Assembly: GCF_020131355.1 (NCBI RefSeq)
Contig: NZ_JAHLEL010000001.1
Coordinates: 1-59,749, forward strand
Source: Pseudonocardia sp. ICBG1293
Lineage (GTDB): Bacteria; Actinomycetota; Actinomycetes; Mycobacteriales; Pseudonocardiaceae
Direction: 5' to 3'
DNA: 59,749 nt
Below are positions 1 to 59,749 of this stretch, piece after piece. The notes below the pieces were generated by a model, which had not been told where the DNA came from, did no database searches, and saw only the letters and a program-made list of their open reading frames with translations. The position numbers and the translations under genes are program-made. Each line of letters begins with the position of its first letter. The first letter of the stretch is position 1.

Positions 1-2661
<2,661 letters not shown>

Positions 2662-2749
2662 GGTGGTTCTGCGGGCGGCGGCCGCACACCCGGCGGCCCG
2701 CCGACCGCTACCACCACGGCGGGGCGACCACCGCGCCGGCCGGTGACGC

Positions 2750-3265
2750 TCAGAGCCCGACGTCGTCGAGGACCCGGGCCAGCGGGTCCGGTGGCGCGCC
2801 CGGGTCCAGCGCGCCGGCGAGCAGCGCACCCCACCGGACCTTGCGCCCGGAGCGGGCGGACAGGAACCGGCGCAGGTTCTCGACCTCGCCCCGGTCGCGG
2901 CGGCCCGGCTGACGGGCCAGTGCGTGCAGCGCGGCGAGCTCGCCGTGGGCGTCGAGCAGCGCGTGCACCCGGTCCGGGCCCAGGGCGCGCAGCAGCTCGT
3001 CCTCCAGGTCGGCGTCGCACACCCGGACCGGCACCGACGGCCCGGCGACCCGCCTGCAGTACGCGGCGGCGCCGGCGTCGCACAGCACCGACACCCGCTC
3101 GGGAGCGGCCGGGGCGAGCGCCCGCAGCGCGCTGCCGAGGTTGGTGTAGCCGTGCAGCACCACGATCCGGGTGGTCCCGGGCGGTGTGCCGCGCCGGCGC
3201 GCCAGGCCCTCCAGCACGGCCGCGTCGCTCGCGCCCTCGACGAGCGCCACCGCCCGCGGTGTCAC
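2750..3265 (-). CDS. Small TOPRIM-domain protein
   Basis: This 171-aa protein starts at a GTG at 3265; the reading frame stays open upstream but that part is arginine-rich and unlike a protein. It opens with ALVEGASDAAVLEGLA and continues with LCDAG and CDADLEDELL. That glutamate-then-DxD layout is typical of stand-alone TOPRIM domains related to the OLD-family nuclease C-terminus. Nucleic-acid cleavage or ligation chemistry is the general family theme; the substrate is unknown. It lies just downstream of the MBL hydrolase on the same strand (25-base gap), and the two may be co-transcribed. Confidence 0.7.
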   Translation of the reverse strand: MTPRAVALVEGASDAAVLEGLARRRGTPPGTTRIVVLHGYTNLGSALRALAPAAPERVSVLCDAGAAAYCRRVAGPSVPVRVCDADLEDELLRALGPDRVHALLDAHGELAALHALARQPGRRDRGEVENLRRFLSARSGRKVRWGALLAGALDPGAPPDPLARVLDDVGL

Positions 3266-3290
3266 CGCCGGGCCCTCGGCCCCGGCGTGG

Positions 3291-4007
3291 TCACGACCCG
3301 AAGGCCGCGACGAACTGCTCCGCCGACGACGCCCGGTACACGGTGTTGGTGCGGCGCACGTCCTCCAGCGGCGCGTGCGCCGCCGGGGAGTAGCGGTGCC
3401 CCGGGTAGACGGTGGGGTTGCCCTTGAGCGCCGCCAGCTGCTGGAGCGAGTGGTACATCTGCGCGGTGTCCCCGCCGGGGAAGTCGGTGCGCCCGCAGCC
3501 CTGCAGGAACAGGGTGTCCCCGGCGACCAGCCGGTCACCGTCCGGGTCCGGAACGAGGAAGCACTGGCTGCCCGGGGTGTGGCCGGGGGTGTGCAGCAGC
3601 CGGATCGCCACGTTCCCCACCTCGAGGACGTCGTCGTGGTCGTGCGGGGTCAGGTCGGTCGCCGACAGCCCGGTCACCCGGGTCACGTAGTCGGCCTCGG
3701 CGCGCTGCACGTGGATCGGCACCGGGTGCGACCCGATCAGCTGCGCGACGCCGACCAGGTCGAAGCCCATCATCGTGCCGCCGACGTGGTCGGGGTGGTG
3801 GTGGGTGGCGAGCACCCCGGTCAGCCGCATGCCGTCCGCGTCGAGGGCCGCGAGCAGCTCGTCGGGGGAGTAGGCGGGGTCGACGACCACGGCCTCCCGG
3901 GTCTCGTCGTCGCCGATCAGGTAGGAGAAGTTGACCATCTGGGTGGCGACCGGGTCACCCACGGCGTAGTCCTGGCCCGACAGCAGCTGGCGGAAGTAGA
4001 GACCCAT
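3291..4007 (-). CDS. MBL-fold metallo-hydrolase (glyoxalase II-like)
   Basis: The 238-aa protein carries the metallo-beta-lactamase signature THHHPDHVGG, a distal histidine in HTPGHTPGS, the bridging aspartate in VAGDTLF and a C-terminal histidine in YPGHRYSP. This set is typical of glyoxalase II and persulfide dioxygenase-like hydrolases that cleave thioesters or related metabolites with two metals. The chosen ATG at 4007 gives MGLYFRQLLSG, a common N-terminus for actinobacterial members. It is divergent from the M24 peptidase 30 bases away. The exact substrate cannot be read from the sequence. Confidence 0.88.
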   Translation of the reverse strand: MGLYFRQLLSGQDYAVGDPVATQMVNFSYLIGDDETREAVVVDPAYSPDELLAALDADGMRLTGVLATHHHPDHVGGTMMGFDLVGVAQLIGSHPVPIHVQRAEADYVTRVTGLSATDLTPHDHDDVLEVGNVAIRLLHTPGHTPGSQCFLVPDPDGDRLVAGDTLFLQGCGRTDFPGGDTAQMYHSLQQLAALKGNPTVYPGHRYSPAAHAPLEDVRRTNTVYRASSAEQFVAAFGS

Positions 4008-4037
4008 GGCCGCGACCCTAGACATAGGGTTCGGGGC

Positions 4038-5128
4038 ATGTCCCACCCCGCCCGGCGCGACGCCCTGCGCGCCCTGCTGCCCGCCGCCGGTCTGGACGCG
4101 CTGCTGGTCACCGACCTGCTCGACGTCCGCCACCTGACCGGGTTCACCGGTTCCAACGCGGCCGTGGTGGTCGCCGCCGAGCCGGGCGGGGACCTGCTGT
4201 GCACCGACGGCCGCTACCGCGTGCAGGCCGCCGAGCAGTGCCCGGACCTGGAGGTGCTCGTCGACCGGCCGAGCGCCCCGGCCGCCGCGGCCCGGGTCCC
4301 GGCGGGCCGGACCCTGGGCTACGACTCGGCCACGATCACCGTCGACGGGCTGGCCGCCGTGCGCGACGCCGTCCCGGGACGCCGGCTGCGCCGCGCCCCC
4401 GGCCTGGTGGGCGGCTGCGGGCTGGGGGCGGTCAAGGACGCGCCGAGGTGGAGCGGGTCGCCGCGGCCTGCGCGCTCGCCGACACCGCGCTGCGCGCGCT
4501 GCTCGACGACGGCGGTCTGCGGCCCGGCCGCACCGAGGCGCAGGTCGCCCGCGACCTCGACGACCGGATGCGCCACCTGGGCGCCGACGGCCCGGCGTTC
4601 GACACGATCCTCGCCGCGGGCCCGCACTCCGCGATCCCGCACCACCGCCCCACCGGCAGCGCAGCGCGCTGCGCCGCGGCGACCTCGTCAAGATCGACTT
4701 CGGGGCGGCGCTGGACGGCTACCACTCCGACACCACCCGCACGTTCTGTCTCGGCCCGGCCGCGGACTGGCAGCGCGAGCTGCACGCCCTGGTCGACGCC
4801 GCGGCCGTCGCGGGCCGGGCCGCCCTCGTCGACGGTGCCGAGGTCACCGCCGTCGACGCCGCCGCCCGTGCGGTGATCGCCGACGCGGGCCACGGCGAGA
4901 GGTTCCCGCACGGGCTCGGCCACGGCGTCGGGCTCGCGGTGCACGAGCCGCCGTGGCTCGGCGTCGCCGCCACCGGGCGGATCGAGGCGGGCAACGTCGT
5001 CACCGTCGAGCCGGGGGTCTACCTCGACGGCCGCGGCGGGGTACGGATCGAGGACACCCTGCACGTCGTCGCGGGCGGCCCCGGCCCGGGCGCTGACCGG
5101 GCTGCCGCGCGAGCTCGTGGAGGTCTGA
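4038..5128 (+). CDS. Xaa-Pro aminopeptidase / M24B peptidase, frameshifted
   Basis: An M24-family metallopeptidase that removes N-terminal residues before proline. The N-terminal creatinase-like domain is seen as LLVTDLLDVRHLTGFTGSN. The catalytic pita-bread domain is seen as LVKIDFGAALDGYHSDTTRTF (two metal aspartates), FPHGLGHGVGLAVHE (metal histidine) and VVTVEPGVY (metal glutamate). The frame shifts near 4440, near 4660 and near 5090, yet all catalytic motifs survive across the frames. I take these as base-call errors in the low-accuracy left end. Such a gene commonly follows the aro genes in actinobacteria. Confidence 0.85.
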
Positions 5129-5132
5129 GGAC

Positions 5133-6339
5133 CTACCGGCGGGAGAGCGCCTCGCGCCACGGCACGGTCGCCCCGATCCGCAGCACCGACCGCTCGTAGA
5201 CCCGGGCGCCCGCCCGGGCGAGCAGCGCCACGGCCACCAGCATGACCAGCGCCGACCCGGCGACCTGCCAGGCCGGTGCGGTGCCCTGGGCGATCATCAG
5301 CGGCATCAGCATCGCCGGGAACGGCGGGATCCAGGACAGGACCTGCAGCGCCACCGCGTCCGGCGAGCCGAGGTACCAGAACGAGACGCCGTACATCGCG
5401 AACAGCAGCATCATCAACGGCCCGGTCGTGGAGCTGACGTCCTCCTGGCGCGACACCAGCGACCCGGCGGCGGCGTAGAGGACGGCGAAGAAGGCGTAGC
5501 CGAGCACGAACCAGCCAGCAGCGCGGCGCCGAACACCCCGACCGCGGTCCCGGTGATCGTGAGCAGCCCCGTCGCGAGGCCGGTGACGATCCCGACGACG
5601 CCGTAGGCCAGCAACTGCACCAGCCCGACGGCGCCGATCCCGAGCACCTTGCCCCACAGCAGGTCCAGCGGCCGGATCGTGGACAGCAGCAGCTCCACCA
5701 CCCGGCTGGACTTCTCCTCGACCACGCCCATCGCGACGGTCAGCCCGAAGCCCACGATCTGCATGAACATCACGATCAGCACGACGAACGAGAGCGCCGA
5801 ACGCTGCCCGGCCTCCGGGTCGGCGGGGTCGAGCGCGTCCACGGCCAGCCCGGCGGGCGGGTGGCGGCGGCCAGCTCGGCGGGGGTCACGCCGACCGCGG
5901 CCAGCCCCGCGGCGGTGGCCCGGTCGGCGACGGCGGCGTCGAGGACGGCCCGGGTCGCCGGGGCGAGCTCGGAGGTCACGACGGCCGTCGCGCCGGGCCC
6001 GGTGCCGTCGCCGAGCAGGGCGACGTCGAGGTCCCCGGCGGTCACGGCGGCCCGCGCCGCGTCGGCGGAGGCGACCGCGCGGACCTCGAGCGGCACCCCG
6101 AGGCGCTCGCCCGCGGTGCCGACCGCCGCGGCCAGCGCTGGGTCGGCGGCCACCCCGACCGAGGTCCGTTCGTCGCCGGTGCCGAACAGCGAGTAGGCGA
6201 CCAGGCCGCCGGCGATGACCAGCAGCATGATCGCGTTGCTGACCCAGAAGCTGCGCTTGTGCACCTGCACCCGGAACTCCCGGCGGGCGACGAGTGCGAC
6301 CGCGCGGCGGGCGGGCAGGGTGGCGGACGGGGCGCTCAC
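5133..6339 (-). CDS. ABC-2 type (NatB-like) exporter permease, frameshifted
   Basis: Membrane subunit of an ABC-2 exporter. It begins with GTG at 6339, overlapping the ATPase stop by four bases. The order is a cytoplasmic start, one membrane span (AIMLLVIAGGLVAYSLF), a large extracytoplasmic domain, then at least five C-terminal membrane spans including the conserved GVVEEKSSRVVELLLSTI and LLWGKVLG segments typical of NatB. The frame changes near 5850 and near 5515, which is probably sequence error. The partner ATPase suggests efflux of sodium, a lipid or a small toxic compound; the substrate is not determinable. Confidence 0.85.
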
Positions 6340-7268
6340 GCGACGACCTCCCGGTAGAGCTCGGTCAGCGACGGGGTGGTGCGGGTGAACCCGTGCACCG
6401 GGCCGGTGGCCAGTGCGGCGGCGAGGACCTGCTGGTCGTCGGCGCCCTCGGTGAGGGTGAGGACGGTGCGGCCGCGGTCGTGGGTGACCACGTCGACCGC
6501 GGGCAGCGCGTCGGCCCACCCGGGCGGCGCGGCGGGGGCGTGCACCTCCAGGCGGGTGCCGCCGCCGCGGCGGACCTCGCCGACGGTGCCGACGGTGCGC
6601 ATCCGGCCGGCGACGAGGATCCCCACCCGGTCGCAGAGCCGCTGCACCAGGTCGAGCTGGTGGGAGGAGAACAGCACCGGTACCCCGGCGCGGGCCTTCT
6701 CCCGCAGCACCTCGCTCATCACGTCGACGGCGACCGGGTCGAGTCCGGAGAACGGCTCGTCGAGCACCAGCACCGCCGGGTCGTGCACCAGCGCCGCGGC
6801 GAGCTGCACCCGCTGCTGGTTGCCCAGGCTCAGCGCGTCGACGGTGTCGTCGAGCCGGTGTGCGACGCCGAGCTGCTCGGACCAGCGCAGCACCGCGCGC
6901 CGTGCGGCGGCGCGGCCGACCCCGTGCAGCTCGGCCAGGTAGGTGAGCTGCTCGCCGACCTTCATCTTCGGGTAGAGGCCGCGCTCCTCGGGCATGTAGC
7001 CGATGGTGCGGCGCACGTCGAGGTCGACCGGTCGCCCGCCGAGGTGCACCGTGCCGGAGTCGGCGGCGAGCACCCCGAGCGCGATCCGCATGGTCGTGGT
7101 CTTGCCGGCGCCGTTGGAACCGACGAACCCGAAGATCTCGCCCGGCCGGACGTCGAAGGTGACGCCGTCGAGGGCGACGGTGTCGCCGTAGCGCTTGCCC
7201 AGACCGTCGATCTGCAGCGTCGCCCCGGTCCCCGTCGGCGTGCGGGGCGCGAGCGTGTGAGCGGTCAT
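6336..7268 (-). CDS. ABC transporter ATP-binding protein
   Basis: Cytoplasmic ATPase of the ABC-2 pair, about 310 aa. Walker A is GSNGAGKTTT at about residues 50-59. The signature motif is a variant, LSLGNQQRV, followed by Walker B VLVLDEPFSGLDP and the switch histidine in SSHQLDLV. The YMPEERGLYPKMKV segment is typical of NatA-like exporters. The permease follows with a GTGA overlap, so they form an operon. The sensor-kinase fragment lies upstream on the same strand, and kinase-plus-exporter sets of this kind often respond to envelope stress. Confidence 0.94.
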   Translation of the reverse strand: MTAHTLAPRTPTGTGATLQIDGLGKRYGDTVALDGVTFDVRPGEIFGFVGSNGAGKTTTMRIALGVLAADSGTVHLGGRPVDLDVRRTIGYMPEERGLYPKMKVGEQLTYLAELHGVGRAAARRAVLRWSEQLGVAHRLDDTVDALSLGNQQRVQLAAALVHDPAVLVLDEPFSGLDPVAVDVMSEVLREKARAGVPVLFSSHQLDLVQRLCDRVGILVAGRMRTVGTVGEVRRGGGTRLEVHAPAAPPGWADALPAVDVVTHDRGRTVLTLTEGADDQQVLAAALATGPVHGFTRTTPSLTELYREVVA

Positions 7269-7298
7269 CGGTGCCTCCCTGCGTGGTCGGCACCGACG

Positions 7299-7968
7299 CT
7301 ACGAGCCGGGGGCGGCCCCGCGGATCGGCGCACAGGACGAGATCGGCGCCGCGGCGGGGTCGTCCGCGCGGACGAGGGTGGCCCGTGGCAGCACCGCGCG
7401 CACCGTCCACCCGGGACCGTCGCCGGGCCCGGTGTGCAGGTCGCCGCCCAGCAGCGCGACCCGTTCGGCCATGCCGACCAGCCCGAGCCCGGAGCCGGTG
7501 CCGTCGGGCCGGTGTCCGGGCACGGGGCCGTCGTCGACGACCTCGACGACGACCGGGCCGCGCTCGCCACCGTGGGCCACCCGCACCCGGGTCGGGCTGG
7601 GGCCTGCGTGGCGCAGGGTGTTGGTGAGCGCCTCGGTGACGATCCGGCTGGCGAACAGCTCGGCCTCACCGGGAGGGTCGGCAGGCGTGCCCGGTGACCA
7701 CGACCCCGACCGGGAGCCCGGCGGCCCGGGACGGCGCGACCAGCGCGTCGAGCCCGGCCGGGTGAGCGCGGCCGTCGCCGGGTCGGGGGCGAGGTCGGCG
7801 AGTGCCGGGATGGCCTCGGCGACCCGCCGCGCCGAGTCGGCGATGTGGCCCAGCGCGTCCGCGCCGCGCTGCGCGTCGGCGGCCAGCCGGGCCGCCCCGG
7901 CCTGCACCGCGACCGCGGACACGTGGTGGGCGACGACGTCGTGGAGGTCGCGCGCCCTCGCAGGCGTT
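7299..7968 (-). CDS. Two-component sensor histidine kinase, C-terminal part, cut at junction
   Basis: Only the C-terminal half of a NarL-type sensor kinase is present. The HisKA_3 phosphoacceptor box reads DLHDVVAHHVSAV. The HATPase domain follows with its N box EALTNTLRHAG and its G box GSGLGLVGMAERV. The frame shifts near 7670-7690, and once more a few bases from the junction, where ERLR would continue into ARDLHD. The protein should continue upstream with sensor and membrane regions, but at 7969 the sequence changes abruptly to the inside of a Tn3 transposase. A partner response regulator would be expected next to it and is outside the window. Confidence 0.85.
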
Positions 7969-7972
7969 CCGA
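7966..7972. other. Chromosome/plasmid junction
   Basis: Up to about 7968 the sequence reads as a sensor kinase. From 7969 it equals 43663 onward, inside the Tn3 transposase. Only two bases (CC) are shared across the break, no terminal repeat is present, and no target duplication can be seen. About 50 bases downstream, near 8019, this copy lacks one G that the second copy has (43713 region), so the low-accuracy zone runs through the junction. This suggests a chimeric read or assembly join rather than transposition. Confidence 0.75.
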
Positions 7973-10303
7973 GATCGCGAAGCTGGAGTTCCTGCGCGGA
8001 ATGGACGCCCACGCGTTGACCTGTCGGTGCTGCCGGCCGAACGCCGCCGGTTCCTGGCCACGGTCGGTCGCCGCCTCACCGCCCAAGCGCTGGAACGGCG
8101 GGAGCCGGAACGCCGGTACCCGATCTTGCTGACGTTGCTGGCCCAGTCGGCGACCGAGGTGCTCGACGAGGTGGTGGCGCTGTTCGACCAGGCGCTCTCG
8201 GCGCGGGAGAGCAAGGCCGCGCACAGGATGCGGGACTATCTGGCCGAACGCGCCAAGTCCGGGGAGGACCGCCAGGAGCTTCTGGACGCGATCTTGGCCA
8301 TCGTGGCCGACCCGGCGGTGCCGGACGGCGATGTCGGCGGTCTGATCCGGGGCGAGCGGGTCGGCTGGGACCGGCTGCGTTCGGCGCAGTCGAGCGCGTT
8401 GCCGCCGCTGCCGCGCGATCACGGGCACCTCGCCGCGCTGGACGGCTCGTACGGGTACCTGCGCCAGTTCACCCCGAACGTCCTCGACGCCGTGACCTTC
8501 GCCGGCGGCACCGCCGCGGCCGAGCTGCTGGAGGCGGTGGCGATCCTGCGGGAGCTCAACGCCACCGGCGCCCGCAAGGTCCCCGACGACGCGCCGAGCG
8601 GGTTCGTCCCGGCCCGCTTCCGCGGCTACCTGGACACCGCCGCGGCGAACCGCAGCGCGACGGCGTATCGGCATTACTGGGAGCTGTGCGTGCTGCTGGC
8701 CCTGCGGGACGGGCTGCGCACCGGGGACGTGTTCGTGCCGGGCAGCCGCCGTTACTCCGACCCGGCCGCCTACCTGCTCACCGAGGACAAGTGGGCGGAT
8801 CAGCGGGCGGAGTTCTGCCGACTGGTCGGCAAACCCTCCGACGCCGCCACCGGCCTGGCCGAGGCCGAAGACGAGCTGCACACCGCGCTGGGCAAGCTGG
8901 AAACGACGCTCGCCCACGGCGACGGCCCGGTCCGCCTGGACGACGACGGCGATCTGGTGATCTCCCCGCTGACCGCGGAGGACATCCCGGCCGAGGCGAG
9001 AGCGTTGAAGGCGGAGCTGACCGAGATGCTGCCGTTCGCGCCGATCGTGTCGCTGCTGATCGAGATGGACAAGCGCACCGGGTTCCTGGACTGCTTCACC
9101 CACGCCGGCGGCAAGCAGGCCCGCACGCGCGAGCTGAAGCGGAACCTGATCGCGGTGTTGCTCGCCCAGTCCACCAACCTCGGGCTCACACGGATGGCGG
9201 ACGCGTGCGGGATCTCCTACGACATCCTGGCCTGGACCGCCGAGTGGTACGTACGGGAGGAAACGCTGCGGGCGGCGAACCTGGCGCTGATCGGCTACCA
9301 CCAGCGCCTGCCGCTGACCCCGGTGTTCGGCACCGGCACGCTGTCCTCTTCGGACGGTCAGCGGTTCCCGACGCGAGGTAAGTCGGTCACCGCCAGGGCT
9401 CTGAGCAGGTATTTTGCGCACGAGGGCCTGTCGACCTACACGCACGTGACCGATCAGCATACCACCTACGGCACGAAGATCATCGTCGCCACGAAACGCG
9501 AGGCGCACTACGTCCTGGACGAGATCCTCGGCAACGCGACCGACATCCCGATCACCGAGCACGCCACCGACACGCACGGCGTCACCCTGGTCAACTTCGG
9601 GCTGTTCGACCTGCTCGGGTTGCAGCTCTCACCGCGGATCCGGGACCTGGGCAAGATCACTCTCTACCGGACGGGTGCGAAGGCGGCGGCCGAGACGGCG
9701 TTCCCCCTGACGGGGCCGCTGTTGGCTCGCAAGCTCAACACCGACCTGATCGCCGAGCACTGGGACGACCTGCTGCGCCTGGCCGGGTCGCTGAAGTTCG
9801 GGCACGCCACCGCATCGCTACTGGTCGGGAAACTCTCGGCGTCCGGGCGGCAGAACGCGCTCGCCGCGGCGCTCAAGGAGTACGGCGCGCTGCGCAGAAC
9901 CGTCTACACCGCCCGGTACCTGTCCGATCCGGCCTACCGGCGCAAGATCTCCCGGCAGCTGAACAAGGGCGAGTCGCTGCACGCGCTCAAGCGGGACCTG
10001 CTCTACGCCCACGAGGGCATGATCCGCGCCCGACACCTGGAGGGACAGACCGAGCAGGCGTGGTGCCTCACCCTCGTCACCAACGCCGTGGTCACCTGGA
10101 CGACCGAGTACTACGGCCTGGCCGTCGAGCAGATGCGCGCCGCCGGTCGCCGCATCGACGACGAGGTCCTGGCCCACATCTCCCCGGCCCACTCGGAGAA
10201 CATCAACTTCTTCGGCGCCATCGAGGTCGACATCGACGGCGAACTCGCCCAACTCAGCCCGACCGGCTACCGACCACTACGTGTCCGCGACACCCTGTTC
10301 TGA
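7969..10303 (+). pseudogene. Tn3-family transposase, 5'-truncated copy
   Basis: This is the C-terminal three quarters of the transposase seen complete at 42984-45998. It begins abruptly at the junction, corresponding to about residue 228 of the full protein, and has a one-base deletion near 8019; from there it is collinear with the complete copy. The catalytic DDE core is included. Without the first 227 residues, which recognise the terminal repeats, it could not act. If the contig is an unclosed circle, this is not a separate gene but the same one read twice. Confidence 0.9.
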
Positions 10304-10543
10304 TCAGGTTCGCCGTCCTCACGACGCGACGCCCCCGTCATCGGGCAAGTTTCACTCACTGGCCAGCCACCACAGCACCCATCGTCGCTGCTCAGACCCA
10401 CTGTCGTCTCTGGCAGCGCACTCCGTGGCCACTGCTGTCGAGACGAGTCCATGGTCGCTTCCGCCTCGATAGATTGAGACACGCGATAATCGCGGCTTAT
10501 CTGACCTATCCCCACGAACCACGAGGTCACAGCCCTGCATCCT

Positions 10544-10583
10544 CCATATCCGCCCGAAAAATTCCGGATACTACGGCGCCCCC
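10544..10583 (-). repeat. Tn3-family terminal inverted repeat (right end), copy 1
   Basis: This 40-bp end matches, in reverse complement, the left end at 42890-42929 with 35 of 40 positions equal. The shared outer part reads CGCCGTAGTATCCGG and the inner part CGGGCGGATATGG, starting with GGGG as is usual for Tn3 ends. Between the transposase stop (10303) and this repeat there is no gene, so no resolvase. A short hairpin of GCCCC-CTT-GGGGC form spans the outer edge. Confidence 0.85.
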
Positions 10584-10678
10584 TTGGGGCGTCGTCGTGG
10601 CGGGATGACCCACCCGCCTCCTCCTCATCCTGGAGCGGAGGCCCTCCCCGGAGGGGCCGCCGGAGGCGCACTAAACAG

Positions 10679-10770
10679 GTGCAGTTGTGCACACGCGCAC
10701 GACTGCACAAACGCATTCGTGCGTTTACGTGCTCGTGTGTGAATACACGAGTGCGGCTGTGCGATAGTGC
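10679..10770. repeat. TGCAC-rich repeat cluster A upstream of parA
   Basis: The region between the Tn3 end and parA is dense in short direct and inverted copies of TGCAC, GTGCA and CGAGTGC, for example TTGTGCACACGCGCAC and ACACGAGTGCGG. Similar clusters occupy the next three intergenic regions and the region downstream of the rep gene, but are not seen inside genes. The position around a ParA/RHH pair suggests a centromere (parS-like) array and operator for the partition proteins. This is inferred from arrangement only. Confidence 0.6.
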
Positions 10771-11573
10771 GCCTTGTGCGCTACGCGATCGCGAACAACA
10801 AGGGCGGTGCGGGCAAGACGACCGTTGCCCTCTGTCTGGCTGATGCGCTCGCCGCGCGCGGCCGCCGCGTCCTGATGGTCGACATGGACCCGCAGGCGAA
10901 CCTGACCCGTCGACTCGGCTACGCCGAATCCGACCTCTCTTCGATGGTCACCACCTCGGAGGTCGTCCGGGAGAACCGCACCGGTTGCGCTGCCGAGGCT
11001 GTGATCGGGTGCCGGTGGTCGGTGCCGTGGGCGGAACGGATCGATCTGGTCCCGTCTCGCTTCGACCTGGAGAACCGAGTTCCGGAAGCCGGACAGCTCG
11101 GGGCGCACCTGCGCCTCGCGCGCGGCTTGGACGGTGTCACCGACGACTACGACGTCGTGTTCCTGGACTGCCCGCCGTCGCTGGGGCATCTCACGCAGCT
11201 GTCGTTCGCTGCGGCGGACGGGGTGATCGCTCCGGTGGTCGCCGAGTACGACCATGTCGCCGGCGCAACCCGGGTCCGTGACTTCCTGACCGCCAGCGCC
11301 CAACATCTCGACCGGCCGAGCCTGGCTCTGGTCGGGGTGATCGTGAATGCCCAGGACCGGCGCCGTGGGCTGCACACCTGGCACCTGGGCAGCCTCCGGG
11401 ACTTGTTCGGCGACCTGGTGTGGACCCCGCCTGTGCCGTCGCGTTCGGTCCTGGCCGAGGCGATGGACGCGGCCGAGCCGTTGCGGGCTCAGACCGGATC
11501 GGTCGCCCGGGACCTAGTGACAATCTTCGATGAGCTGGCCGACCGTTTGGAGTCCACGAATGCCGCCGCGTAA
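10767..11573 (+). CDS. parA: ParA-family partition ATPase
   Basis: Walker-type ATPase that drives plasmid segregation over the nucleoid. The deviant Walker A motif KGGAGKTT is at residues 12-19, with the signature lysine at 12. A' is MVDMDPQANLTR and Walker B is VVFLDCPPSLG. There is no long N-terminal HTH domain, so it is like type Ib ParA proteins, whose small partner usually does the DNA binding. Start is GTG at 10767; GTG at 10776 is an alternative. The next gene, a ribbon-helix-helix protein, overlaps its end, and repeat clusters lie on both sides. Confidence 0.92.
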   Translation: MRLVRYAIANNKGGAGKTTVALCLADALAARGRRVLMVDMDPQANLTRRLGYAESDLSSMVTTSEVVRENRTGCAAEAVIGCRWSVPWAERIDLVPSRFDLENRVPEAGQLGAHLRLARGLDGVTDDYDVVFLDCPPSLGHLTQLSFAAADGVIAPVVAEYDHVAGATRVRDFLTASAQHLDRPSLALVGVIVNAQDRRRGLHTWHLGSLRDLFGDLVWTPPVPSRSVLAEAMDAAEPLRAQTGSVARDLVTIFDELADRLESTNAAA

Positions 11574-11829
11574 CCGTCAGCGTCCGGGTGGGGCGTCGAT
11601 GTTGACCCCGCAGCCGGAGTCCCTGGTCCGTGAGCCCACGCAGACCGCCACGGCGACCCCTCCCGCTGTCGATGCGGAGGACTCCGTGGCGATGAAGTAC
11701 CTGTCGGCCCGGGTCCCGAAGTCTCTACGTGACGAGCTGCAGCACCAGGCGATCCGGGAGGACCGCCCCGTCGCACAGCTCGTCCAGGACGCTGTTCGGC
11801 TCTATCTGGACCAGACGGCTTCGAGCTAG
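11560..11829 (+). CDS. Ribbon-helix-helix partition partner (ParB-like)
   Basis: A protein of 89 aa with a basic, disordered N-terminus and a C-terminal ribbon-helix-helix segment. The beta strand is MKYLSARVP, then helix KSLRDELQHQAIRE, then helix VAQLVQDAVRLYL. The ATG at 11560 overlaps the parA stop by 14 bases and has GGAG about 8 bases upstream. Small RHH proteins paired with type Ib ParA bind the centromere repeats and repress the par operon. The TGCAC-rich clusters before and after this operon are the obvious candidate sites. Confidence 0.82.
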   Translation: MPPRNRQRPGGASMLTPQPESLVREPTQTATATPPAVDAEDSVAMKYLSARVPKSLRDELQHQAIREDRPVAQLVQDAVRLYLDQTASS

Positions 11830-11876
11830 TGCGTACGTGCACAACCGCACTCGTGTGAGTGCGCACAGGTGCGCAT
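11829..11876. repeat. TGCAC-rich repeat cluster B
   Basis: Directly after the RHH gene stop there is another run of GTGCGTACGTGCAC, GCACTCGTGTGAGTGC and GTGCGCATG type motifs. The block GCACTCGTGTGAGTGC is close to an inverted repeat. It resembles cluster A and is a candidate binding region for the partition complex. Confidence 0.55.
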
Positions 11877-11944
11877 GATCTCGGATCTTTGGCTGAGACG
11901 AGCTGTCCACCGGTCTTTCGGTGTGCTCCGGAAAGGTTCACCTG

Positions 11945-12505
11945 ATGAGCTGGTGCGCGTACGTCGATGAGTCGGAGCCGGATCCCCGGTTCGGGCCAGG
12001 GGCGTATGTGCTCGCGGCTGCGCTGATCGACCAGGTTGATCAGGAAGCGGCCCGGGTGACGATGGCTGCGCTGCGCCTCAGGGGACAACGCAAGCTGCAT
12101 TGGCACGACGAAGACGCCCCGCGGCGCAAGCTACTGACGGACACGATCGCCGGCCTTCCCGTGCTCCATCTCATCGTGGTCACGGTTGACGTGCACGCGA
12201 GGTCAGAGCGACGTCGTCGGCTCTGTCTGGCCAGGTTGCTTCCTGAGCTGGATCAGCACGGGGTGCGTGAGGTCTACATCGAGGCCCGTGAGACCAAGCA
12301 GAACGGCCGCGACTTGCAGATCCTGGCTGCGATGCGGGCGCGGCGTGAGGTCGGCTCCGAGCTGCGGGTCTATCACCAGCCGGGGCCTCAGGACCCGCTG
12401 TTGTGGGTCCCCGACGTGGTAGCGGGAGCGGTAGGTGCACAACGCGCAGGCGAACCCGCGTACCTAGAGCGTTTCGCCAGCCTGACGACGTTCTACGACG
12501 CCTGA
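11945..12505 (+). CDS. DUF3800-like protein
   Basis: A protein of 186 aa. It begins with an acidic strand, AYVDES, as DUF3800 proteins do. It has a conserved HWHDED segment, YIEARETKQNGRDL, and a late LLWVPDVVAGAV segment. The fold is thought to be RNase H-like; its activity is not established. The ATG at 11945 is preceded by GGAAAGG at suitable distance. It sits between two TGCAC repeat clusters within the stability region of the plasmid. The proposed family is moderately sure; the role is unknown. Confidence 0.72.
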   Translation: MSWCAYVDESEPDPRFGPGAYVLAAALIDQVDQEAARVTMAALRLRGQRKLHWHDEDAPRRKLLTDTIAGLPVLHLIVVTVDVHARSERRRRLCLARLLPELDQHGVREVYIEARETKQNGRDLQILAAMRARREVGSELRVYHQPGPQDPLLWVPDVVAGAVGAQRAGEPAYLERFASLTTFYDA

Positions 12506-12667
12506 TTCGGCGTCGCAGGTCTGTATATGGCGCGAGCCCGAGACCCCGTCGTCCGGCGGGAACTTCTCGGGCTCACTTCCAGTACTCCGCAGAGCACTGG
12601 CTACGAACTAGATGATGCCAGCATCGAAGCGGCGCCGCAAACAAGCCGGGCACCTCGGCCGCAGAAT

Positions 12668-12708
12668 CGTGCACGAGCACACGAGCACACGAGTGCGCTT
12701 GTGCACTC
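12668..12708. repeat. TGCAC-rich repeat cluster C
   Basis: CGTGCACGAGCACACGAG is followed at once by CACACGAGTGCGCTTGTGCAC, giving alternating direct and inverted copies of the same short core seen in clusters A, B, D and E. It lies in the 265-base gap before the next gene; the rest of that gap shows nothing recognisable. Confidence 0.55.
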
Positions 12709-12770
12709 CGCAGTTGGTGTCGGTGGGGGCCGCTACCGTCGGTGCAGGCTCGTAGGTGGAGGTGGTGGGC

Positions 12771-13484
12771 ATGGGGCGGATCGGAGAGACCCGGGTGCAG
12801 CCCGGGCGGTTGTTCGCCCCTGAGGATCGGGGGAGCGGTCCACCGGCCGATGCCCTGGACGTGCAGTTCCGGGCGCCGCAGTCGTTCTCCCTGTTCGTCG
12901 ACGATCTGTTCAAGGCCGGCCGGGAGGAAGACGGGCGCGCCTGCTTCGCGCTGTACGAGCAGGTCATGGACCGCACCACGGCACAGCTGCAGCTGATGGG
13001 CGGATACGTCGTCGACGAACAAGGCATTTCACTTCCAGCACGTCTGGATCTCACGGCCTACGGCGAGAGCACTGTGCCGGGGTTCAGCATGATCCGGATC
13101 CACCACCACCTATACGTCGGCCGGACCGCCGTGAGTCTGCGAGACGGTCGACGACTACCTGTCGACTCGCCTCGACTCCGTCGGGTCGCTAGAGCTGCTA
13201 GCGCGATCGCCGTCGACGCTGTTCGAGAGCTAACTGAGCAGCGCTTTGGATGCCGGTGGGGCCCGCCGCCGGATGGGTACGCCTTCGAGATCCTGGACCC
13301 GCCGGTCTACAGGCGGATCATGAGTCATCAGAACGCGACGATCTGGGATGCCGCGTTGGGCGTATGCCCGTCTCCGTGGGGGCCACGCACGACCTGGGAG
13401 CAGCCCAGCCGCGATGCTCTCGACATGATGGCCGCCGACGCCGCGCTCATCGCGCGCAACAGCACTTCCCGCCCGCCCCGGTAA
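12771..13484 (+). CDS. Plasmid protein with possible HUH-like segment
   Basis: A 237-aa protein of unknown function. ATG at 12771 is chosen because GGAGG lies 9 bases before it. In the middle it has MIRIHHHLYVGRTAV followed by DGRRLPVDSPRL, then FGCRWGPPPDGYAFE. This order loosely recalls the histidine strand, DGRW turn and later WGP segment of TrwC-type relaxase domains, but the match is short and the upstream catalytic tyrosines are not evident. It may be a degenerate or accessory nickase-fold protein. Its position just before the relaxase 3' end fits a transfer-related role. I am not sure of this assignment. Confidence 0.6.
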   Translation: MGRIGETRVQPGRLFAPEDRGSGPPADALDVQFRAPQSFSLFVDDLFKAGREEDGRACFALYEQVMDRTTAQLQLMGGYVVDEQGISLPARLDLTAYGESTVPGFSMIRIHHHLYVGRTAVSLRDGRRLPVDSPRLRRVARAASAIAVDAVRELTEQRFGCRWGPPPDGYAFEILDPPVYRRIMSHQNATIWDAALGVCPSPWGPRTTWEQPSRDALDMMAADAALIARNSTSRPPR

Positions 13485-13490
13485 CTTAAG

Positions 13491-13532
13491 ACTGCACGAG
13501 TGCACTCCTGTGTTTGTGCACTCGTGCACTTG
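13491..13532. repeat. TGCAC-rich repeat cluster D
   Basis: CTGCACGAGTGCACTC and TTGTGCACTCGTGCAC give two facing copies of the core; TGCACGAGTGCA and TGCACTCGTGCA are reverse complements. This is the clearest copy of the motif, with consensus close to GTGCACTCGTGCAC. Confidence 0.6.
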
Positions 13533-13586
13533 CTCCCTCGCATAGGTCCGTTCATGCCGGAACGCTCGCAGCGGGACTGATAGATT

Positions 13587-13662
13587 CCAGGTCAGCGCGG
13601 TACCGCGGGTGCTGAGCGAGTCGCGAGGCCGTGTGACCTGGGGCAGACCGGGAGCACGGCCT
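13587..13662 (+). ncRNA. Candidate structured RNA or folded DNA site
   Basis: Three nested or adjacent stems can be drawn. CCAGGTCA (13587-13594) pairs with TGACCTGG (13634-13641), enclosing the perfect palindrome CGCGGTACCGCG (13596-13607). Immediately before TGACCTGG, AGGCCGTG (13626-13633) can pair with CACGGCCT (13655-13662). It lies in a 279-base gap with no gene, between the possible HUH-like gene and the relaxase 3' end. It could be a small antisense RNA, a terminator complex or an origin-of-transfer fold; no further support is visible. Confidence 0.35.
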
Positions 13663-13763
13663 TACGCATTTTCGTGAGACTGTCCAGCCAGCAAAGGCCT
13701 CACGAGCGCCTGCGCTAGAGACGCCAAGATCTTCCTATACGGGCCGGACACCGTGGGTAGGAG

Positions 13764-16700
13764 TCAGTAGCCCAGGCTCGGGCCGTCCATCTCCTGAGCC
13801 TGTTCCTGAACCTGGTGATGGGGTCGCTCGTACCCGCGGTTGCGCTGCTGACGGGCGGTCTCTGCGGCAGCCTGCTGACGGCTGGCCTCCCGGCCGGAGT
13901 CCTCGCCGCGGCGGAACGCACCTGCCTCAGCCGCTTCCTGCCAGACGGCTCGCAACCTGTCCATCTCTGCGGCTAGCGTCGAACCCTGCTCGTGCCCGTC
14001 GACGCGCTGGCGTGCCGGGACGGCGTCTGGCCGCTGCGTGGTGTCCTGCTGGCCCTCGCTCGTGTGCTCGGGAGCGGCATCGACGGTCCGCGGACTCGCG
14101 GTGTCCACCCCGGCGCGGGTGGCGTCGCGGTTGCGGCGGGCCAGTTCCTCGGCCGCGAGTCGGGCGTCGTCGGCGGCGTCGCGGTTGGCCTCGGCCCACT
14201 TCGCGCGCTCGGCATAGCCGGTCTCGAGTACAGCGGCCCGCTGCTGGTGCCATCCCATCATCCGCTGCGCCTGGTCGCGCTCGTCGACCATCTGAGCCAC
14301 TTCATGGTGGCGAGGGTGGTCGGCCGCTGCGGCGGCCTCGATCTCACCGGACAGCAGCCGGTGGCGGGTGCGGTACTCATGCGTCGCGCGGTGGGCGTCG
14401 GCGAGCTTGTCCGCGACCCACTCCGGAGCCGCGGCCTGCTCGCGTTCCCACCGCTCCGTGCGCGCGTAGAGCTGCCCGTCGGTCAGGGCCCGGTGGTCCA
14501 CGACGGCGTCCTGGTCGCCGAGCGCGGTCCGCGCGTCGGTCCAGAGAGCGCGCTGAAGCGGGTGCTCCCTCGACGGGGCCGCCCCGATCGACTCCTGGTT
14601 GTCGGGGATGCGGTGCAGCTCCCGGTACGCGGCGACCGCTCCGGCGCGCCGCTGCCAGTCCGTGTGTGCGGCGACATCGGCGGGGTCGGGGACCTCGCCG
14701 AGTCCGGAGATCGCCCACGCGGTCGGCTCGGCGGCGAGCTGGCGGCCCAGGCGCGCCTGCCGATCGGTCGCGGCCGCGGCCAGCTCGGCGACGAACCGGC
14801 CGGCCTCGGTGCCATCCGGTGCCGGGACTCGGGTGGTCCAGTTCGCCGGGTCCACGGCCCTCTCAGGTTCACGCAGTCCGGTCAGGTTCCGCAGCCGCCA
14901 CCGCAGTACGTCCGGGACGCTGTCGGCGGTGTCCAGGCCCCGTACCCCGGCCGCCTCCGCCAGCAGCACAGTCGGGTCGTGCCCGGCCAGCTCGGCCTCT
15001 CGTGTGGCCGCTAGCAGCCGCCCGTATCCGGCCCGGTCCTGCTCGGCGGCCGCCATGCGCTCCGGACCGAGGATCTCTGCCAGCACCAGGTTGTAGCGGT
15101 GGTGTGCGTGGTCCTGGGCGGCGACGTCGAGGGTCGCGGCGGCCATCGCGAAGCTGCCGGAGTCCCGCAACCCGGCGCGCAGGGTCTCGGTGGCGGTGCG
15201 CTGCGCCCCGCTGGTGGCCAGGATCGCCACGGCCCGCTCCCGCGCGGACTCAACCAGCCGCTCGGGAGCATGCTCGTCAGGGGCCCGCTCGGTGACCAGG
15301 TGCGCGATGTTGCGGGCTCGGCCACGGCTCATCGCGACGTAGAACGCCTCGCGGCTGGCGTCGCGGTCCACCACCGGGTAACTGGCGTCCACGGTGACGC
15401 CCTGGGCGGCGTGCACGGTAACCGCGTAGGCGAGGGTGACGTGCTCACGCACGTACTGCGGCAGCAGGTGCGCGGTCGCGCCGTCCTCGTCACGGACCAG
15501 CAGCGCCCCGGACTCGGTGTGGCGTCCGATCACGGTGTAGAGCGCCCGGTTCGTCACCGGGTCGGGCTCCCCGGCTGCACCGGGTCGCTGGTCGACCCGC
15601 GCCCGGTAGTCGTTCATCCGAGCCTGCACCCGGTCCCCGACACTCACATCCTGACCACCGGCCAGCTGCGCGACCGGCTGCGCTTCGACCCGGCCCAGCT
15701 CGATCAGTCGTTCACGGATGTTCGTAGACAAGGTTGAAGCGTCGGCGTTGCTTCCCACGATCAGCAGCGCGTCGTCTCCGGCGAGGGTGTCTGCGAGGTA
15801 GGACTCCATCGCGGCGTCCTGCATCTCCTCGACCGTGCCGGTGCGCAACCGGCCCCGGTCGGCGTAGGCGTCCACCGCCGCGACGTTGCCGATCCGCAGA
15901 CCCAGGCTGGCTTCGCGCTCCCACTCCTGCGTGAACCGGTGCACCTCCCGCAGCTCGTGCGCGCCGTGCTCGGCGATCAGGTGCGCGAACAGTCCGCCGG
16001 CCCCGACCGCATCGAGCTGGTACGGGTCCCCGGTCATGACGACCTTCGCCCCGGCAGCCGCGGCCAGTTCCACGATCCGATCCAGGTCCTGCGTCGAGGA
16101 CATCCCGGCCTCGTCGACCATCACCAGGTCACCGGCCTGCAGCCGGTCCCGCACCTGACCGGTCTCATTCGGGGTGAACGCCTGCAAGAACCGGGCCGTG
16201 TTGATCGCTTCGAGCCCGTCCCCGGCAAGGTTCTGCGTCGCGATCTGCGACGTCGCCACTCCGAGCACCCGCCCACCGGTGAACTCACCCCACACCCGGG
16301 CAAGCTCACCGACCGTGCGGGACTTCCCGGCCCCGGCCGGACCCACGAGACAGTCGCCGACGCGGCCGGACTCGACGACCCCGACCACCGCGGCCACCTG
16401 GTCCGCGGACAGGCCCGCCCCGTCCAGCCGTGCCCGCAGCGCAACCACGTCCGCCGCCGCGGTGTCCGGGGTCCGCGCGGCGGCCATCCGGGCGGCCACA
16501 CGCTGCTCCGTGGCCAGGTGCGCGGCGGTCGCGTAGCGCTCCCCGTTCGCCCGCCGGTAGATCGACGCACCATCCGCCCGCCGGAACCCCTCCGGCACCT
16601 CAACGGGGTCCGGTGCGGACACCTTCACAACCTCGACCGTCCGCAGTGCGTCCCGGATCAGTTCCTCCAACCGGGCGGGTCGCTCGGCCACAGACACGCC

Positions 16701-18053
16701 CAGCGCGGCCGCGTCACCGAGGCGCTTGTCCAGCGCGGCCGCGAGGTTCCCGAACGTCCACACCGCGTACTGCGCCTGCACGTCTTCCACCGCGGCCGCC
16801 ATCACCTCCCGCAGCTGCACCGCGGACACTCTGTCCGGAGTGATGGGCTGCCCGGCCACGGCGGCCGTGGCCGCCCGGCCGTCCCCGTCCGCCCGGTGTC
16901 CGGCTGCTTCGACCTCGGCCACCATCGCGGCCAGCCGAGCTGTCCGCGGCTCGCTCCATCCAGCCACCGCAGAGGGGCCGGCCTCGGGCCCCTTGGCCTT
17001 GCGGGTCTCGTAGACGGCCATGTCGGTGATCCGCTTCATTGCCGCCGCGTCCGGCTCCTGGCCGTGCCGCTCTCGGTAGAGCGCCACGCGCTCGGCAACC
17101 AGCTCGGTCACCTGACCGCGCCGGGTCGACGCCTCGGCCATCAGCTCGACATCGACACCGACGATCTCGCGGGCCACTCCGTCCGGGCGCAGCTCGAACC
17201 TCGCACCGGACGCGGTCGTGACCTCCTGCTCCAACGCCCGGACGTACGCGGCGTCGATGGCCTCTTTGTAGGCCCGGAACGCGGCCCCGTCCAGTGCCCC
17301 GATCTTCCCATCAGCGGTCACCGTGCGGTTGAGCAGAGCCGCGTGGGTGTGCGTCTGGGGCTCGTTCTCCCGGCTGGTCGAGTGCCGCCACAATGTCCAT
17401 ACCGTTCCGGTACCGGCTTCGTGGCGCCCGATCGACTCGTTCCCGGTTACCGACCGCCCATGCCATCCCGTCCGTGTGAAAGCAATCCGCGACTCCGCGT
17501 ACTCGATCGCGATACCGACTGCACGGTCATGCGCAGCGGAAACCGCATCCGCCATCTCAACGTTTCCCGTAGCCCTAAGCGCTGCCTCGTAAACCGACAC
17601 CGACTTCGGCGCACTGAACGTGAAATCGTAATAGGCAACGGGACGCCGACCATCCGTAGCTGCCTGGTTGCGCAGCTCCCGCTCACGCTCCGGCGACACC
17701 TCGCCGGACTCCTTCGCGACCAGCGCGTCGTATCGCTCCTGCTCAGTCTTGTACTTCGCAGGCCGGCGACCCAGATAGACCGGCGTCTCCTCGGTCGACT
17801 CCGGTCGACGGAGCTGCCCGAAAACCGCCCGAACGTCATCCGGATTCACAGAGTCCCCGTCGCGGAAATCTAGGCCCATTGCCTCCATACCCGACCCGGC
17901 CCAGCGCCCGACGGCCTCGCCGTGCTCCACCGCTGCGGTGTAGTACCCCGGCCCCTGCTGCCCGGCAGCCGCCTCGTGAGCGTGCTCGCGGCAGCCCGAC
18001 CCGCGGAGCAGGTACTCGACCGCTCCGGAGCCGATGGCGGTGATGCGCAGCAC
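13764..18053 (-). CDS. traA: MobF-family relaxase-helicase (TraA/TrwC type)
   Basis: A 1,429-aa conjugative relaxase that nicks oriT, stays bound to the 5' end and unwinds the plasmid. The N-terminal TrwC relaxase domain includes YYDFTFSAPKSVSVYE and the HUH metal site in PQTHTHAALLNR (about residue 235). The C-terminal SF1 helicase has Walker A GPAGAGKSRT (about residue 567), VMVDEAGMSS, MTGDPYQLDAVGAGG, the UvrD-like YAVTVHAAQGVTVD and YVAMSRGRARN. A long charged, coiled-coil-like tail follows. I chose GTG at 18053 (VLRITAIGSG); the frame is open further upstream but reads as low-complexity. It is divergent from the ADP-ribosyltransferase gene; oriT may lie in the gap. Confidence 0.95.
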   Translation of the reverse strand: MLRITAIGSGAVEYLLRGSGCREHAHEAAAGQQGPGYYTAAVEHGEAVGRWAGSGMEAMGLDFRDGDSVNPDDVRAVFGQLRRPESTEETPVYLGRRPAKYKTEQERYDALVAKESGEVSPERERELRNQAATDGRRPVAYYDFTFSAPKSVSVYEAALRATGNVEMADAVSAAHDRAVGIAIEYAESRIAFTRTGWHGRSVTGNESIGRHEAGTGTVWTLWRHSTSRENEPQTHTHAALLNRTVTADGKIGALDGAAFRAYKEAIDAAYVRALEQEVTTASGARFELRPDGVAREIVGVDVELMAEASTRRGQVTELVAERVALYRERHGQEPDAAAMKRITDMAVYETRKAKGPEAGPSAVAGWSEPRTARLAAMVAEVEAAGHRADGDGRAATAAVAGQPITPDRVSAVQLREVMAAAVEDVQAQYAVWTFGNLAAALDKRLGDAAALGVSVAERPARLEELIRDALRTVEVVKVSAPDPVEVPEGFRRADGASIYRRANGERYATAAHLATEQRVAARMAAARTPDTAAADVVALRARLDGAGLSADQVAAVVGVVESGRVGDCLVGPAGAGKSRTVGELARVWGEFTGGRVLGVATSQIATQNLAGDGLEAINTARFLQAFTPNETGQVRDRLQAGDLVMVDEAGMSSTQDLDRIVELAAAAGAKVVMTGDPYQLDAVGAGGLFAHLIAEHGAHELREVHRFTQEWEREASLGLRIGNVAAVDAYADRGRLRTGTVEEMQDAAMESYLADTLAGDDALLIVGSNADASTLSTNIRERLIELGRVEAQPVAQLAGGQDVSVGDRVQARMNDYRARVDQRPGAAGEPDPVTNRALYTVIGRHTESGALLVRDEDGATAHLLPQYVREHVTLAYAVTVHAAQGVTVDASYPVVDRDASREAFYVAMSRGRARNIAHLVTERAPDEHAPERLVESARERAVAILATSGAQRTATETLRAGLRDSGSFAMAAATLDVAAQDHAHHRYNLVLAEILGPERMAAAEQDRAGYGRLLAATREAELAGHDPTVLLAEAAGVRGLDTADSVPDVLRWRLRNLTGLREPERAVDPANWTTRVPAPDGTEAGRFVAELAAAATDRQARLGRQLAAEPTAWAISGLGEVPDPADVAAHTDWQRRAGAVAAYRELHRIPDNQESIGAAPSREHPLQRALWTDARTALGDQDAVVDHRALTDGQLYARTERWEREQAAAPEWVADKLADAHRATHEYRTRHRLLSGEIEAAAAADHPRHHEVAQMVDERDQAQRMMGWHQQRAAVLETGYAERAKWAEANRDAADDARLAAEELARRNRDATRAGVDTASPRTVDAAPEHTSEGQQDTTQRPDAVPARQRVDGHEQGSTLAAEMDRLRAVWQEAAEAGAFRRGEDSGREASRQQAAAETARQQRNRGYERPHHQVQEQAQEMDGPSLGY

Positions 18054-18206
18054 GAGCCCATCGTACCGGAGCCGACCAAGATCATAACACTGTGCATAGG
18101 TGTGTGTTGATGATCGAAAAGTGGCTGAGTGCAGGTGCTGATGTTGGGTTGTGGTTGAGCGTGCAACGGACAGCTGGGTGTCGGTGGCGGCTCGTATGGT
18201 GCGCCT

Positions 18207-19097
18207 GTGGCGACATCGAGAGACAGGCGTCGCGGCAGCGGCGCGCGACGGTCGAAGGACACGACGCCGGGGCGTCGCGGTGCAGGACGCTGGTTCCACG
18301 GCGGGACGCCAGGGCTGCGCCCGGGGGCGCGCCTGGTCAGCGCTACGGCGCTCGGCATCGCCTACACCTACGCGATGGCGGGGGCGGAGTACTCGCCGGA
18401 CTGGGTGTACGTCACGGCTGACGAGGGCTCCGCCCGTGCCTACGCGAGCCGCTACGTGGATCCGTTCGGCCGCACGATTCCGGGAGACGTCTACGAAGTG
18501 CGGCCGGAAGTCGACCGGCCGGACCCGGATTACCGCCACTTCCCCAAGACATTCCGGCGGTGCCGGTCGGCAGTGGTGACCCGCGTAATCGCGACCGGGG
18601 TCGTTCTCACACCGGAGGAATGCGCCCGTCTCGAACGGAGCTACCAGGTGTGGGGCGATCCGGACAGCCCTGTGTGGGACGAGAACGGGATCATCAATCC
18701 GTCACCGCAGATGACGGAGAACGGGGCCACCCGGGAATGGACGGAAATGCTCCGGCCCTCGTTGCCGATCACCGACATCGACGGCGCCGGGAAACTCTCG
18801 TGTGCCTCCGGTCGGCGGCTGGCCGGGACCGGCAGGGACCCCGCCGACGTCCTGGTGGAGGTGGTGACCGCGCTCGATCGCGACTGCCAGATCACCCGGA
18901 CCGGGTTCGGGCGGTACTGCTGCACCGTCTGCGGGGCCACTCCCCACGACGAAGCCGCAGCCGCGCGCCATCAGCTCGGGGACCGCGCCGTCGAGCTACT
19001 CACCTGCGTGCACGACCTCGCCTCAGAACCACTGGGTTCGCTCGCGGCCGCAGCCGCCCGTCGGTCCCCGGACCGGTGGGACTGGCTCCCCCGATAG
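18207..19097 (+). CDS. Arr-like ADP-ribosyltransferase domain protein
   Basis: A 296-aa protein. After a basic N-terminus it has WFHGGTPGLRPGARL, then VYVTADEGSARAYASRY, then GDVYEVRPEVDRPDPDY. This order (His-Gly-Gly, a Tyr-Val-Thr strand, then an acidic VYEV segment) matches the rifampicin ADP-ribosyltransferase fold, in which NAD binds near the histidine. A C-terminal region with YCCTVCG, then H and CVH, looks like a small zinc site and is not part of Arr. It is divergent from the relaxase, so it may be among the first genes expressed after transfer. Substrate unknown: antibiotic, nucleic acid or host protein are all possible. Confidence 0.65.
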   Translation: MATSRDRRRGSGARRSKDTTPGRRGAGRWFHGGTPGLRPGARLVSATALGIAYTYAMAGAEYSPDWVYVTADEGSARAYASRYVDPFGRTIPGDVYEVRPEVDRPDPDYRHFPKTFRRCRSAVVTRVIATGVVLTPEECARLERSYQVWGDPDSPVWDENGIINPSPQMTENGATREWTEMLRPSLPITDIDGAGKLSCASGRRLAGTGRDPADVLVEVVTALDRDCQITRTGFGRYCCTVCGATPHDEAAAARHQLGDRAVELLTCVHDLASEPLGSLAAAAARRSPDRWDWLPR

Positions 19098-19122
19098 CAC
19101 CCGCCGGTCCCTTGGCTCAGCT

Positions 19123-19494
19123 TCAACGGGGCGTCAGATCCTGACCGCCGAACCCCACCAGCGTCACCGGGAGCGGCGGCCGCGCCGCAGGATCGGCCGG
19201 TACCGCCTCAGCCGAGTTCGGACCGTGCATCGCAGTCCAGGGAGTCCGGTACTGCACCGCGTGCTCCCCCTGACCGTCGGCGGGGTGCCAGGTCGACACC
19301 GACACCACCAGCGCCCCGCAACTGCTGCACGCCCCGATCGCAGCCGACATGCGCTCCCCGCGGCGCAACGGTCCGTCGAGGTGGCCCCACTCGGCCGGTT
19401 CCAGGGCAAGACGGGTCTCCTCGGGCGCCACGGCGACCGGTCCGGAACCGACCAAGCCGTGGACGTGCGCCCCGGGGTGGGTGCAGGTGCTCAT
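19123..19494 (-). CDS. Hypothetical protein with CxxC motif
   Basis: A 123-aa protein with one CSSCG pair and an N-terminal CTHPG segment, which together could hold a zinc ion. No family is recognised. Its ATG overlaps the stop of the upstream HTH gene by four bases, so the two are co-translated. In the second copy of this region a C is missing near 55166, which breaks the frame; that is part of the low-accuracy right end. Confidence 0.6.
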   Translation of the reverse strand: MSTCTHPGAHVHGLVGSGPVAVAPEETRLALEPAEWGHLDGPLRRGERMSAAIGACSSCGALVVSVSTWHPADGQGEHAVQYRTPWTAMHGPNSAEAVPADPAARPPLPVTLVGFGGQDLTPR

Positions 19495-20027
19495 CGCGTG
19501 CTCCTCGTCCTGGCCTCCGTCGAACGGGGCGGGGGCGGGAAGGCCGCTCCCCAGCGTTCGTGGGCCGACTGGCGGGTCAGGCCGGCCGCGTCACCGATCA
19601 CTGTCCAGGACGCCCCGGCAGCCCGGGCCCGGCCGACCGCGGTGTCCAGCTCCTCGCGGATCTCAGCCAACCGAACCGCGGCATCGTGCACCGCAAGCCC
19701 CGGCAGCGCCTCGCCCAGGTGCGTACGCCACTGTCCCTGCGCACCCTCGCCCTCCTCGGGGCCCTCCACCGACTCCGGGGCGACACTGGCTGAACTCGGA
19801 TAGAGCGCGACCTGCTCGGCGTAGCAGGAGTCCGTGGCCACCACCTCCGCGCGGGACCAGAACCTCTCCCCGCGCCAACCGCAGACACACGCGGCGCGCC
19901 AGCCCACGAACCGACTGTTGGTCAGATCGTCGTGGATCCCGGTGACCGTGTCGCCATCGAGGACTACGGCGGCGTAGCCCTCGTGTTCGTAGGCCGGTCC
20001 GTAACCAGTGTCCCAGGTCCACCCCAT
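19491..20027 (-). CDS. HTH-containing hypothetical protein
   Basis: A 178-aa protein. The N-terminal half holds GWRAACVCGWRG, a possible metal or Fe-S binding CxC. The C-terminal half is helical and ends in ASWTVIGDAAGLTRQSAHERWG, a clear helix-turn-helix of the kind found in small actinobacterial plasmid and phage regulators. The start codon lies 4 bases from the first of two operator-like palindromes, so autoregulation is likely. It forms a two-gene operon with the CxxC protein. Confidence 0.7.
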   Translation of the reverse strand: MGWTWDTGYGPAYEHEGYAAVVLDGDTVTGIHDDLTNSRFVGWRAACVCGWRGERFWSRAEVVATDSCYAEQVALYPSSASVAPESVEGPEEGEGAQGQWRTHLGEALPGLAVHDAAVRLAEIREELDTAVGRARAAGASWTVIGDAAGLTRQSAHERWGAAFPPPPRSTEARTRSTR

Positions 20028-20030
20028 ACT

Positions 20031-20088
20031 GTCAGGATACCCTGACGATCTCCCCTGTCAGGGTATCCTGACGCTAGCTTTAGCTAGC
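20031..20088. promoter_or_regulatory. Tandem operator palindromes
   Basis: GTCAGGATACCCTGAC (20031-20046) and its exact reverse complement GTCAGGGTATCCTGAC (20057-20072) lie 26 bases apart, centre to centre. They are followed at once by GCTAGCTTTAGCTAGC (20073-20088), another perfect inverted repeat with a TTTA loop. They occupy the space between the HTH gene (minus strand) and a small plus-strand frame beginning at 20089. The HTH protein is the natural candidate ligand. Confidence 0.7.
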
Positions 20089-20178
20089 ATGAGCAAGCGA
20101 CCCAACAAGGCTCGATCGAACATAATATTGATTATCGGCTCGCCCGACCTGCCGAAACGCGACCCGGAGCCGTTACTA

Positions 20179-21301
20179 GTGTTGCGGTAACTAGGTTACT
20201 TTACTCACGGGCTGGTTTACGGGATCATGAGCTGTGCCGTTGACTGTGACCGTGGACGTTCCGGCCGCCGACCGCGAGGTGCTGGAGTCCTGGCTGCGTT
20301 CCTCGTCGGTTTCGGCGGGACTGGCCCGACGGGGCAGGATCGTGTTGCTGGCCGCGGACGGGGTGGCGGTCAAGGACATCGTCACACTGGTCGGGGCGTC
20401 GAAGGCGACGGTGATCGGGTGGAAGAAGCGTTACGCCGCTGAGGGGATCGCCGGGCTGGCCGACCGGCCCAAGGCGGGCCGGCCGCCGGTGATCGACGAG
20501 GTCGCGGTCGTGCTCGCCACGCTGGAACCGCCGCCTGAGCGGCTCGGAGTCACGCACTGGTCGTCACGGCTGCTCGGTGCCGAGCTCGGGATCTCCCACG
20601 TGTGGATCGGCAAGATTTGGCGGCGGTGGGGGCTGCAGCCGTGGAAGTCCGAGACGTTCAAGTTCTCCACCGATCCCGAGCTCGAAGCCAAGGTCCGCGA
20701 CATCGTCGGGTTGTATCTGAACCCGCCGGACAAGGCCGTCGTGCTCTGCGTCGACGAGAAATCCCAGGTCCAGGCCCTGGACCGGACAGCGCCGATCCTG
20801 CCGATCATGCCCGGTATCCCGGAGAAACGGACGCATGACTACGTCCGTCACGGCACCACCACGCTGTTCGCGGCGTTAGAGGTCGCGACCGGGCGGGTCG
20901 AGCAGGCGTGCCTGCCGCGGCATCGCCATCAGGAGTTCCTGCGGTTCCTCAAGCAGGTCGCGAAGGCCTACCCGCGGCGCAAGCTGCACCTGGTGGTGGA
21001 CAACTACGCGACCCACAAGCACCCCGCAGTGAAGGCCTGGCTGGCCCGCAACCCGCGGATCACCCTGCACTTCACCCCGACCTCGGGATCGTGGCTGAAC
21101 ATGGTCGAGGTCTTTTTCGGGGTCATCACCCGCCAGGCCATTCGCCGTGGCAGCTTCGGCAGCGTCAGAGAACTGATCGGCGCGATCGGCCGGTTCATCG
21201 ACGGCTGGAACGAACGCTGCCACCCGTTCATCTGGACCAAACCCGCAGACCACCTACTCAACCACTGCCGACCCGGTCAAAGAACATCGTTTACGCGACA
21301 C
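20179..21301 (+). mobile_element. IS630-family insertion sequence
   Basis: The ends read GTGTTGCGGTAA on the left and, in reverse complement, GTGTCGCGTAAA on the right. Each is flanked by TA (20177-20178 and 21302-21303), the target duplicated by this family. The length of about 1.12 kb and the single transposase frame fit IS630. The transposase stop codon TAG uses the target TA. It marks the left edge of the metabolic cargo region. Confidence 0.85.
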
Positions 21302-21304
21302 TAG
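20234..21304 (+). CDS. IS630-family transposase
   Basis: A 356-aa DDE transposase. The N-terminal HTH includes KDIVTLVGASKATVIGWKKRY. The catalytic residues lie in LCVDEKSQV, VVDNYATHKHP and SGSWLNMVEVFF, which is the classical D-D-E order of IS630/Tc1-mariner relatives. GTG at 20234 is used. The copy is intact. In the second copy at 55928 a single C is missing near 56772, which splits the frame before the last acidic residue. Confidence 0.93.
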   Translation: MPLTVTVDVPAADREVLESWLRSSSVSAGLARRGRIVLLAADGVAVKDIVTLVGASKATVIGWKKRYAAEGIAGLADRPKAGRPPVIDEVAVVLATLEPPPERLGVTHWSSRLLGAELGISHVWIGKIWRRWGLQPWKSETFKFSTDPELEAKVRDIVGLYLNPPDKAVVLCVDEKSQVQALDRTAPILPIMPGIPEKRTHDYVRHGTTTLFAALEVATGRVEQACLPRHRHQEFLRFLKQVAKAYPRRKLHLVVDNYATHKHPAVKAWLARNPRITLHFTPTSGSWLNMVEVFFGVITRQAIRRGSFGSVRELIGAIGRFIDGWNERCHPFIWTKPADHLLNHCRPGQRTSFTRH

Positions 21305-21467
21305 CCCTGCAAGCGCCCGAAATGTCTGATAATGCAGAGCCTGGGAACTTTTATCCAGTGCTGAAGTGATGCGCAGCCCACCGCAGTATACTGCTTCTGC
21401 ATACTTCGCGACGATAACTCTGTGTCTAAATTCCAAAAGAGGTCGAAGGCCGCATAGGTCAGCAGGT

Positions 21468-22715
21468 CTAGGGGGTGGTGCGAGAACTTGCCGAGGAACT
21501 ACGACCCAGATCTTCTTGATTCTGCGGAACTAGAACACACACCATAACTGCGAAAAGGGAGATCCCGCAAAGTACCGCACATGCAGCATCGCTCGATTGA
21601 AAGGCGTCTAATAGATAGCCGCCGCCCCACGATCCGAGCAGGGTCCCGATCGACCCTGCTAGCGTAACGGCGCCCAGCGCAACTCCGGCACGACCGAGCG
21701 AACCTACTTTGACGATCTCTTGGTCCAGAGTGGGGCCAATCAACAGCTCAGCGAAAGTCATGGGCAGAATATAGGCCAGCAGGGCACCCCACCCACTGAA
21801 CGGGATCAATACGGCGTACGCGACCGCAAAAGATCCAAAACCGACGATCAGCAGCACTCTCCCGGACGTCCGGGAGAACACGTGCTGCAGCAATGTGTAC
21901 TGAAAGAGTACGCAAAGTATGCCATTAATGGTGAAGAGAGCAGACGCGGCCGCGATGGTGCCGGTCAACTCTCGAGCCAACAGTGGCAGCATTACACTGA
22001 TCTGGCTGTAGATCAACCAGAACATAGTAGAAAGCAGCAGCAAGGGCGCCCAATAGCGAATCGCAGATCGCCATGAGGTCGTTTCCTGCTCGGCCTCCTT
22101 CGGCTCGGCTGCCTTCCTCGTGTCATCGCGAAGTTTGGGCGCAGTGAGGCGACGGGAGAAGAGCAGCGGCGTGACAAACAGGTGTGATGCGATGCAGGCG
22201 CATAGGATGACAGTAAAACCGACCGGATAGACCGCGGCGCCGAGCGCGGGGCCGGCGACGACTCCTGTATTCAAGAATGTTGCCCGTAGCGCTAGCATCT
22301 CTCTGCTACTCGTACCACTCTGCCGGACGAGCTCGATCTTGATTGCGAGGGTAAGCAGGGAACCCCCCACCCCGACACAAACCACGCCGACCACTAGGGC
22401 TGGCACACTCGGGTCGTCATTCGGCTCACTCAGCGCACTGATGAGGACGAGGTATCCAGCGATCCGTCCCGTAAGCCCCGCGGCGAGCACGAAACGCAGC
22501 CGAGTACGGTCGACGATCCACCCGATCACTAGGGAGAAAGCCTGGCTCGAGAATGCCAATAAACCGGCGACGAGCCCCACCGTCGCCGTCGTGAGCCCCG
22601 CTGAATCCAGCCTCAGCGCGAGCAGCGGTACGAACATAAATGTGGTGGCTCCGGTCATGAGCACCACGACGAGCAGCAGGCGCGCCAGGGGCGAAGCCTC
22701 ACGCCATTGACTCAC
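21468..22715 (-). CDS. MFS exporter of the cargo cluster
   Basis: A 415-aa major facilitator with about 12 membrane segments. The N-terminal half includes GWIVDRTRLRF, the loop 2-3 motif A region, and a charged central loop (RKAAEPKEAEQE) divides the halves. GTG at 22715 is chosen because the frame above it is arginine-rich and unlike a membrane protein. It is the last gene of a six-gene operon, 58 bases after the FemAB-like gene. Export of the pathway product, and so self-protection, is the natural guess. In staphylopine-type loci an MFS pump (CntE) exports the opine. Confidence 0.85.
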   Translation of the reverse strand: MSQWREASPLARLLLVVVLMTGATTFMFVPLLALRLDSAGLTTATVGLVAGLLAFSSQAFSLVIGWIVDRTRLRFVLAAGLTGRIAGYLVLISALSEPNDDPSVPALVVGVVCVGVGGSLLTLAIKIELVRQSGTSSREMLALRATFLNTGVVAGPALGAAVYPVGFTVILCACIASHLFVTPLLFSRRLTAPKLRDDTRKAAEPKEAEQETTSWRSAIRYWAPLLLLSTMFWLIYSQISVMLPLLARELTGTIAAASALFTINGILCVLFQYTLLQHVFSRTSGRVLLIVGFGSFAVAYAVLIPFSGWGALLAYILPMTFAELLIGPTLDQEIVKVGSLGRAGVALGAVTLAGSIGTLLGSWGGGYLLDAFQSSDAACAVLCGISLFAVMVCVLVPQNQEDLGRSSSASSRTTP

Positions 22716-22773
22716 TGCCCACGCGCCTGTCCCGCATCGATTCCGATGCTGCTGGTGAAGGCGGGTGTGCCGA

Positions 22774-23982
22774 TCACCTGCTGTCGTCCCGGTCGATCTC
22801 GCGTCCGTCGCCGCGCTCCAACATCGACCGCAGGCCGTCCTGCCGTCGCGCAAACTCCTCTTGGTCGGTAGGAGACTCTCCCGTCGCGGACATCGCGAGG
22901 CCCTCCAGACGTTCGATCCGCGCGCCACGAGAGAGCTTGGCCGTGTATGAGGACATCCCGAGATGCACCGCCTGCAGGGACTGCTGCATCGCAAGGTGGA
23001 CGGTTGAATAGATGCAAAGGTTGAAGTACTCGAAGTTGCGGCCGATTCGCGCATAGTCGAATCCTGCCTGTCGGACGTAGAGTGTGTTGCCCCACGCGAA
23101 GCAGATGACGACGCCGACGGCGCGCTCGCCGTCCTCGAGGAGAAGCACATGGCTGTGGTCGTCGGCAGCCTCGGCGAGCTTCGTCATGTACTGCCGGCGA
23201 GCCGTAACGGAGGAAGCGTGGTCGCCGTACTTGCTCTGCAACTGCGTGCACAACACGGCGGCTACATCCACACAATCGCTTAAACCCCGTCGCGACAACG
23301 TGTATCCGGCACCTTCGAAGATTCTTTGTTCACGCCGCATCTCCCGCCGCTGACGGCCACCGAGCGCGTCGATGTACTCGGCGAGGGTCGCGTGTTCGAT
23401 GTCGATGACGCAGTTCGCACCTGTCGTGAAGAAGGCGTCATCATGAACACCGAGCGCACGAAGCTGCGCTCTTCCCACCGGGTTGAGGTGCAGCGCAGTA
23501 AGGGGCACGCGCGAAGTCCCCGGCCCATGGCCCGCTGCATCAAGGAGCATTGAGAGGACGGCCTCGGCCGTGACGGCGTCGAGTGCGCGGTCGATCGCGA
23601 ACTCTGTCGAGTAACCGGCTTGGGCGCCGACCACCGCGGCCGGTGACCACTCATCGCGAGCGAAGCGAGCGTGCGATCGGCTGAGGAATGTTTCATAGAG
23701 GTGATATGGGCCGGGTGACTCCCCGTAGACGGGAAGCACACCGACCAAGCTTCGATGGAGACCGTAACGGCAGCACAAGTAGCGGACGTTACCGCCGCGG
23801 GCGTACTCGACAGCAAGGAGCCAGGGGCGCGCGACGTAGAAAGAACGGCCGCGGGTCAGGACCTCATACTCGGGCTCCGCGATGTCGCTGATGCTGTCGA
23901 CCGTCTCGACGATGAGCTGGTTGGGGTGATTCGCCTCGGCCACGGGTCGCGTCAGGTTCGGAATGATGGGCGTCAGGGGCAT
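22774..23982 (-). CDS. FemAB/GNAT-like transferase
   Basis: A 402-aa protein of the double-GNAT kind. The segment YIDALGGRQRREMRREQR and the later VLLLEDGERAVGVVICFAWGNTLYVRQAGFD followed by YFNLCIYSTVHLAMQ are typical of FemAB-related or peptidoglycan biosynthesis/recognition proteins. These transfer aminoacyl or acyl groups from aminoacyl-tRNA or CoA to an amine. GGAG lies 7 bases before the ATG. In this cluster it could form an amide bond on the amino-acid scaffold; it could also modify the cell wall for resistance. Donor and acceptor are not deducible. Confidence 0.75.
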   Translation of the reverse strand: MPLTPIIPNLTRPVAEANHPNQLIVETVDSISDIAEPEYEVLTRGRSFYVARPWLLAVEYARGGNVRYLCCRYGLHRSLVGVLPVYGESPGPYHLYETFLSRSHARFARDEWSPAAVVGAQAGYSTEFAIDRALDAVTAEAVLSMLLDAAGHGPGTSRVPLTALHLNPVGRAQLRALGVHDDAFFTTGANCVIDIEHATLAEYIDALGGRQRREMRREQRIFEGAGYTLSRRGLSDCVDVAAVLCTQLQSKYGDHASSVTARRQYMTKLAEAADDHSHVLLLEDGERAVGVVICFAWGNTLYVRQAGFDYARIGRNFEYFNLCIYSTVHLAMQQSLQAVHLGMSSYTAKLSRGARIERLEGLAMSATGESPTDQEEFARRQDGLRSMLERGDGREIDRDDSR

Positions 23983-24059
23983 CGTGGGCTCCGTCGGTCG
24001 AGACGTCGAGGACGCCCAGCACTGCGTGCGGGGTCGATGGTTCCGGGTAGGCAGTCCAA

Positions 24060-25028
24060 TCAGGCGAACGCGACGAAGACCTCACGCGGTCCGGAGAACG
24101 GTAGACGGCCGTGCATTACGGCTCGGTTGTCGATCAGCAGCACGTCGCCGGCCTCCCACTGCACCGGCACTGTGCACTCGGTCAGAGTTCGGCTGATGAC
24201 CTCAACGTAGTCGATCGGGATATCCGTCCCGTCCCCGAAGATCGCGCCGTAGCCGATACGCTTACGCCACCGGTCCATGTTCGTGGCGTCGGGAGTGACG
24301 CTGTCGTCCTTGCGCCAGATGTGGGCCTGGTTGAACCAGACCTCACGACGATCGGTGCCGACAAGCAGCGTCCCCGGCGTTCGGTTGGTGGTGAGCAGGC
24401 CCAACTCGGTCCACTCCGACGAGGTGTAGGTGGACTCGCACAGCGCCGTGACAGCGTCACGATCGTCGGACTCGAAGGTCTCCGACCAAGACTTAACCCC
24501 GCTCGCGTCGCCGCTGACGTGGGGGAGATGCTGGACATAGATGACGCCTCGGGTGTGAAAAGCCTCGCGGATCTCCGCAGGAAGCGCCTGATAGACTCGA
24601 TGCCCGTCGATGAGCGTGGTCGCACCGCCCTCATCCGCGGGGCGACTGCAGCCAAAGCACAGGGTCTTCGGGTGCCACGGCGCGTAGGACAGCTCGTTGT
24701 GCGCTCGGAGGAGCCTCGATGGACTCGGCCCGGCCGCGTTGTAGATCAGGCCCTTCTCGGCTTGACGTGGCGAGTCACCGCCTCGGTACGGGGCAAGTTG
24801 GCCGAGCAGGCTCTGCGCGACGCCCTCGAACTCCTCGACGGTATACACTTCAAAGTCTCGGAAGAGCACTGCACCGGCTGAGTCCAGTAGATCGCGGATC
24901 TGAGTCCGCTCTGCAGGACCCAGGTCCTCGAGCGCATCGACCGGGCGCGCAGCATGGCCACGGCGTCGGGCAATCGGGGGGAAGCCGTCCTCAAGGACGA
25001 ATACGTCGAGTGTGTCGGCAGTCGTCAT
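24060..25028 (-). CDS. SyrP/TauD-like Fe(II)/2-oxoglutarate oxygenase
   Basis: A 322-aa non-haem oxygenase. The metal triad is seen as H-x-E in RAHNELSY (about residues 110 and 112) and the distal histidine in NRAVMHGRLPF (about 306), with the 2-oxoglutarate arginine at about 315. The segment ADEGGATTLIDGHRVYQALP and the WEAGDVLLIDN strand are typical of SyrP-like beta-hydroxylases acting on amino acids. I start it at ATG 25028, which overlaps the aminotransferase stop as ATGA; ATG at 25037 is also possible. It probably hydroxylates an amino-acid intermediate. An aspartate rather than glutamate would be expected for a halogenase-free variant, so hydroxylation remains the plain choice. Confidence 0.88.
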   Translation of the reverse strand: MTTADTLDVFVLEDGFPPIARRRGHAARPVDALEDLGPAERTQIRDLLDSAGAVLFRDFEVYTVEEFEGVAQSLLGQLAPYRGGDSPRQAEKGLIYNAAGPSPSRLLRAHNELSYAPWHPKTLCFGCSRPADEGGATTLIDGHRVYQALPAEIREAFHTRGVIYVQHLPHVSGDASGVKSWSETFESDDRDAVTALCESTYTSSEWTELGLLTTNRTPGTLLVGTDRREVWFNQAHIWRKDDSVTPDATNMDRWRKRIGYGAIFGDGTDIPIDYVEVISRTLTECTVPVQWEAGDVLLIDNRAVMHGRLPFSGPREVFVAFA

Positions 25029-26311
25029 GACATCCATTCGTGGTGATCGTGGGCATCGAGAGCTTCCCCGAGTGCGGTCAGGAACGCGTGGTCGGTCTCG
25101 TCGTCGTGGACCAAGGACAAGGTCACGAAGCCCGACCTTCCGATATAGACATTGCGCTCGAGAAGCTCGTGAAACAGAAGCTGCACACGCCTCCGGTCGA
25201 TTCCGGCGAGGTCCGCCGCACTACGGATCGGTCGGTCGGTCGGATGGATACTCATTAACGAGCCCCAGCCGGTTGCCTGAAATCCGCGTGTGCGGAGCAA
25301 CTCATCGGCGTGCTTGCGCAATCGCTCTCCGCGCTGGTGCAAGTCGTCGAGGCGCTCGGCGGTGAGGACCCGTCCGAGCATGGCGGCCGCTGCCGCCATA
25401 GAGAATCGGTTGTTATTGAACGTCCCGGAGTGGTCAAAGTGTGGTTCATGAGAACGGTCGAGTAAGCACATGACATCCTCGCGACCACCGACGGCTCCGA
25501 AGCCCAGCCCGCCGCCGATGTATTTCCCGACTGTGGTCAGATCAGCGTTGATTCCCAGAGCTGACTGGGCGCCGCCAGGCGTCGTCCGCGATGTCTGCAC
25601 CTCGTCGAAGATCAGAACTACGCCATGATCGGTGCACAGGTCACGAACCCCCTGCAGGAAGGTTGCATCACCCGGGATCCGCCCGCCGGAGCCGAGCATC
25701 GGCTCGAGCAATACGCAGGCGAGGCGGCCCCCGTAGGCACGGAAAGCCGAGGTGACGGAGTCGAGATCGTTGTAGTCGCAGATCGTCAACTCAAAGGGGA
25801 CATTGAGCGAGTCGCTGCCGCGAGCAAAGCTGAGGAATCCACCATGGTATCCGCCATCGAAGCCGAGCACCGTGGTGTGCCCCGACGCCTTCGCTGCCAA
25901 GGACACCGCTACCAGGTTGGCCTCGGTTCCGGAGCTAGTGAATCGGACGCGATCCATCGACGCATACCGCTCGCACAAGAGACGAGCCACCTCGGCCTCC
26001 ACGGGCGCGACCGCGCCGAACGACCACCCGCTGACCAGGACTGACTCGACCGCCTCGCGTACCTCTCGCGGATTATGACCCGCCAATCCCACGCTGTAGT
26101 CACCAAGGTAGTCGAGATACTCATGACCGTCGACGTCCCGGAGCCGGCAGCCCCAACCGGACTCGACGGCGAACGGGAACGGCGTGAGGTCCAGGACCGA
26201 CCTCGTAGTTCCTGACGGCAGGAATCTCGCCGCCGAAGCGTGTAATCGCGCGCTCATCGGACGACGTTGCGCATATCTGGCGTGTGCATGCTGTAGAGCG
26301 TCATCCAGCAC
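25025..26311 (-). CDS. Class III PLP aminotransferase (GSA-aminomutase-like)
   Basis: A 428-aa fold-type I PLP enzyme like glutamate-1-semialdehyde 2,1-aminomutase. The N-terminal LPSGTTRSVLDLTPFPF, SSGTEANLVAVSLA for phosphate binding, LIFDEVQTSR for the pyridine-nitrogen aspartate, and the Schiff-base lysine in LTTVGKYIGGGLGFGAVGG are all present. GTG at 26311 is chosen: it overlaps the end of the dehydrogenase by 11 bases and has GGAG about 8 bases before it. It could make or move an amino group on a small acid, for example to give a beta-amino acid or a diamino acid. A haem role is unlikely in this operon. Confidence 0.9.
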   Translation of the reverse strand: MLDDALQHAHARYAQRRPMSARLHASAARFLPSGTTRSVLDLTPFPFAVESGWGCRLRDVDGHEYLDYLGDYSVGLAGHNPREVREAVESVLVSGWSFGAVAPVEAEVARLLCERYASMDRVRFTSSGTEANLVAVSLAAKASGHTTVLGFDGGYHGGFLSFARGSDSLNVPFELTICDYNDLDSVTSAFRAYGGRLACVLLEPMLGSGGRIPGDATFLQGVRDLCTDHGVVLIFDEVQTSRTTPGGAQSALGINADLTTVGKYIGGGLGFGAVGGREDVMCLLDRSHEPHFDHSGTFNNNRFSMAAAAAMLGRVLTAERLDDLHQRGERLRKHADELLRTRGFQATGWGSLMSIHPTDRPIRSAADLAGIDRRRVQLLFHELLERNVYIGRSGFVTLSLVHDDETDHAFLTALGEALDAHDHHEWMS

Positions 26312-27575
26312 GGCGCGGCTCCATTCCTTGGGAGGTGTCGCCGGTCGGCACACCGCCTGTGCCCATTGGCAATAAAAGGAAGGGTTCCTGGTGGTTCCCC
26401 TGGAGGTCGTGCGGCGCCTCCAAAACGGAACGTAGGAACGACACATCAGCTGGTATGAGCGCCAACTGGGCGCTATACCCGTTCAGATCGCTCGCAGACA
26501 CTCCGAGGCTAGTAGCAGTTCGCTCAACCTCGGCCTCGTAGCGTTCAGTTGCTGGCAGGGCGATGCCCGCTACATCTGCGAGCCAGCGGATCGTCCGTAA
26601 GCCCGGGAGATCCTCGCGAACGAGCCGTGAGTGTCGCAACTCTGCGAGTGAGGCGCATGATGTCGAGCGATAGATTTCTCGGCAAGACTGCATCATCTCG
26701 TAGAAATCCGACCGGTACGGCAGTCCGTACTGGCGCTCGATGATCTGAGGAAAAGTCTCGGTCTCAACGCCATAGGCCTGGGCCAGCTGGACCCGTTCCT
26801 CGTCGAGCTGAGCGAGCAGAGGGGCGAGGTTGCGGTCGATGCCGTCGGTGTAGTGCAGGTAGCGGTGGCCGGCGTGAGTCCGGGCGAGGTTGCGGGCGTA
26901 GAACGCGACCCCGACATGAATGATGTAGCCGAGCGGGTCGAACAGCAGACCGGTGCCTGAGCGCACCACGATCTCCGGCCACGACGTCCTTCCGATTCGC
27001 TCGCCCAGCGGGAACAGTTCTCGGAGCCGCGTGATTGCTATTTGAGGAGTGCGCGAGTACACCGAGACGTTCACCGAGAGCTTGCGTTTGAACGTGATGT
27101 GGGCACCGGCGACCCGCGTTCCGTAGAAGGAGTCCTCGACCAGAACGATCGAGGCGTCACGGAGTTGCGGCGTGCCTCGCACCCAATTGGCGACGACGGG
27201 CTGCCCGCCCTGCCCCGCGCGGACGAACGTGATCACTTTTCCAGCCAGGCTCCTGAGCCCGGCAATACGTCTCAGCAGCTCGAGCCGTAGCACAGGGATA
27301 TCCGGGACGGTCACGATGATGTGATCGGCTCGACTCAGGAGTGCGTCGGCGCACGGACTATGGAGTGATTCGAAGTGATCTGCTCTCAACCTCACGCTGT
27401 CCTGCTCCCCGTCGAGCAGATTTGTCCGAGTGATCGTGCCTGAAGCCCGCGCCTGGGCGTTCTCTCGTACGAACAGCAGCGTGGGGTGCAGGTCCTGGTG
27501 CTCTTCGAGGCAGACCAGGTCGGTGAGCAGTGTGAGGCCGACGTGTCCCCCGCCAATCACGACGATACCCGACAT
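26301..27575 (-). CDS. Opine dehydrogenase, staphylopine/pseudopaline type
   Basis: A 424-aa NAD(P)-dependent opine dehydrogenase. The Rossmann motif IVVIGGGHVGLT is at about residues 4-15. The C-terminal domain has GLLFDPLGYIIHVGVAFYARN, then YLHYTDGIDRNLAPLLAQLDEERVQLAQAYGV, then a long helical tail with DLPGLRTIRWLADVAGI, the layout seen in CntM-like enzymes. Such enzymes reductively couple an amine with an alpha-keto acid. No nicotianamine-synthase-like (CntL) or histidine racemase (CntK) gene is next to it, so the amine partner must come from elsewhere in the cluster. It starts 4 bases after the previous gene. Confidence 0.82.
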   Translation of the reverse strand: MSGIVVIGGGHVGLTLLTDLVCLEEHQDLHPTLLFVRENAQARASGTITRTNLLDGEQDSVRLRADHFESLHSPCADALLSRADHIIVTVPDIPVLRLELLRRIAGLRSLAGKVITFVRAGQGGQPVVANWVRGTPQLRDASIVLVEDSFYGTRVAGAHITFKRKLSVNVSVYSRTPQIAITRLRELFPLGERIGRTSWPEIVVRSGTGLLFDPLGYIIHVGVAFYARNLARTHAGHRYLHYTDGIDRNLAPLLAQLDEERVQLAQAYGVETETFPQIIERQYGLPYRSDFYEMMQSCREIYRSTSCASLAELRHSRLVREDLPGLRTIRWLADVAGIALPATERYEAEVERTATSLGVSASDLNGYSAQLALIPADVSFLRSVLEAPHDLQGNHQEPFLLLPMGTGGVPTGDTSQGMEPRRAG

Positions 27576-27579
27576 CGAG

Positions 27580-28500
27580 TCAGTACTCGAGCGAGATCAT
27601 TGTGCGGCCGTGGTGTTCGACGATCTCGTCGGGCACCACGTATGAGCGCAACAGAAGCCGACGGCAAGCACCTGTGTCGATTGGATCGCGTCCGTGTAGA
27701 CAGTGGTCGTTCGGGATGATTAATGCCTCGCCCTCGCGCGCCGCATGTCCGTGGAGTCGGCCGACCTCCAGCGCGGTCGCGTGGAGCTGCTGATGGGCGG
27801 CATCAGCGGCAGCACGCTGTTCCGGGGCCAGACCGGAGATTGGGGTGAAGGCCGAGAAGTTGAGCCGCACGACGACGGCTCCGTCAATGAACTCGATCAG
27901 CGGCATCTGACGCACCCGCTCGTAACCCCAGCCCAACGAAGAACCTGCTCGTGCCTCGAAGATCGGCAAACACAGTACGTCGACGACGTCGGGGGCTAGT
28001 CGCTCGACGACCGTGCGGGCCGGGGCGAGAAGCGTGCAAGGCACCGCTCCCTCGGCCACATGCGGTACCAAGACCAGCGTCCGGGGTCGACACACGTCGT
28101 CGGCCCACGCGAGGTCGTTGTGCATCGCCAGCAGGTCGGTACCCGAACTTTTCTCTTTCGAGAGTTCAGTCGGGCGGATATCGGTAATGTAGGACCCGTT
28201 GTAATCGCTGTAAGCGACGGGGACCCCGACCGTGCGCCCGAGAAGAAGTGCCAAGATCTTGCTGTGCTCGACGTCGTCGAACCGCGGGAGATGATTCACC
28301 AAGACGGGCTCGCCCTTATTGGCATCGCAGAACGCACGCACTCGGTCGATCGGCGTCACGACGTGCTCGCGCAGGAAATTCAAGTAGCGGTATTCGGTCT
28401 GGCCGGGACAGTTCTCGTGCACCTTATGGACGATCTCCTCCACCAATGCCTGTTCGGTGTCGTCCAGCACGATCCGGGCGTTCGGTCCTGTTCTAGGCAT
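27580..28500 (-). CDS. VioC-like Fe(II)/2-oxoglutarate oxygenase
   Basis: A 306-aa clavaminate-synthase-like oxygenase. The facial triad is H-x-D in AMHNDLAW (H127, D129) and H269 in DHCLHGRDP, with a likely 2-oxoglutarate arginine in the ACRRLLLRSYV segment (280-285). The order VAYSDYNGSYITDIRP then the triad resembles arginine or asparagine beta-hydroxylases such as VioC and AsnO. AAGGAG lies 7 bases before the ATG. It is the first gene of the operon, so its substrate is perhaps a free amino acid that feeds the later steps. The substrate cannot be fixed from sequence alone. Confidence 0.87.
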   Translation of the reverse strand: MPRTGPNARIVLDDTEQALVEEIVHKVHENCPGQTEYRYLNFLREHVVTPIDRVRAFCDANKGEPVLVNHLPRFDDVEHSKILALLLGRTVGVPVAYSDYNGSYITDIRPTELSKEKSSGTDLLAMHNDLAWADDVCRPRTLVLVPHVAEGAVPCTLLAPARTVVERLAPDVVDVLCLPIFEARAGSSLGWGYERVRQMPLIEFIDGAVVVRLNFSAFTPISGLAPEQRAAADAAHQQLHATALEVGRLHGHAAREGEALIIPNDHCLHGRDPIDTGACRRLLLRSYVVPDEIVEHHGRTMISLEY

Positions 28501-28770
28501 GAGTCAGCTCCTTCGTGAGGTTCGTGATCTTGTCTCGCGAAAGGACGACACCAGCCAGGCGGTCTCGAACATGTGCTGCGCTAGGCAGCATCCCTCTAGG
28601 CTCCGGCCACGGGCGGGCTCGGTTCGACTGTTGGGGCGAGCACTTGAGGTGACGTAAGCACAGCTTCGAACCTAGCGCAACTGTCAGTTGATTTTCTGAC
28701 TTGACTTCAACTGCTCGTTGTCTACGCTGGTCGGGAGACGACTACGGCTCCAGCAGCTGGGAGGCAGAGA
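28501..28770. promoter_or_regulatory. Divergent promoter region with two palindromes
   Basis: This 270-base gap separates the minus-strand biosynthetic operon from the plus-strand regulator operon. A promoter-like pair TTGACT (28701-28706) and TACGCT (28723-28728), 16 bases apart, points to the XRE gene. CAACTGTCAGTTG (28678-28690) is a perfect palindrome. CAACTGCTCGTTG (28708-28720) is a near copy that sits exactly in the -35/-10 spacer. Their centres are 30 bases apart, about three helical turns, as expected for cooperative binding by a repressor. Confidence 0.6.
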
Positions 28771-29265
28771 GTGACTGGCGCAAACACCGATGACGGCGGG
28801 ATGCAGCGCCCCCCTCGCCCCGTCGTCGAGCAGGCCTCGCTCGCCGACGAGCAGGTATCACTCCTGGGCTCCCGTCTCGATCGACTGTTCCGGATGCGAA
28901 GCGGCGACAAGAGGCTCACCAACAAGGTGGTCGCCGCCGAGATACAGCGGCGTCGACCGGGACTGCGGGTGAGTGGCGCTTATCTGTCCGCCCTTCGCGC
29001 AGGAACTCGGGTCAATCCGTCACGAGATCTCTTGGTGGCGCTCGCTGAATACTTCGGCGTCTCGCCCAGCTACTTTCTTGACCGAGACGAATCCGACCGC
29101 ATCACCGCGCAGCTCGACACCCTTGAAGAGCTGCGCGCCGCAGGTATCCGAGGCATCGCGATACGAGCTATGGGACTGTCGAGCGAGAACCTCGAGGCCA
29201 TTACCTCAGTCCTCGATCAGGTTCGCAAGCTCCAGGGGCTGCCCCCCGTAGACGGGGAAACGTGA
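28771..29265 (+). CDS. XRE-family regulator
   Basis: A 164-aa DNA-binding protein. The HTH includes TNKVVAAEIQRRRPGLRVSGAYLSALRAGTRVNPSRDLLVALAEYFGV, with the usual five-helix layout of Cro/C1 proteins, and then SPSYFLDRD. A short helical C-terminus (ITAQLDTLEELRAAGIRGIAIRAMGLSSENL) is common in the actinobacterial type that pairs with ImmA/IrrE peptidases. GTG at 28771 has GGAGG upstream. The protein probably binds the two palindromes just before it and so controls both divergent operons. Confidence 0.88.
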   Translation: MTGANTDDGGMQRPPRPVVEQASLADEQVSLLGSRLDRLFRMRSGDKRLTNKVVAAEIQRRRPGLRVSGAYLSALRAGTRVNPSRDLLVALAEYFGVSPSYFLDRDESDRITAQLDTLEELRAAGIRGIAIRAMGLSSENLEAITSVLDQVRKLQGLPPVDGET

Positions 29266-29266
29266 G

Positions 29267-29830
29267 ATGGCGCATCGAAGTGGACCTAGCCGGCCGCAAC
29301 AGCCGAATTTTCGCAGCCTGCGGCGGCGAGCTCGGTCCCTGGTCGAATCTCTCGACTTGCCAGACCCGTGCGACATGTCCGCGCTGCAAAAACGGGTCAG
29401 CACGGTGCGAAAACGCCCTGTCGAACTAATAGGACTCGACGTAAAAACCAGCGGACTGAGCGGCTTGTGGGTCGAGACTGCGGAGATCGACCTCGTCGTG
29501 TATGAGGCGTCAGCCGGGTTTCAGCACCGCATTCACATCGTTGCCCACGAGTTCGCCCACATGCTGTGCGGTCACACGAGTACAAAATCGATGACCGACC
29601 AAGTGATTGCGCTCCTGTTCCCCGATCTCGACCCGACCTTTGTCCGCGGGATGTTGGGCCGAGGCGGTTACGATGACCGCGACGAGCAGGAAGCCGAGGT
29701 CGTCGCGACGGTGCTACTGGAGCGCCTTGCTCGCAACGAGCAGCCGACGCTGGTAGCTCCTTGGTGCGCGGAGACCGACGCGCTGAAGCGCATCTCCCGG
29801 TCGCTGCGCAGAGATTGGCTCGAGAGGTAG
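29267..29830 (+). CDS. ImmA/IrrE-type metallopeptidase
   Basis: A 187-aa protein with the zinc motif HIVAHEFAHMLCGH (HEFAH as HExxH) and a downstream acidic segment, RDEQEAEVVATVLLERLA, whose glutamate can be the third ligand. ImmA and IrrE cleave or antagonise an XRE-type repressor in response to a signal. It starts one base after the XRE stop, so the two are coupled. The simplest model is that it inactivates the XRE protein and so switches on the biosynthetic operon. Confidence 0.88.
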   Translation: MAHRSGPSRPQQPNFRSLRRRARSLVESLDLPDPCDMSALQKRVSTVRKRPVELIGLDVKTSGLSGLWVETAEIDLVVYEASAGFQHRIHIVAHEFAHMLCGHTSTKSMTDQVIALLFPDLDPTFVRGMLGRGGYDDRDEQEAEVVATVLLERLARNEQPTLVAPWCAETDALKRISRSLRRDWLER

Positions 29831-29835
29831 GTGTT

Positions 29836-30861
29836 GTGGACGAAATCAAGGACTGGACGTTCTTGTCGTGTGCTGTGGTCTGTTTAATCGCAGACGTGTA
29901 CCTAGCAGTAGGACTGCGAGGTCGCGCGGAGGATCGATCGTTACAAATGCTCATTCTTGCGTTTGCAGCCAAAGCCGTATCCTTGACTTTGTCGGCCCCG
30001 ACAGTTGCAACCTTCATTGATCAGATTGTCGGAGTTCCGAACGTTAATGCCCTCGTTGTGCATTTGCTCGGCGGCGTTGTCTACAGCACTGGAATGTTAG
30101 TTGCGCTGAGCTACTGGGCCTACCCAGTGGAGCGAGCGCAGCGTCGAGCGATTATTTGGATCGTGCTTTCGGTGATCATGTCCGGAGTGCTGATAGATAT
30201 GTGGTTGGCTGCGACCAACACCGTTACAGCCCGCTCCGGAAGATACCTACTAGACAACCTTGAGTTACCGTCGGTTGCAGTTTATCTCTTGCTTTACATC
30301 GCTTCTTTTGTCGCAGGACTGCTTGGGGTGCTATTAACGTGCCTACGGTATGCGCGTGTCGCCACCGGTGCGTGGTTGCGGCGCGGCCTGTACGTTTCCG
30401 CGTTCGGCGCTTCTGTCTATCTGCTGTACTGCGTTCATCGAGTCGTTGGCGTGATGCTTCCGGGCCTGCGCGCCGACTTCCCGGACATCGAATTGGCAAC
30501 GCCTTTGTGCGTTGGTGTCGGCGCCCTGCTCATAGTTGTGGGTTTCACTCTGCCGTCGTGGGGTATCAAGCTGTCGGCTGCGGCTCTCTGGTGGCGCGAC
30601 TATCGCAATCATCTTGCGCTCTACCCACTGTGGTCCTCGCTCTACAGGCAAGTTCCCACGATCGCCCTCGACCCGCCGCGCTCACGGTGGGCCGACTGCC
30701 TGCGGGTACGCGACGTCCGCTATCACCTCTGTCGTCGCGTCGTCGAGATCCAGGACGCCCGGCTCTCCCTTCAGGCCGACGGTGGCCTCTCTGTTCCTGC
30801 CGGTCAGCCCAGACTCGCTGATGAGGTGGCTTGGCTCGTGCACATGTCGCGATCCACATGA
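29836..30861 (+). CDS. DUF6545 (MAB_1171c-like) membrane protein
   Basis: A 341-aa protein with seven or more membrane segments followed by a cytoplasmic tail. The tail holds LALYPLWSSLYRQVP and CRRVVEIQDARLSL, the hallmark of the MAB_1171c group. Such proteins are commonly found right after XRE and ImmA/IrrE genes in actinobacteria. They may sense or transport a signal that triggers the peptidase; this is inference. The start is GTG 29836. The protein is shorter than many relatives and ends close to VAWLVHMSRST. Its stop overlaps the AbgT start as ATGA. Codon use is visibly less GC-rich than the plasmid backbone. Confidence 0.75.
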   Translation: MDEIKDWTFLSCAVVCLIADVYLAVGLRGRAEDRSLQMLILAFAAKAVSLTLSAPTVATFIDQIVGVPNVNALVVHLLGGVVYSTGMLVALSYWAYPVERAQRRAIIWIVLSVIMSGVLIDMWLAATNTVTARSGRYLLDNLELPSVAVYLLLYIASFVAGLLGVLLTCLRYARVATGAWLRRGLYVSAFGASVYLLYCVHRVVGVMLPGLRADFPDIELATPLCVGVGALLIVVGFTLPSWGIKLSAAALWWRDYRNHLALYPLWSSLYRQVPTIALDPPRSRWADCLRVRDVRYHLCRRVVEIQDARLSLQADGGLSVPAGQPRLADEVAWLVHMSRST

Positions 30862-32411
30862 ACGAAGCCCGAGGATTCTCTTCGGCGCGACCTACTCACC
30901 CGCATCACACTGGCGGCCGCACCGTAGCCCGGGCTCTCGCGGCGGTCGAACGGCTCGGCAATAGGCTTCCAGACCCGTTCTGGTTGTTCTGGATGCTGGC
31001 CCTCGCAGTCATCGTGCTCAGCGCCGCGCTCTCGACCACCGGGTTCGCCGCCCGGAACTCGAGTGGCAGGCTCCTGCATGTCCGCAGCCTGCTCAGCTCT
31101 GATGGTGTTGCGATGATGGTCGGTGGCGCGGTCCGGAACTACGCGAGCTTCCCTCCCTTAGCCACTGTCATCGTCGTGCTCCTCGGTATCTCGGTGGCGG
31201 ACCGCAGCGGACTCATCACTGCGCTCCTGCAGCGCATGGTGCTGCAGGTCTCGGGCCCCTCACTGACCTTTGTCCTGTCGCTGACCGCCATGGTCGGCCA
31301 CGTTGCCGGCGACGCTGCTTACGTGACACTGATCCCGATCGGAGCGATGGCGTTTCAGGCAGCCGGGCGCAGTCCACTCCTCGGTTGCGTTGTCGCGTTC
31401 GTGTCCGTCTCCGCCGGCTACGACGCCTCTCCCCTGCTGACCAGTACCGACGTCCTACTCTCGGGCATCACGACCGCAGCGGCAAACACAGTAGACCCCG
31501 GCCTGGTAGTGAGCCCTCTGTCGAACTACTTTTTTGGTCTCGCGTCTTCGCTTCTCATCGCTGCAACTATCACCGTGGTCGTAGAGACTGTGCTCGCCCG
31601 GTCACCCGGCCTCGGCCATGACGAGACCGCGGGTTTGAAAACAGATGCTGCCCACGCGCCCAATGAGCCAAACAACCGGGAGACCCGTGGACTGTGGGCG
31701 AGCGCTGCGGTCGCACTCGGCTTCGTTGTCGCCCTCATTCTCGTGGTGCTTCCATCAGGCTCGCCGCTGCGCGGGCCCGGTGGGAGCCTGACCCAGTCTC
31801 CACTGATCACCGGGATCGCCCTGGTGCTCGGGGTGTTCTTCACCGCTGTCGGCCTGGCCTACGGCCTGACGACCGGAACGTTCACCTGCGCTCGTGACGT
31901 TGTCGCCGCGATGAGCGACGGCGTTCGCTCTCTGGCGCCAACTTTGGTCTTGTTCTTCGCAATCTCGCAGTTCCTCGCCTACTTCACCTGGACCAACATA
32001 GGTGAGATTGTTGCCATTAGGGGTGCGGAAACCCTAACCAGACTAGGAGCACACGAGTGGCTGGTGCTCGTCGGCGTCGCCGCTGTCATCACTGTGATGA
32101 ACTTGTTCATCACCAGCGGATCAGCTCTATGGTCGTTGGTTGCTCCCGTCGTCGTGCCGATGCTGCTCCTAACAGGAATCCCTGCTGAGGCCACGCAGGC
32201 GGTCTACCGCGTCGCCGACTCGGCCACGAACTGCATTACGCCGATGAGTCCTTATTTCGCGATGGCACTCCGACACCTACAGACGTATCGCAAGACAGCG
32301 GGCATCGGGACTTTGGTTTCACTGACGTTGCCCGTTGCAGGTGCGGTCTGGATCGTGTGGATCCTCTTCTTCATCCTCTGGCATCTGCTCGGTATACCAT
32401 TTGGTCTCTAG
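30858..32411 (+). CDS. AbgT-family transporter
   Basis: A 517-aa membrane protein of the AbgT family. The N-terminal ERLGNRLPDPFWLFWMLAL, SLTAMVGHVAGDAAYVTLIPIGAMAF, VSAGYDASPLLTSTDVLL and the C-terminal NLFITSGSALWSLVAPVVVPML and VADSATNCITPMSPYF are diagnostic. Family members either import p-aminobenzoyl-glutamate (AbgT) or expel sulfonamides (MtrF, YdaH). The ATGA overlap with the DUF6545 gene ties its expression to the regulator operon. In this cluster it could import a precursor or act as a second exporter. The nearby CPG2-like peptidase makes an acyl-glutamate-like substrate an attractive idea. Confidence 0.92.
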   Translation: MNEARGFSSARPTHPHHTGGRTVARALAAVERLGNRLPDPFWLFWMLALAVIVLSAALSTTGFAARNSSGRLLHVRSLLSSDGVAMMVGGAVRNYASFPPLATVIVVLLGISVADRSGLITALLQRMVLQVSGPSLTFVLSLTAMVGHVAGDAAYVTLIPIGAMAFQAAGRSPLLGCVVAFVSVSAGYDASPLLTSTDVLLSGITTAAANTVDPGLVVSPLSNYFFGLASSLLIAATITVVVETVLARSPGLGHDETAGLKTDAAHAPNEPNNRETRGLWASAAVALGFVVALILVVLPSGSPLRGPGGSLTQSPLITGIALVLGVFFTAVGLAYGLTTGTFTCARDVVAAMSDGVRSLAPTLVLFFAISQFLAYFTWTNIGEIVAIRGAETLTRLGAHEWLVLVGVAAVITVMNLFITSGSALWSLVAPVVVPMLLLTGIPAEATQAVYRVADSATNCITPMSPYFAMALRHLQTYRKTAGIGTLVSLTLPVAGAVWIVWILFFILWHLLGIPFGL

Positions 32412-32489
32412 CCAGTAGGTAGCCACCAAGGCACGTAGCATTACCTTCTAAAGACTTAAGCCGAACGAGAAGAACGGTGGGATACGTTT

Positions 32490-33728
32490 ATGGGTAGCCG
32501 AGGAACTCCGGGTGTTCACATCGGTGGCCGCGACATTCTAGTCGTAGGGCGACGACGGCTTGAGCTGGTGCACCGCATGGCCATCGACCCAAAACTACGA
32601 ATCTCATTGATTACCGAAGCGGACTGCCTGTCAGTTTACCCACCTATGGAAGCCGTCGAAATCGTGCAGGACGTCCAGAATCTTGACGAGGTACGACAGG
32701 CCGCTTTAAAATTGGGTAGCCACCGCGATTTTGCAGCTATCGTCGCACCAGGCGAAAGCTCGATACCGACCGGTGGATACCTGCGTTCCTACTTTGGTAT
32801 GGCCGGGATGTCGTTTGACGTTGCACACGCCTTCTGTAACAAGCACGCAATGAAGAATCGGTTGCGGGCCGCCGGCGTACCGGTCGCGGACGACCGCTTG
32901 GCCGAAACCAGCCAGGTGCTTCGGGAACGAGTACTTGAGAACGGTTTCCCCGCCGTCGTGAAGCCTGTTTGGAGCGACGGCGCGGCCCACGTTCACGTCG
33001 TGCGCGACAACGGCGAACTCGACGCACTCACCCGATCAGACAGCCCGTTCCTGCGCGAACAGTCGGCACCTTTCCTCGTCGAGGAGTTCGTCCAGTTCGA
33101 CGAAGAGTTCCACTGCGACGGCCTCGTCTACGATGGCGAGGTCGTGTTTGTCGCGAGTTCTCAGTACATCAGACCTACTTTGAATGCATTCGGCCGTACG
33201 TACGGTTCATTCACGCTGCCTAGTAGCTCCCCCCATACCTATGCACTTAGAGAGCTCCACCGCCGTGCCGTTGCGGCCCTAGGGCTACAGAATTCAGTCA
33301 CCCACATGGAGGCGTTCCGAACCAAGGACGGTTTCATGGTTGGCGAGATCGCTTGCCGACCGGGCGGCGGAGTTGTTCCTAGGCAAATGCTTGACGCTTA
33401 TGGGTTTGACACCTGGCGCCACTTCATGGCGACAGAGCTGAACGAACAAATCGAATGGAGTCCGAGAGTTTCACCAGGAGTATGGTTGACAGTGCAGTTT
33501 CCGCTTCGGCGCGGAACCGTACGCTCGGTACCCGATTGTAATATATTCGAGGATGTTCCTGCAGTGATTGATACTGAAGTGCGAGTTCGCCCGGGACAGT
33601 GCATCGACGGCACTCTCTACGCGTCGTCGATGTCGGGGATGAGTCACTGTCATCTGTCTTCGATAGAGGAGGTCGAACCCCTGATAGAACTGCTCGAGAC
33701 ACGATTCACGGTCGAGTATGAACGATGA
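32490..33728 (+). CDS. ATP-grasp ligase
   Basis: A 412-aa ATP-grasp enzyme. After an N-terminal Rossmann-like part come NGFPAVVKPVWSDGAAHVHVV (ATP lysine), PFLVEEFVQFDEEFHCDGL (EE for the adenine hinge) and HMEAFRTKDGFMVGEIACRPGGG (metal-binding Glu and Arg-Pro-Gly loop). The family joins a carboxylate to an amine through an acyl-phosphate, as in dipeptide antibiotics such as bacilysin or dapdiamide. It is the only clear amide-forming ligase of the cluster. It starts 78 bases after AbgT and its stop faces the M20 gene 19 bases away. Confidence 0.87.
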   Translation: MGSRGTPGVHIGGRDILVVGRRRLELVHRMAIDPKLRISLITEADCLSVYPPMEAVEIVQDVQNLDEVRQAALKLGSHRDFAAIVAPGESSIPTGGYLRSYFGMAGMSFDVAHAFCNKHAMKNRLRAAGVPVADDRLAETSQVLRERVLENGFPAVVKPVWSDGAAHVHVVRDNGELDALTRSDSPFLREQSAPFLVEEFVQFDEEFHCDGLVYDGEVVFVASSQYIRPTLNAFGRTYGSFTLPSSSPHTYALRELHRRAVAALGLQNSVTHMEAFRTKDGFMVGEIACRPGGGVVPRQMLDAYGFDTWRHFMATELNEQIEWSPRVSPGVWLTVQFPLRRGTVRSVPDCNIFEDVPAVIDTEVRVRPGQCIDGTLYASSMSGMSHCHLSSIEEVEPLIELLETRFTVEYER

Positions 33729-33747
33729 ATGGCAGAGGTCATCCGGC

Positions 33748-34842
33748 TCAGTCGGCAGTGGAGGTGCGGACCAGTCCTGCAACGAGGTCGGCGCGCTCAA
33801 CCATGAAGTCGATGAGCAGGTGCTCATCGTCGCTGTGCGCTCCGCCACCGACCGCACCGAGGCCGTCGAGGGTCGGGACCCCGAGAGCGGCGGTGAAGTT
33901 TCCGTCGCTGCCTCCGCCGACGTGGACATCCTCCACACCGGGGCAAAGTCTTCGTGCGAGGGCGATTAACTCGATCGCCGTCGAGCGTGGCATCGGGGGG
34001 CGTCCGATGCCGCCCGACACGGTCAGCGCAGCTCCGGGGAGGCGCGGGGCGAGCGCTGCGAAGCTCTGCTCAACGCGGGCCTTCTCCTCGTTGGTCTCCA
34101 CGCGCACATCGACCGCGATCTCGGCGTATGCGGGAACGACGTTGTCGAGAGTCCCGGCTCTCGCCAGTGTGGGGATGACTGTCGTTCCGAGATCGGGTCG
34201 CCCTAGTGCAGCGATCTCGTGCACCTGATGTGCAGCTTCGATCAGAGCGTTGATGCCGGCCTCGGGTTCGAGACCGGCATGAGAAGCACGCCCGGTCACG
34301 TGGACCCCGAAGGTTCCACATCCCTTTCTACTCGTCTTGAGGGCGCCACCCACACCGGCGCCTTCAAGTACCAGAACGGCACGGCACCCCGTTGCGAGTT
34401 CCTCGATCAGCTCGCGGGAATGGTGCGACCCTGTCTCCTCGTCACAGGTAACCAACACCTTGACGTGGTCGAGCACTGGCAAACGGCTTAGCCCCTCCAC
34501 ACCCTGCACGATGCCACCGAGCATGTCGAACACACCTGGGCCGGTGACGATCCGATCGTCGACGGCGAAGGGGCGAGCCGCGAGCGTTCCGAGTGGGAAC
34601 ACAGTGTCGTGGTGCCCGAGCACCAGCACGCGGGTCTCGCCACCCCCATCCCACAGCACATGGGGTCCGACTTCGGTGTGTACCAGATGCACCGACCGAC
34701 CGAGTCTCCGTTCGAGGAGGTCGGCGACGGCGAGCCCTGAGGACTGCAGTGACGTCGGATCACCCGAGGGAGACTCGATCTCAACGAGCTGGCGAAGATC
34801 GTCGAGCATAGACGTGACACGGGTGCCGTCTCGAACCAGCAT
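33748..34842 (-). CDS. M20-family peptidase (carboxypeptidase G2-like)
   Basis: A 364-aa zinc carboxypeptidase of the CPG2/M20A type. Ligands and catalytic residues are seen in LGHHDTVFPLGT (H77, D79), GPGVFDMLGG (D106), CDEETGS (E135 base, E136 ligand), LVLEGAG (E160) and GGGAHSDDEHLL (C-terminal His). The dimerisation domain lies between about 175 and 290. CPG2 removes C-terminal glutamate from folates and related N-acyl amino acids. In the cluster it could trim the product, release a leader amino acid, or give self-protection. An IS end lies only 14 bases upstream of the ATG at 34842, so its native promoter was probably displaced. ATG at 34809 is an alternative start. Confidence 0.9.
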   Translation of the reverse strand: MLVRDGTRVTSMLDDLRQLVEIESPSGDPTSLQSSGLAVADLLERRLGRSVHLVHTEVGPHVLWDGGGETRVLVLGHHDTVFPLGTLAARPFAVDDRIVTGPGVFDMLGGIVQGVEGLSRLPVLDHVKVLVTCDEETGSHHSRELIEELATGCRAVLVLEGAGVGGALKTSRKGCGTFGVHVTGRASHAGLEPEAGINALIEAAHQVHEIAALGRPDLGTTVIPTLARAGTLDNVVPAYAEIAVDVRVETNEEKARVEQSFAALAPRLPGAALTVSGGIGRPPMPRSTAIELIALARRLCPGVEDVHVGGGSDGNFTAALGVPTLDGLGAVGGGAHSDDEHLLIDFMVERADLVAGLVRTSTAD

Positions 34843-34919
34843 GAAACCCAGCTTAGACGTCGTTTCAGAAGTGGTGGGCCCGGTTCTGCCGGTGACGGCG
34901 GGGCTGGCAGCATCGGCTG

Positions 34920-35513
34920 ATGGTCGCGCCTCGTGTGTCTGAGAAGACGAAGATTTTCGAGTTGGAGATCGTCCTGACCGAGGTGGTGCCGGCGGTCCGG
35001 CGTCGGGTGCAGGTGCCGGGCGAGGTCGACTTGGCGGTGTTGCACGAGGTGGTGCAGTCAGTGATGGGCTGGACGAACTCTCATCTGCACGAGTTCGAGA
35101 TCGTCGGGCGCCGCTACGGGATCCCAGACCCGGACTGGCCCGGACAGGATGTCGCCGACGAGACGAAAGAGAAGCTGTTTCGGCTGGTCAAGGCTGGTGA
35201 CCGGTTCGGTTACGTCTACGACTTCGGTGACAACTGGGCCCACGAGATCACCGTCGAGGCGGTCGCGGCCGTCGAGCCGGGAGTGTGCTATCCGCGATGC
35301 GTCGCCGGGCAGGGGGCGTGCCCGCCCGAGGACGTCGGCGGGATCGGGGGGTATGAGGACTTCCAGGCCGTGCTCGCCGACCCTGACCATCCCGACCGCG
35401 CCGAGCGCCTGGAGTGGGCGGGCGGGCCGTTCGACCCGCACCGCTTCGACCCTGACGAGGCCGACCGGGCCTTGGAGTGGCTGGCCTGGCGGCCGCTGGC
35501 CCCGACCTCGTAG
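34920..35513 (+). CDS. pRiA4b ORF-3-like protein, IS passenger
   Basis: A 197-aa protein of the plasmid pRiA4b ORF-3 family. The pattern VPAVRRRVQVPGEVDLAVLHEV, MGWTNSHLHEFEI, GDRFGYVYDFGDNWAHEI, CPPEDVGGIGGYEDF and the late DPDEADRAL is characteristic. The molecular role of the family is not known. It lies wholly inside the terminal repeats of the IS5-type element and is convergent with the transposase. It therefore travels as a passenger gene or an accessory to transposition. Confidence 0.88.
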   Translation: MVAPRVSEKTKIFELEIVLTEVVPAVRRRVQVPGEVDLAVLHEVVQSVMGWTNSHLHEFEIVGRRYGIPDPDWPGQDVADETKEKLFRLVKAGDRFGYVYDFGDNWAHEITVEAVAAVEPGVCYPRCVAGQGACPPEDVGGIGGYEDFQAVLADPDHPDRAERLEWAGGPFDPHRFDPDEADRALEWLAWRPLAPTS

Positions 35514-35544
35514 GCGAGTGCCTCAGCGAGGGCTGGGTCGACCA

Positions 35545-36390
35545 TCACTTCGGCTTCGGCTTCGGCTTGGTGAGGCGGCGGTGGCAGATCAGGGCGCAGG
35601 CCAGCGATAACAGCGCGGTGATCGTGGATTCGGCGCGGTCGTAGCGCAGCGCGAGGCGGCGGAAGTCCAGCAGCCAGGACATGGTGCGCTCGACGACCCA
35701 GCGGACCCGCCCGAGCCGGGTGGAGTCCTCGATCCCGCGCCGGGCGATCCGCACCCCGATCCCACGCCCACTCAGGTAGCGGCGGCAGCGGGGATAGTCG
35801 TAGCCCTTGTCGGCGTGCACCTTGTCCGGCCGACGTCGCGGACGCCCCGGCTGTCCCGCCCGTTCGCGGACGCCGGGGTTGGTGTCCAGCAGCGGGGCGA
35901 GCATCCGACTGTCGTGGGTGTTCGCCCCGGTGACCAGCGCATGCAGCGGGAGCCCGCCTCGGTCGCAGAGCACGTGGTACTTGCTGCCCGCCTTCCCGCG
36001 ATCGGTCGGCGAGGGCCCGGTGGCCTCGCCGCGGCGCTTGGCCCGCACGCTCACGCTGTCCACCGCCGCCCGCGACCAGTCCAGCAGGCCCTGCTGGGCG
36101 AGGCGGTCGAGCATCACCCGGTGCAGCTGGGCCCAGACCCCGGCCTGCTGCCACTGCCGTAGCCGCCGCCAGCAGGTCACTCCGGACCCACAGCCGAGCT
36201 CGGCGGGCAGCGCGTTCCAGCTGATCCCGGTCTTGAGCACGAACACGATCCCGGCCAGAGCGGCCCGATCCGGCACCCGCGGACGGCCTGTCCGTCCCCG
36301 CTTGTGCTTGCGCGGCTTGGGCAGCAGCGGCTCCACCAGCGCCCACAGCTCGTCGCTCACCAATCGCTCGACACAAGATCGCCGCGCCAC
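35545..36390 (-). CDS. IS5-family transposase
   Basis: A 281-aa DDE transposase. An N-terminal DUF4096-like part (LVSDELWALVEPLLP, GIVFVLKTGISWNALP) precedes the catalytic part with AAVDSVSVRAK (first Asp), VHADKGYDYP (second Asp) and VRWVVERTMSWLLDFRRLALRYDR (Glu with the YREK-like signature). GTG at 36390 is chosen to give the usual N-terminus. It is complete and in frame. The C-terminus ends in a short Lys-Pro repeat. Confidence 0.93.
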   Translation of the reverse strand: MARRSCVERLVSDELWALVEPLLPKPRKHKRGRTGRPRVPDRAALAGIVFVLKTGISWNALPAELGCGSGVTCWRRLRQWQQAGVWAQLHRVMLDRLAQQGLLDWSRAAVDSVSVRAKRRGEATGPSPTDRGKAGSKYHVLCDRGGLPLHALVTGANTHDSRMLAPLLDTNPGVRERAGQPGRPRRRPDKVHADKGYDYPRCRRYLSGRGIGVRIARRGIEDSTRLGRVRWVVERTMSWLLDFRRLALRYDRAESTITALLSLACALICHRRLTKPKPKPK

Positions 36391-36461
36391 GACCGGACAT
36401 GATCAGCTACCAGCGCCGATCCACACAGGACCGACACGCCGACTTCTGAAACGACCTCTTA

Positions 36462-36582
36462 GAGGTCGTTTCAGAACGACTTGTCGAGTTTCCATTGACC
36501 CCTCGACGACAGATCAAACGGCAGGTCAGATAGCCGCTTGTCGTCTACAACAGACACGTCGACCTCGTTCTGAAATGACCTC
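36462..36582. mobile_element. 121-bp MITE related to the IS5-type element
   Basis: Starting right after the TTA that ends the IS5-type element, GAGGTCGTTTCAGAACGA is mirrored by GAGGTCATTTCAGAACGA (reverse complement) at the other end, with TTA again on the outside (36583-36585). The 15-base outer part equals the IS5-type terminal repeat with at most one change. There is no coding frame inside. It fits a non-autonomous element moved by the neighbouring transposase, inserted next to it with a shared TTA. Confidence 0.78.
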
Positions 36583-36625
36583 TTAGACCGCCATTGCTCA
36601 GATACCCCTCCACGCCCACACAGCC

Positions 36626-36653
36626 CGAGCGCACACGTGCACACATGCACGAC
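36626..36653. repeat. TGCAC-rich repeat cluster E downstream of rep
   Basis: CGAGCGCACACGTGCACA and ATGCACGAC repeat the core found in clusters A-D around the partition genes. It lies just after the end of the putative replication gene, far from parA, so the same DNA-binding protein may touch both regions. Confidence 0.45.
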
Positions 36654-36668
36654 GACGGCAAACAAAGA

Positions 36669-37586
36669 TCACGGGGCCGCTCGACGGGCCCGCTGAGCAC
36701 TGGCGAACAGCTCCCGGGCTTGCTGGCGGCCGATCGTGGTGGAACCGGTGCACCGCGGCTGCTGGGCGGGCTCGTTGAACTGCTCGGCCAGACGCGCCGC
36801 GCGGCGGCGGCGCTCGTCCGGGTCGACGGCCTGGACGGCGGCGGGCAGCTCGTGCTCGCGGCCGGTCCATGCGGCGAGCCGGTGCCCGATCACGGCCAGC
36901 GGGTCGCGGGCACCTCGGATCGCGTCACCTCGAGACTCTCCGGGCCGGTCAGGGTGGTGGTCGATTGCATAGAGCAACCCCGCCACGGACCAGGCAGAGT
37001 GCCACCAGCGCGCCAGCATCGCCGACGCCTTCCACACCGGGACACGGCGGACCCCTGCTCGGTCCAAGACCGTCTGCGTCGCGGCCAACCGCTCTTGGCT
37101 GTCCCTGGCTCGGTCTCGACCCGGCCAGGCTCGCCGCTTCTGTGAAGCGCGCTTCGCGCCCTCGTGCACAAGGGTTTGAGTGCTTACGCAAGATGCGGGG
37201 GGGTTGCCATTTTTGTCCACACCATGAGCCGCCGACTCCCTCCTCCGGGTAGGGGCCGGCATGCCTGTCTGGGCAGTGAAGACGTAGGCCGGAGCGCGGT
37301 TGGTAGTGACGCCTAGGAACTCAGCCGTGGCGCCTCCCTCGACGCAAACCAGGAGCCCGACCTGGGCGGCCCAGGCAAGGACTCGGCTCACCGTCCGTGT
37401 GCTGACTGCAGCCCGTTGAGCGGCCTTATCGCGGGTCGCGCCGGTGACCAGGCCGGTTCGCCAGTCCATCGCCTCGACGAGGGTGAGCAGAATCGCGCGG
37501 CTGGTTCGAAGCCGGTCCGCACGCCACAGTTCCTCGTCGAGCATCTGGTCCAGCCATGCACGAGCTTCGTGCTGGTCAGTGACCAC
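36669..37586 (-). CDS. Putative plasmid replication initiator (HTH protein)
   Basis: A protein of about 305 aa with RTSRAILLTLVEAMDWRTGLVTGATRDKAAQRAAVSTRTVSRVLAWAAQVGLLVCVEGG near its N-terminus, which is a winged or tri-helical HTH. A basic linker follows, then a helical C-terminal part with SAMLARWWHSAWSVAGLLYAIDHHPD and LAVIGHRLAAWTG. Proteins of this layout are annotated as replication initiators or helicase loaders in actinobacterial plasmids. I place the start at GTG 37586; the frame is open to 37784, but that part is Arg-rich. The 30-bp tandem repeats upstream support an origin nearby. Assignment is by context and layout, not by an unmistakable motif. Confidence 0.6.
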   Translation of the reverse strand: MVTDQHEARAWLDQMLDEELWRADRLRTSRAILLTLVEAMDWRTGLVTGATRDKAAQRAAVSTRTVSRVLAWAAQVGLLVCVEGGATAEFLGVTTNRAPAYVFTAQTGMPAPTRRRESAAHGVDKNGNPPASCVSTQTLVHEGAKRASQKRRAWPGRDRARDSQERLAATQTVLDRAGVRRVPVWKASAMLARWWHSAWSVAGLLYAIDHHPDRPGESRGDAIRGARDPLAVIGHRLAAWTGREHELPAAVQAVDPDERRRRAARLAEQFNEPAQQPRCTGSTTIGRQQARELFASAQRARRAAP

Positions 37587-37783
37587 GACTCGACCGGCCG
37601 GGACCCGGCCGCGCCAACCCGGGTGCACTGCGAAACCCCCGGCTCGGACTCGGCGAGCTGCCCGCCGACGGCCGTAAACGGCACGTCGGCATGCCCTAGG
37701 TACTGGAGTGCGGGGAGACGTCTCTGCCCGGTCTCGGCGGTGTGGTGCGTGCGTAATTCTGCGCGCAGGGGTTACTCTGGGCA

Positions 37784-37843
37784 CGCGACAGCGCCCCTTC
37801 TCATCGTCGGGAGCGCGACAGCGCCCCTTCTCTTCGCAGGGAG
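37784..37843. repeat. Two 30-bp tandem repeats (iteron-like)
   Basis: CGCGACAGCGCCCCTTCTC occurs at 37784-37802 and 37814-37832, each followed by an 11-base tail of the form WTCGNNGGGAG. The repeat period is thus 30 bases with three changes in the tail. It lies upstream of the putative replication gene in a 360-base stretch without a clear gene. It could be an iteron pair at the origin, or part of a short control RNA ending at the terminator just downstream. Confidence 0.6.
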
Positions 37844-37912
37844 TTGGGAACCGCCCCGGTACGCCAGGGCACCGACGTCGCTCGGGTGCATGACCGAGTG
37901 ACGTGAGGATTC

Positions 37913-37946
37913 GAACGAGGCGGCCCCGGCAAGGGCCGCCTCGTTC
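37913..37946. terminator. Strong bidirectional hairpin terminator
   Basis: GAACGAGGCGGCC and GGCCGCCTCGTTC form a perfect 13-bp stem with an 8-base loop, followed on the plus strand by TGTTTA. It closes the minus-strand RHH gene, whose stop is at 37950. It can equally end a plus-strand transcript from the repeat region. Confidence 0.8.
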
Positions 37947-37949
37947 TGT

Positions 37950-38186
37950 TTATGAGGCTTCAGTCAGCGGCAGCTCCGGTTGCGCACGACGACTCACGGG
38001 GAACCGGGCCTGATCCAGGTTGGTGAGACCGACCTCGATCAACGCAGCAACGACGCGTGACTTCGGGATGCCGAGCTCGTCGGAGAGGGCGTCGACCTGG
38101 TCACGGACATCCGTCGACACACGGCCCCACACCATCTCTGGCTGGCCTATCGACGGTCTCCCCCGCGGGTCCTTCCTCCGGCTCAT
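37950..38186 (-). CDS. Small RHH/CopG-like DNA-binding protein
   Basis: A 78-aa basic protein: VWGRVSTDVRDQVDALSDELGIPKSRVVAALIEVGLTNLDQ gives the strand-helix-helix of ribbon-helix-helix proteins. The terminator hairpin lies directly after its stop. Between the putative rep gene and the transfer regulator it may serve as a copy-number or transfer repressor. No closer family is recognised. Confidence 0.7.
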   Translation of the reverse strand: MSRRKDPRGRPSIGQPEMVWGRVSTDVRDQVDALSDELGIPKSRVVAALIEVGLTNLDQARFPVSRRAQPELPLTEAS

Positions 38187-38268
38187 GGCGCCGGATCATG
38201 CCGTAGAGCTGTTCCAACAGCCCCCGGACACGCCGTCCGCTCGCGGATTTGTGCAAAGAGCTGCAACC

Positions 38269-38748
38269 TCAGACCTCGTAGATGAGCTGGGTGCTAGCGA
38301 CGACGAGCCGCTCCGAACGAGCGGGGTCCTCCACTCCGTCGACCAGTGGAGTGCGCGTTACTACTAGGAGGGGAGATCCGACAGGCACTCCGAGGCGGTC
38401 TGCGTCGTCCTTGCCTGCGGGAGCCGCCTCAATGCGATCGACAGCCTTGGCGTGCTCGCGTGTGGCACGTTCGATCTGGATGGGAGCAGTTCTCTCCGCG
38501 ACAAACCAGCCGGTGCGGGGCCTCGACTCCACTAGCCCCTCTCGAACGAGCTGATCCATCGCAGCTCCCACCGTGCCTCGGGCTACACCGAACTGGTCAG
38601 CGAGCACACGCGCCGAGGGCAACTGATGCCCGGGTCGGTACTCACCTGCACGAATTGCTGCGCGGACCTCCGCTGCGATCGCCGGGCGTCCCCTCGACTC
38701 AGCCACGAAAGGCAGCCTAGGCCAACTGGCATAGACATAGGCGCTCAT
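38269..38748 (-). CDS. GntR-family repressor (KorSA-like)
   Basis: A regulator of about 159 aa. The N-terminal winged helix reads RPAIAAEVRAAIRAGEYRPGHQLPSARVLADQFGVARGTVGAAMDQLVREGLVESRPRTGWFV. A short UTRA-like C-terminus follows. In Streptomyces plasmids KorSA, of the same family, represses transfer genes. The start may be ATG 38748 or GTG 38706; in the first case the operator half-site lies in the coding sequence. It is divergent from the whiB-transfer operon, with tandem palindromes between, so it probably represses that operon and itself. Confidence 0.85.
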   Translation of the reverse strand: MSAYVYASWPRLPFVAESRGRPAIAAEVRAAIRAGEYRPGHQLPSARVLADQFGVARGTVGAAMDQLVREGLVESRPRTGWFVAERTAPIQIERATREHAKAVDRIEAAPAGKDDADRLGVPVGSPLLVVTRTPLVDGVEDPARSERLVVASTQLIYEV

Positions 38749-38787
38749 GTCGCCTAGCCTGGCACATGCCAGTTGGCACACGCCAGT
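38721..38787. promoter_or_regulatory. Tandem operators between GntR and whiB
   Basis: TGGCACATGCCAGT (38760-38773) and TGGCACACGCCAGT (38774-38787) are direct repeats of 14 bases, each itself a TGGC-N4-GCCA palindrome. GCCAACTGGCA (38721-38731) is the reverse complement of TGCCAGTTGGC at 38767-38777, giving a third copy in the other orientation. They lie in the divergent control region and are the likely binding sites of the GntR protein. Confidence 0.65.
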
Positions 38788-38874
38788 CTGGTCCGGCCCG
38801 GACCGCGGCGGGGATTGGGCCCCCGCCGCGGCATAGGCCGATCTCGCTGCCTCTGATAGCTGGGAGAACGACCA

Positions 38875-39132
38875 ATGGACAGGATGACACGCGCAGTTGT
38901 CTGCGCCGCGGATCCGGAGCGGATGTTTCCCGTCGCGGAGTCGGGCAAGGCAGGGCGGCCCACCGACGGGGAGCGGCGGGCTCTGCGGGTGTGTGGTCGC
39001 TGCCCGCTGCTTGCCGACTGCCGGTCGGTGGTGCTCGGGATGGAGCTGCCGTACGGCGTTGCGGGTGGGCTCACCGCGGCTGATCGGCGCGCGGTTCGCG
39101 CCGAGGGGCGCACCGGGACGGAGGCGGCGTGA
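38875..39132 (+). CDS. WhiB-family Fe-S regulator
   Basis: An 85-aa WhiB-like protein. Four cysteines, C10, C40, C43 and C49 (CGRCPLLADC), hold a 4Fe-4S cluster. GVAGGLTAADRRA replaces the usual GVWGG beta-turn, with Trp changed to Ala. GGGAG lies about 9 bases before the ATG. It heads the transfer operon and overlaps the next gene as GTGA. Plasmid-borne WhiB proteins may adjust transfer or host development to redox state. The missing tryptophan could alter contact with the sigma factor. Confidence 0.9.
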   Translation: MDRMTRAVVCAADPERMFPVAESGKAGRPTDGERRALRVCGRCPLLADCRSVVLGMELPYGVAGGLTAADRRAVRAEGRTGTEAA

Positions 39133-40037
39133 GCACCCCGGCGGACACTCAGGCGGCGGTTGCGAACTGGGGTTGGTCGACGGCCGAGACCCCCGATGAG
39201 AGCGCTGCGCGCGCACGTCACTGGTGGAGCCGGACGTGGCCCGCGCTGCTCGCCGTCAGCACGGTCGGCGCGGTGGGTGTTCCGGCCGCTGTCGCCTCCT
39301 ATCGACACGCCCGCGACGTCATCGCGACCAACGGCGACCCGGTGATGGCGCCGTGGCTGCCGCTGAGCGTGGACGGGATGCTCGTCGCGGCGTTGGTCGT
39401 GATCTGGGTGCGCCGTCACCGCGGCGATCCCGCGGGTGTGTTCCCCTGGCTCGCGTTCGGCTTCGGCATGGTCGTCACGATCCTGGCCAACCTCGCCGCA
39501 GTCGCCCAGCCCAGGCCAGAGGCTGTCGCGGTGGCGCTGTTCCCGCCACTGGCTCTGGCGATCACCTTGGAGCTGGTCGCGCTTGTCGCTTACCGGTCCG
39601 GGCCGCGACGGGGCTCGATCAGTCGGCCCGTCGTTGCATCGGACGCTCCGGCTGGGCCTGGGGAACCGATCGTCATCGGCTACCTGGACGAGGTCGAGGA
39701 ACGCGAGGACGACCGATCGCTGGACTGGTGGGCCGAAGCTCCTGATGCCGCGGCGGCGCCGCGTTCGGCTGCCGCCGAGCAGTCTGATGGTGTCCAGCGA
39801 CGAGCTGCTCAGGTCGACGAGGCGCCGGAGGCCGGCCGAACCGCTGAGCCCCGTGTGCAGGCCCTTGCCCGACGTCTGAACGCGGGTGAGGAGCTGACCG
39901 GGCGCTCGGTAGGAGCCGAGTTCGGCGTCTCGGACCGTACGGGCCGACGCCTCATCCGGCAGGCGGCCGACCTGCGACACCGCGCCTCCGGGGACGCGGC
40001 TCCGCTGGCGCTGGTCTCGGTAGGAGGTGCTTCCTGA
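39129..40037 (+). CDS. DUF2637/SpdB-like plasmid spread protein
   Basis: A 302-aa membrane protein. Four predicted membrane segments, roughly residues 35-150, include the DUF2637 signature VPAAVASYRHARDV followed by MAPWLPLSVDGMLVAALVVIW. The C-terminal half is charged and ends in a helix-turn-helix, RSVGAEFGVSDRTGRRLIRQAADL. SpdB-type proteins aid intramycelial spread of Streptomyces plasmids. GTG at 39129 overlaps the whiB stop. The next gene overlaps its stop as TGATG. Confidence 0.85.
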   Translation: MSTPADTQAAVANWGWSTAETPDESAARARHWWSRTWPALLAVSTVGAVGVPAAVASYRHARDVIATNGDPVMAPWLPLSVDGMLVAALVVIWVRRHRGDPAGVFPWLAFGFGMVVTILANLAAVAQPRPEAVAVALFPPLALAITLELVALVAYRSGPRRGSISRPVVASDAPAGPGEPIVIGYLDEVEEREDDRSLDWWAEAPDAAAAPRSAAAEQSDGVQRRAAQVDEAPEAGRTAEPRVQALARRLNAGEELTGRSVGAEFGVSDRTGRRLIRQAADLRHRASGDAAPLALVSVGGAS

Positions 40038-40336
40038 TGCGCTCCACGTTGTCCAAGGTCAAGCGGGTCGCGGCGGTCTTCGCCGTCGCTGTGCTCATCA
40101 CGGCGTACGTACCGGGAGTCGCCCAGGCTCTAACGGTGCTGCTGGCTCCGTTGGCACACCGGTTCCGGCCGCTCCTGCTTGTGGCTGGCGGTCACGCGCT
40201 GCGGGTCGCGCGCGCTGTGGGCCCGTGGCTGTCTCCACGTCCTGCGCTGGCTCGGTGGCGCGGCGTGCAGGGGGCTGGGCGTCCCGTACACGGTCTGTCG
40301 CCGATCTCGCTGCCTCCGACCCGTTGGTTGAGGTGA
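40037..40336 (+). CDS. Small membrane protein of the transfer operon
   Basis: A 99-aa protein with one strong membrane segment near the N-terminus (VAAVFAVAVLITAYVPGVAQALTVLLAPLA region) followed by an Arg/Pro-rich tail. It overlaps both neighbours by one to four bases (TGATG before, GTGA after), which supports it as a real gene. No family recognised. It may anchor or assist the coupling protein. Confidence 0.6.
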   Translation: MRSTLSKVKRVAAVFAVAVLITAYVPGVAQALTVLLAPLAHRFRPLLLVAGGHALRVARAVGPWLSPRPALARWRGVQGAGRPVHGLSPISLPPTRWLR

Positions 40337-42045
40337 TCGCGATGCTGACCGATGCGGAGATCCGGTCCCGGCACCAGGTGCTCGGCGGTGGCGGCCTGGC
40401 CGTCGCCGTCGGGTCGGCGGGCCTGGCCGCGGCGCCGGTGTGGGAGTCACTCGCCGGGCTCGTCGATGATGCTGCGCTCGTTGGGGGCGCCGTCGGCTCC
40501 CTCGCGGCGGCCGGAGCACTGGTGCACCACCGGTGGCACTTCCACCCGGCACGGGTGTTCCGGCGTGAGCTGGGCGGTCAGGATGGGTGGCTGTCCAACC
40601 GTGATGTGGCGGAGCAGGCGGGGGAGCGAGGCGTCCGGCTGACCGCGGCGGGGATCTTCCGTGACCGCGACCCGTTCACGGCACCGCTGCACTTCTCCGG
40701 CTGGGAGGCCGGCCGTCTGGTCTCCGGACCGGCTCACCTGCGGCTGCGCCGCACGCGGGTGTACGCGCCGTGGACCCGGGGGGTCGGAATCCTCGGCCCG
40801 CAGGGCTCGGGCAAGAGCCAGTATCTGACCCGGCTGGTTCTCGATGCTCCTGGTGCGGCTGTGGTGACCTCGACCAAAACGGAGCTCGCTCGGGCGACGA
40901 TGGCGCTGCGGCGGACGACCCGCGGGCCGGTCGCGGTCTTCAACCCCGAGGCCCTGGCCGGGGTCAGCTCGACATTCCGGTGGGACCCGGTGGCGGGGTG
41001 CGAGGACAGCGCTGTCGCGTCGGCTCGCGCTGCGGCGCTGGTGCGGGGCTCCGGCGGGGTCAACGGGGTCGAGGACGCCTCGTACTGGTCTGGGCAGGCC
41101 GAGCTGATCCTGCGGGGCTGCCTGATGGCCGCGGCGATTGCCGGGCGCCGCATGGACACCGTCGTTTCGTGGGTCAACACCCGCTACGAGCCGCGCGGCA
41201 CCGTTCCGGTCCCGGTCGAGATCCTGACCCGTGCGGTTCAGGCTGGGACGGCAGCGGTGGACGCCACGCTCCCGGGCATGCTGCGCACCGCACTGACCCA
41301 GAACGAGAAGACCGCGGCGACGGTGATGACCAACGTGCACGCCGCGCTCGCGTTCATGCAGTCGCCGACGATCGCGGCCGCGTGCACCGCCACCGACGGC
41401 GACACTCTCGATCTGGGGGAGTTCCTCGCTGCGCACGGCAGCCTCTACCTGGTCGGCGGCGCGAACGACAACCGGGTGGCGCCGCTGTTCACCGCCCTGG
41501 TGGAAGCGGTCTTCGCCGAGGCGCAACGTGCGGCCGCCGAGGCGGGCGGGGTGCTGCCGACGACATGCACGTTCCTGCTCGACGAGGTCGCGAACCTGAC
41601 CCCGGTCCCGCTGGATCGGTGGGCCGCGGACTCTCGCGGGTGGGGCATCACGGTCGTCGGGGTGTTCCAGTCCTTGGCTCAGCTGTCGACCCGCTGGGGC
41701 CGCGACGCTGGGGACGTGATCTGGCAGAACCTGCCGGTCAAGGTCATCCTGCCGGGGGTGTCGAGCACCGATGACCTTGACGGTCTGGCCTACCTCGCGG
41801 GTAAACGGCGAGTACGGCACGACACCGAGGGAGAGTCTCAGGGCGACGGTCGCCGGTCCCGGTCGGTGTCGGTGAGCCGCCCTCGGGAGCTGGTGGTGGA
41901 AGGTGACGTCATCTCCCGGATGCCCCGTCACCATGCGTACGTGCTTGGCCTCGCACCGCGGCCCGCAGTCGTGCGCTACACCCCCGGCCACGAGCTGGTC
42001 GCGACTCGCAGGGCGATGCTCGGCCTGGCCCACGACGCCACGTGA
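40333..42045 (+). CDS. Type IV coupling protein (TraD/VirD4-like ATPase)
   Basis: A 570-aa membrane ATPase. Two N-terminal membrane segments precede the nucleotide domain. Walker A is ILGPQGSGKSQYL at about residues 152-163; the TKTELARATM and VAVFNPEAL segments follow as in TraG/VirD4 proteins; Walker B is TFLLDEVANL at about residue 413; and VGVFQSLAQLSTRWG is the usual late motif. It brings the relaxase-DNA complex to the transfer channel. GTG at 40333 overlaps the previous stop; ATG at 40342 is an alternative. It pairs functionally with the MobF relaxase of this plasmid. Confidence 0.92.
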   Translation: MIAMLTDAEIRSRHQVLGGGGLAVAVGSAGLAAAPVWESLAGLVDDAALVGGAVGSLAAAGALVHHRWHFHPARVFRRELGGQDGWLSNRDVAEQAGERGVRLTAAGIFRDRDPFTAPLHFSGWEAGRLVSGPAHLRLRRTRVYAPWTRGVGILGPQGSGKSQYLTRLVLDAPGAAVVTSTKTELARATMALRRTTRGPVAVFNPEALAGVSSTFRWDPVAGCEDSAVASARAAALVRGSGGVNGVEDASYWSGQAELILRGCLMAAAIAGRRMDTVVSWVNTRYEPRGTVPVPVEILTRAVQAGTAAVDATLPGMLRTALTQNEKTAATVMTNVHAALAFMQSPTIAAACTATDGDTLDLGEFLAAHGSLYLVGGANDNRVAPLFTALVEAVFAEAQRAAAEAGGVLPTTCTFLLDEVANLTPVPLDRWAADSRGWGITVVGVFQSLAQLSTRWGRDAGDVIWQNLPVKVILPGVSSTDDLDGLAYLAGKRRVRHDTEGESQGDGRRSRSVSVSRPRELVVEGDVISRMPRHHAYVLGLAPRPAVVRYTPGHELVATRRAMLGLAHDAT

Positions 42046-42091
42046 GCATCCTGGACACGATCCACCCGACGTCGGCAACGGAGGTAGCTGC

Positions 42092-42877
42092 GTGAGCGCC
42101 GCGGACAACGTCCGAGACGAGATCATCGCCGATCTCGACGCCCGGACTCGACGTCACGGCACCGTCCTCGACGAGCTGCAGGGGACGCTCGGCGGCCTGG
42201 GCGAGACCGTCACCGAGTCCGCGGGCCTGCTCGCGCAGGTCATCCCGCGTCTGGACACCCTCGCCGAGCAGGTCGCGGAGGTCCGGGGCCGGGCATCGAC
42301 GAGCGGTGACGGGGGGACTGGTGGCGAGGAGGTCGTCAGCGGTGTGGTGTGGGAGACCCTGAGCGCAGATGAGGCGGCGGAGGAGTGGACACGGTTGGCG
42401 ACGTGGGTCGCCGACGTCCTGGGTCCTTGGTACGAGGTGCCTCGTGGGCATCTGCCCGACTGCTGGGCTCTGCACCGGCCGGTGGTGCGGTTTCTCTCCG
42501 CGCTGCACACCACTTACGTGGCGGCCTACAGCGGCTCGGCAGCGTCGGCGGCCGCGGTCGCGGACTGGCAGAACCGGTGGCTGCCGAACGCGCTGAGTGC
42601 GATCTTCGCCCACATGGCCCCGCGGGAACGGGTCTGCTCTCCGGGGCGGCACGACGGCGCGGGCCCCGACGGCGCGCCGGTGCTGTCTGGGAATGGGTTC
42701 CGGGAGACCGGCCATCCGGTCCGGCCCGCGACAGAGCTGGAGCAGCTCCAGGCCGAACTCGGACGCGAGACCGTGTACCTCCGGGATGATCCGATCCGGC
42801 CGGAGCACTGGGCGCCGTTCTGGCGCCGCGCGGTGGACGCTGACGTTGCCGCACGCCGTGCCCGTGAGGCCGGCTGA
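42092..42877 (+). CDS. DUF4913 protein
   Basis: A 261-aa protein. A helical N-terminal half, probably coiled coil (LDELQGTLGGLGETV, LAQVIPRLDTLAEQVAEV), is followed by the DUF4913 domain: EEWTRLATWVADVLGPWYEVPRGHLPDCWALHRPVVRFLSALHTTYVAAY and WQNRWLPNALSAI. Such proteins follow coupling-protein genes on many actinobacterial plasmids and integrative elements. GGAGG lies 9 bases before the GTG. Function unknown but transfer-linked by position. The Tn3 element inserts 12 bases after its stop. Confidence 0.85.
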   Translation: MSAADNVRDEIIADLDARTRRHGTVLDELQGTLGGLGETVTESAGLLAQVIPRLDTLAEQVAEVRGRASTSGDGGTGGEEVVSGVVWETLSADEAAEEWTRLATWVADVLGPWYEVPRGHLPDCWALHRPVVRFLSALHTTYVAAYSGSAASAAAVADWQNRWLPNALSAIFAHMAPRERVCSPGRHDGAGPDGAPVLSGNGFRETGHPVRPATELEQLQAELGRETVYLRDDPIRPEHWAPFWRRAVDADVAARRAREAG

Positions 42878-42889
42878 TTTTCGCTTGTG

Positions 42890-45800
42890 GGGGTCGCCGT
42901 AGTATCCGGGAATAATCGGGCGGATATGGCTGGGTAGGCTCCTGACCAGGGGGTTTCTGGGGTTCTGGTCGGGAGGTTGTCGGGTGGTCGCTCCGGTGTT
43001 CACAGACGTCGAGCTGGAGAGGCTGCGGCGGTTCCCGGAGATCGGCCGGGAGGAGTTGTTCCGGTTCTTCACGCTGGCCCCGGCGGACGTTGCGTTTGTT
43101 GATCCCGGTCGGGGCCGGGGCGCGGCGGATCGGCTGGGTCTGGCGGTCGCGGTGTGCTCGTTGTCGTGGTTGGGGTTCGTGCCGGATGAGGTGGCGTCGG
43201 CGCCGCAGGCGGCGGTGGTGCGCCTGGCTGAGCAGTTGCGCGTGGATCCGGCCGTGATCGGTTCGTATGGGCGCCGGGCGAAGACCCGCACCGAGCATCT
43301 TCGGCTGGCGGCGCAGTATCTGGGGTGGCGGCCGCCGACGACGCTGGAGATCAAGGAGCTCGACGAGTTCCTGCTGGCGCGGGCGATGGAGCATGATTCG
43401 CCGACGCTGCTGTTCCGGCTGGCGTGCGAGTTCCTGATCTCGGCGCGGGTGATCCGGCCGGGACCGGTGACGGTGGTCAAGCGGGTCGCCCACGCCCGCG
43501 AGGTGGCCCGGCAGGAGACGTTCGACCGGTTGGCGCACGAGTTCACCGACGCCCGCCGCGTCGGGCTGGACGGGCTGCTGGTGGTGGATTCGGAGATCGG
43601 GATGACCCGGCTGCGGTGGCTGGGGAAGGGGCCGGTGGAGGCCTCGCCCGCGGCGGTGAAGGCCGAGATCGCGAAGCTGGAGTTCCTGCGCGGAATGGAC
43701 GCCCACGCGTTGGACCTGTCGGTGCTGCCGGCCGAACGCCGCCGGTTCCTGGCCACGGTCGGTCGCCGCCTCACCGCCCAAGCGCTGGAACGGCGGGAGC
43801 CGGAACGCCGGTACCCGATCTTGCTGACGTTGCTGGCCCAGTCGGCGACCGAGGTGCTCGACGAGGTGGTGGCGCTGTTCGACCAGGCGCTCTCGGCGCG
43901 GGAGAGCAAGGCCGCGCACAGGATGCGGGACTATCTGGCCGAACGCGCCAAGTCCGGGGAGGACCGCCAGGAGCTTCTGGACGCGATCTTGGCCATCGTG
44001 GCCGACCCGGCGGTGCCGGACGGCGATGTCGGCGGTCTGATCCGGGGCGAGCGGGTCGGCTGGGACCGGCTGCGTTCGGCGCAGTCGAGCGCGTTGCCGC
44101 CGCTGCCGCGCGATCACGGGCACCTCGCCGCGCTGGACGGCTCGTACGGGTACCTGCGCCAGTTCACCCCGAACGTCCTCGACGCCGTGACCTTCGCCGG
44201 CGGCACCGCCGCGGCCGAGCTGCTGGAGGCGGTGGCGATCCTGCGGGAGCTCAACGCCACCGGCGCCCGCAAGGTCCCCGACGACGCGCCGAGCGGGTTC
44301 GTCCCGGCCCGCTTCCGCGGCTACCTGGACACCGCCGCGGCGAACCGCAGCGCGACGGCGTATCGGCATTACTGGGAGCTGTGCGTGCTGCTGGCCCTGC
44401 GGGACGGGCTGCGCACCGGGGACGTGTTCGTGCCGGGCAGCCGCCGTTACTCCGACCCGGCCGCCTACCTGCTCACCGAGGACAAGTGGGCGGATCAGCG
44501 GGCGGAGTTCTGCCGACTGGTCGGCAAACCCTCCGACGCCGCCACCGGCCTGGCCGAGGCCGAAGACGAGCTGCACACCGCGCTGGGCAAGCTGGAAACG
44601 ACGCTCGCCCACGGCGACGGCCCGGTCCGCCTGGACGACGACGGCGATCTGGTGATCTCCCCGCTGACCGCGGAGGACATCCCGGCCGAGGCGAGAGCGT
44701 TGAAGGCGGAGCTGACCGAGATGCTGCCGTTCGCGCCGATCGTGTCGCTGCTGATCGAGATGGACAAGCGCACCGGGTTCCTGGACTGCTTCACCCACGC
44801 CGGCGGCAAGCAGGCCCGCACGCGCGAGCTGAAGCGGAACCTGATCGCGGTGTTGCTCGCCCAGTCCACCAACCTCGGGCTCACACGGATGGCGGACGCG
44901 TGCGGGATCTCCTACGACATCCTGGCCTGGACCGCCGAGTGGTACGTACGGGAGGAAACGCTGCGGGCGGCGAACCTGGCGCTGATCGGCTACCACCAGC
45001 GCCTGCCGCTGACCCCGGTGTTCGGCACCGGCACGCTGTCCTCTTCGGACGGTCAGCGGTTCCCGACGCGAGGTAAGTCGGTCACCGCCAGGGCTCTGAG
45101 CAGGTATTTTGCGCACGAGGGCCTGTCGACCTACACGCACGTGACCGATCAGCATACCACCTACGGCACGAAGATCATCGTCGCCACGAAACGCGAGGCG
45201 CACTACGTCCTGGACGAGATCCTCGGCAACGCGACCGACATCCCGATCACCGAGCACGCCACCGACACGCACGGCGTCACCCTGGTCAACTTCGGGCTGT
45301 TCGACCTGCTCGGGTTGCAGCTCTCACCGCGGATCCGGGACCTGGGCAAGATCACTCTCTACCGGACGGGTGCGAAGGCGGCGGCCGAGACGGCGTTCCC
45401 CCTGACGGGGCCGCTGTTGGCTCGCAAGCTCAACACCGACCTGATCGCCGAGCACTGGGACGACCTGCTGCGCCTGGCCGGGTCGCTGAAGTTCGGGCAC
45501 GCCACCGCATCGCTACTGGTCGGGAAACTCTCGGCGTCCGGGCGGCAGAACGCGCTCGCCGCGGCGCTCAAGGAGTACGGCGCGCTGCGCAGAACCGTCT
45601 ACACCGCCCGGTACCTGTCCGATCCGGCCTACCGGCGCAAGATCTCCCGGCAGCTGAACAAGGGCGAGTCGCTGCACGCGCTCAAGCGGGACCTGCTCTA
45701 CGCCCACGAGGGCATGATCCGCGCCCGACACCTGGAGGGACAGACCGAGCAGGCGTGGTGCCTCACCCTCGTCACCAACGCCGTGGTCACCTGGACGACC

Positions 45801-46278
45801 GAGTACTACGGCCTGGCCGTCGAGCAGATGCGCGCCGCCGGTCGCCGCATCGACGACGAGGTCCTGGCCCACATCTCCCCGGCCCACTCGGAGAACATCA
45901 ACTTCTTCGGCGCCATCGAGGTCGACATCGACGGCGAACTCGCCCAACTCAGCCCGACCGGCTACCGACCACTACGTGTCCGCGACACCCTGTTCTGATC
46001 AGGTTCGCCGTCCTCACGACGCGACGCCCCCGTCATCGGGCAAGTTTCACTCACTGGCCAGCCACCACAGCACCCATCGTCGCTGCTCAGACCCACTGTC
46101 GTCTCTGGCAGCGCACTCCGTGGCCACTGCTGTCGAGACGAGTCCATGGTCGCTTCCGCCTCGATAGATTGAGACACGCGATAATCGCGGCTTATCTGAC
46201 CTATCCCCACGAACCACGAGGTCACAGCCCTGCATCCTCCATATCCGCCCGAAAAATTCCGGATACTACGGCGCCCCC
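42890..46278. mobile_element. Tn3-family insertion element (about 3.4 kb)
   Basis: Forty-base ends at 42890-42929 and 46239-46278 are inverted with 35 of 40 positions equal. Both start with GGGG and share CGCCGTAGTATCCGG and CGGGCGGATATGG. The flanks are TTGTG and TTGGG, nearly but not exactly a 5-bp target duplication. Only the transposase lies inside. No resolvase or res site is visible, so cointegrates from replicative transposition would have to be resolved by homologous recombination or by another element. Confidence 0.88.
42984..45998 (+). CDS. tnpA: Tn3-family transposase, complete
   Basis: A 1,004-aa transposase, the usual size for the family. The N-terminal DUF4158 part (VFTDVELERLRRFPEIGREELFRFFTL, then YLGWRP) binds the terminal repeats. 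The catalytic part includes YTHVTDQHTTYGTKI (first Asp), ITEHATDTHGVTLVNFGLFDLLG (second Asp), RQLNKGESLHALKR (Glu region) and a late NAVVTWTTEYYG. GTG at 42984 with GGGAGG upstream is the start. The second half is repeated at 7969-10303. Its frame is intact, so the element may be active. Confidence 0.95.
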   Translation: MVAPVFTDVELERLRRFPEIGREELFRFFTLAPADVAFVDPGRGRGAADRLGLAVAVCSLSWLGFVPDEVASAPQAAVVRLAEQLRVDPAVIGSYGRRAKTRTEHLRLAAQYLGWRPPTTLEIKELDEFLLARAMEHDSPTLLFRLACEFLISARVIRPGPVTVVKRVAHAREVARQETFDRLAHEFTDARRVGLDGLLVVDSEIGMTRLRWLGKGPVEASPAAVKAEIAKLEFLRGMDAHALDLSVLPAERRRFLATVGRRLTAQALERREPERRYPILLTLLAQSATEVLDEVVALFDQALSARESKAAHRMRDYLAERAKSGEDRQELLDAILAIVADPAVPDGDVGGLIRGERVGWDRLRSAQSSALPPLPRDHGHLAALDGSYGYLRQFTPNVLDAVTFAGGTAAAELLEAVAILRELNATGARKVPDDAPSGFVPARFRGYLDTAAANRSATAYRHYWELCVLLALRDGLRTGDVFVPGSRRYSDPAAYLLTEDKWADQRAEFCRLVGKPSDAATGLAEAEDELHTALGKLETTLAHGDGPVRLDDDGDLVISPLTAEDIPAEARALKAELTEMLPFAPIVSLLIEMDKRTGFLDCFTHAGGKQARTRELKRNLIAVLLAQSTNLGLTRMADACGISYDILAWTAEWYVREETLRAANLALIGYHQRLPLTPVFGTGTLSSSDGQRFPTRGKSVTARALSRYFAHEGLSTYTHVTDQHTTYGTKIIVATKREAHYVLDEILGNATDIPITEHATDTHGVTLVNFGLFDLLGLQLSPRIRDLGKITLYRTGAKAAAETAFPLTGPLLARKLNTDLIAEHWDDLLRLAGSLKFGHATASLLVGKLSASGRQNALAAALKEYGALRRTVYTARYLSDPAYRRKISRQLNKGESLHALKRDLLYAHEGMIRARHLEGQTEQAWCLTLVTNAVVTWTTEYYGLAVEQMRAAGRRIDDEVLAHISPAHSENINFFGAIEVDIDGELAQLSPTGYRPLRVRDTLF

Positions 46279-46373
46279 TTGGGGCGTCGTCGTGGCGGGA
46301 TGACCCACCCGCCTCCTCCTCATCCTGGAGCGGAGGCCCTCCCCGGAGGGGCCGCCGGAGGCGCACTAAACAG

Positions 46374-46461
46374 GTGCAGTTGTGCACACGCGCACGACTG
46401 CACAAACGCATTCGTGCGTTTACGTGCTCGTGTGTGAATACACGAGTGCGGCTGTGCGATA
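46374..46461. repeat. TGCAC-rich repeat cluster A, copy 2
   Basis: Same array as at 10679-10770, between the Tn3 end and parA. The remaining bases from 45999 hold only the Tn3 terminal repeat at 46239-46278 and GC-rich hairpins. Confidence 0.55.
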
Positions 46462-47268
46462 GTGCGCCTTGTGCGCTACGCGATCGCGAACAACAAGGGC
46501 GGTGCGGGCAAGACGACCGTTGCCCTCTGTCTGGCTGATGCGCTCGCCGCGCGCGGCCGCCGCGTCCTGATGGTCGACATGGACCCGCAGGCGAACCTGA
46601 CCCGTCGACTCGGCTACGCCGAATCCGACCTCTCTTCGATGGTCACCACCTCGGAGGTCGTCCGGGAGAACCGCACCGGTTGCGCTGCCGAGGCTGTGAT
46701 CGGGTGCCGGTGGTCGGTGCCGTGGGCGGAACGGATCGATCTGGTCCCGTCTCGCTTCGACCTGGAGAACCGAGTTCCGGAAGCCGGACAGCTCGGGGCG
46801 CACCTGCGCCTCGCGCGCGGCTTGGACGGTGTCACCGACGACTACGACGTCGTGTTCCTGGACTGCCCGCCGTCGCTGGGGCATCTCACGCAGCTGTCGT
46901 TCGCTGCGGCGGACGGGGTGATCGCTCCGGTGGTCGCCGAGTACGACCATGTCGCCGGCGCAACCCGGGTCCGTGACTTCCTGACCGCCAGCGCCCAACA
47001 TCTCGACCGGCCGAGCCTGGCTCTGGTCGGGGTGATCGTGAATGCCCAGGACCGGCGCCGTGGGCTGCACACCTGGCACCTGGGCAGCCTCCGGGACTTG
47101 TTCGGCGACCTGGTGTGGACCCCGCCTGTGCCGTCGCGTTCGGTCCTGGCCGAGGCGATGGACGCGGCCGAGCCGTTGCGGGCTCAGACCGGATCGGTCG
47201 CCCGGGACCTAGTGACAATCTTCGATGAGCTGGCCGACCGTTTGGAGTCCACGAATGCCGCCGCGTAA
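46462..47268 (+). CDS. parA: ParA-family partition ATPase, copy 2
   Basis: Identical to the gene at 10767-11573, with the KGGAGKTT Walker A and VVFLDCPPSLG Walker B. If the molecule is a circle of about 35.7 kb, this is the same gene read a second time. Confidence 0.9.
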   Translation: MRLVRYAIANNKGGAGKTTVALCLADALAARGRRVLMVDMDPQANLTRRLGYAESDLSSMVTTSEVVRENRTGCAAEAVIGCRWSVPWAERIDLVPSRFDLENRVPEAGQLGAHLRLARGLDGVTDDYDVVFLDCPPSLGHLTQLSFAAADGVIAPVVAEYDHVAGATRVRDFLTASAQHLDRPSLALVGVIVNAQDRRRGLHTWHLGSLRDLFGDLVWTPPVPSRSVLAEAMDAAEPLRAQTGSVARDLVTIFDELADRLESTNAAA

Positions 47269-47524
47269 CCGTCAGCGTCCGGGTGGGGCGTCGATGTTGA
47301 CCCCGCAGCCGGAGTCCCTGGTCCGTGAGCCCACGCAGACCGCCACGGCGACCCCTCCCGCTGTCGATGCGGAGGACTCCGTGGCGATGAAGTACCTGTC
47401 GGCCCGGGTCCCGAAGTCTCTACGTGACGAGCTGCAGCACCAGGCGATCCGGGAGGACCGCCCCGTCGCACAGCTCGTCCAGGACGCTGTTCGGCTCTAT
47501 CTGGACCAGACGGCTTCGAGCTAG
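47255..47524 (+). CDS. Ribbon-helix-helix partition partner, copy 2
   Basis: Identical to 11560-11829: MKYLSARVP strand and two helices, ATG overlapping the parA stop. See the first copy for the reasoning on its role. Confidence 0.8.
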   Translation: MPPRNRQRPGGASMLTPQPESLVREPTQTATATPPAVDAEDSVAMKYLSARVPKSLRDELQHQAIREDRPVAQLVQDAVRLYLDQTASS

Positions 47525-47571
47525 TGCGTACGTGCACAACCGCACTCGTGTGAGTGCGCACAGGTGCGCAT
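47524..47571. repeat. TGCAC-rich repeat cluster B, copy 2
   Basis: Same array as 11829-11876, directly after the RHH gene. Confidence 0.5.
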
Positions 47572-47639
47572 GATCTCGGATCTTTGGCTGAGACGAGCTG
47601 TCCACCGGTCTTTCGGTGTGCTCCGGAAAGGTTCACCTG

Positions 47640-48200
47640 ATGAGCTGGTGCGCGTACGTCGATGAGTCGGAGCCGGATCCCCGGTTCGGGCCAGGGGCGT
47701 ATGTGCTCGCGGCTGCGCTGATCGACCAGGTTGATCAGGAAGCGGCCCGGGTGACGATGGCTGCGCTGCGCCTCAGGGGACAACGCAAGCTGCATTGGCA
47801 CGACGAAGACGCCCCGCGGCGCAAGCTACTGACGGACACGATCGCCGGCCTTCCCGTGCTCCATCTCATCGTGGTCACGGTTGACGTGCACGCGAGGTCA
47901 GAGCGACGTCGTCGGCTCTGTCTGGCCAGGTTGCTTCCTGAGCTGGATCAGCACGGGGTGCGTGAGGTCTACATCGAGGCCCGTGAGACCAAGCAGAACG
48001 GCCGCGACTTGCAGATCCTGGCTGCGATGCGGGCGCGGCGTGAGGTCGGCTCCGAGCTGCGGGTCTATCACCAGCCGGGGCCTCAGGACCCGCTGTTGTG
48101 GGTCCCCGACGTGGTAGCGGGAGCGGTAGGTGCACAACGCGCAGGCGAACCCGCGTACCTAGAGCGTTTCGCCAGCCTGACGACGTTCTACGACGCCTGA
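47640..48200 (+). CDS. DUF3800-like protein, copy 2
   Basis: Identical to 11945-12505, starting MSWCAYVDES and ending in FASLTTFYDA. No change in frame. Confidence 0.7.
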   Translation: MSWCAYVDESEPDPRFGPGAYVLAAALIDQVDQEAARVTMAALRLRGQRKLHWHDEDAPRRKLLTDTIAGLPVLHLIVVTVDVHARSERRRRLCLARLLPELDQHGVREVYIEARETKQNGRDLQILAAMRARREVGSELRVYHQPGPQDPLLWVPDVVAGAVGAQRAGEPAYLERFASLTTFYDA

Positions 48201-48362
48201 TTCGGCGTCGCAGGTCTGTATATGGCGCGAGCCCGAGACCCCGTCGTCCGGCGGGAACTTCTCGGGCTCACTTCCAGTACTCCGCAGAGCACTGGCTACG
48301 AACTAGATGATGCCAGCATCGAAGCGGCGCCGCAAACAAGCCGGGCACCTCGGCCGCAGAAT

Positions 48363-48403
48363 CGTGCACGAGCACACGAGCACACGAGTGCGCTTGTGCA
48401 CTC
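48363..48403. repeat. TGCAC-rich repeat cluster C, copy 2
   Basis: Same array as 12668-12708. Confidence 0.5.
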
Positions 48404-48465
48404 CGCAGTTGGTGTCGGTGGGGGCCGCTACCGTCGGTGCAGGCTCGTAGGTGGAGGTGGTGGGC

Positions 48466-49179
48466 ATGGGGCGGATCGGAGAGACCCGGGTGCAGCCCGG
48501 GCGGTTGTTCGCCCCTGAGGATCGGGGGAGCGGTCCACCGGCCGATGCCCTGGACGTGCAGTTCCGGGCGCCGCAGTCGTTCTCCCTGTTCGTCGACGAT
48601 CTGTTCAAGGCCGGCCGGGAGGAAGACGGGCGCGCCTGCTTCGCGCTGTACGAGCAGGTCATGGACCGCACCACGGCACAGCTGCAGCTGATGGGCGGAT
48701 ACGTCGTCGACGAACAAGGCATTTCACTTCCAGCACGTCTGGATCTCACGGCCTACGGCGAGAGCACTGTGCCGGGGTTCAGCATGATCCGGATCCACCA
48801 CCACCTATACGTCGGCCGGACCGCCGTGAGTCTGCGAGACGGTCGACGACTACCTGTCGACTCGCCTCGACTCCGTCGGGTCGCTAGAGCTGCTAGCGCG
48901 ATCGCCGTCGACGCTGTTCGAGAGCTAACTGAGCAGCGCTTTGGATGCCGGTGGGGCCCGCCGCCGGATGGGTACGCCTTCGAGATCCTGGACCCGCCGG
49001 TCTACAGGCGGATCATGAGTCATCAGAACGCGACGATCTGGGATGCCGCGTTGGGCGTATGCCCGTCTCCGTGGGGGCCACGCACGACCTGGGAGCAGCC
49101 CAGCCGCGATGCTCTCGACATGATGGCCGCCGACGCCGCGCTCATCGCGCGCAACAGCACTTCCCGCCCGCCCCGGTAA
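48466..49179 (+). CDS. Plasmid protein with possible HUH-like segment, copy 2
   Basis: Identical to 12771-13484, including the MIRIHHHLYVG segment and the GGAGG before the ATG. Confidence 0.58.
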   Translation: MGRIGETRVQPGRLFAPEDRGSGPPADALDVQFRAPQSFSLFVDDLFKAGREEDGRACFALYEQVMDRTTAQLQLMGGYVVDEQGISLPARLDLTAYGESTVPGFSMIRIHHHLYVGRTAVSLRDGRRLPVDSPRLRRVARAASAIAVDAVRELTEQRFGCRWGPPPDGYAFEILDPPVYRRIMSHQNATIWDAALGVCPSPWGPRTTWEQPSRDALDMMAADAALIARNSTSRPPR

Positions 49180-49185
49180 CTTAAG

Positions 49186-49227
49186 ACTGCACGAGTGCAC
49201 TCCTGTGTTTGTGCACTCGTGCACTTG
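49186..49227. repeat. TGCAC-rich repeat cluster D, copy 2
   Basis: Same array as 13491-13532, with the facing TGCACGAGTGCA and TGCACTCGTGCA blocks. Confidence 0.5.
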
Positions 49228-49281
49228 CTCCCTCGCATAGGTCCGTTCATGCCGGAACGCTCGCAGCGGGACTGATAGATT

Positions 49282-49357
49282 CCAGGTCAGCGCGGTACCG
49301 CGGGTGCTGAGCGAGTCGCGAGGCCGTGTGACCTGGGGCAGACCGGGAGCACGGCCT
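49282..49357 (+). ncRNA. Candidate structured RNA or folded site, copy 2
   Basis: Same three stems as 13587-13662 (CCAGGTCA/TGACCTGG, CGCGGTACCGCG, AGGCCGTG/CACGGCCT). Confidence 0.33.
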
Positions 49358-49458
49358 TACGCATTTTCGTGAGACTGTCCAGCCAGCAAAGGCCTCACGA
49401 GCGCCTGCGCTAGAGACGCCAAGATCTTCCTATACGGGCCGGACACCGTGGGTAGGAG

Positions 49459-52400
49459 TCAGTAGCCCAGGCTCGGGCCGTCCATCTCCTGAGCCTGTTC
49501 CTGAACCTGGTGATGGGGTCGCTCGTACCCGCGGTTGCGCTGCTGACGGGCGGTCTCTGCGGCAGCCTGCTGACGGCTGGCCTCCCGGCCGGAGTCCTCG
49601 CCGCGGCGGAACGCACCTGCCTCAGCCGCTTCCTGCCAGACGGCTCGCAACCTGTCCATCTCTGCGGCTAGCGTCGAACCCTGCTCGTGCCCGTCGACGC
49701 GCTGGCGTGCCGGGACGGCGTCTGGCCGCTGCGTGGTGTCCTGCTGGCCCTCGCTCGTGTGCTCGGGAGCGGCATCGACGGTCCGCGGACTCGCGGTGTC
49801 CACCCCGGCGCGGGTGGCGTCGCGGTTGCGGCGGGCCAGTTCCTCGGCCGCGAGTCGGGCGTCGTCGGCGGCGTCGCGGTTGGCCTCGGCCCACTTCGCG
49901 CGCTCGGCATAGCCGGTCTCGAGTACAGCGGCCCGCTGCTGGTGCCATCCCATCATCCGCTGCGCCTGGTCGCGCTCGTCGACCATCTGAGCCACTTCAT
50001 GGTGGCGAGGGTGGTCGGCCGCTGCGGCGGCCTCGATCTCACCGGACAGCAGCCGGTGGCGGGTGCGGTACTCATGCGTCGCGCGGTGGGCGTCGGCGAG
50101 CTTGTCCGCGACCCACTCCGGAGCCGCGGCCTGCTCGCGTTCCCACCGCTCCGTGCGCGCGTAGAGCTGCCCGTCGGTCAGGGCCCGGTGGTCCACGACG
50201 GCGTCCTGGTCGCCGAGCGCGGTCCGCGCGTCGGTCCAGAGAGCGCGCTGAAGCGGGTGCTCCCTCGACGGGGCCGCCCCGATCGACTCCTGGTTGTCGG
50301 GGATGCGGTGCAGCTCCCGGTACGCGGCGACCGCTCCGGCGCGCCGCTGCCAGTCCGTGTGTGCGGCGACATCGGCGGGGTCGGGGACCTCGCCGAGTCC
50401 GGAGATCGCCCACGCGGTCGGCTCGGCGGCGAGCTGGCGGCCCAGGCGCGCCTGCCGATCGGTCGCGGCCGCGGCCAGCTCGGCGACGAACCGGCCGGCC
50501 TCGGTGCCATCCGGTGCCGGGACTCGGGTGGTCCAGTTCGCCGGGTCCACGGCCCTCTCAGGTTCACGCAGTCCGGTCAGGTTCCGCAGCCGCCACCGCA
50601 GTACGTCCGGGACGCTGTCGGCGGTGTCCAGGCCCCGTACCCCGGCCGCCTCCGCCAGCAGCACAGTCGGGTCGTGCCCGGCCAGCTCGGCCTCTCGTGT
50701 GGCCGCTAGCAGCCGCCCGTATCCGGCCCGGTCCTGCTCGGCGGCCGCCATGCGCTCCGGACCGAGGATCTCTGCCAGCACCAGGTTGTAGCGGTGGTGT
50801 GCGTGGTCCTGGGCGGCGACGTCGAGGGTCGCGGCGGCCATCGCGAAGCTGCCGGAGTCCCGCAACCCGGCGCGCAGGGTCTCGGTGGCGGTGCGCTGCG
50901 CCCCGCTGGTGGCCAGGATCGCCACGGCCCGCTCCCGCGCGGACTCAACCAGCCGCTCGGGAGCATGCTCGTCAGGGGCCCGCTCGGTGACCAGGTGCGC
51001 GATGTTGCGGGCTCGGCCACGGCTCATCGCGACGTAGAACGCCTCGCGGCTGGCGTCGCGGTCCACCACCGGGTAACTGGCGTCCACGGTGACGCCCTGG
51101 GCGGCGTGCACGGTAACCGCGTAGGCGAGGGTGACGTGCTCACGCACGTACTGCGGCAGCAGGTGCGCGGTCGCGCCGTCCTCGTCACGGACCAGCAGCG
51201 CCCCGGACTCGGTGTGGCGTCCGATCACGGTGTAGAGCGCCCGGTTCGTCACCGGGTCGGGCTCCCCGGCTGCACCGGGTCGCTGGTCGACCCGCGCCCG
51301 GTAGTCGTTCATCCGAGCCTGCACCCGGTCCCCGACACTCACATCCTGACCACCGGCCAGCTGCGCGACCGGCTGCGCTTCGACCCGGCCCAGCTCGATC
51401 AGTCGTTCACGGATGTTCGTAGACAAGGTTGAAGCGTCGGCGTTGCTTCCCACGATCAGCAGCGCGTCGTCTCCGGCGAGGGTGTCTGCGAGGTAGGACT
51501 CCATCGCGGCGTCCTGCATCTCCTCGACCGTGCCGGTGCGCAACCGGCCCCGGTCGGCGTAGGCGTCCACCGCCGCGACGTTGCCGATCCGCAGACCCAG
51601 GCTGGCTTCGCGCTCCCACTCCTGCGTGAACCGGTGCACCTCCCGCAGCTCGTGCGCGCCGTGCTCGGCGATCAGGTGCGCGAACAGTCCGCCGGCCCCG
51701 ACCGCATCGAGCTGGTACGGGTCCCCGGTCATGACGACCTTCGCCCCGGCAGCCGCGGCCAGTTCCACGATCCGATCCAGGTCCTGCGTCGAGGACATCC
51801 CGGCCTCGTCGACCATCACCAGGTCACCGGCCTGCAGCCGGTCCCGCACCTGACCGGTCTCATTCGGGGTGAACGCCTGCAAGAACCGGGCCGTGTTGAT
51901 CGCTTCGAGCCCGTCCCCGGCAAGGTTCTGCGTCGCGATCTGCGACGTCGCCACTCCGAGCACCCGCCCACCGGTGAACTCACCCCACACCCGGGCAAGC
52001 TCACCGACCGTGCGGGACTTCCCGGCCCCGGCCGGACCCACGAGACAGTCGCCGACGCGGCCGGACTCGACGACCCCGACCACCGCGGCCACCTGGTCCG
52101 CGGACAGGCCCGCCCCGTCCAGCCGTGCCCGCAGCGCAACCACGTCCGCCGCCGCGGTGTCCGGGGTCCGCGCGGCGGCCATCCGGGCGGCCACACGCTG
52201 CTCCGTGGCCAGGTGCGCGGCGGTCGCGTAGCGCTCCCCGTTCGCCCGCCGGTAGATCGACGCACCATCCGCCCGCCGGAACCCCTCCGGCACCTCAACG
52301 GGGTCCGGTGCGGACACCTTCACAACCTCGACCGTCCGCAGTGCGTCCCGGATCAGTTCCTCCAACCGGGCGGGTCGCTCGGCCACAGACACGCCCAGCG

Positions 52401-53748
52401 CGGCCGCGTCACCGAGGCGCTTGTCCAGCGCGGCCGCGAGGTTCCCGAACGTCCACACCGCGTACTGCGCCTGCACGTCTTCCACCGCGGCCGCCATCAC
52501 CTCCCGCAGCTGCACCGCGGACACTCTGTCCGGAGTGATGGGCTGCCCGGCCACGGCGGCCGTGGCCGCCCGGCCGTCCCCGTCCGCCCGGTGTCCGGCT
52601 GCTTCGACCTCGGCCACCATCGCGGCCAGCCGAGCTGTCCGCGGCTCGCTCCATCCAGCCACCGCAGAGGGGCCGGCCTCGGGCCCCTTGGCCTTGCGGG
52701 TCTCGTAGACGGCCATGTCGGTGATCCGCTTCATTGCCGCCGCGTCCGGCTCCTGGCCGTGCCGCTCTCGGTAGAGCGCCACGCGCTCGGCAACCAGCTC
52801 GGTCACCTGACCGCGCCGGGTCGACGCCTCGGCCATCAGCTCGACATCGACACCGACGATCTCGCGGGCCACTCCGTCCGGGCGCAGCTCGAACCTCGCA
52901 CCGGACGCGGTCGTGACCTCCTGCTCCAACGCCCGGACGTACGCGGCGTCGATGGCCTCTTTGTAGGCCCGGAACGCGGCCCCGTCCAGTGCCCCGATCT
53001 TCCCATCAGCGGTCACCGTGCGGTTGAGCAGAGCCGCGTGGGTGTGCGTCTGGGGCTCGTTCTCCCGGCTGGTCGAGTGCCGCCACAATGTCCATACCGT
53101 TCCGGTACCGGCTTCGTGGCGCCCGATCGACTCGTTCCCGGTTACCGACCGCCCATGCCATCCCGTCCGTGTGAAAGCAATCCGCGACTCCGCGTACTCG
53201 ATCGCGATACCGACTGCACGGTCATGCGCAGCGGAAACCGCATCCGCCATCTCAACGTTTCCCGTAGCCCTAAGCGCTGCCTCGTAAACCGACACCGACT
53301 TCGGCGCACTGAACGTGAAATCGTAATAGGCAACGGGACGCCGACCATCCGTAGCTGCCTGGTTGCGCAGCTCCCGCTCACGCTCCGGCGACACCTCGCC
53401 GGACTCCTTCGCGACCAGCGCGTCGTATCGCTCCTGCTCAGTCTTGTACTTCGCAGGCCGGCGACCCAGATAGACCGGCGTCTCCTCGGTCGACTCCGGT
53501 CGACGGAGCTGCCCGAAAACCGCCCGAACGTCATCCGGATTCACAGAGTCCCCGTCGCGGAAATCTAGGCCCATTGCCTCCATACCCGACCCGGCCCAGC
53601 GCCCGACGGCCTCGCCGTGCTCCACCGCTGCGGTGTAGTACCCCGGCCCCTGCTGCCCGGCAGCCGCCTCGTGAGCGTGCTCGCGGCAGCCCGACCCGCG
53701 GAGCAGGTACTCGACCGCTCCGGAGCCGATGGCGGTGATGCGCAGCAC
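49459..53748 (-). CDS. traA: MobF-family relaxase-helicase, copy 2
   Basis: Identical to 13764-18053: TrwC relaxase domain with PQTHTHAALLNR, SF1 helicase with GPAGAGKSRT and VMVDEAGMSS. The frame is intact over all 1,429 codons. That shows the sequence is still accurate at this point of the second copy. Confidence 0.93.
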   Translation of the reverse strand: MLRITAIGSGAVEYLLRGSGCREHAHEAAAGQQGPGYYTAAVEHGEAVGRWAGSGMEAMGLDFRDGDSVNPDDVRAVFGQLRRPESTEETPVYLGRRPAKYKTEQERYDALVAKESGEVSPERERELRNQAATDGRRPVAYYDFTFSAPKSVSVYEAALRATGNVEMADAVSAAHDRAVGIAIEYAESRIAFTRTGWHGRSVTGNESIGRHEAGTGTVWTLWRHSTSRENEPQTHTHAALLNRTVTADGKIGALDGAAFRAYKEAIDAAYVRALEQEVTTASGARFELRPDGVAREIVGVDVELMAEASTRRGQVTELVAERVALYRERHGQEPDAAAMKRITDMAVYETRKAKGPEAGPSAVAGWSEPRTARLAAMVAEVEAAGHRADGDGRAATAAVAGQPITPDRVSAVQLREVMAAAVEDVQAQYAVWTFGNLAAALDKRLGDAAALGVSVAERPARLEELIRDALRTVEVVKVSAPDPVEVPEGFRRADGASIYRRANGERYATAAHLATEQRVAARMAAARTPDTAAADVVALRARLDGAGLSADQVAAVVGVVESGRVGDCLVGPAGAGKSRTVGELARVWGEFTGGRVLGVATSQIATQNLAGDGLEAINTARFLQAFTPNETGQVRDRLQAGDLVMVDEAGMSSTQDLDRIVELAAAAGAKVVMTGDPYQLDAVGAGGLFAHLIAEHGAHELREVHRFTQEWEREASLGLRIGNVAAVDAYADRGRLRTGTVEEMQDAAMESYLADTLAGDDALLIVGSNADASTLSTNIRERLIELGRVEAQPVAQLAGGQDVSVGDRVQARMNDYRARVDQRPGAAGEPDPVTNRALYTVIGRHTESGALLVRDEDGATAHLLPQYVREHVTLAYAVTVHAAQGVTVDASYPVVDRDASREAFYVAMSRGRARNIAHLVTERAPDEHAPERLVESARERAVAILATSGAQRTATETLRAGLRDSGSFAMAAATLDVAAQDHAHHRYNLVLAEILGPERMAAAEQDRAGYGRLLAATREAELAGHDPTVLLAEAAGVRGLDTADSVPDVLRWRLRNLTGLREPERAVDPANWTTRVPAPDGTEAGRFVAELAAAATDRQARLGRQLAAEPTAWAISGLGEVPDPADVAAHTDWQRRAGAVAAYRELHRIPDNQESIGAAPSREHPLQRALWTDARTALGDQDAVVDHRALTDGQLYARTERWEREQAAAPEWVADKLADAHRATHEYRTRHRLLSGEIEAAAAADHPRHHEVAQMVDERDQAQRMMGWHQQRAAVLETGYAERAKWAEANRDAADDARLAAEELARRNRDATRAGVDTASPRTVDAAPEHTSEGQQDTTQRPDAVPARQRVDGHEQGSTLAAEMDRLRAVWQEAAEAGAFRRGEDSGREASRQQAAAETARQQRNRGYERPHHQVQEQAQEMDGPSLGY

Positions 53749-53901
53749 GAGCCCATCGTACCGGAGCCGACCAAGATCATAACACTGTGCATAGGTGTGT
53801 GTTGATGATCGAAAAGTGGCTGAGTGCAGGTGCTGATGTTGGGTTGTGGTTGAGCGTGCAACGGACAGCTGGGTGTCGGTGGCGGCTCGTATGGTGCGCC
53901 T

Positions 53902-54792
53902 GTGGCGACATCGAGAGACAGGCGTCGCGGCAGCGGCGCGCGACGGTCGAAGGACACGACGCCGGGGCGTCGCGGTGCAGGACGCTGGTTCCACGGCGGG
54001 ACGCCAGGGCTGCGCCCGGGGGCGCGCCTGGTCAGCGCTACGGCGCTCGGCATCGCCTACACCTACGCGATGGCGGGGGCGGAGTACTCGCCGGACTGGG
54101 TGTACGTCACGGCTGACGAGGGCTCCGCCCGTGCCTACGCGAGCCGCTACGTGGATCCGTTCGGCCGCACGATTCCGGGAGACGTCTACGAAGTGCGGCC
54201 GGAAGTCGACCGGCCGGACCCGGATTACCGCCACTTCCCCAAGACATTCCGGCGGTGCCGGTCGGCAGTGGTGACCCGCGTAATCGCGACCGGGGTCGTT
54301 CTCACACCGGAGGAATGCGCCCGTCTCGAACGGAGCTACCAGGTGTGGGGCGATCCGGACAGCCCTGTGTGGGACGAGAACGGGATCATCAATCCGTCAC
54401 CGCAGATGACGGAGAACGGGGCCACCCGGGAATGGACGGAAATGCTCCGGCCCTCGTTGCCGATCACCGACATCGACGGCGCCGGGAAACTCTCGTGTGC
54501 CTCCGGTCGGCGGCTGGCCGGGACCGGCAGGGACCCCGCCGACGTCCTGGTGGAGGTGGTGACCGCGCTCGATCGCGACTGCCAGATCACCCGGACCGGG
54601 TTCGGGCGGTACTGCTGCACCGTCTGCGGGGCCACTCCCCACGACGAAGCCGCAGCCGCGCGCCATCAGCTCGGGGACCGCGCCGTCGAGCTACTCACCT
54701 GCGTGCACGACCTCGCCTCAGAACCACTGGGTTCGCTCGCGGCCGCAGCCGCCCGTCGGTCCCCGGACCGGTGGGACTGGCTCCCCCGATAG
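53902..54792 (+). CDS. Arr-like ADP-ribosyltransferase domain protein, copy 2
   Basis: Identical to 18207-19097, with WFHGGTPGL, VYVTADEGSARAY and GDVYEVRPE. Confidence 0.63.
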   Translation: MATSRDRRRGSGARRSKDTTPGRRGAGRWFHGGTPGLRPGARLVSATALGIAYTYAMAGAEYSPDWVYVTADEGSARAYASRYVDPFGRTIPGDVYEVRPEVDRPDPDYRHFPKTFRRCRSAVVTRVIATGVVLTPEECARLERSYQVWGDPDSPVWDENGIINPSPQMTENGATREWTEMLRPSLPITDIDGAGKLSCASGRRLAGTGRDPADVLVEVVTALDRDCQITRTGFGRYCCTVCGATPHDEAAAARHQLGDRAVELLTCVHDLASEPLGSLAAAAARRSPDRWDWLPR

Positions 54793-54817
54793 CACCCGCC
54801 GGTCCCTTGGCTCAGCT

Positions 54818-55188
54818 TCAACGGGGCGTCAGATCCTGACCGCCGAACCCCACCAGCGTCACCGGGAGCGGCGGCCGCGCCGCAGGATCGGCCGGTACCG
54901 CCTCAGCCGAGTTCGGACCGTGCATCGCAGTCCAGGGAGTCCGGTACTGCACCGCGTGCTCCCCCTGACCGTCGGCGGGGTGCCAGGTCGACACCGACAC
55001 CACCAGCGCCCCGCAACTGCTGCACGCCCCGATCGCAGCCGACATGCGCTCCCCGCGGCGCAACGGTCCGTCGAGGTGGCCCCACTCGGCCGGTTCCAGG
55101 GCAAGACGGGTCTCCTCGGGCGCCACGGCGACCGGTCCGGAACCGACCAAGCCGTGGACGTGCGCCCGGGGTGGGTGCAGGTGCTCAT
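54818..55188 (-). CDS. Hypothetical CxxC protein, copy 2, frameshifted
   Basis: Same gene as 19123-19494, but one C is missing in a run of C near 55166, so the first few codons are out of frame with the rest. This is the first defect of the low-accuracy right end. Copy 1 should be taken as the true version. Confidence 0.55.
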
Positions 55189-55721
55189 CGCGTGCTCCTC
55201 GTCCTGGCCTCCGTCGAACGGGGCGGGGGCGGGAAGGCCGCTCCCCAGCGTTCGTGGGCCGACTGGCGGGTCAGGCCGGCCGCGTCACCGATCACTGTCC
55301 AGGACGCCCCGGCAGCCCGGGCCCGGCCGACCGCGGTGTCCAGCTCCTCGCGGATCTCAGCCAACCGAACCGCGGCATCGTGCACCGCAAGCCCCGGCAG
55401 CGCCTCGCCCAGGTGCGTACGCCACTGTCCCTGCGCACCCTCGCCCTCCTCGGGGCCCTCCACCGACTCCGGGGCGACACTGGCTGAACTCGGATAGAGC
55501 GCGACCTGCTCGGCGTAGCAGGAGTCCGTGGCCACCACCTCCGCGCGGGACCAGAACCTCTCCCCGCGCCAACCGCAGACACACGCGGCGCGCCAGCCCA
55601 CGAACCGACTGTTGGTCAGATCGTCGTGGATCCCGGTGACCGTGTCGCCATCGAGGACTACGGCGGCGTAGCCCTCGTGTTCGTAGGCCGGTCCGTAACC
55701 AGTGTCCCAGGTCCACCCCAT
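55185..55721 (-). CDS. HTH-containing hypothetical protein, copy 2
   Basis: Identical to 19491-20027, with GWRAACVCGWRG and the C-terminal HTH around WTVIGDAAGLTRQSAHERWG. Confidence 0.67.
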   Translation of the reverse strand: MGWTWDTGYGPAYEHEGYAAVVLDGDTVTGIHDDLTNSRFVGWRAACVCGWRGERFWSRAEVVATDSCYAEQVALYPSSASVAPESVEGPEEGEGAQGQWRTHLGEALPGLAVHDAAVRLAEIREELDTAVGRARAAGASWTVIGDAAGLTRQSAHERWGAAFPPPPRSTEARTRSTR

Positions 55722-55724
55722 ACT

Positions 55725-55782
55725 GTCAGGATACCCTGACGATCTCCCCTGTCAGGGTATCCTGACGCTAGCTTTAGCTAGC
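55725..55782. promoter_or_regulatory. Tandem operator palindromes, copy 2
   Basis: Same sites as 20031-20088: GTCAGGATACCCTGAC, GTCAGGGTATCCTGAC and GCTAGCTTTAGCTAGC. Confidence 0.65.
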
Positions 55783-55872
55783 ATGAGCAAGCGACCCAAC
55801 AAGGCTCGATCGAACATAATATTGATTATCGGCTCGCCCGACCTGCCGAAACGCGACCCGGAGCCGTTACTA

Positions 55873-56994
55873 GTGTTGCGGTAACTAGGTTACTTTACTC
55901 ACGGGCTGGTTTACGGGATCATGAGCTGTGCCGTTGACTGTGACCGTGGACGTTCCGGCCGCCGACCGCGAGGTGCTGGAGTCCTGGCTGCGTTCCTCGT
56001 CGGTTTCGGCGGGACTGGCCCGACGGGGCAGGATCGTGTTGCTGGCCGCGGACGGGGTGGCGGTCAAGGACATCGTCACACTGGTCGGGGCGTCGAAGGC
56101 GACGGTGATCGGGTGGAAGAAGCGTTACGCCGCTGAGGGGATCGCCGGGCTGGCCGACCGGCCCAAGGCGGGCCGGCCGCCGGTGATCGACGAGGTCGCG
56201 GTCGTGCTCGCCACGCTGGAACCGCCGCCTGAGCGGCTCGGAGTCACGCACTGGTCGTCACGGCTGCTCGGTGCCGAGCTCGGGATCTCCCACGTGTGGA
56301 TCGGCAAGATTTGGCGGCGGTGGGGGCTGCAGCCGTGGAAGTCCGAGACGTTCAAGTTCTCCACCGATCCCGAGCTCGAAGCCAAGGTCCGCGACATCGT
56401 CGGGTTGTATCTGAACCCGCCGGACAAGGCCGTCGTGCTCTGCGTCGACGAGAAATCCCAGGTCCAGGCCCTGGACCGGACAGCGCCGATCCTGCCGATC
56501 ATGCCCGGTATCCCGGAGAAACGGACGCATGACTACGTCCGTCACGGCACCACCACGCTGTTCGCGGCGTTAGAGGTCGCGACCGGGCGGGTCGAGCAGG
56601 CGTGCCTGCCGCGGCATCGCCATCAGGAGTTCCTGCGGTTCCTCAAGCAGGTCGCGAAGGCCTACCCGCGGCGCAAGCTGCACCTGGTGGTGGACAACTA
56701 CGCGACCCACAAGCACCCCGCAGTGAAGGCCTGGCTGGCCCGCAACCCGCGGATCACCCTGCACTTCACCCGACCTCGGGATCGTGGCTGAACATGGTCG
56801 AGGTCTTTTTCGGGGTCATCACCCGCCAGGCCATTCGCCGTGGCAGCTTCGGCAGCGTCAGAGAACTGATCGGCGCGATCGGCCGGTTCATCGACGGCTG
56901 GAACGAACGCTGCCACCCGTTCATCTGGACCAAACCCGCAGACCACCTACTCAACCACTGCCGACCCGGTCAAAGAACATCGTTTACGCGACAC
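55873..56994 (+). mobile_element. IS630-family insertion sequence, copy 2
   Basis: Same element as 20179-21301, one base shorter because of the deletion near 56772. It has the same flanking TA. Confidence 0.82.
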
Positions 56995-56997
56995 TAG
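55928..56997 (+). CDS. IS630-family transposase, copy 2, frameshifted
   Basis: Collinear with 20234-21304. In the run TTCACCCC one C is lost (near 56772), so the SGSWLNMVE segment with the last catalytic acid is in another frame. The cause is most likely sequence error, since the other copy is intact. Confidence 0.85.
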
Positions 56998-57159
56998 CCC
57001 TGCAAGCGCCCGAAATGTCTGATAATGCAGAGCCTGGGAACTTTTATCCAGTGCTGAAGTGATGCGCAGCCCACCGCAGTATACTGCTTCTGCATACTTC
57101 GCGACGATAACTCTGTGTCTAAATTCCAAAGAGGTCGAAGGCCGCATAGGTCAGCAGGT

Positions 57160-58393
57160 CTAGGGGTGGTGCGAGAACTTGCCGAGGAACTACGACCCAG
57201 ATCTTCTTGATTCTGCGGAACTAGAACACACACCATAACTGCGAAAAGGGAGATCCCGCAAAGTACGCACATGCAGCATCGCTCGATTGAAAGGCGTCTA
57301 ATAGATCCGCCGCGCCCCACGATCCGAGCAGGGTCCCGATCGACCCTGCTAGCGTAACGGCGCCCAGCGCAACTCCGGCACGACCGAGCGAACCTACTTG
57401 ACGATCTCTTGGTCCAGAGTGGGCCAATCAACAGCTCAGCGAAAGTCATGGGCAGAATATAGGCCAGCAGGGCACCCCACCCACTGAACGGGATCAATAC
57501 GGCGTACGCGACCGCAAAAGATCCAAAACCGACGATCAGCAGCACTCTCCGGACGTCCGGGAGAACACGTGCTGCAGCAATGTGTACTGAAAGAGTACGC
57601 AAAGTATGCCATTAATGGTGAAGAGAGCAGACGCGGCCGCGATGGTGCCGGTCAACTCTCGAGCCAACAGTGGCAGCATTACACTGATTGGCTGTAGAAC
57701 CAAACATAGTAGAAAGCAGCAGCAAGGGCGCCCAATAGCGAATCGCAGATCGCCATGAGGTCGTTTCCTGCTCGGCCTCCTTCGGCTCGGCTGCCTTCCT
57801 CGTGTCATCGCGAAGAAGTTGGGCGCAGTGAGGCGACGGGAGAAGAGCAGCGTGACAAACAGGTGTGATGCGATGCAGGCGCATAGGATGACAGTAAAAC
57901 CGACCGGATAGACCGCGGCGCCGAGCGCGGGGCCGGCGACGACTCCTGTATTCAAGAATGTTGCCGTAGCGCTAGCACTCTCTGCTACTCGTACCACTGC
58001 CGGACGAGCTCGATCTGATTGCGAGGGTAAGCAGGGAACCCCCCCACCCCGACACAAACCACGCCGACCACTAGGGCTGGCACACTCGGGTCGTCATTCG
58101 GCTCACTCAGCGCACTGATGAGGACGAGGTATCCAGCGATCCGTCCCGTAAGCCCGCGGCGAGCACGAAACGCAGCCGAGTACGGTCGACGATCCACCCG
58201 ATCATACTAGGGAGAAAGCCTGGCTCGAGAATGCCAATAAACCGGCGACGAGCCCCACCGTCGCCGTCGTGAGCCCCGCTGAATCCAGCCTCAGCGCGAG
58301 CAGCGGTACGAACATAAATGTGGTGGCTCCGGTCATGAGCACCACGACGAGCAGCAGGCGCGCCAGGGGCGAAGCCTCACGCCATTGACTCAC
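57160..58393 (-). CDS. MFS exporter, copy 2, many indels
   Basis: Corresponds to 21468-22715. There are more than ten small insertions and deletions relative to copy 1, for example around 57300, 57690, 57820, 57970 and 58200. They break the frame repeatedly, while the intervening stretches remain nearly identical. The pattern is that of raw read errors, not of evolutionary decay. Confidence 0.8.
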
Positions 58394-58451
58394 TGCCCAC
58401 GCGCCTGTCCCGCATCGATTCCGATGCTGCTGGTGAAGGCGGGTGTGCCGA

Positions 58452-59657
58452 TCACCTGCTGTCGTCCCGGTCGATCTCGCGTCCGTCGCCGCGCTCCAAC
58501 ATCGACCGCAGGCCGTCCTGCCGTCGCGCAAACTCCTCTTGGTCGGTAGGAGACTCTCCCGTCGCGGACATCGCGAGGCCCTCCAGACGTTCGATCCGCG
58601 CGCCACGAGAGAGCTTGGCCGTGTATGAGGACATCCCGAGATGCACCGCCTGCAGGGACTGCTGCATCGCAAGGTGGACGGTTGAATAGATGCAAAGGTT
58701 GAAGTACTCGAAGTTGCGGCCGATTCGCGCATAGTCGAATCCTGCCTGTCGGACGTAGAGTGTGTTGCCCCACGCGAAGCAGATGACGACGCCGACGGCG
58801 CGCTCGCCGTCCTCGAGGAGAAGCACATGGCTGTGGTCGTCGGCAGCCTCGGCGAGCTTCGTCATGTACTGCCGGCGAGCCGTAACGGAGGAAGCGTGGT
58901 CGCCGTACTTGCTCTGCAACTGCGTGCACAACACGGCGGCTACATCCACACATCGCTTAAACCCCGTCGCGACAACGTGTATCCGGCACCTTCGAAGATT
59001 CTTTGTTCACGCCGCATCTCCCGCCGCTGACGGCCACCGAGCGCGTCGATGTACTCGGCGAGGGTCGCGTGTTCGATGTCGATGACGCAGTTCGCACCTG
59101 TCGTGAAGAAGGCGTCATCATGAACACCGAGCGCACGAAGCTGCGCTCTTCCCACCGGGTTGAGGTGCAGCGCAGTAAGGGGCACGCGCGAAGTCCCCGG
59201 CCCATGGCCCGCTGCATCAAGGAGCATTGAGAGGACGGCCTCGGCCGTGACGGCGTCGAGTGCGCGGTCGATCGCGAACTCTGTCGAGTAAACGGCTTGG
59301 GCGCCGACCCACGCGGCCGGTGACCACTCATCGCGAGCGAAGCGAGCGTGCGATCGGCTGAGGAATGTTTCATAGAGGTGATATGGGCCGGGTGACTCCC
59401 CGTAGACGGGAAGCACACCGACCAAGCTTCGATGGAGACCGTAACGGCAGCACAAGTAGCGGACGTTACCGCCGCGGGCGTACTCGACAGCAAGGAGCCA
59501 GGGGCGCGCGACGTAGAAAGAACGGCCGCGGGTCAGGACCTCATACTCGGGCTCCGCGATGTCGCTGATGCTGTCGACCGTCTCGACGATGAGCTGGTTG
59601 GGGTGATTCGCCCGGCCACGGGTCGCGTCAGGTTCGGAATGATGGGCGTCAGGGCAT
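58452..59657 (-). CDS. FemAB/GNAT-like transferase, copy 2, frameshifted
   Basis: Corresponds to 22774-23982. A base is missing near 58951, which cuts the frame in the middle, and others are missing near 59613 and 59654. Most of the sequence is otherwise the same as copy 1. The window ends 92 bases beyond its start, 17 bases into the end of the TauD-like gene (59733-59749). Confidence 0.8.
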
Positions 59658-59749
59658 CGTGGGCTCCGTCGGTCGAGACGTCGAGGACGCCAGCACTGCG
59701 TGCGGGGTCGATGGTTCCGGTAGGCAGTCCAATCAGGCGAACGCGACGA

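Follow-up and report, generated by a model that had tools for sequence, protein, structure and literature searches.

The presence of an opine dehydrogenase, two Fe(II)/2OG oxygenases and two peptide-forming genes at one locus of Pseudonocardia sp. ICBG1293 raises the question as to whether these genes act together and, if so, on what product. The window, that is the whole stretch of 59,749 nucleotides analysed, is probably plasmid DNA, and a near-match search returned no plasmids carrying the DNA of this locus. We put it at slightly better than even that the locus, which spans 21.5-34.8 kb and belongs to a family of six actinobacterial loci, makes an opine-type antimetabolite that is capped with other amino acids and exported. 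All open reading frames of the original prediction lie where it had placed them, and the gene content, observed directly, is given below with the transposase genes around it.

20234..21304, plus strand: DDE_3 transposase (PF13358), bordering the locus
21468..22715, minus strand: MFS transporter, candidate exporter (PF07690, 90 bits); start uncertain, longest ORF from 23150
22774..23982, minus strand: FEM, FemAB-like/GNAT transferase (PF13480 and PF04339 above cut-off)
24060..25028, minus strand: OXY2, second Fe(II)/2OG oxygenase, TauD family (PF02668, 125.6 bits; structures 1y0z, 9yut)
25025..26311, minus strand: PLP, class III aminotransferase near beta-amino-acid transaminases (PF00202; 4ao9 355 bits, 2yku 353 bits)
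26301..27575, minus strand: ODH, opine (octopine/nopaline-type) dehydrogenase (GGGHVG; invariant H220, R317, D322)
27580..28500, minus strand: OXY1, Fe(II)/2OG oxygenase, KDO1/AsnO/VioC/clavaminate-synthase fold group (H127-x-D129...H269, R281/R285)
28771..29265, plus strand: XRE-type regulator, divergent from OXY1 (PF01381, 23.8 bits, cut-off 23)
29267..29830, plus strand: HEXXH protein, presumably ImmA/IrrE-like, named by motif
29761..30861, plus strand: MAB_1171c/DUF6545 membrane protein (NF042915, 224 bits, cut-off 100; PF20182)
30831..32411, plus strand: AbgT-family transporter (PF03806, 456 bits; TIGR00819, 380 bits, below cut-off 754)
32490..33728, plus strand: ATPG, ATP-grasp ligase nearest L-amino acid ligase 4wd3 (EIACRPGGG; 157 bits)
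33748..34842, minus strand: M20 metallopeptidase/amidohydrolase, glutamate carboxypeptidase-like (PF01546, PF07687)
35545..36390, minus strand: IS4/IS5-type transposase (PF13340, PF01609), past the other border

Twelve proteins of the locus were checked against Pfam. Of the families proposed earlier, TauD (in both oxygenases), Octopine_DH, Aminotran_3, MFS_1 and ATP-grasp scored above the curated cut-offs, as did Acetyltransf_6 and FemAB_like for the proposed FemAB-like transferase; Peptidase_M20 and ABG_transport also passed, and the HEXXH protein had no Pfam match. The motifs HND...HGR (OXY1), HNE...HGR (OXY2), GGGHVG and EIACRPGGG are present in the translations as predicted, and none of the 12 proteins has a Pfam match to an A, C, KS or carrier domain, in keeping with the description of the locus as NRPS/PKS-free. 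The transporters, M20, ligase and transaminase matched NCBIfam equivalogs or subfamilies, all under cut-off (for M20, PRK06133 at 220 bits, cut-off 349).

The gene spacings from OXY1 to FEM are compatible with one transcription unit. OXY1 and ODH are separated by 4 bases, ODH and PLP overlap by 11 bases and PLP and OXY2 by an ATGA, as in the tight operon originally described, the last two being dependent on the starts chosen; FEM starts 77 bases after the preceding gene. The PLP start is probably GTG 26311 (longest ORF from 26446), because its relative in a related locus, L018, suggests the same start. OXY2 read from ATG 25028, which overlaps the PLP stop (longest ORF from 25037), has 322 aa, the same length as the database entry. 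An MFS pump had been said to end the operon, and the MFS_1 match upholds the pump but not its listed start at 23150; this falls within the FemAB gene and the ORF is matched in Pfam from residue 159 on, so we place the start near 22715.

In altered gene neighbourhoods, the five core genes are found again in five further actinobacterial loci, where they are 50-76% identical to those of the window, which indicates that the gene set is beyond chance. Across the six loci compared (the window included, two near-identical), M20 is found in 6/6, as are at least one ATP-grasp enzyme and one MFS pump, and the XRE-ImmA-DUF6545-AbgT divergent block in 3/6; in L002 and L018 the XRE relatives are 66-69% identical and those of the ImmA/IrrE-like protein 63-65%. 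The six-gene operon of the original prediction fits the spacings but makes up half of the locus, and the divergent block and M20 recur too. The peptide-forming genes were observed to vary independently of the core, in this small sample of six loci. Relatives of FEM (38% identical, with shared Pfam families) and of ATPG (49-52%) are found in L015 and L018, and L018 holds in addition a 28% permuted ATP-grasp enzyme, so the caps are not mutually exclusive. The permuted enzyme passes its Pfam cut-off in L018 only; those of L002 and L014 are weak (20-24 bits, cut-offs 29-32). The split of the window from L018, L002 and L003 has a support of only 74, and occurrence of the locus is very patchy. Judged by these sequence comparisons, the window locus belongs to a gene-cluster family with a conserved core and varying peptide-forming genes.

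Predicted models show that OXY1 has the fold of the KDO1/AsnO/VioC/clavaminate synthase group, with the 2-His-1-carboxylate and 2OG arginine of that type; its nearest structures, among the matches listed, are amino-acid hydroxylases and clavaminate synthase. The iron ligands and two arginines (H127, D129, H269, R281, R285) are invariant in 31/31 aligned sequences, the window included. The position aligned to AsnO E125 is D or E in 30/31, as expected for a free amino group. Identity to the free-amino-acid hydroxylases KDO1, AsnO and VioC and to clavaminate synthase is 16-22%, and unlike these OXY1 has its own invariant residues around Y97-N101-T106-D107. DfmD, which an excerpt of PMC9296572 assigns to dehydrofosmidomycin, was dropped as a guide to OXY1, the match being only 20 bits. 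No relatives of OXY1 were found in viral contigs.

ODH carries the Rossmann motif and the PF02317 helical domain (58.6 bits, cut-off 30), and its modelled fold, closer to opine dehydrogenases than to ketopantoate reductases, shows it to belong to the opine dehydrogenase family; its catalysis is predicted. H220, R317 and D322 are invariant in a 25-row alignment and are candidate counterparts of the catalytic His, Arg and Asp of CENDH. Identity to CENDH (1bg6) and octopine DH (3iqd) is only 17%.

The transaminase had been called GSAM-like, an identity that we reject on scores: GSAMs reach at most 206 bits, against 353-355 for beta-phenylalanine/beta-transaminases, and both hemL models are missed (TIGR00713, 244 bits vs cut-off 527; PRK00062.1, 268 vs 398). 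VpAT-type beta-transaminases have the motif R41, V43, E75, Y76, according to an excerpt of PMC9850050. PLP retains the R, V and Y, has D for E75, and carries S where 4ao9 has R398 in the alignment. PLP may therefore deviate from a standard beta-transaminase, R398 presumably being functional in 4ao9. Relatives of OXY2 are at least 57% identical, the next down being at 40%.

FEM is a candidate peptide-bond-forming cap enzyme. ATPG aligns with 4wd3, which we take to be RizA, over residues 35-405 of 412, covering the ATP-grasp core and nearly the full length, and resembles BacD and DdaF weakly; we call it RizA-like rather than a member because LAL_C2 stays below the Pfam cut-off (21.1 bits vs 29.4), which the 52% identical L015 enzyme passes (39.6).

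Judging from the gene families, the steps originally proposed are likely: hydroxylation, amino transfer, reductive amination, ligation and export, the product being a prediction. ODH would couple a keto acid to an amino (or beta-amino) acid through the amino group of the latter, and OXY1 would oxidise either the amino acid before this step or the opine after it, the two enzymes yielding a secondary-amine amino acid in oxidised form. This compound would be modified by the transaminase, probably acting on a beta-keto/beta-amino acid, and by OXY2, and made into a capped peptide by the exchangeable ligases, FEM and the RizA-like ligase contributing one amino acid each. M20 may trim or remove the cap for self-protection or release, AbgT (a candidate antimetabolite efflux pump) and the MFS protein would offer export routes, and the XRE/ImmA pair may be the cluster switch.

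The same genes could instead degrade a peptide or opine imported by AbgT, with M20 hydrolysing it and ODH (running oxidatively), the oxygenases and the transaminase breaking down the parts. M20 enzymes, AbgT transporters and class III transaminases have roles in uptake and breakdown too, and a BKACE beta-keto-acid cleavage enzyme, an Ala_racemase_N protein and a gamma-glutamyltranspeptidase beside M20 in L018, the locus covered by the family search for this neighbourhood, could indicate the same. Against catabolism, at least one ATP-consuming ATP-grasp enzyme and one MFS pump are found in all six loci. The core also stays constant while the peptide-forming genes change, and given the patchy occurrence as well we consider catabolism unlikely.

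ODH might also complete a staphylopine/pseudopaline-like metallophore exported by the MFS pump, but it scores higher with CENDH and octopine DH, none of the 12 proteins matches a nicotianamine-synthase or metal-uptake family in Pfam, and we know of no role for oxygenases, peptide ligases or M20 in opine metallophore pathways, making this reading very improbable. Equally improbable is an isonitrile route, in which ODH would join glyoxylate to an amino acid and the Fe/2OG enzyme would convert the N-carboxymethyl product to an isonitrile. ScoE is an Fe/2OG enzyme that does so in a pathway using a beta-amino acid, which the beta-transaminase could provide, and the adjacency of an opine dehydrogenase and an Fe/2OG enzyme in 9/9 loci would suit a two-step reaction. 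Against it, no isonitrile-forming enzyme is among the matches listed for OXY1, the D/E position is that expected for a free amino group, and we lowered this route because OXY1 is closest in fold to amino-acid hydroxylases and clavaminate synthase.

The OXY1-ODH pair also occurs on Pantoea agglomerans and Klebsiella plasmids (L005, L006, L007), where OXY1 (45-48%) adjoins ODH (36-39%) alongside an ATP-grasp enzyme and an MFS pump, as in the window. Unlike the window, these clusters contain a PhyH oxygenase, a DapD-like acyltransferase, an SDR and LysE, and PLP, OXY2, FEM and M20 had no match in them. A near-match search found the Klebsiella cluster in no E. coli genomes. Returning to the opine-type antimetabolite, it is possible, if doubtful, that OXY1 and ODH form a portable warhead module of two genes, giving an oxidised opine pharmacophore in otherwise unrelated small antibiotic clusters of actinobacteria and enterobacterial plasmids, with peptide caps that can be exchanged. 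In the actinobacterial branch a 3-oxo acid would then pass from the transaminase to ODH, yielding an N-(carboxyalkyl) amino acid; the clavulanate route includes oxidation of such a compound. L005 (eight genes, 7.8 kb, 49.11% GC) was compared with P. agglomerans PNP-3 (8.5 kb, 49.06% GC; accession MN807451) by published description. The eight genes and near-equal GC agree, but an excerpt of PMC7744662 gives PNP-3 four predicted biosynthetic genes and places it within an antiSMASH phosphonate/NRPS region in strain 3581, which does not fit, so that L005 is at most a possible counterpart of PNP-3.

Ligase-made dipeptide antimetabolite clusters of the RizA, BacD and DdaF types resemble the window in being small and NRPS-free, with an ATP-grasp amino acid ligase and an exporter; the window differs in having two peptide-forming genes of differing type, plus M20. 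To our knowledge, none of these sets combines an opine dehydrogenase with two TauD oxygenases and a beta-type transaminase. In the open-licence PMC subset, judged by title and abstract start, no described cluster among the matches listed corresponds to the locus, as the original prediction had supposed, nor was a described member of the OXY1-ODH chemical class found among them; PMC10787698, on metagenomic opine dehydrogenases, was the only one of these articles with a dehydrogenase term. Ligase-made (non-NRPS) antimetabolites are easily overlooked in genome mining, and several small Pantoea clusters escaped antiSMASH, according to an excerpt of PMC7744662. If our reading is true, the OXY1-ODH pair would give genome searches a compact marker for a chemical class in soil actinobacteria and enterobacteria, with ODH as an opine dehydrogenase whose chemistry is that of an antibiotic and not of a metallophore or nutrient.

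Twelve genes lie within 21.5-34.8 kb of the window, and Pfam families were assigned to the proteins of 11 of them, the exception being an ImmA-like protein. Features of the locus, its borders and the surrounding replicon are as follows.

27580-28500, minus strand: OXY1, Fe(II)/2OG oxygenase, first in transcription order
26301-27575, minus strand: ODH, opine dehydrogenase, second, after OXY1
25025-26311, minus strand: PLP enzyme, class III aminotransferase near beta-amino-acid transaminases, third, after ODH
24060-25028, minus strand: OXY2, Fe(II)/2OG oxygenase, fourth, after the PLP enzyme
22774-23982, minus strand: FemAB-like protein (FEM), fifth, after OXY2
21468 to about 22715, minus strand: MFS pump, sixth, after FEM
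divergent from OXY1: XRE regulator, ImmA-like protein, DUF6545 membrane protein, AbgT transporter and RizA-like ATP-grasp ligase
locus end, minus strand: M20 peptidase
20234-21304: transposase at the locus border
35545-36390: transposase at the locus border, of a different family from the first
13764-18539 and 49459-54234: TrwC/MobF relaxase-helicase ORF, 1591 aa

The locus is adjoined by a PF07929 protein (plasmid pRiA4b ORF-3-like; 34920-35513, 212 bits). G+C content in 2-kb steps is 58-64% from 20 to 34 kb and mostly 66-77% in the remaining window, and because of this lower G+C and the two transposase families at its borders the locus looks like an acquired block. A 16.1-kb stretch occurs twice (7969-24076 and 43663-59749; 99.75% identity), the copies being 35,694 bases apart and the second running to the contig end. 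The simplest explanation would be a circular plasmid, about 35.7 kb in size, whose sequence continues beyond its own start and is fused within a Tn3 transposase gene to other DNA (1-7968; 76-77% G+C). The Tn3-family transposase DNA (7969-10303) is present in 15 near-identical full-length copies in the genome, the window's two included, and in partial copies, with 22 matches listed. The region of the first relaxase copy has a relative in a 26-kb Pseudonocardia alni plasmid (77% across 22% of the query).

Comparison of six related actinobacterial loci, the window's included, revealed a fixed core of OXY1, ODH, PLP, OXY2 and M20 in all six, each also with an MFS gene, and a changing set of peptide-forming genes, or caps. 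FEM and the RizA-like ligase occur jointly in the window, L015 and L018, the last with an additional distant (28%) permuted ATP-grasp, while L002, L003 and L014 carry what is probably a permuted ATP-grasp, together with another MFS. Only the permuted ATP-grasp of L018 reached the Pfam cut-off; those of L002 and L014 scored 20-24 bits, under it, and that of L003 is 97% identical to that of L002. In a phylogeny built on the five core proteins, L014 paired with L015 (support 100) and L018 grouped with L002 and L003 (support 74). As the caps differ between the sister loci L014 and L015, and L018 shares the window's caps yet groups with L002 and L003, the caps appear independent of core phylogeny in this small sample of six loci. 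Three loci (the window, L002 and L018) contain the XRE-ImmA-DUF6545-AbgT block; it was not detected in L003, L014 or L015, although its absence from L015 carries little weight, that contig measuring just 15.1 kb. In L003 the position that the XRE-AbgT block takes in L002, immediately upstream of OXY1, is occupied by an IS5-like transposase in two pieces (8192-9039). Beside M20 in L018 (1005-4807) are a gamma-glutamyltranspeptidase, a BKACE beta-keto-acid cleavage enzyme and an Ala_racemase_N protein, which may be part of the pathway in that locus.

OXY1 (45-48%) and ODH (36-39%) are also neighbours in the plasmid-borne loci L005 and L006 (Pantoea agglomerans) and L007 (Klebsiella), co-located with PhyH, DapD-like acyltransferase, SDR, ATP-grasp, MFS and LysE genes, and we take these eight genes as one set. 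OXY1 adjoins ODH in all nine loci read; a tenth record, NZ_CP031652, has a partial OXY1 match (40% covered) with other pieces of the set elsewhere. In the protein database 346 sequences are grouped under the Klebsiella-form OXY1 (P0087, 96% identical to the copy at 1541-2461 of L007), as against one Klebsiella plasmid in the plasmid collection searched.

A single ODH scan of genome contigs yielded L002 from Streptomyces samsunensis and L003 from S. violaceusniger. ODH was also searched for among 62 genomes of the genus and among 396 sampled from the phylum, with the own genome as the only match. Of 392 genomes sampled from the genus of the L002 genome, 3 carried OXY1 (two new), as did 2 of 390 in the window's family (one new), the three new genomes being read as the sources of L014, L015 and L018. 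Counting the window's own proteins, database searches gave 45 ODH (among the 8000 best candidates scored), 66 OXY1 and 193 OXY2 proteins (best 120 listed); Amycolatopsis AA4, Krasilnikovia, Actinoplanes NPDC049316 and one Streptomyces avermitilis strain are common to the matches listed for all three.

From its family, ODH would use a keto acid to N-alkylate an amino group, and OXY1, whose fold group comprises hydroxylases of free amino acids, would oxidise either the amino acid or the opine. The transaminase could be the source or the consumer of a beta-amino/beta-keto acid and OXY2 would add a further oxidation; FEM and the ATP-grasp ligase, or elsewhere other ligases, would attach amino acids, M20 would trim or remove a cap and AbgT/MFS would export. 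The main competing reading, which we consider unlikely, is that the locus is catabolic; the M20, AbgT and transaminase families and the neighbours of M20 in L018, BKACE and gamma-glutamyltranspeptidase, can be cited for it, and the presence of an ATP-grasp enzyme and a pump in all six loci counts against it. No description of the gene set was found among the matches listed in the open-licence PMC subset, judged by titles and abstract starts. Changing caps around a fixed core fit a peptide coat around an antimetabolite core, and we rate the locus as a likely member of the NRPS-free, ligase-made antimetabolite clusters, here with a proposed opine-type core.
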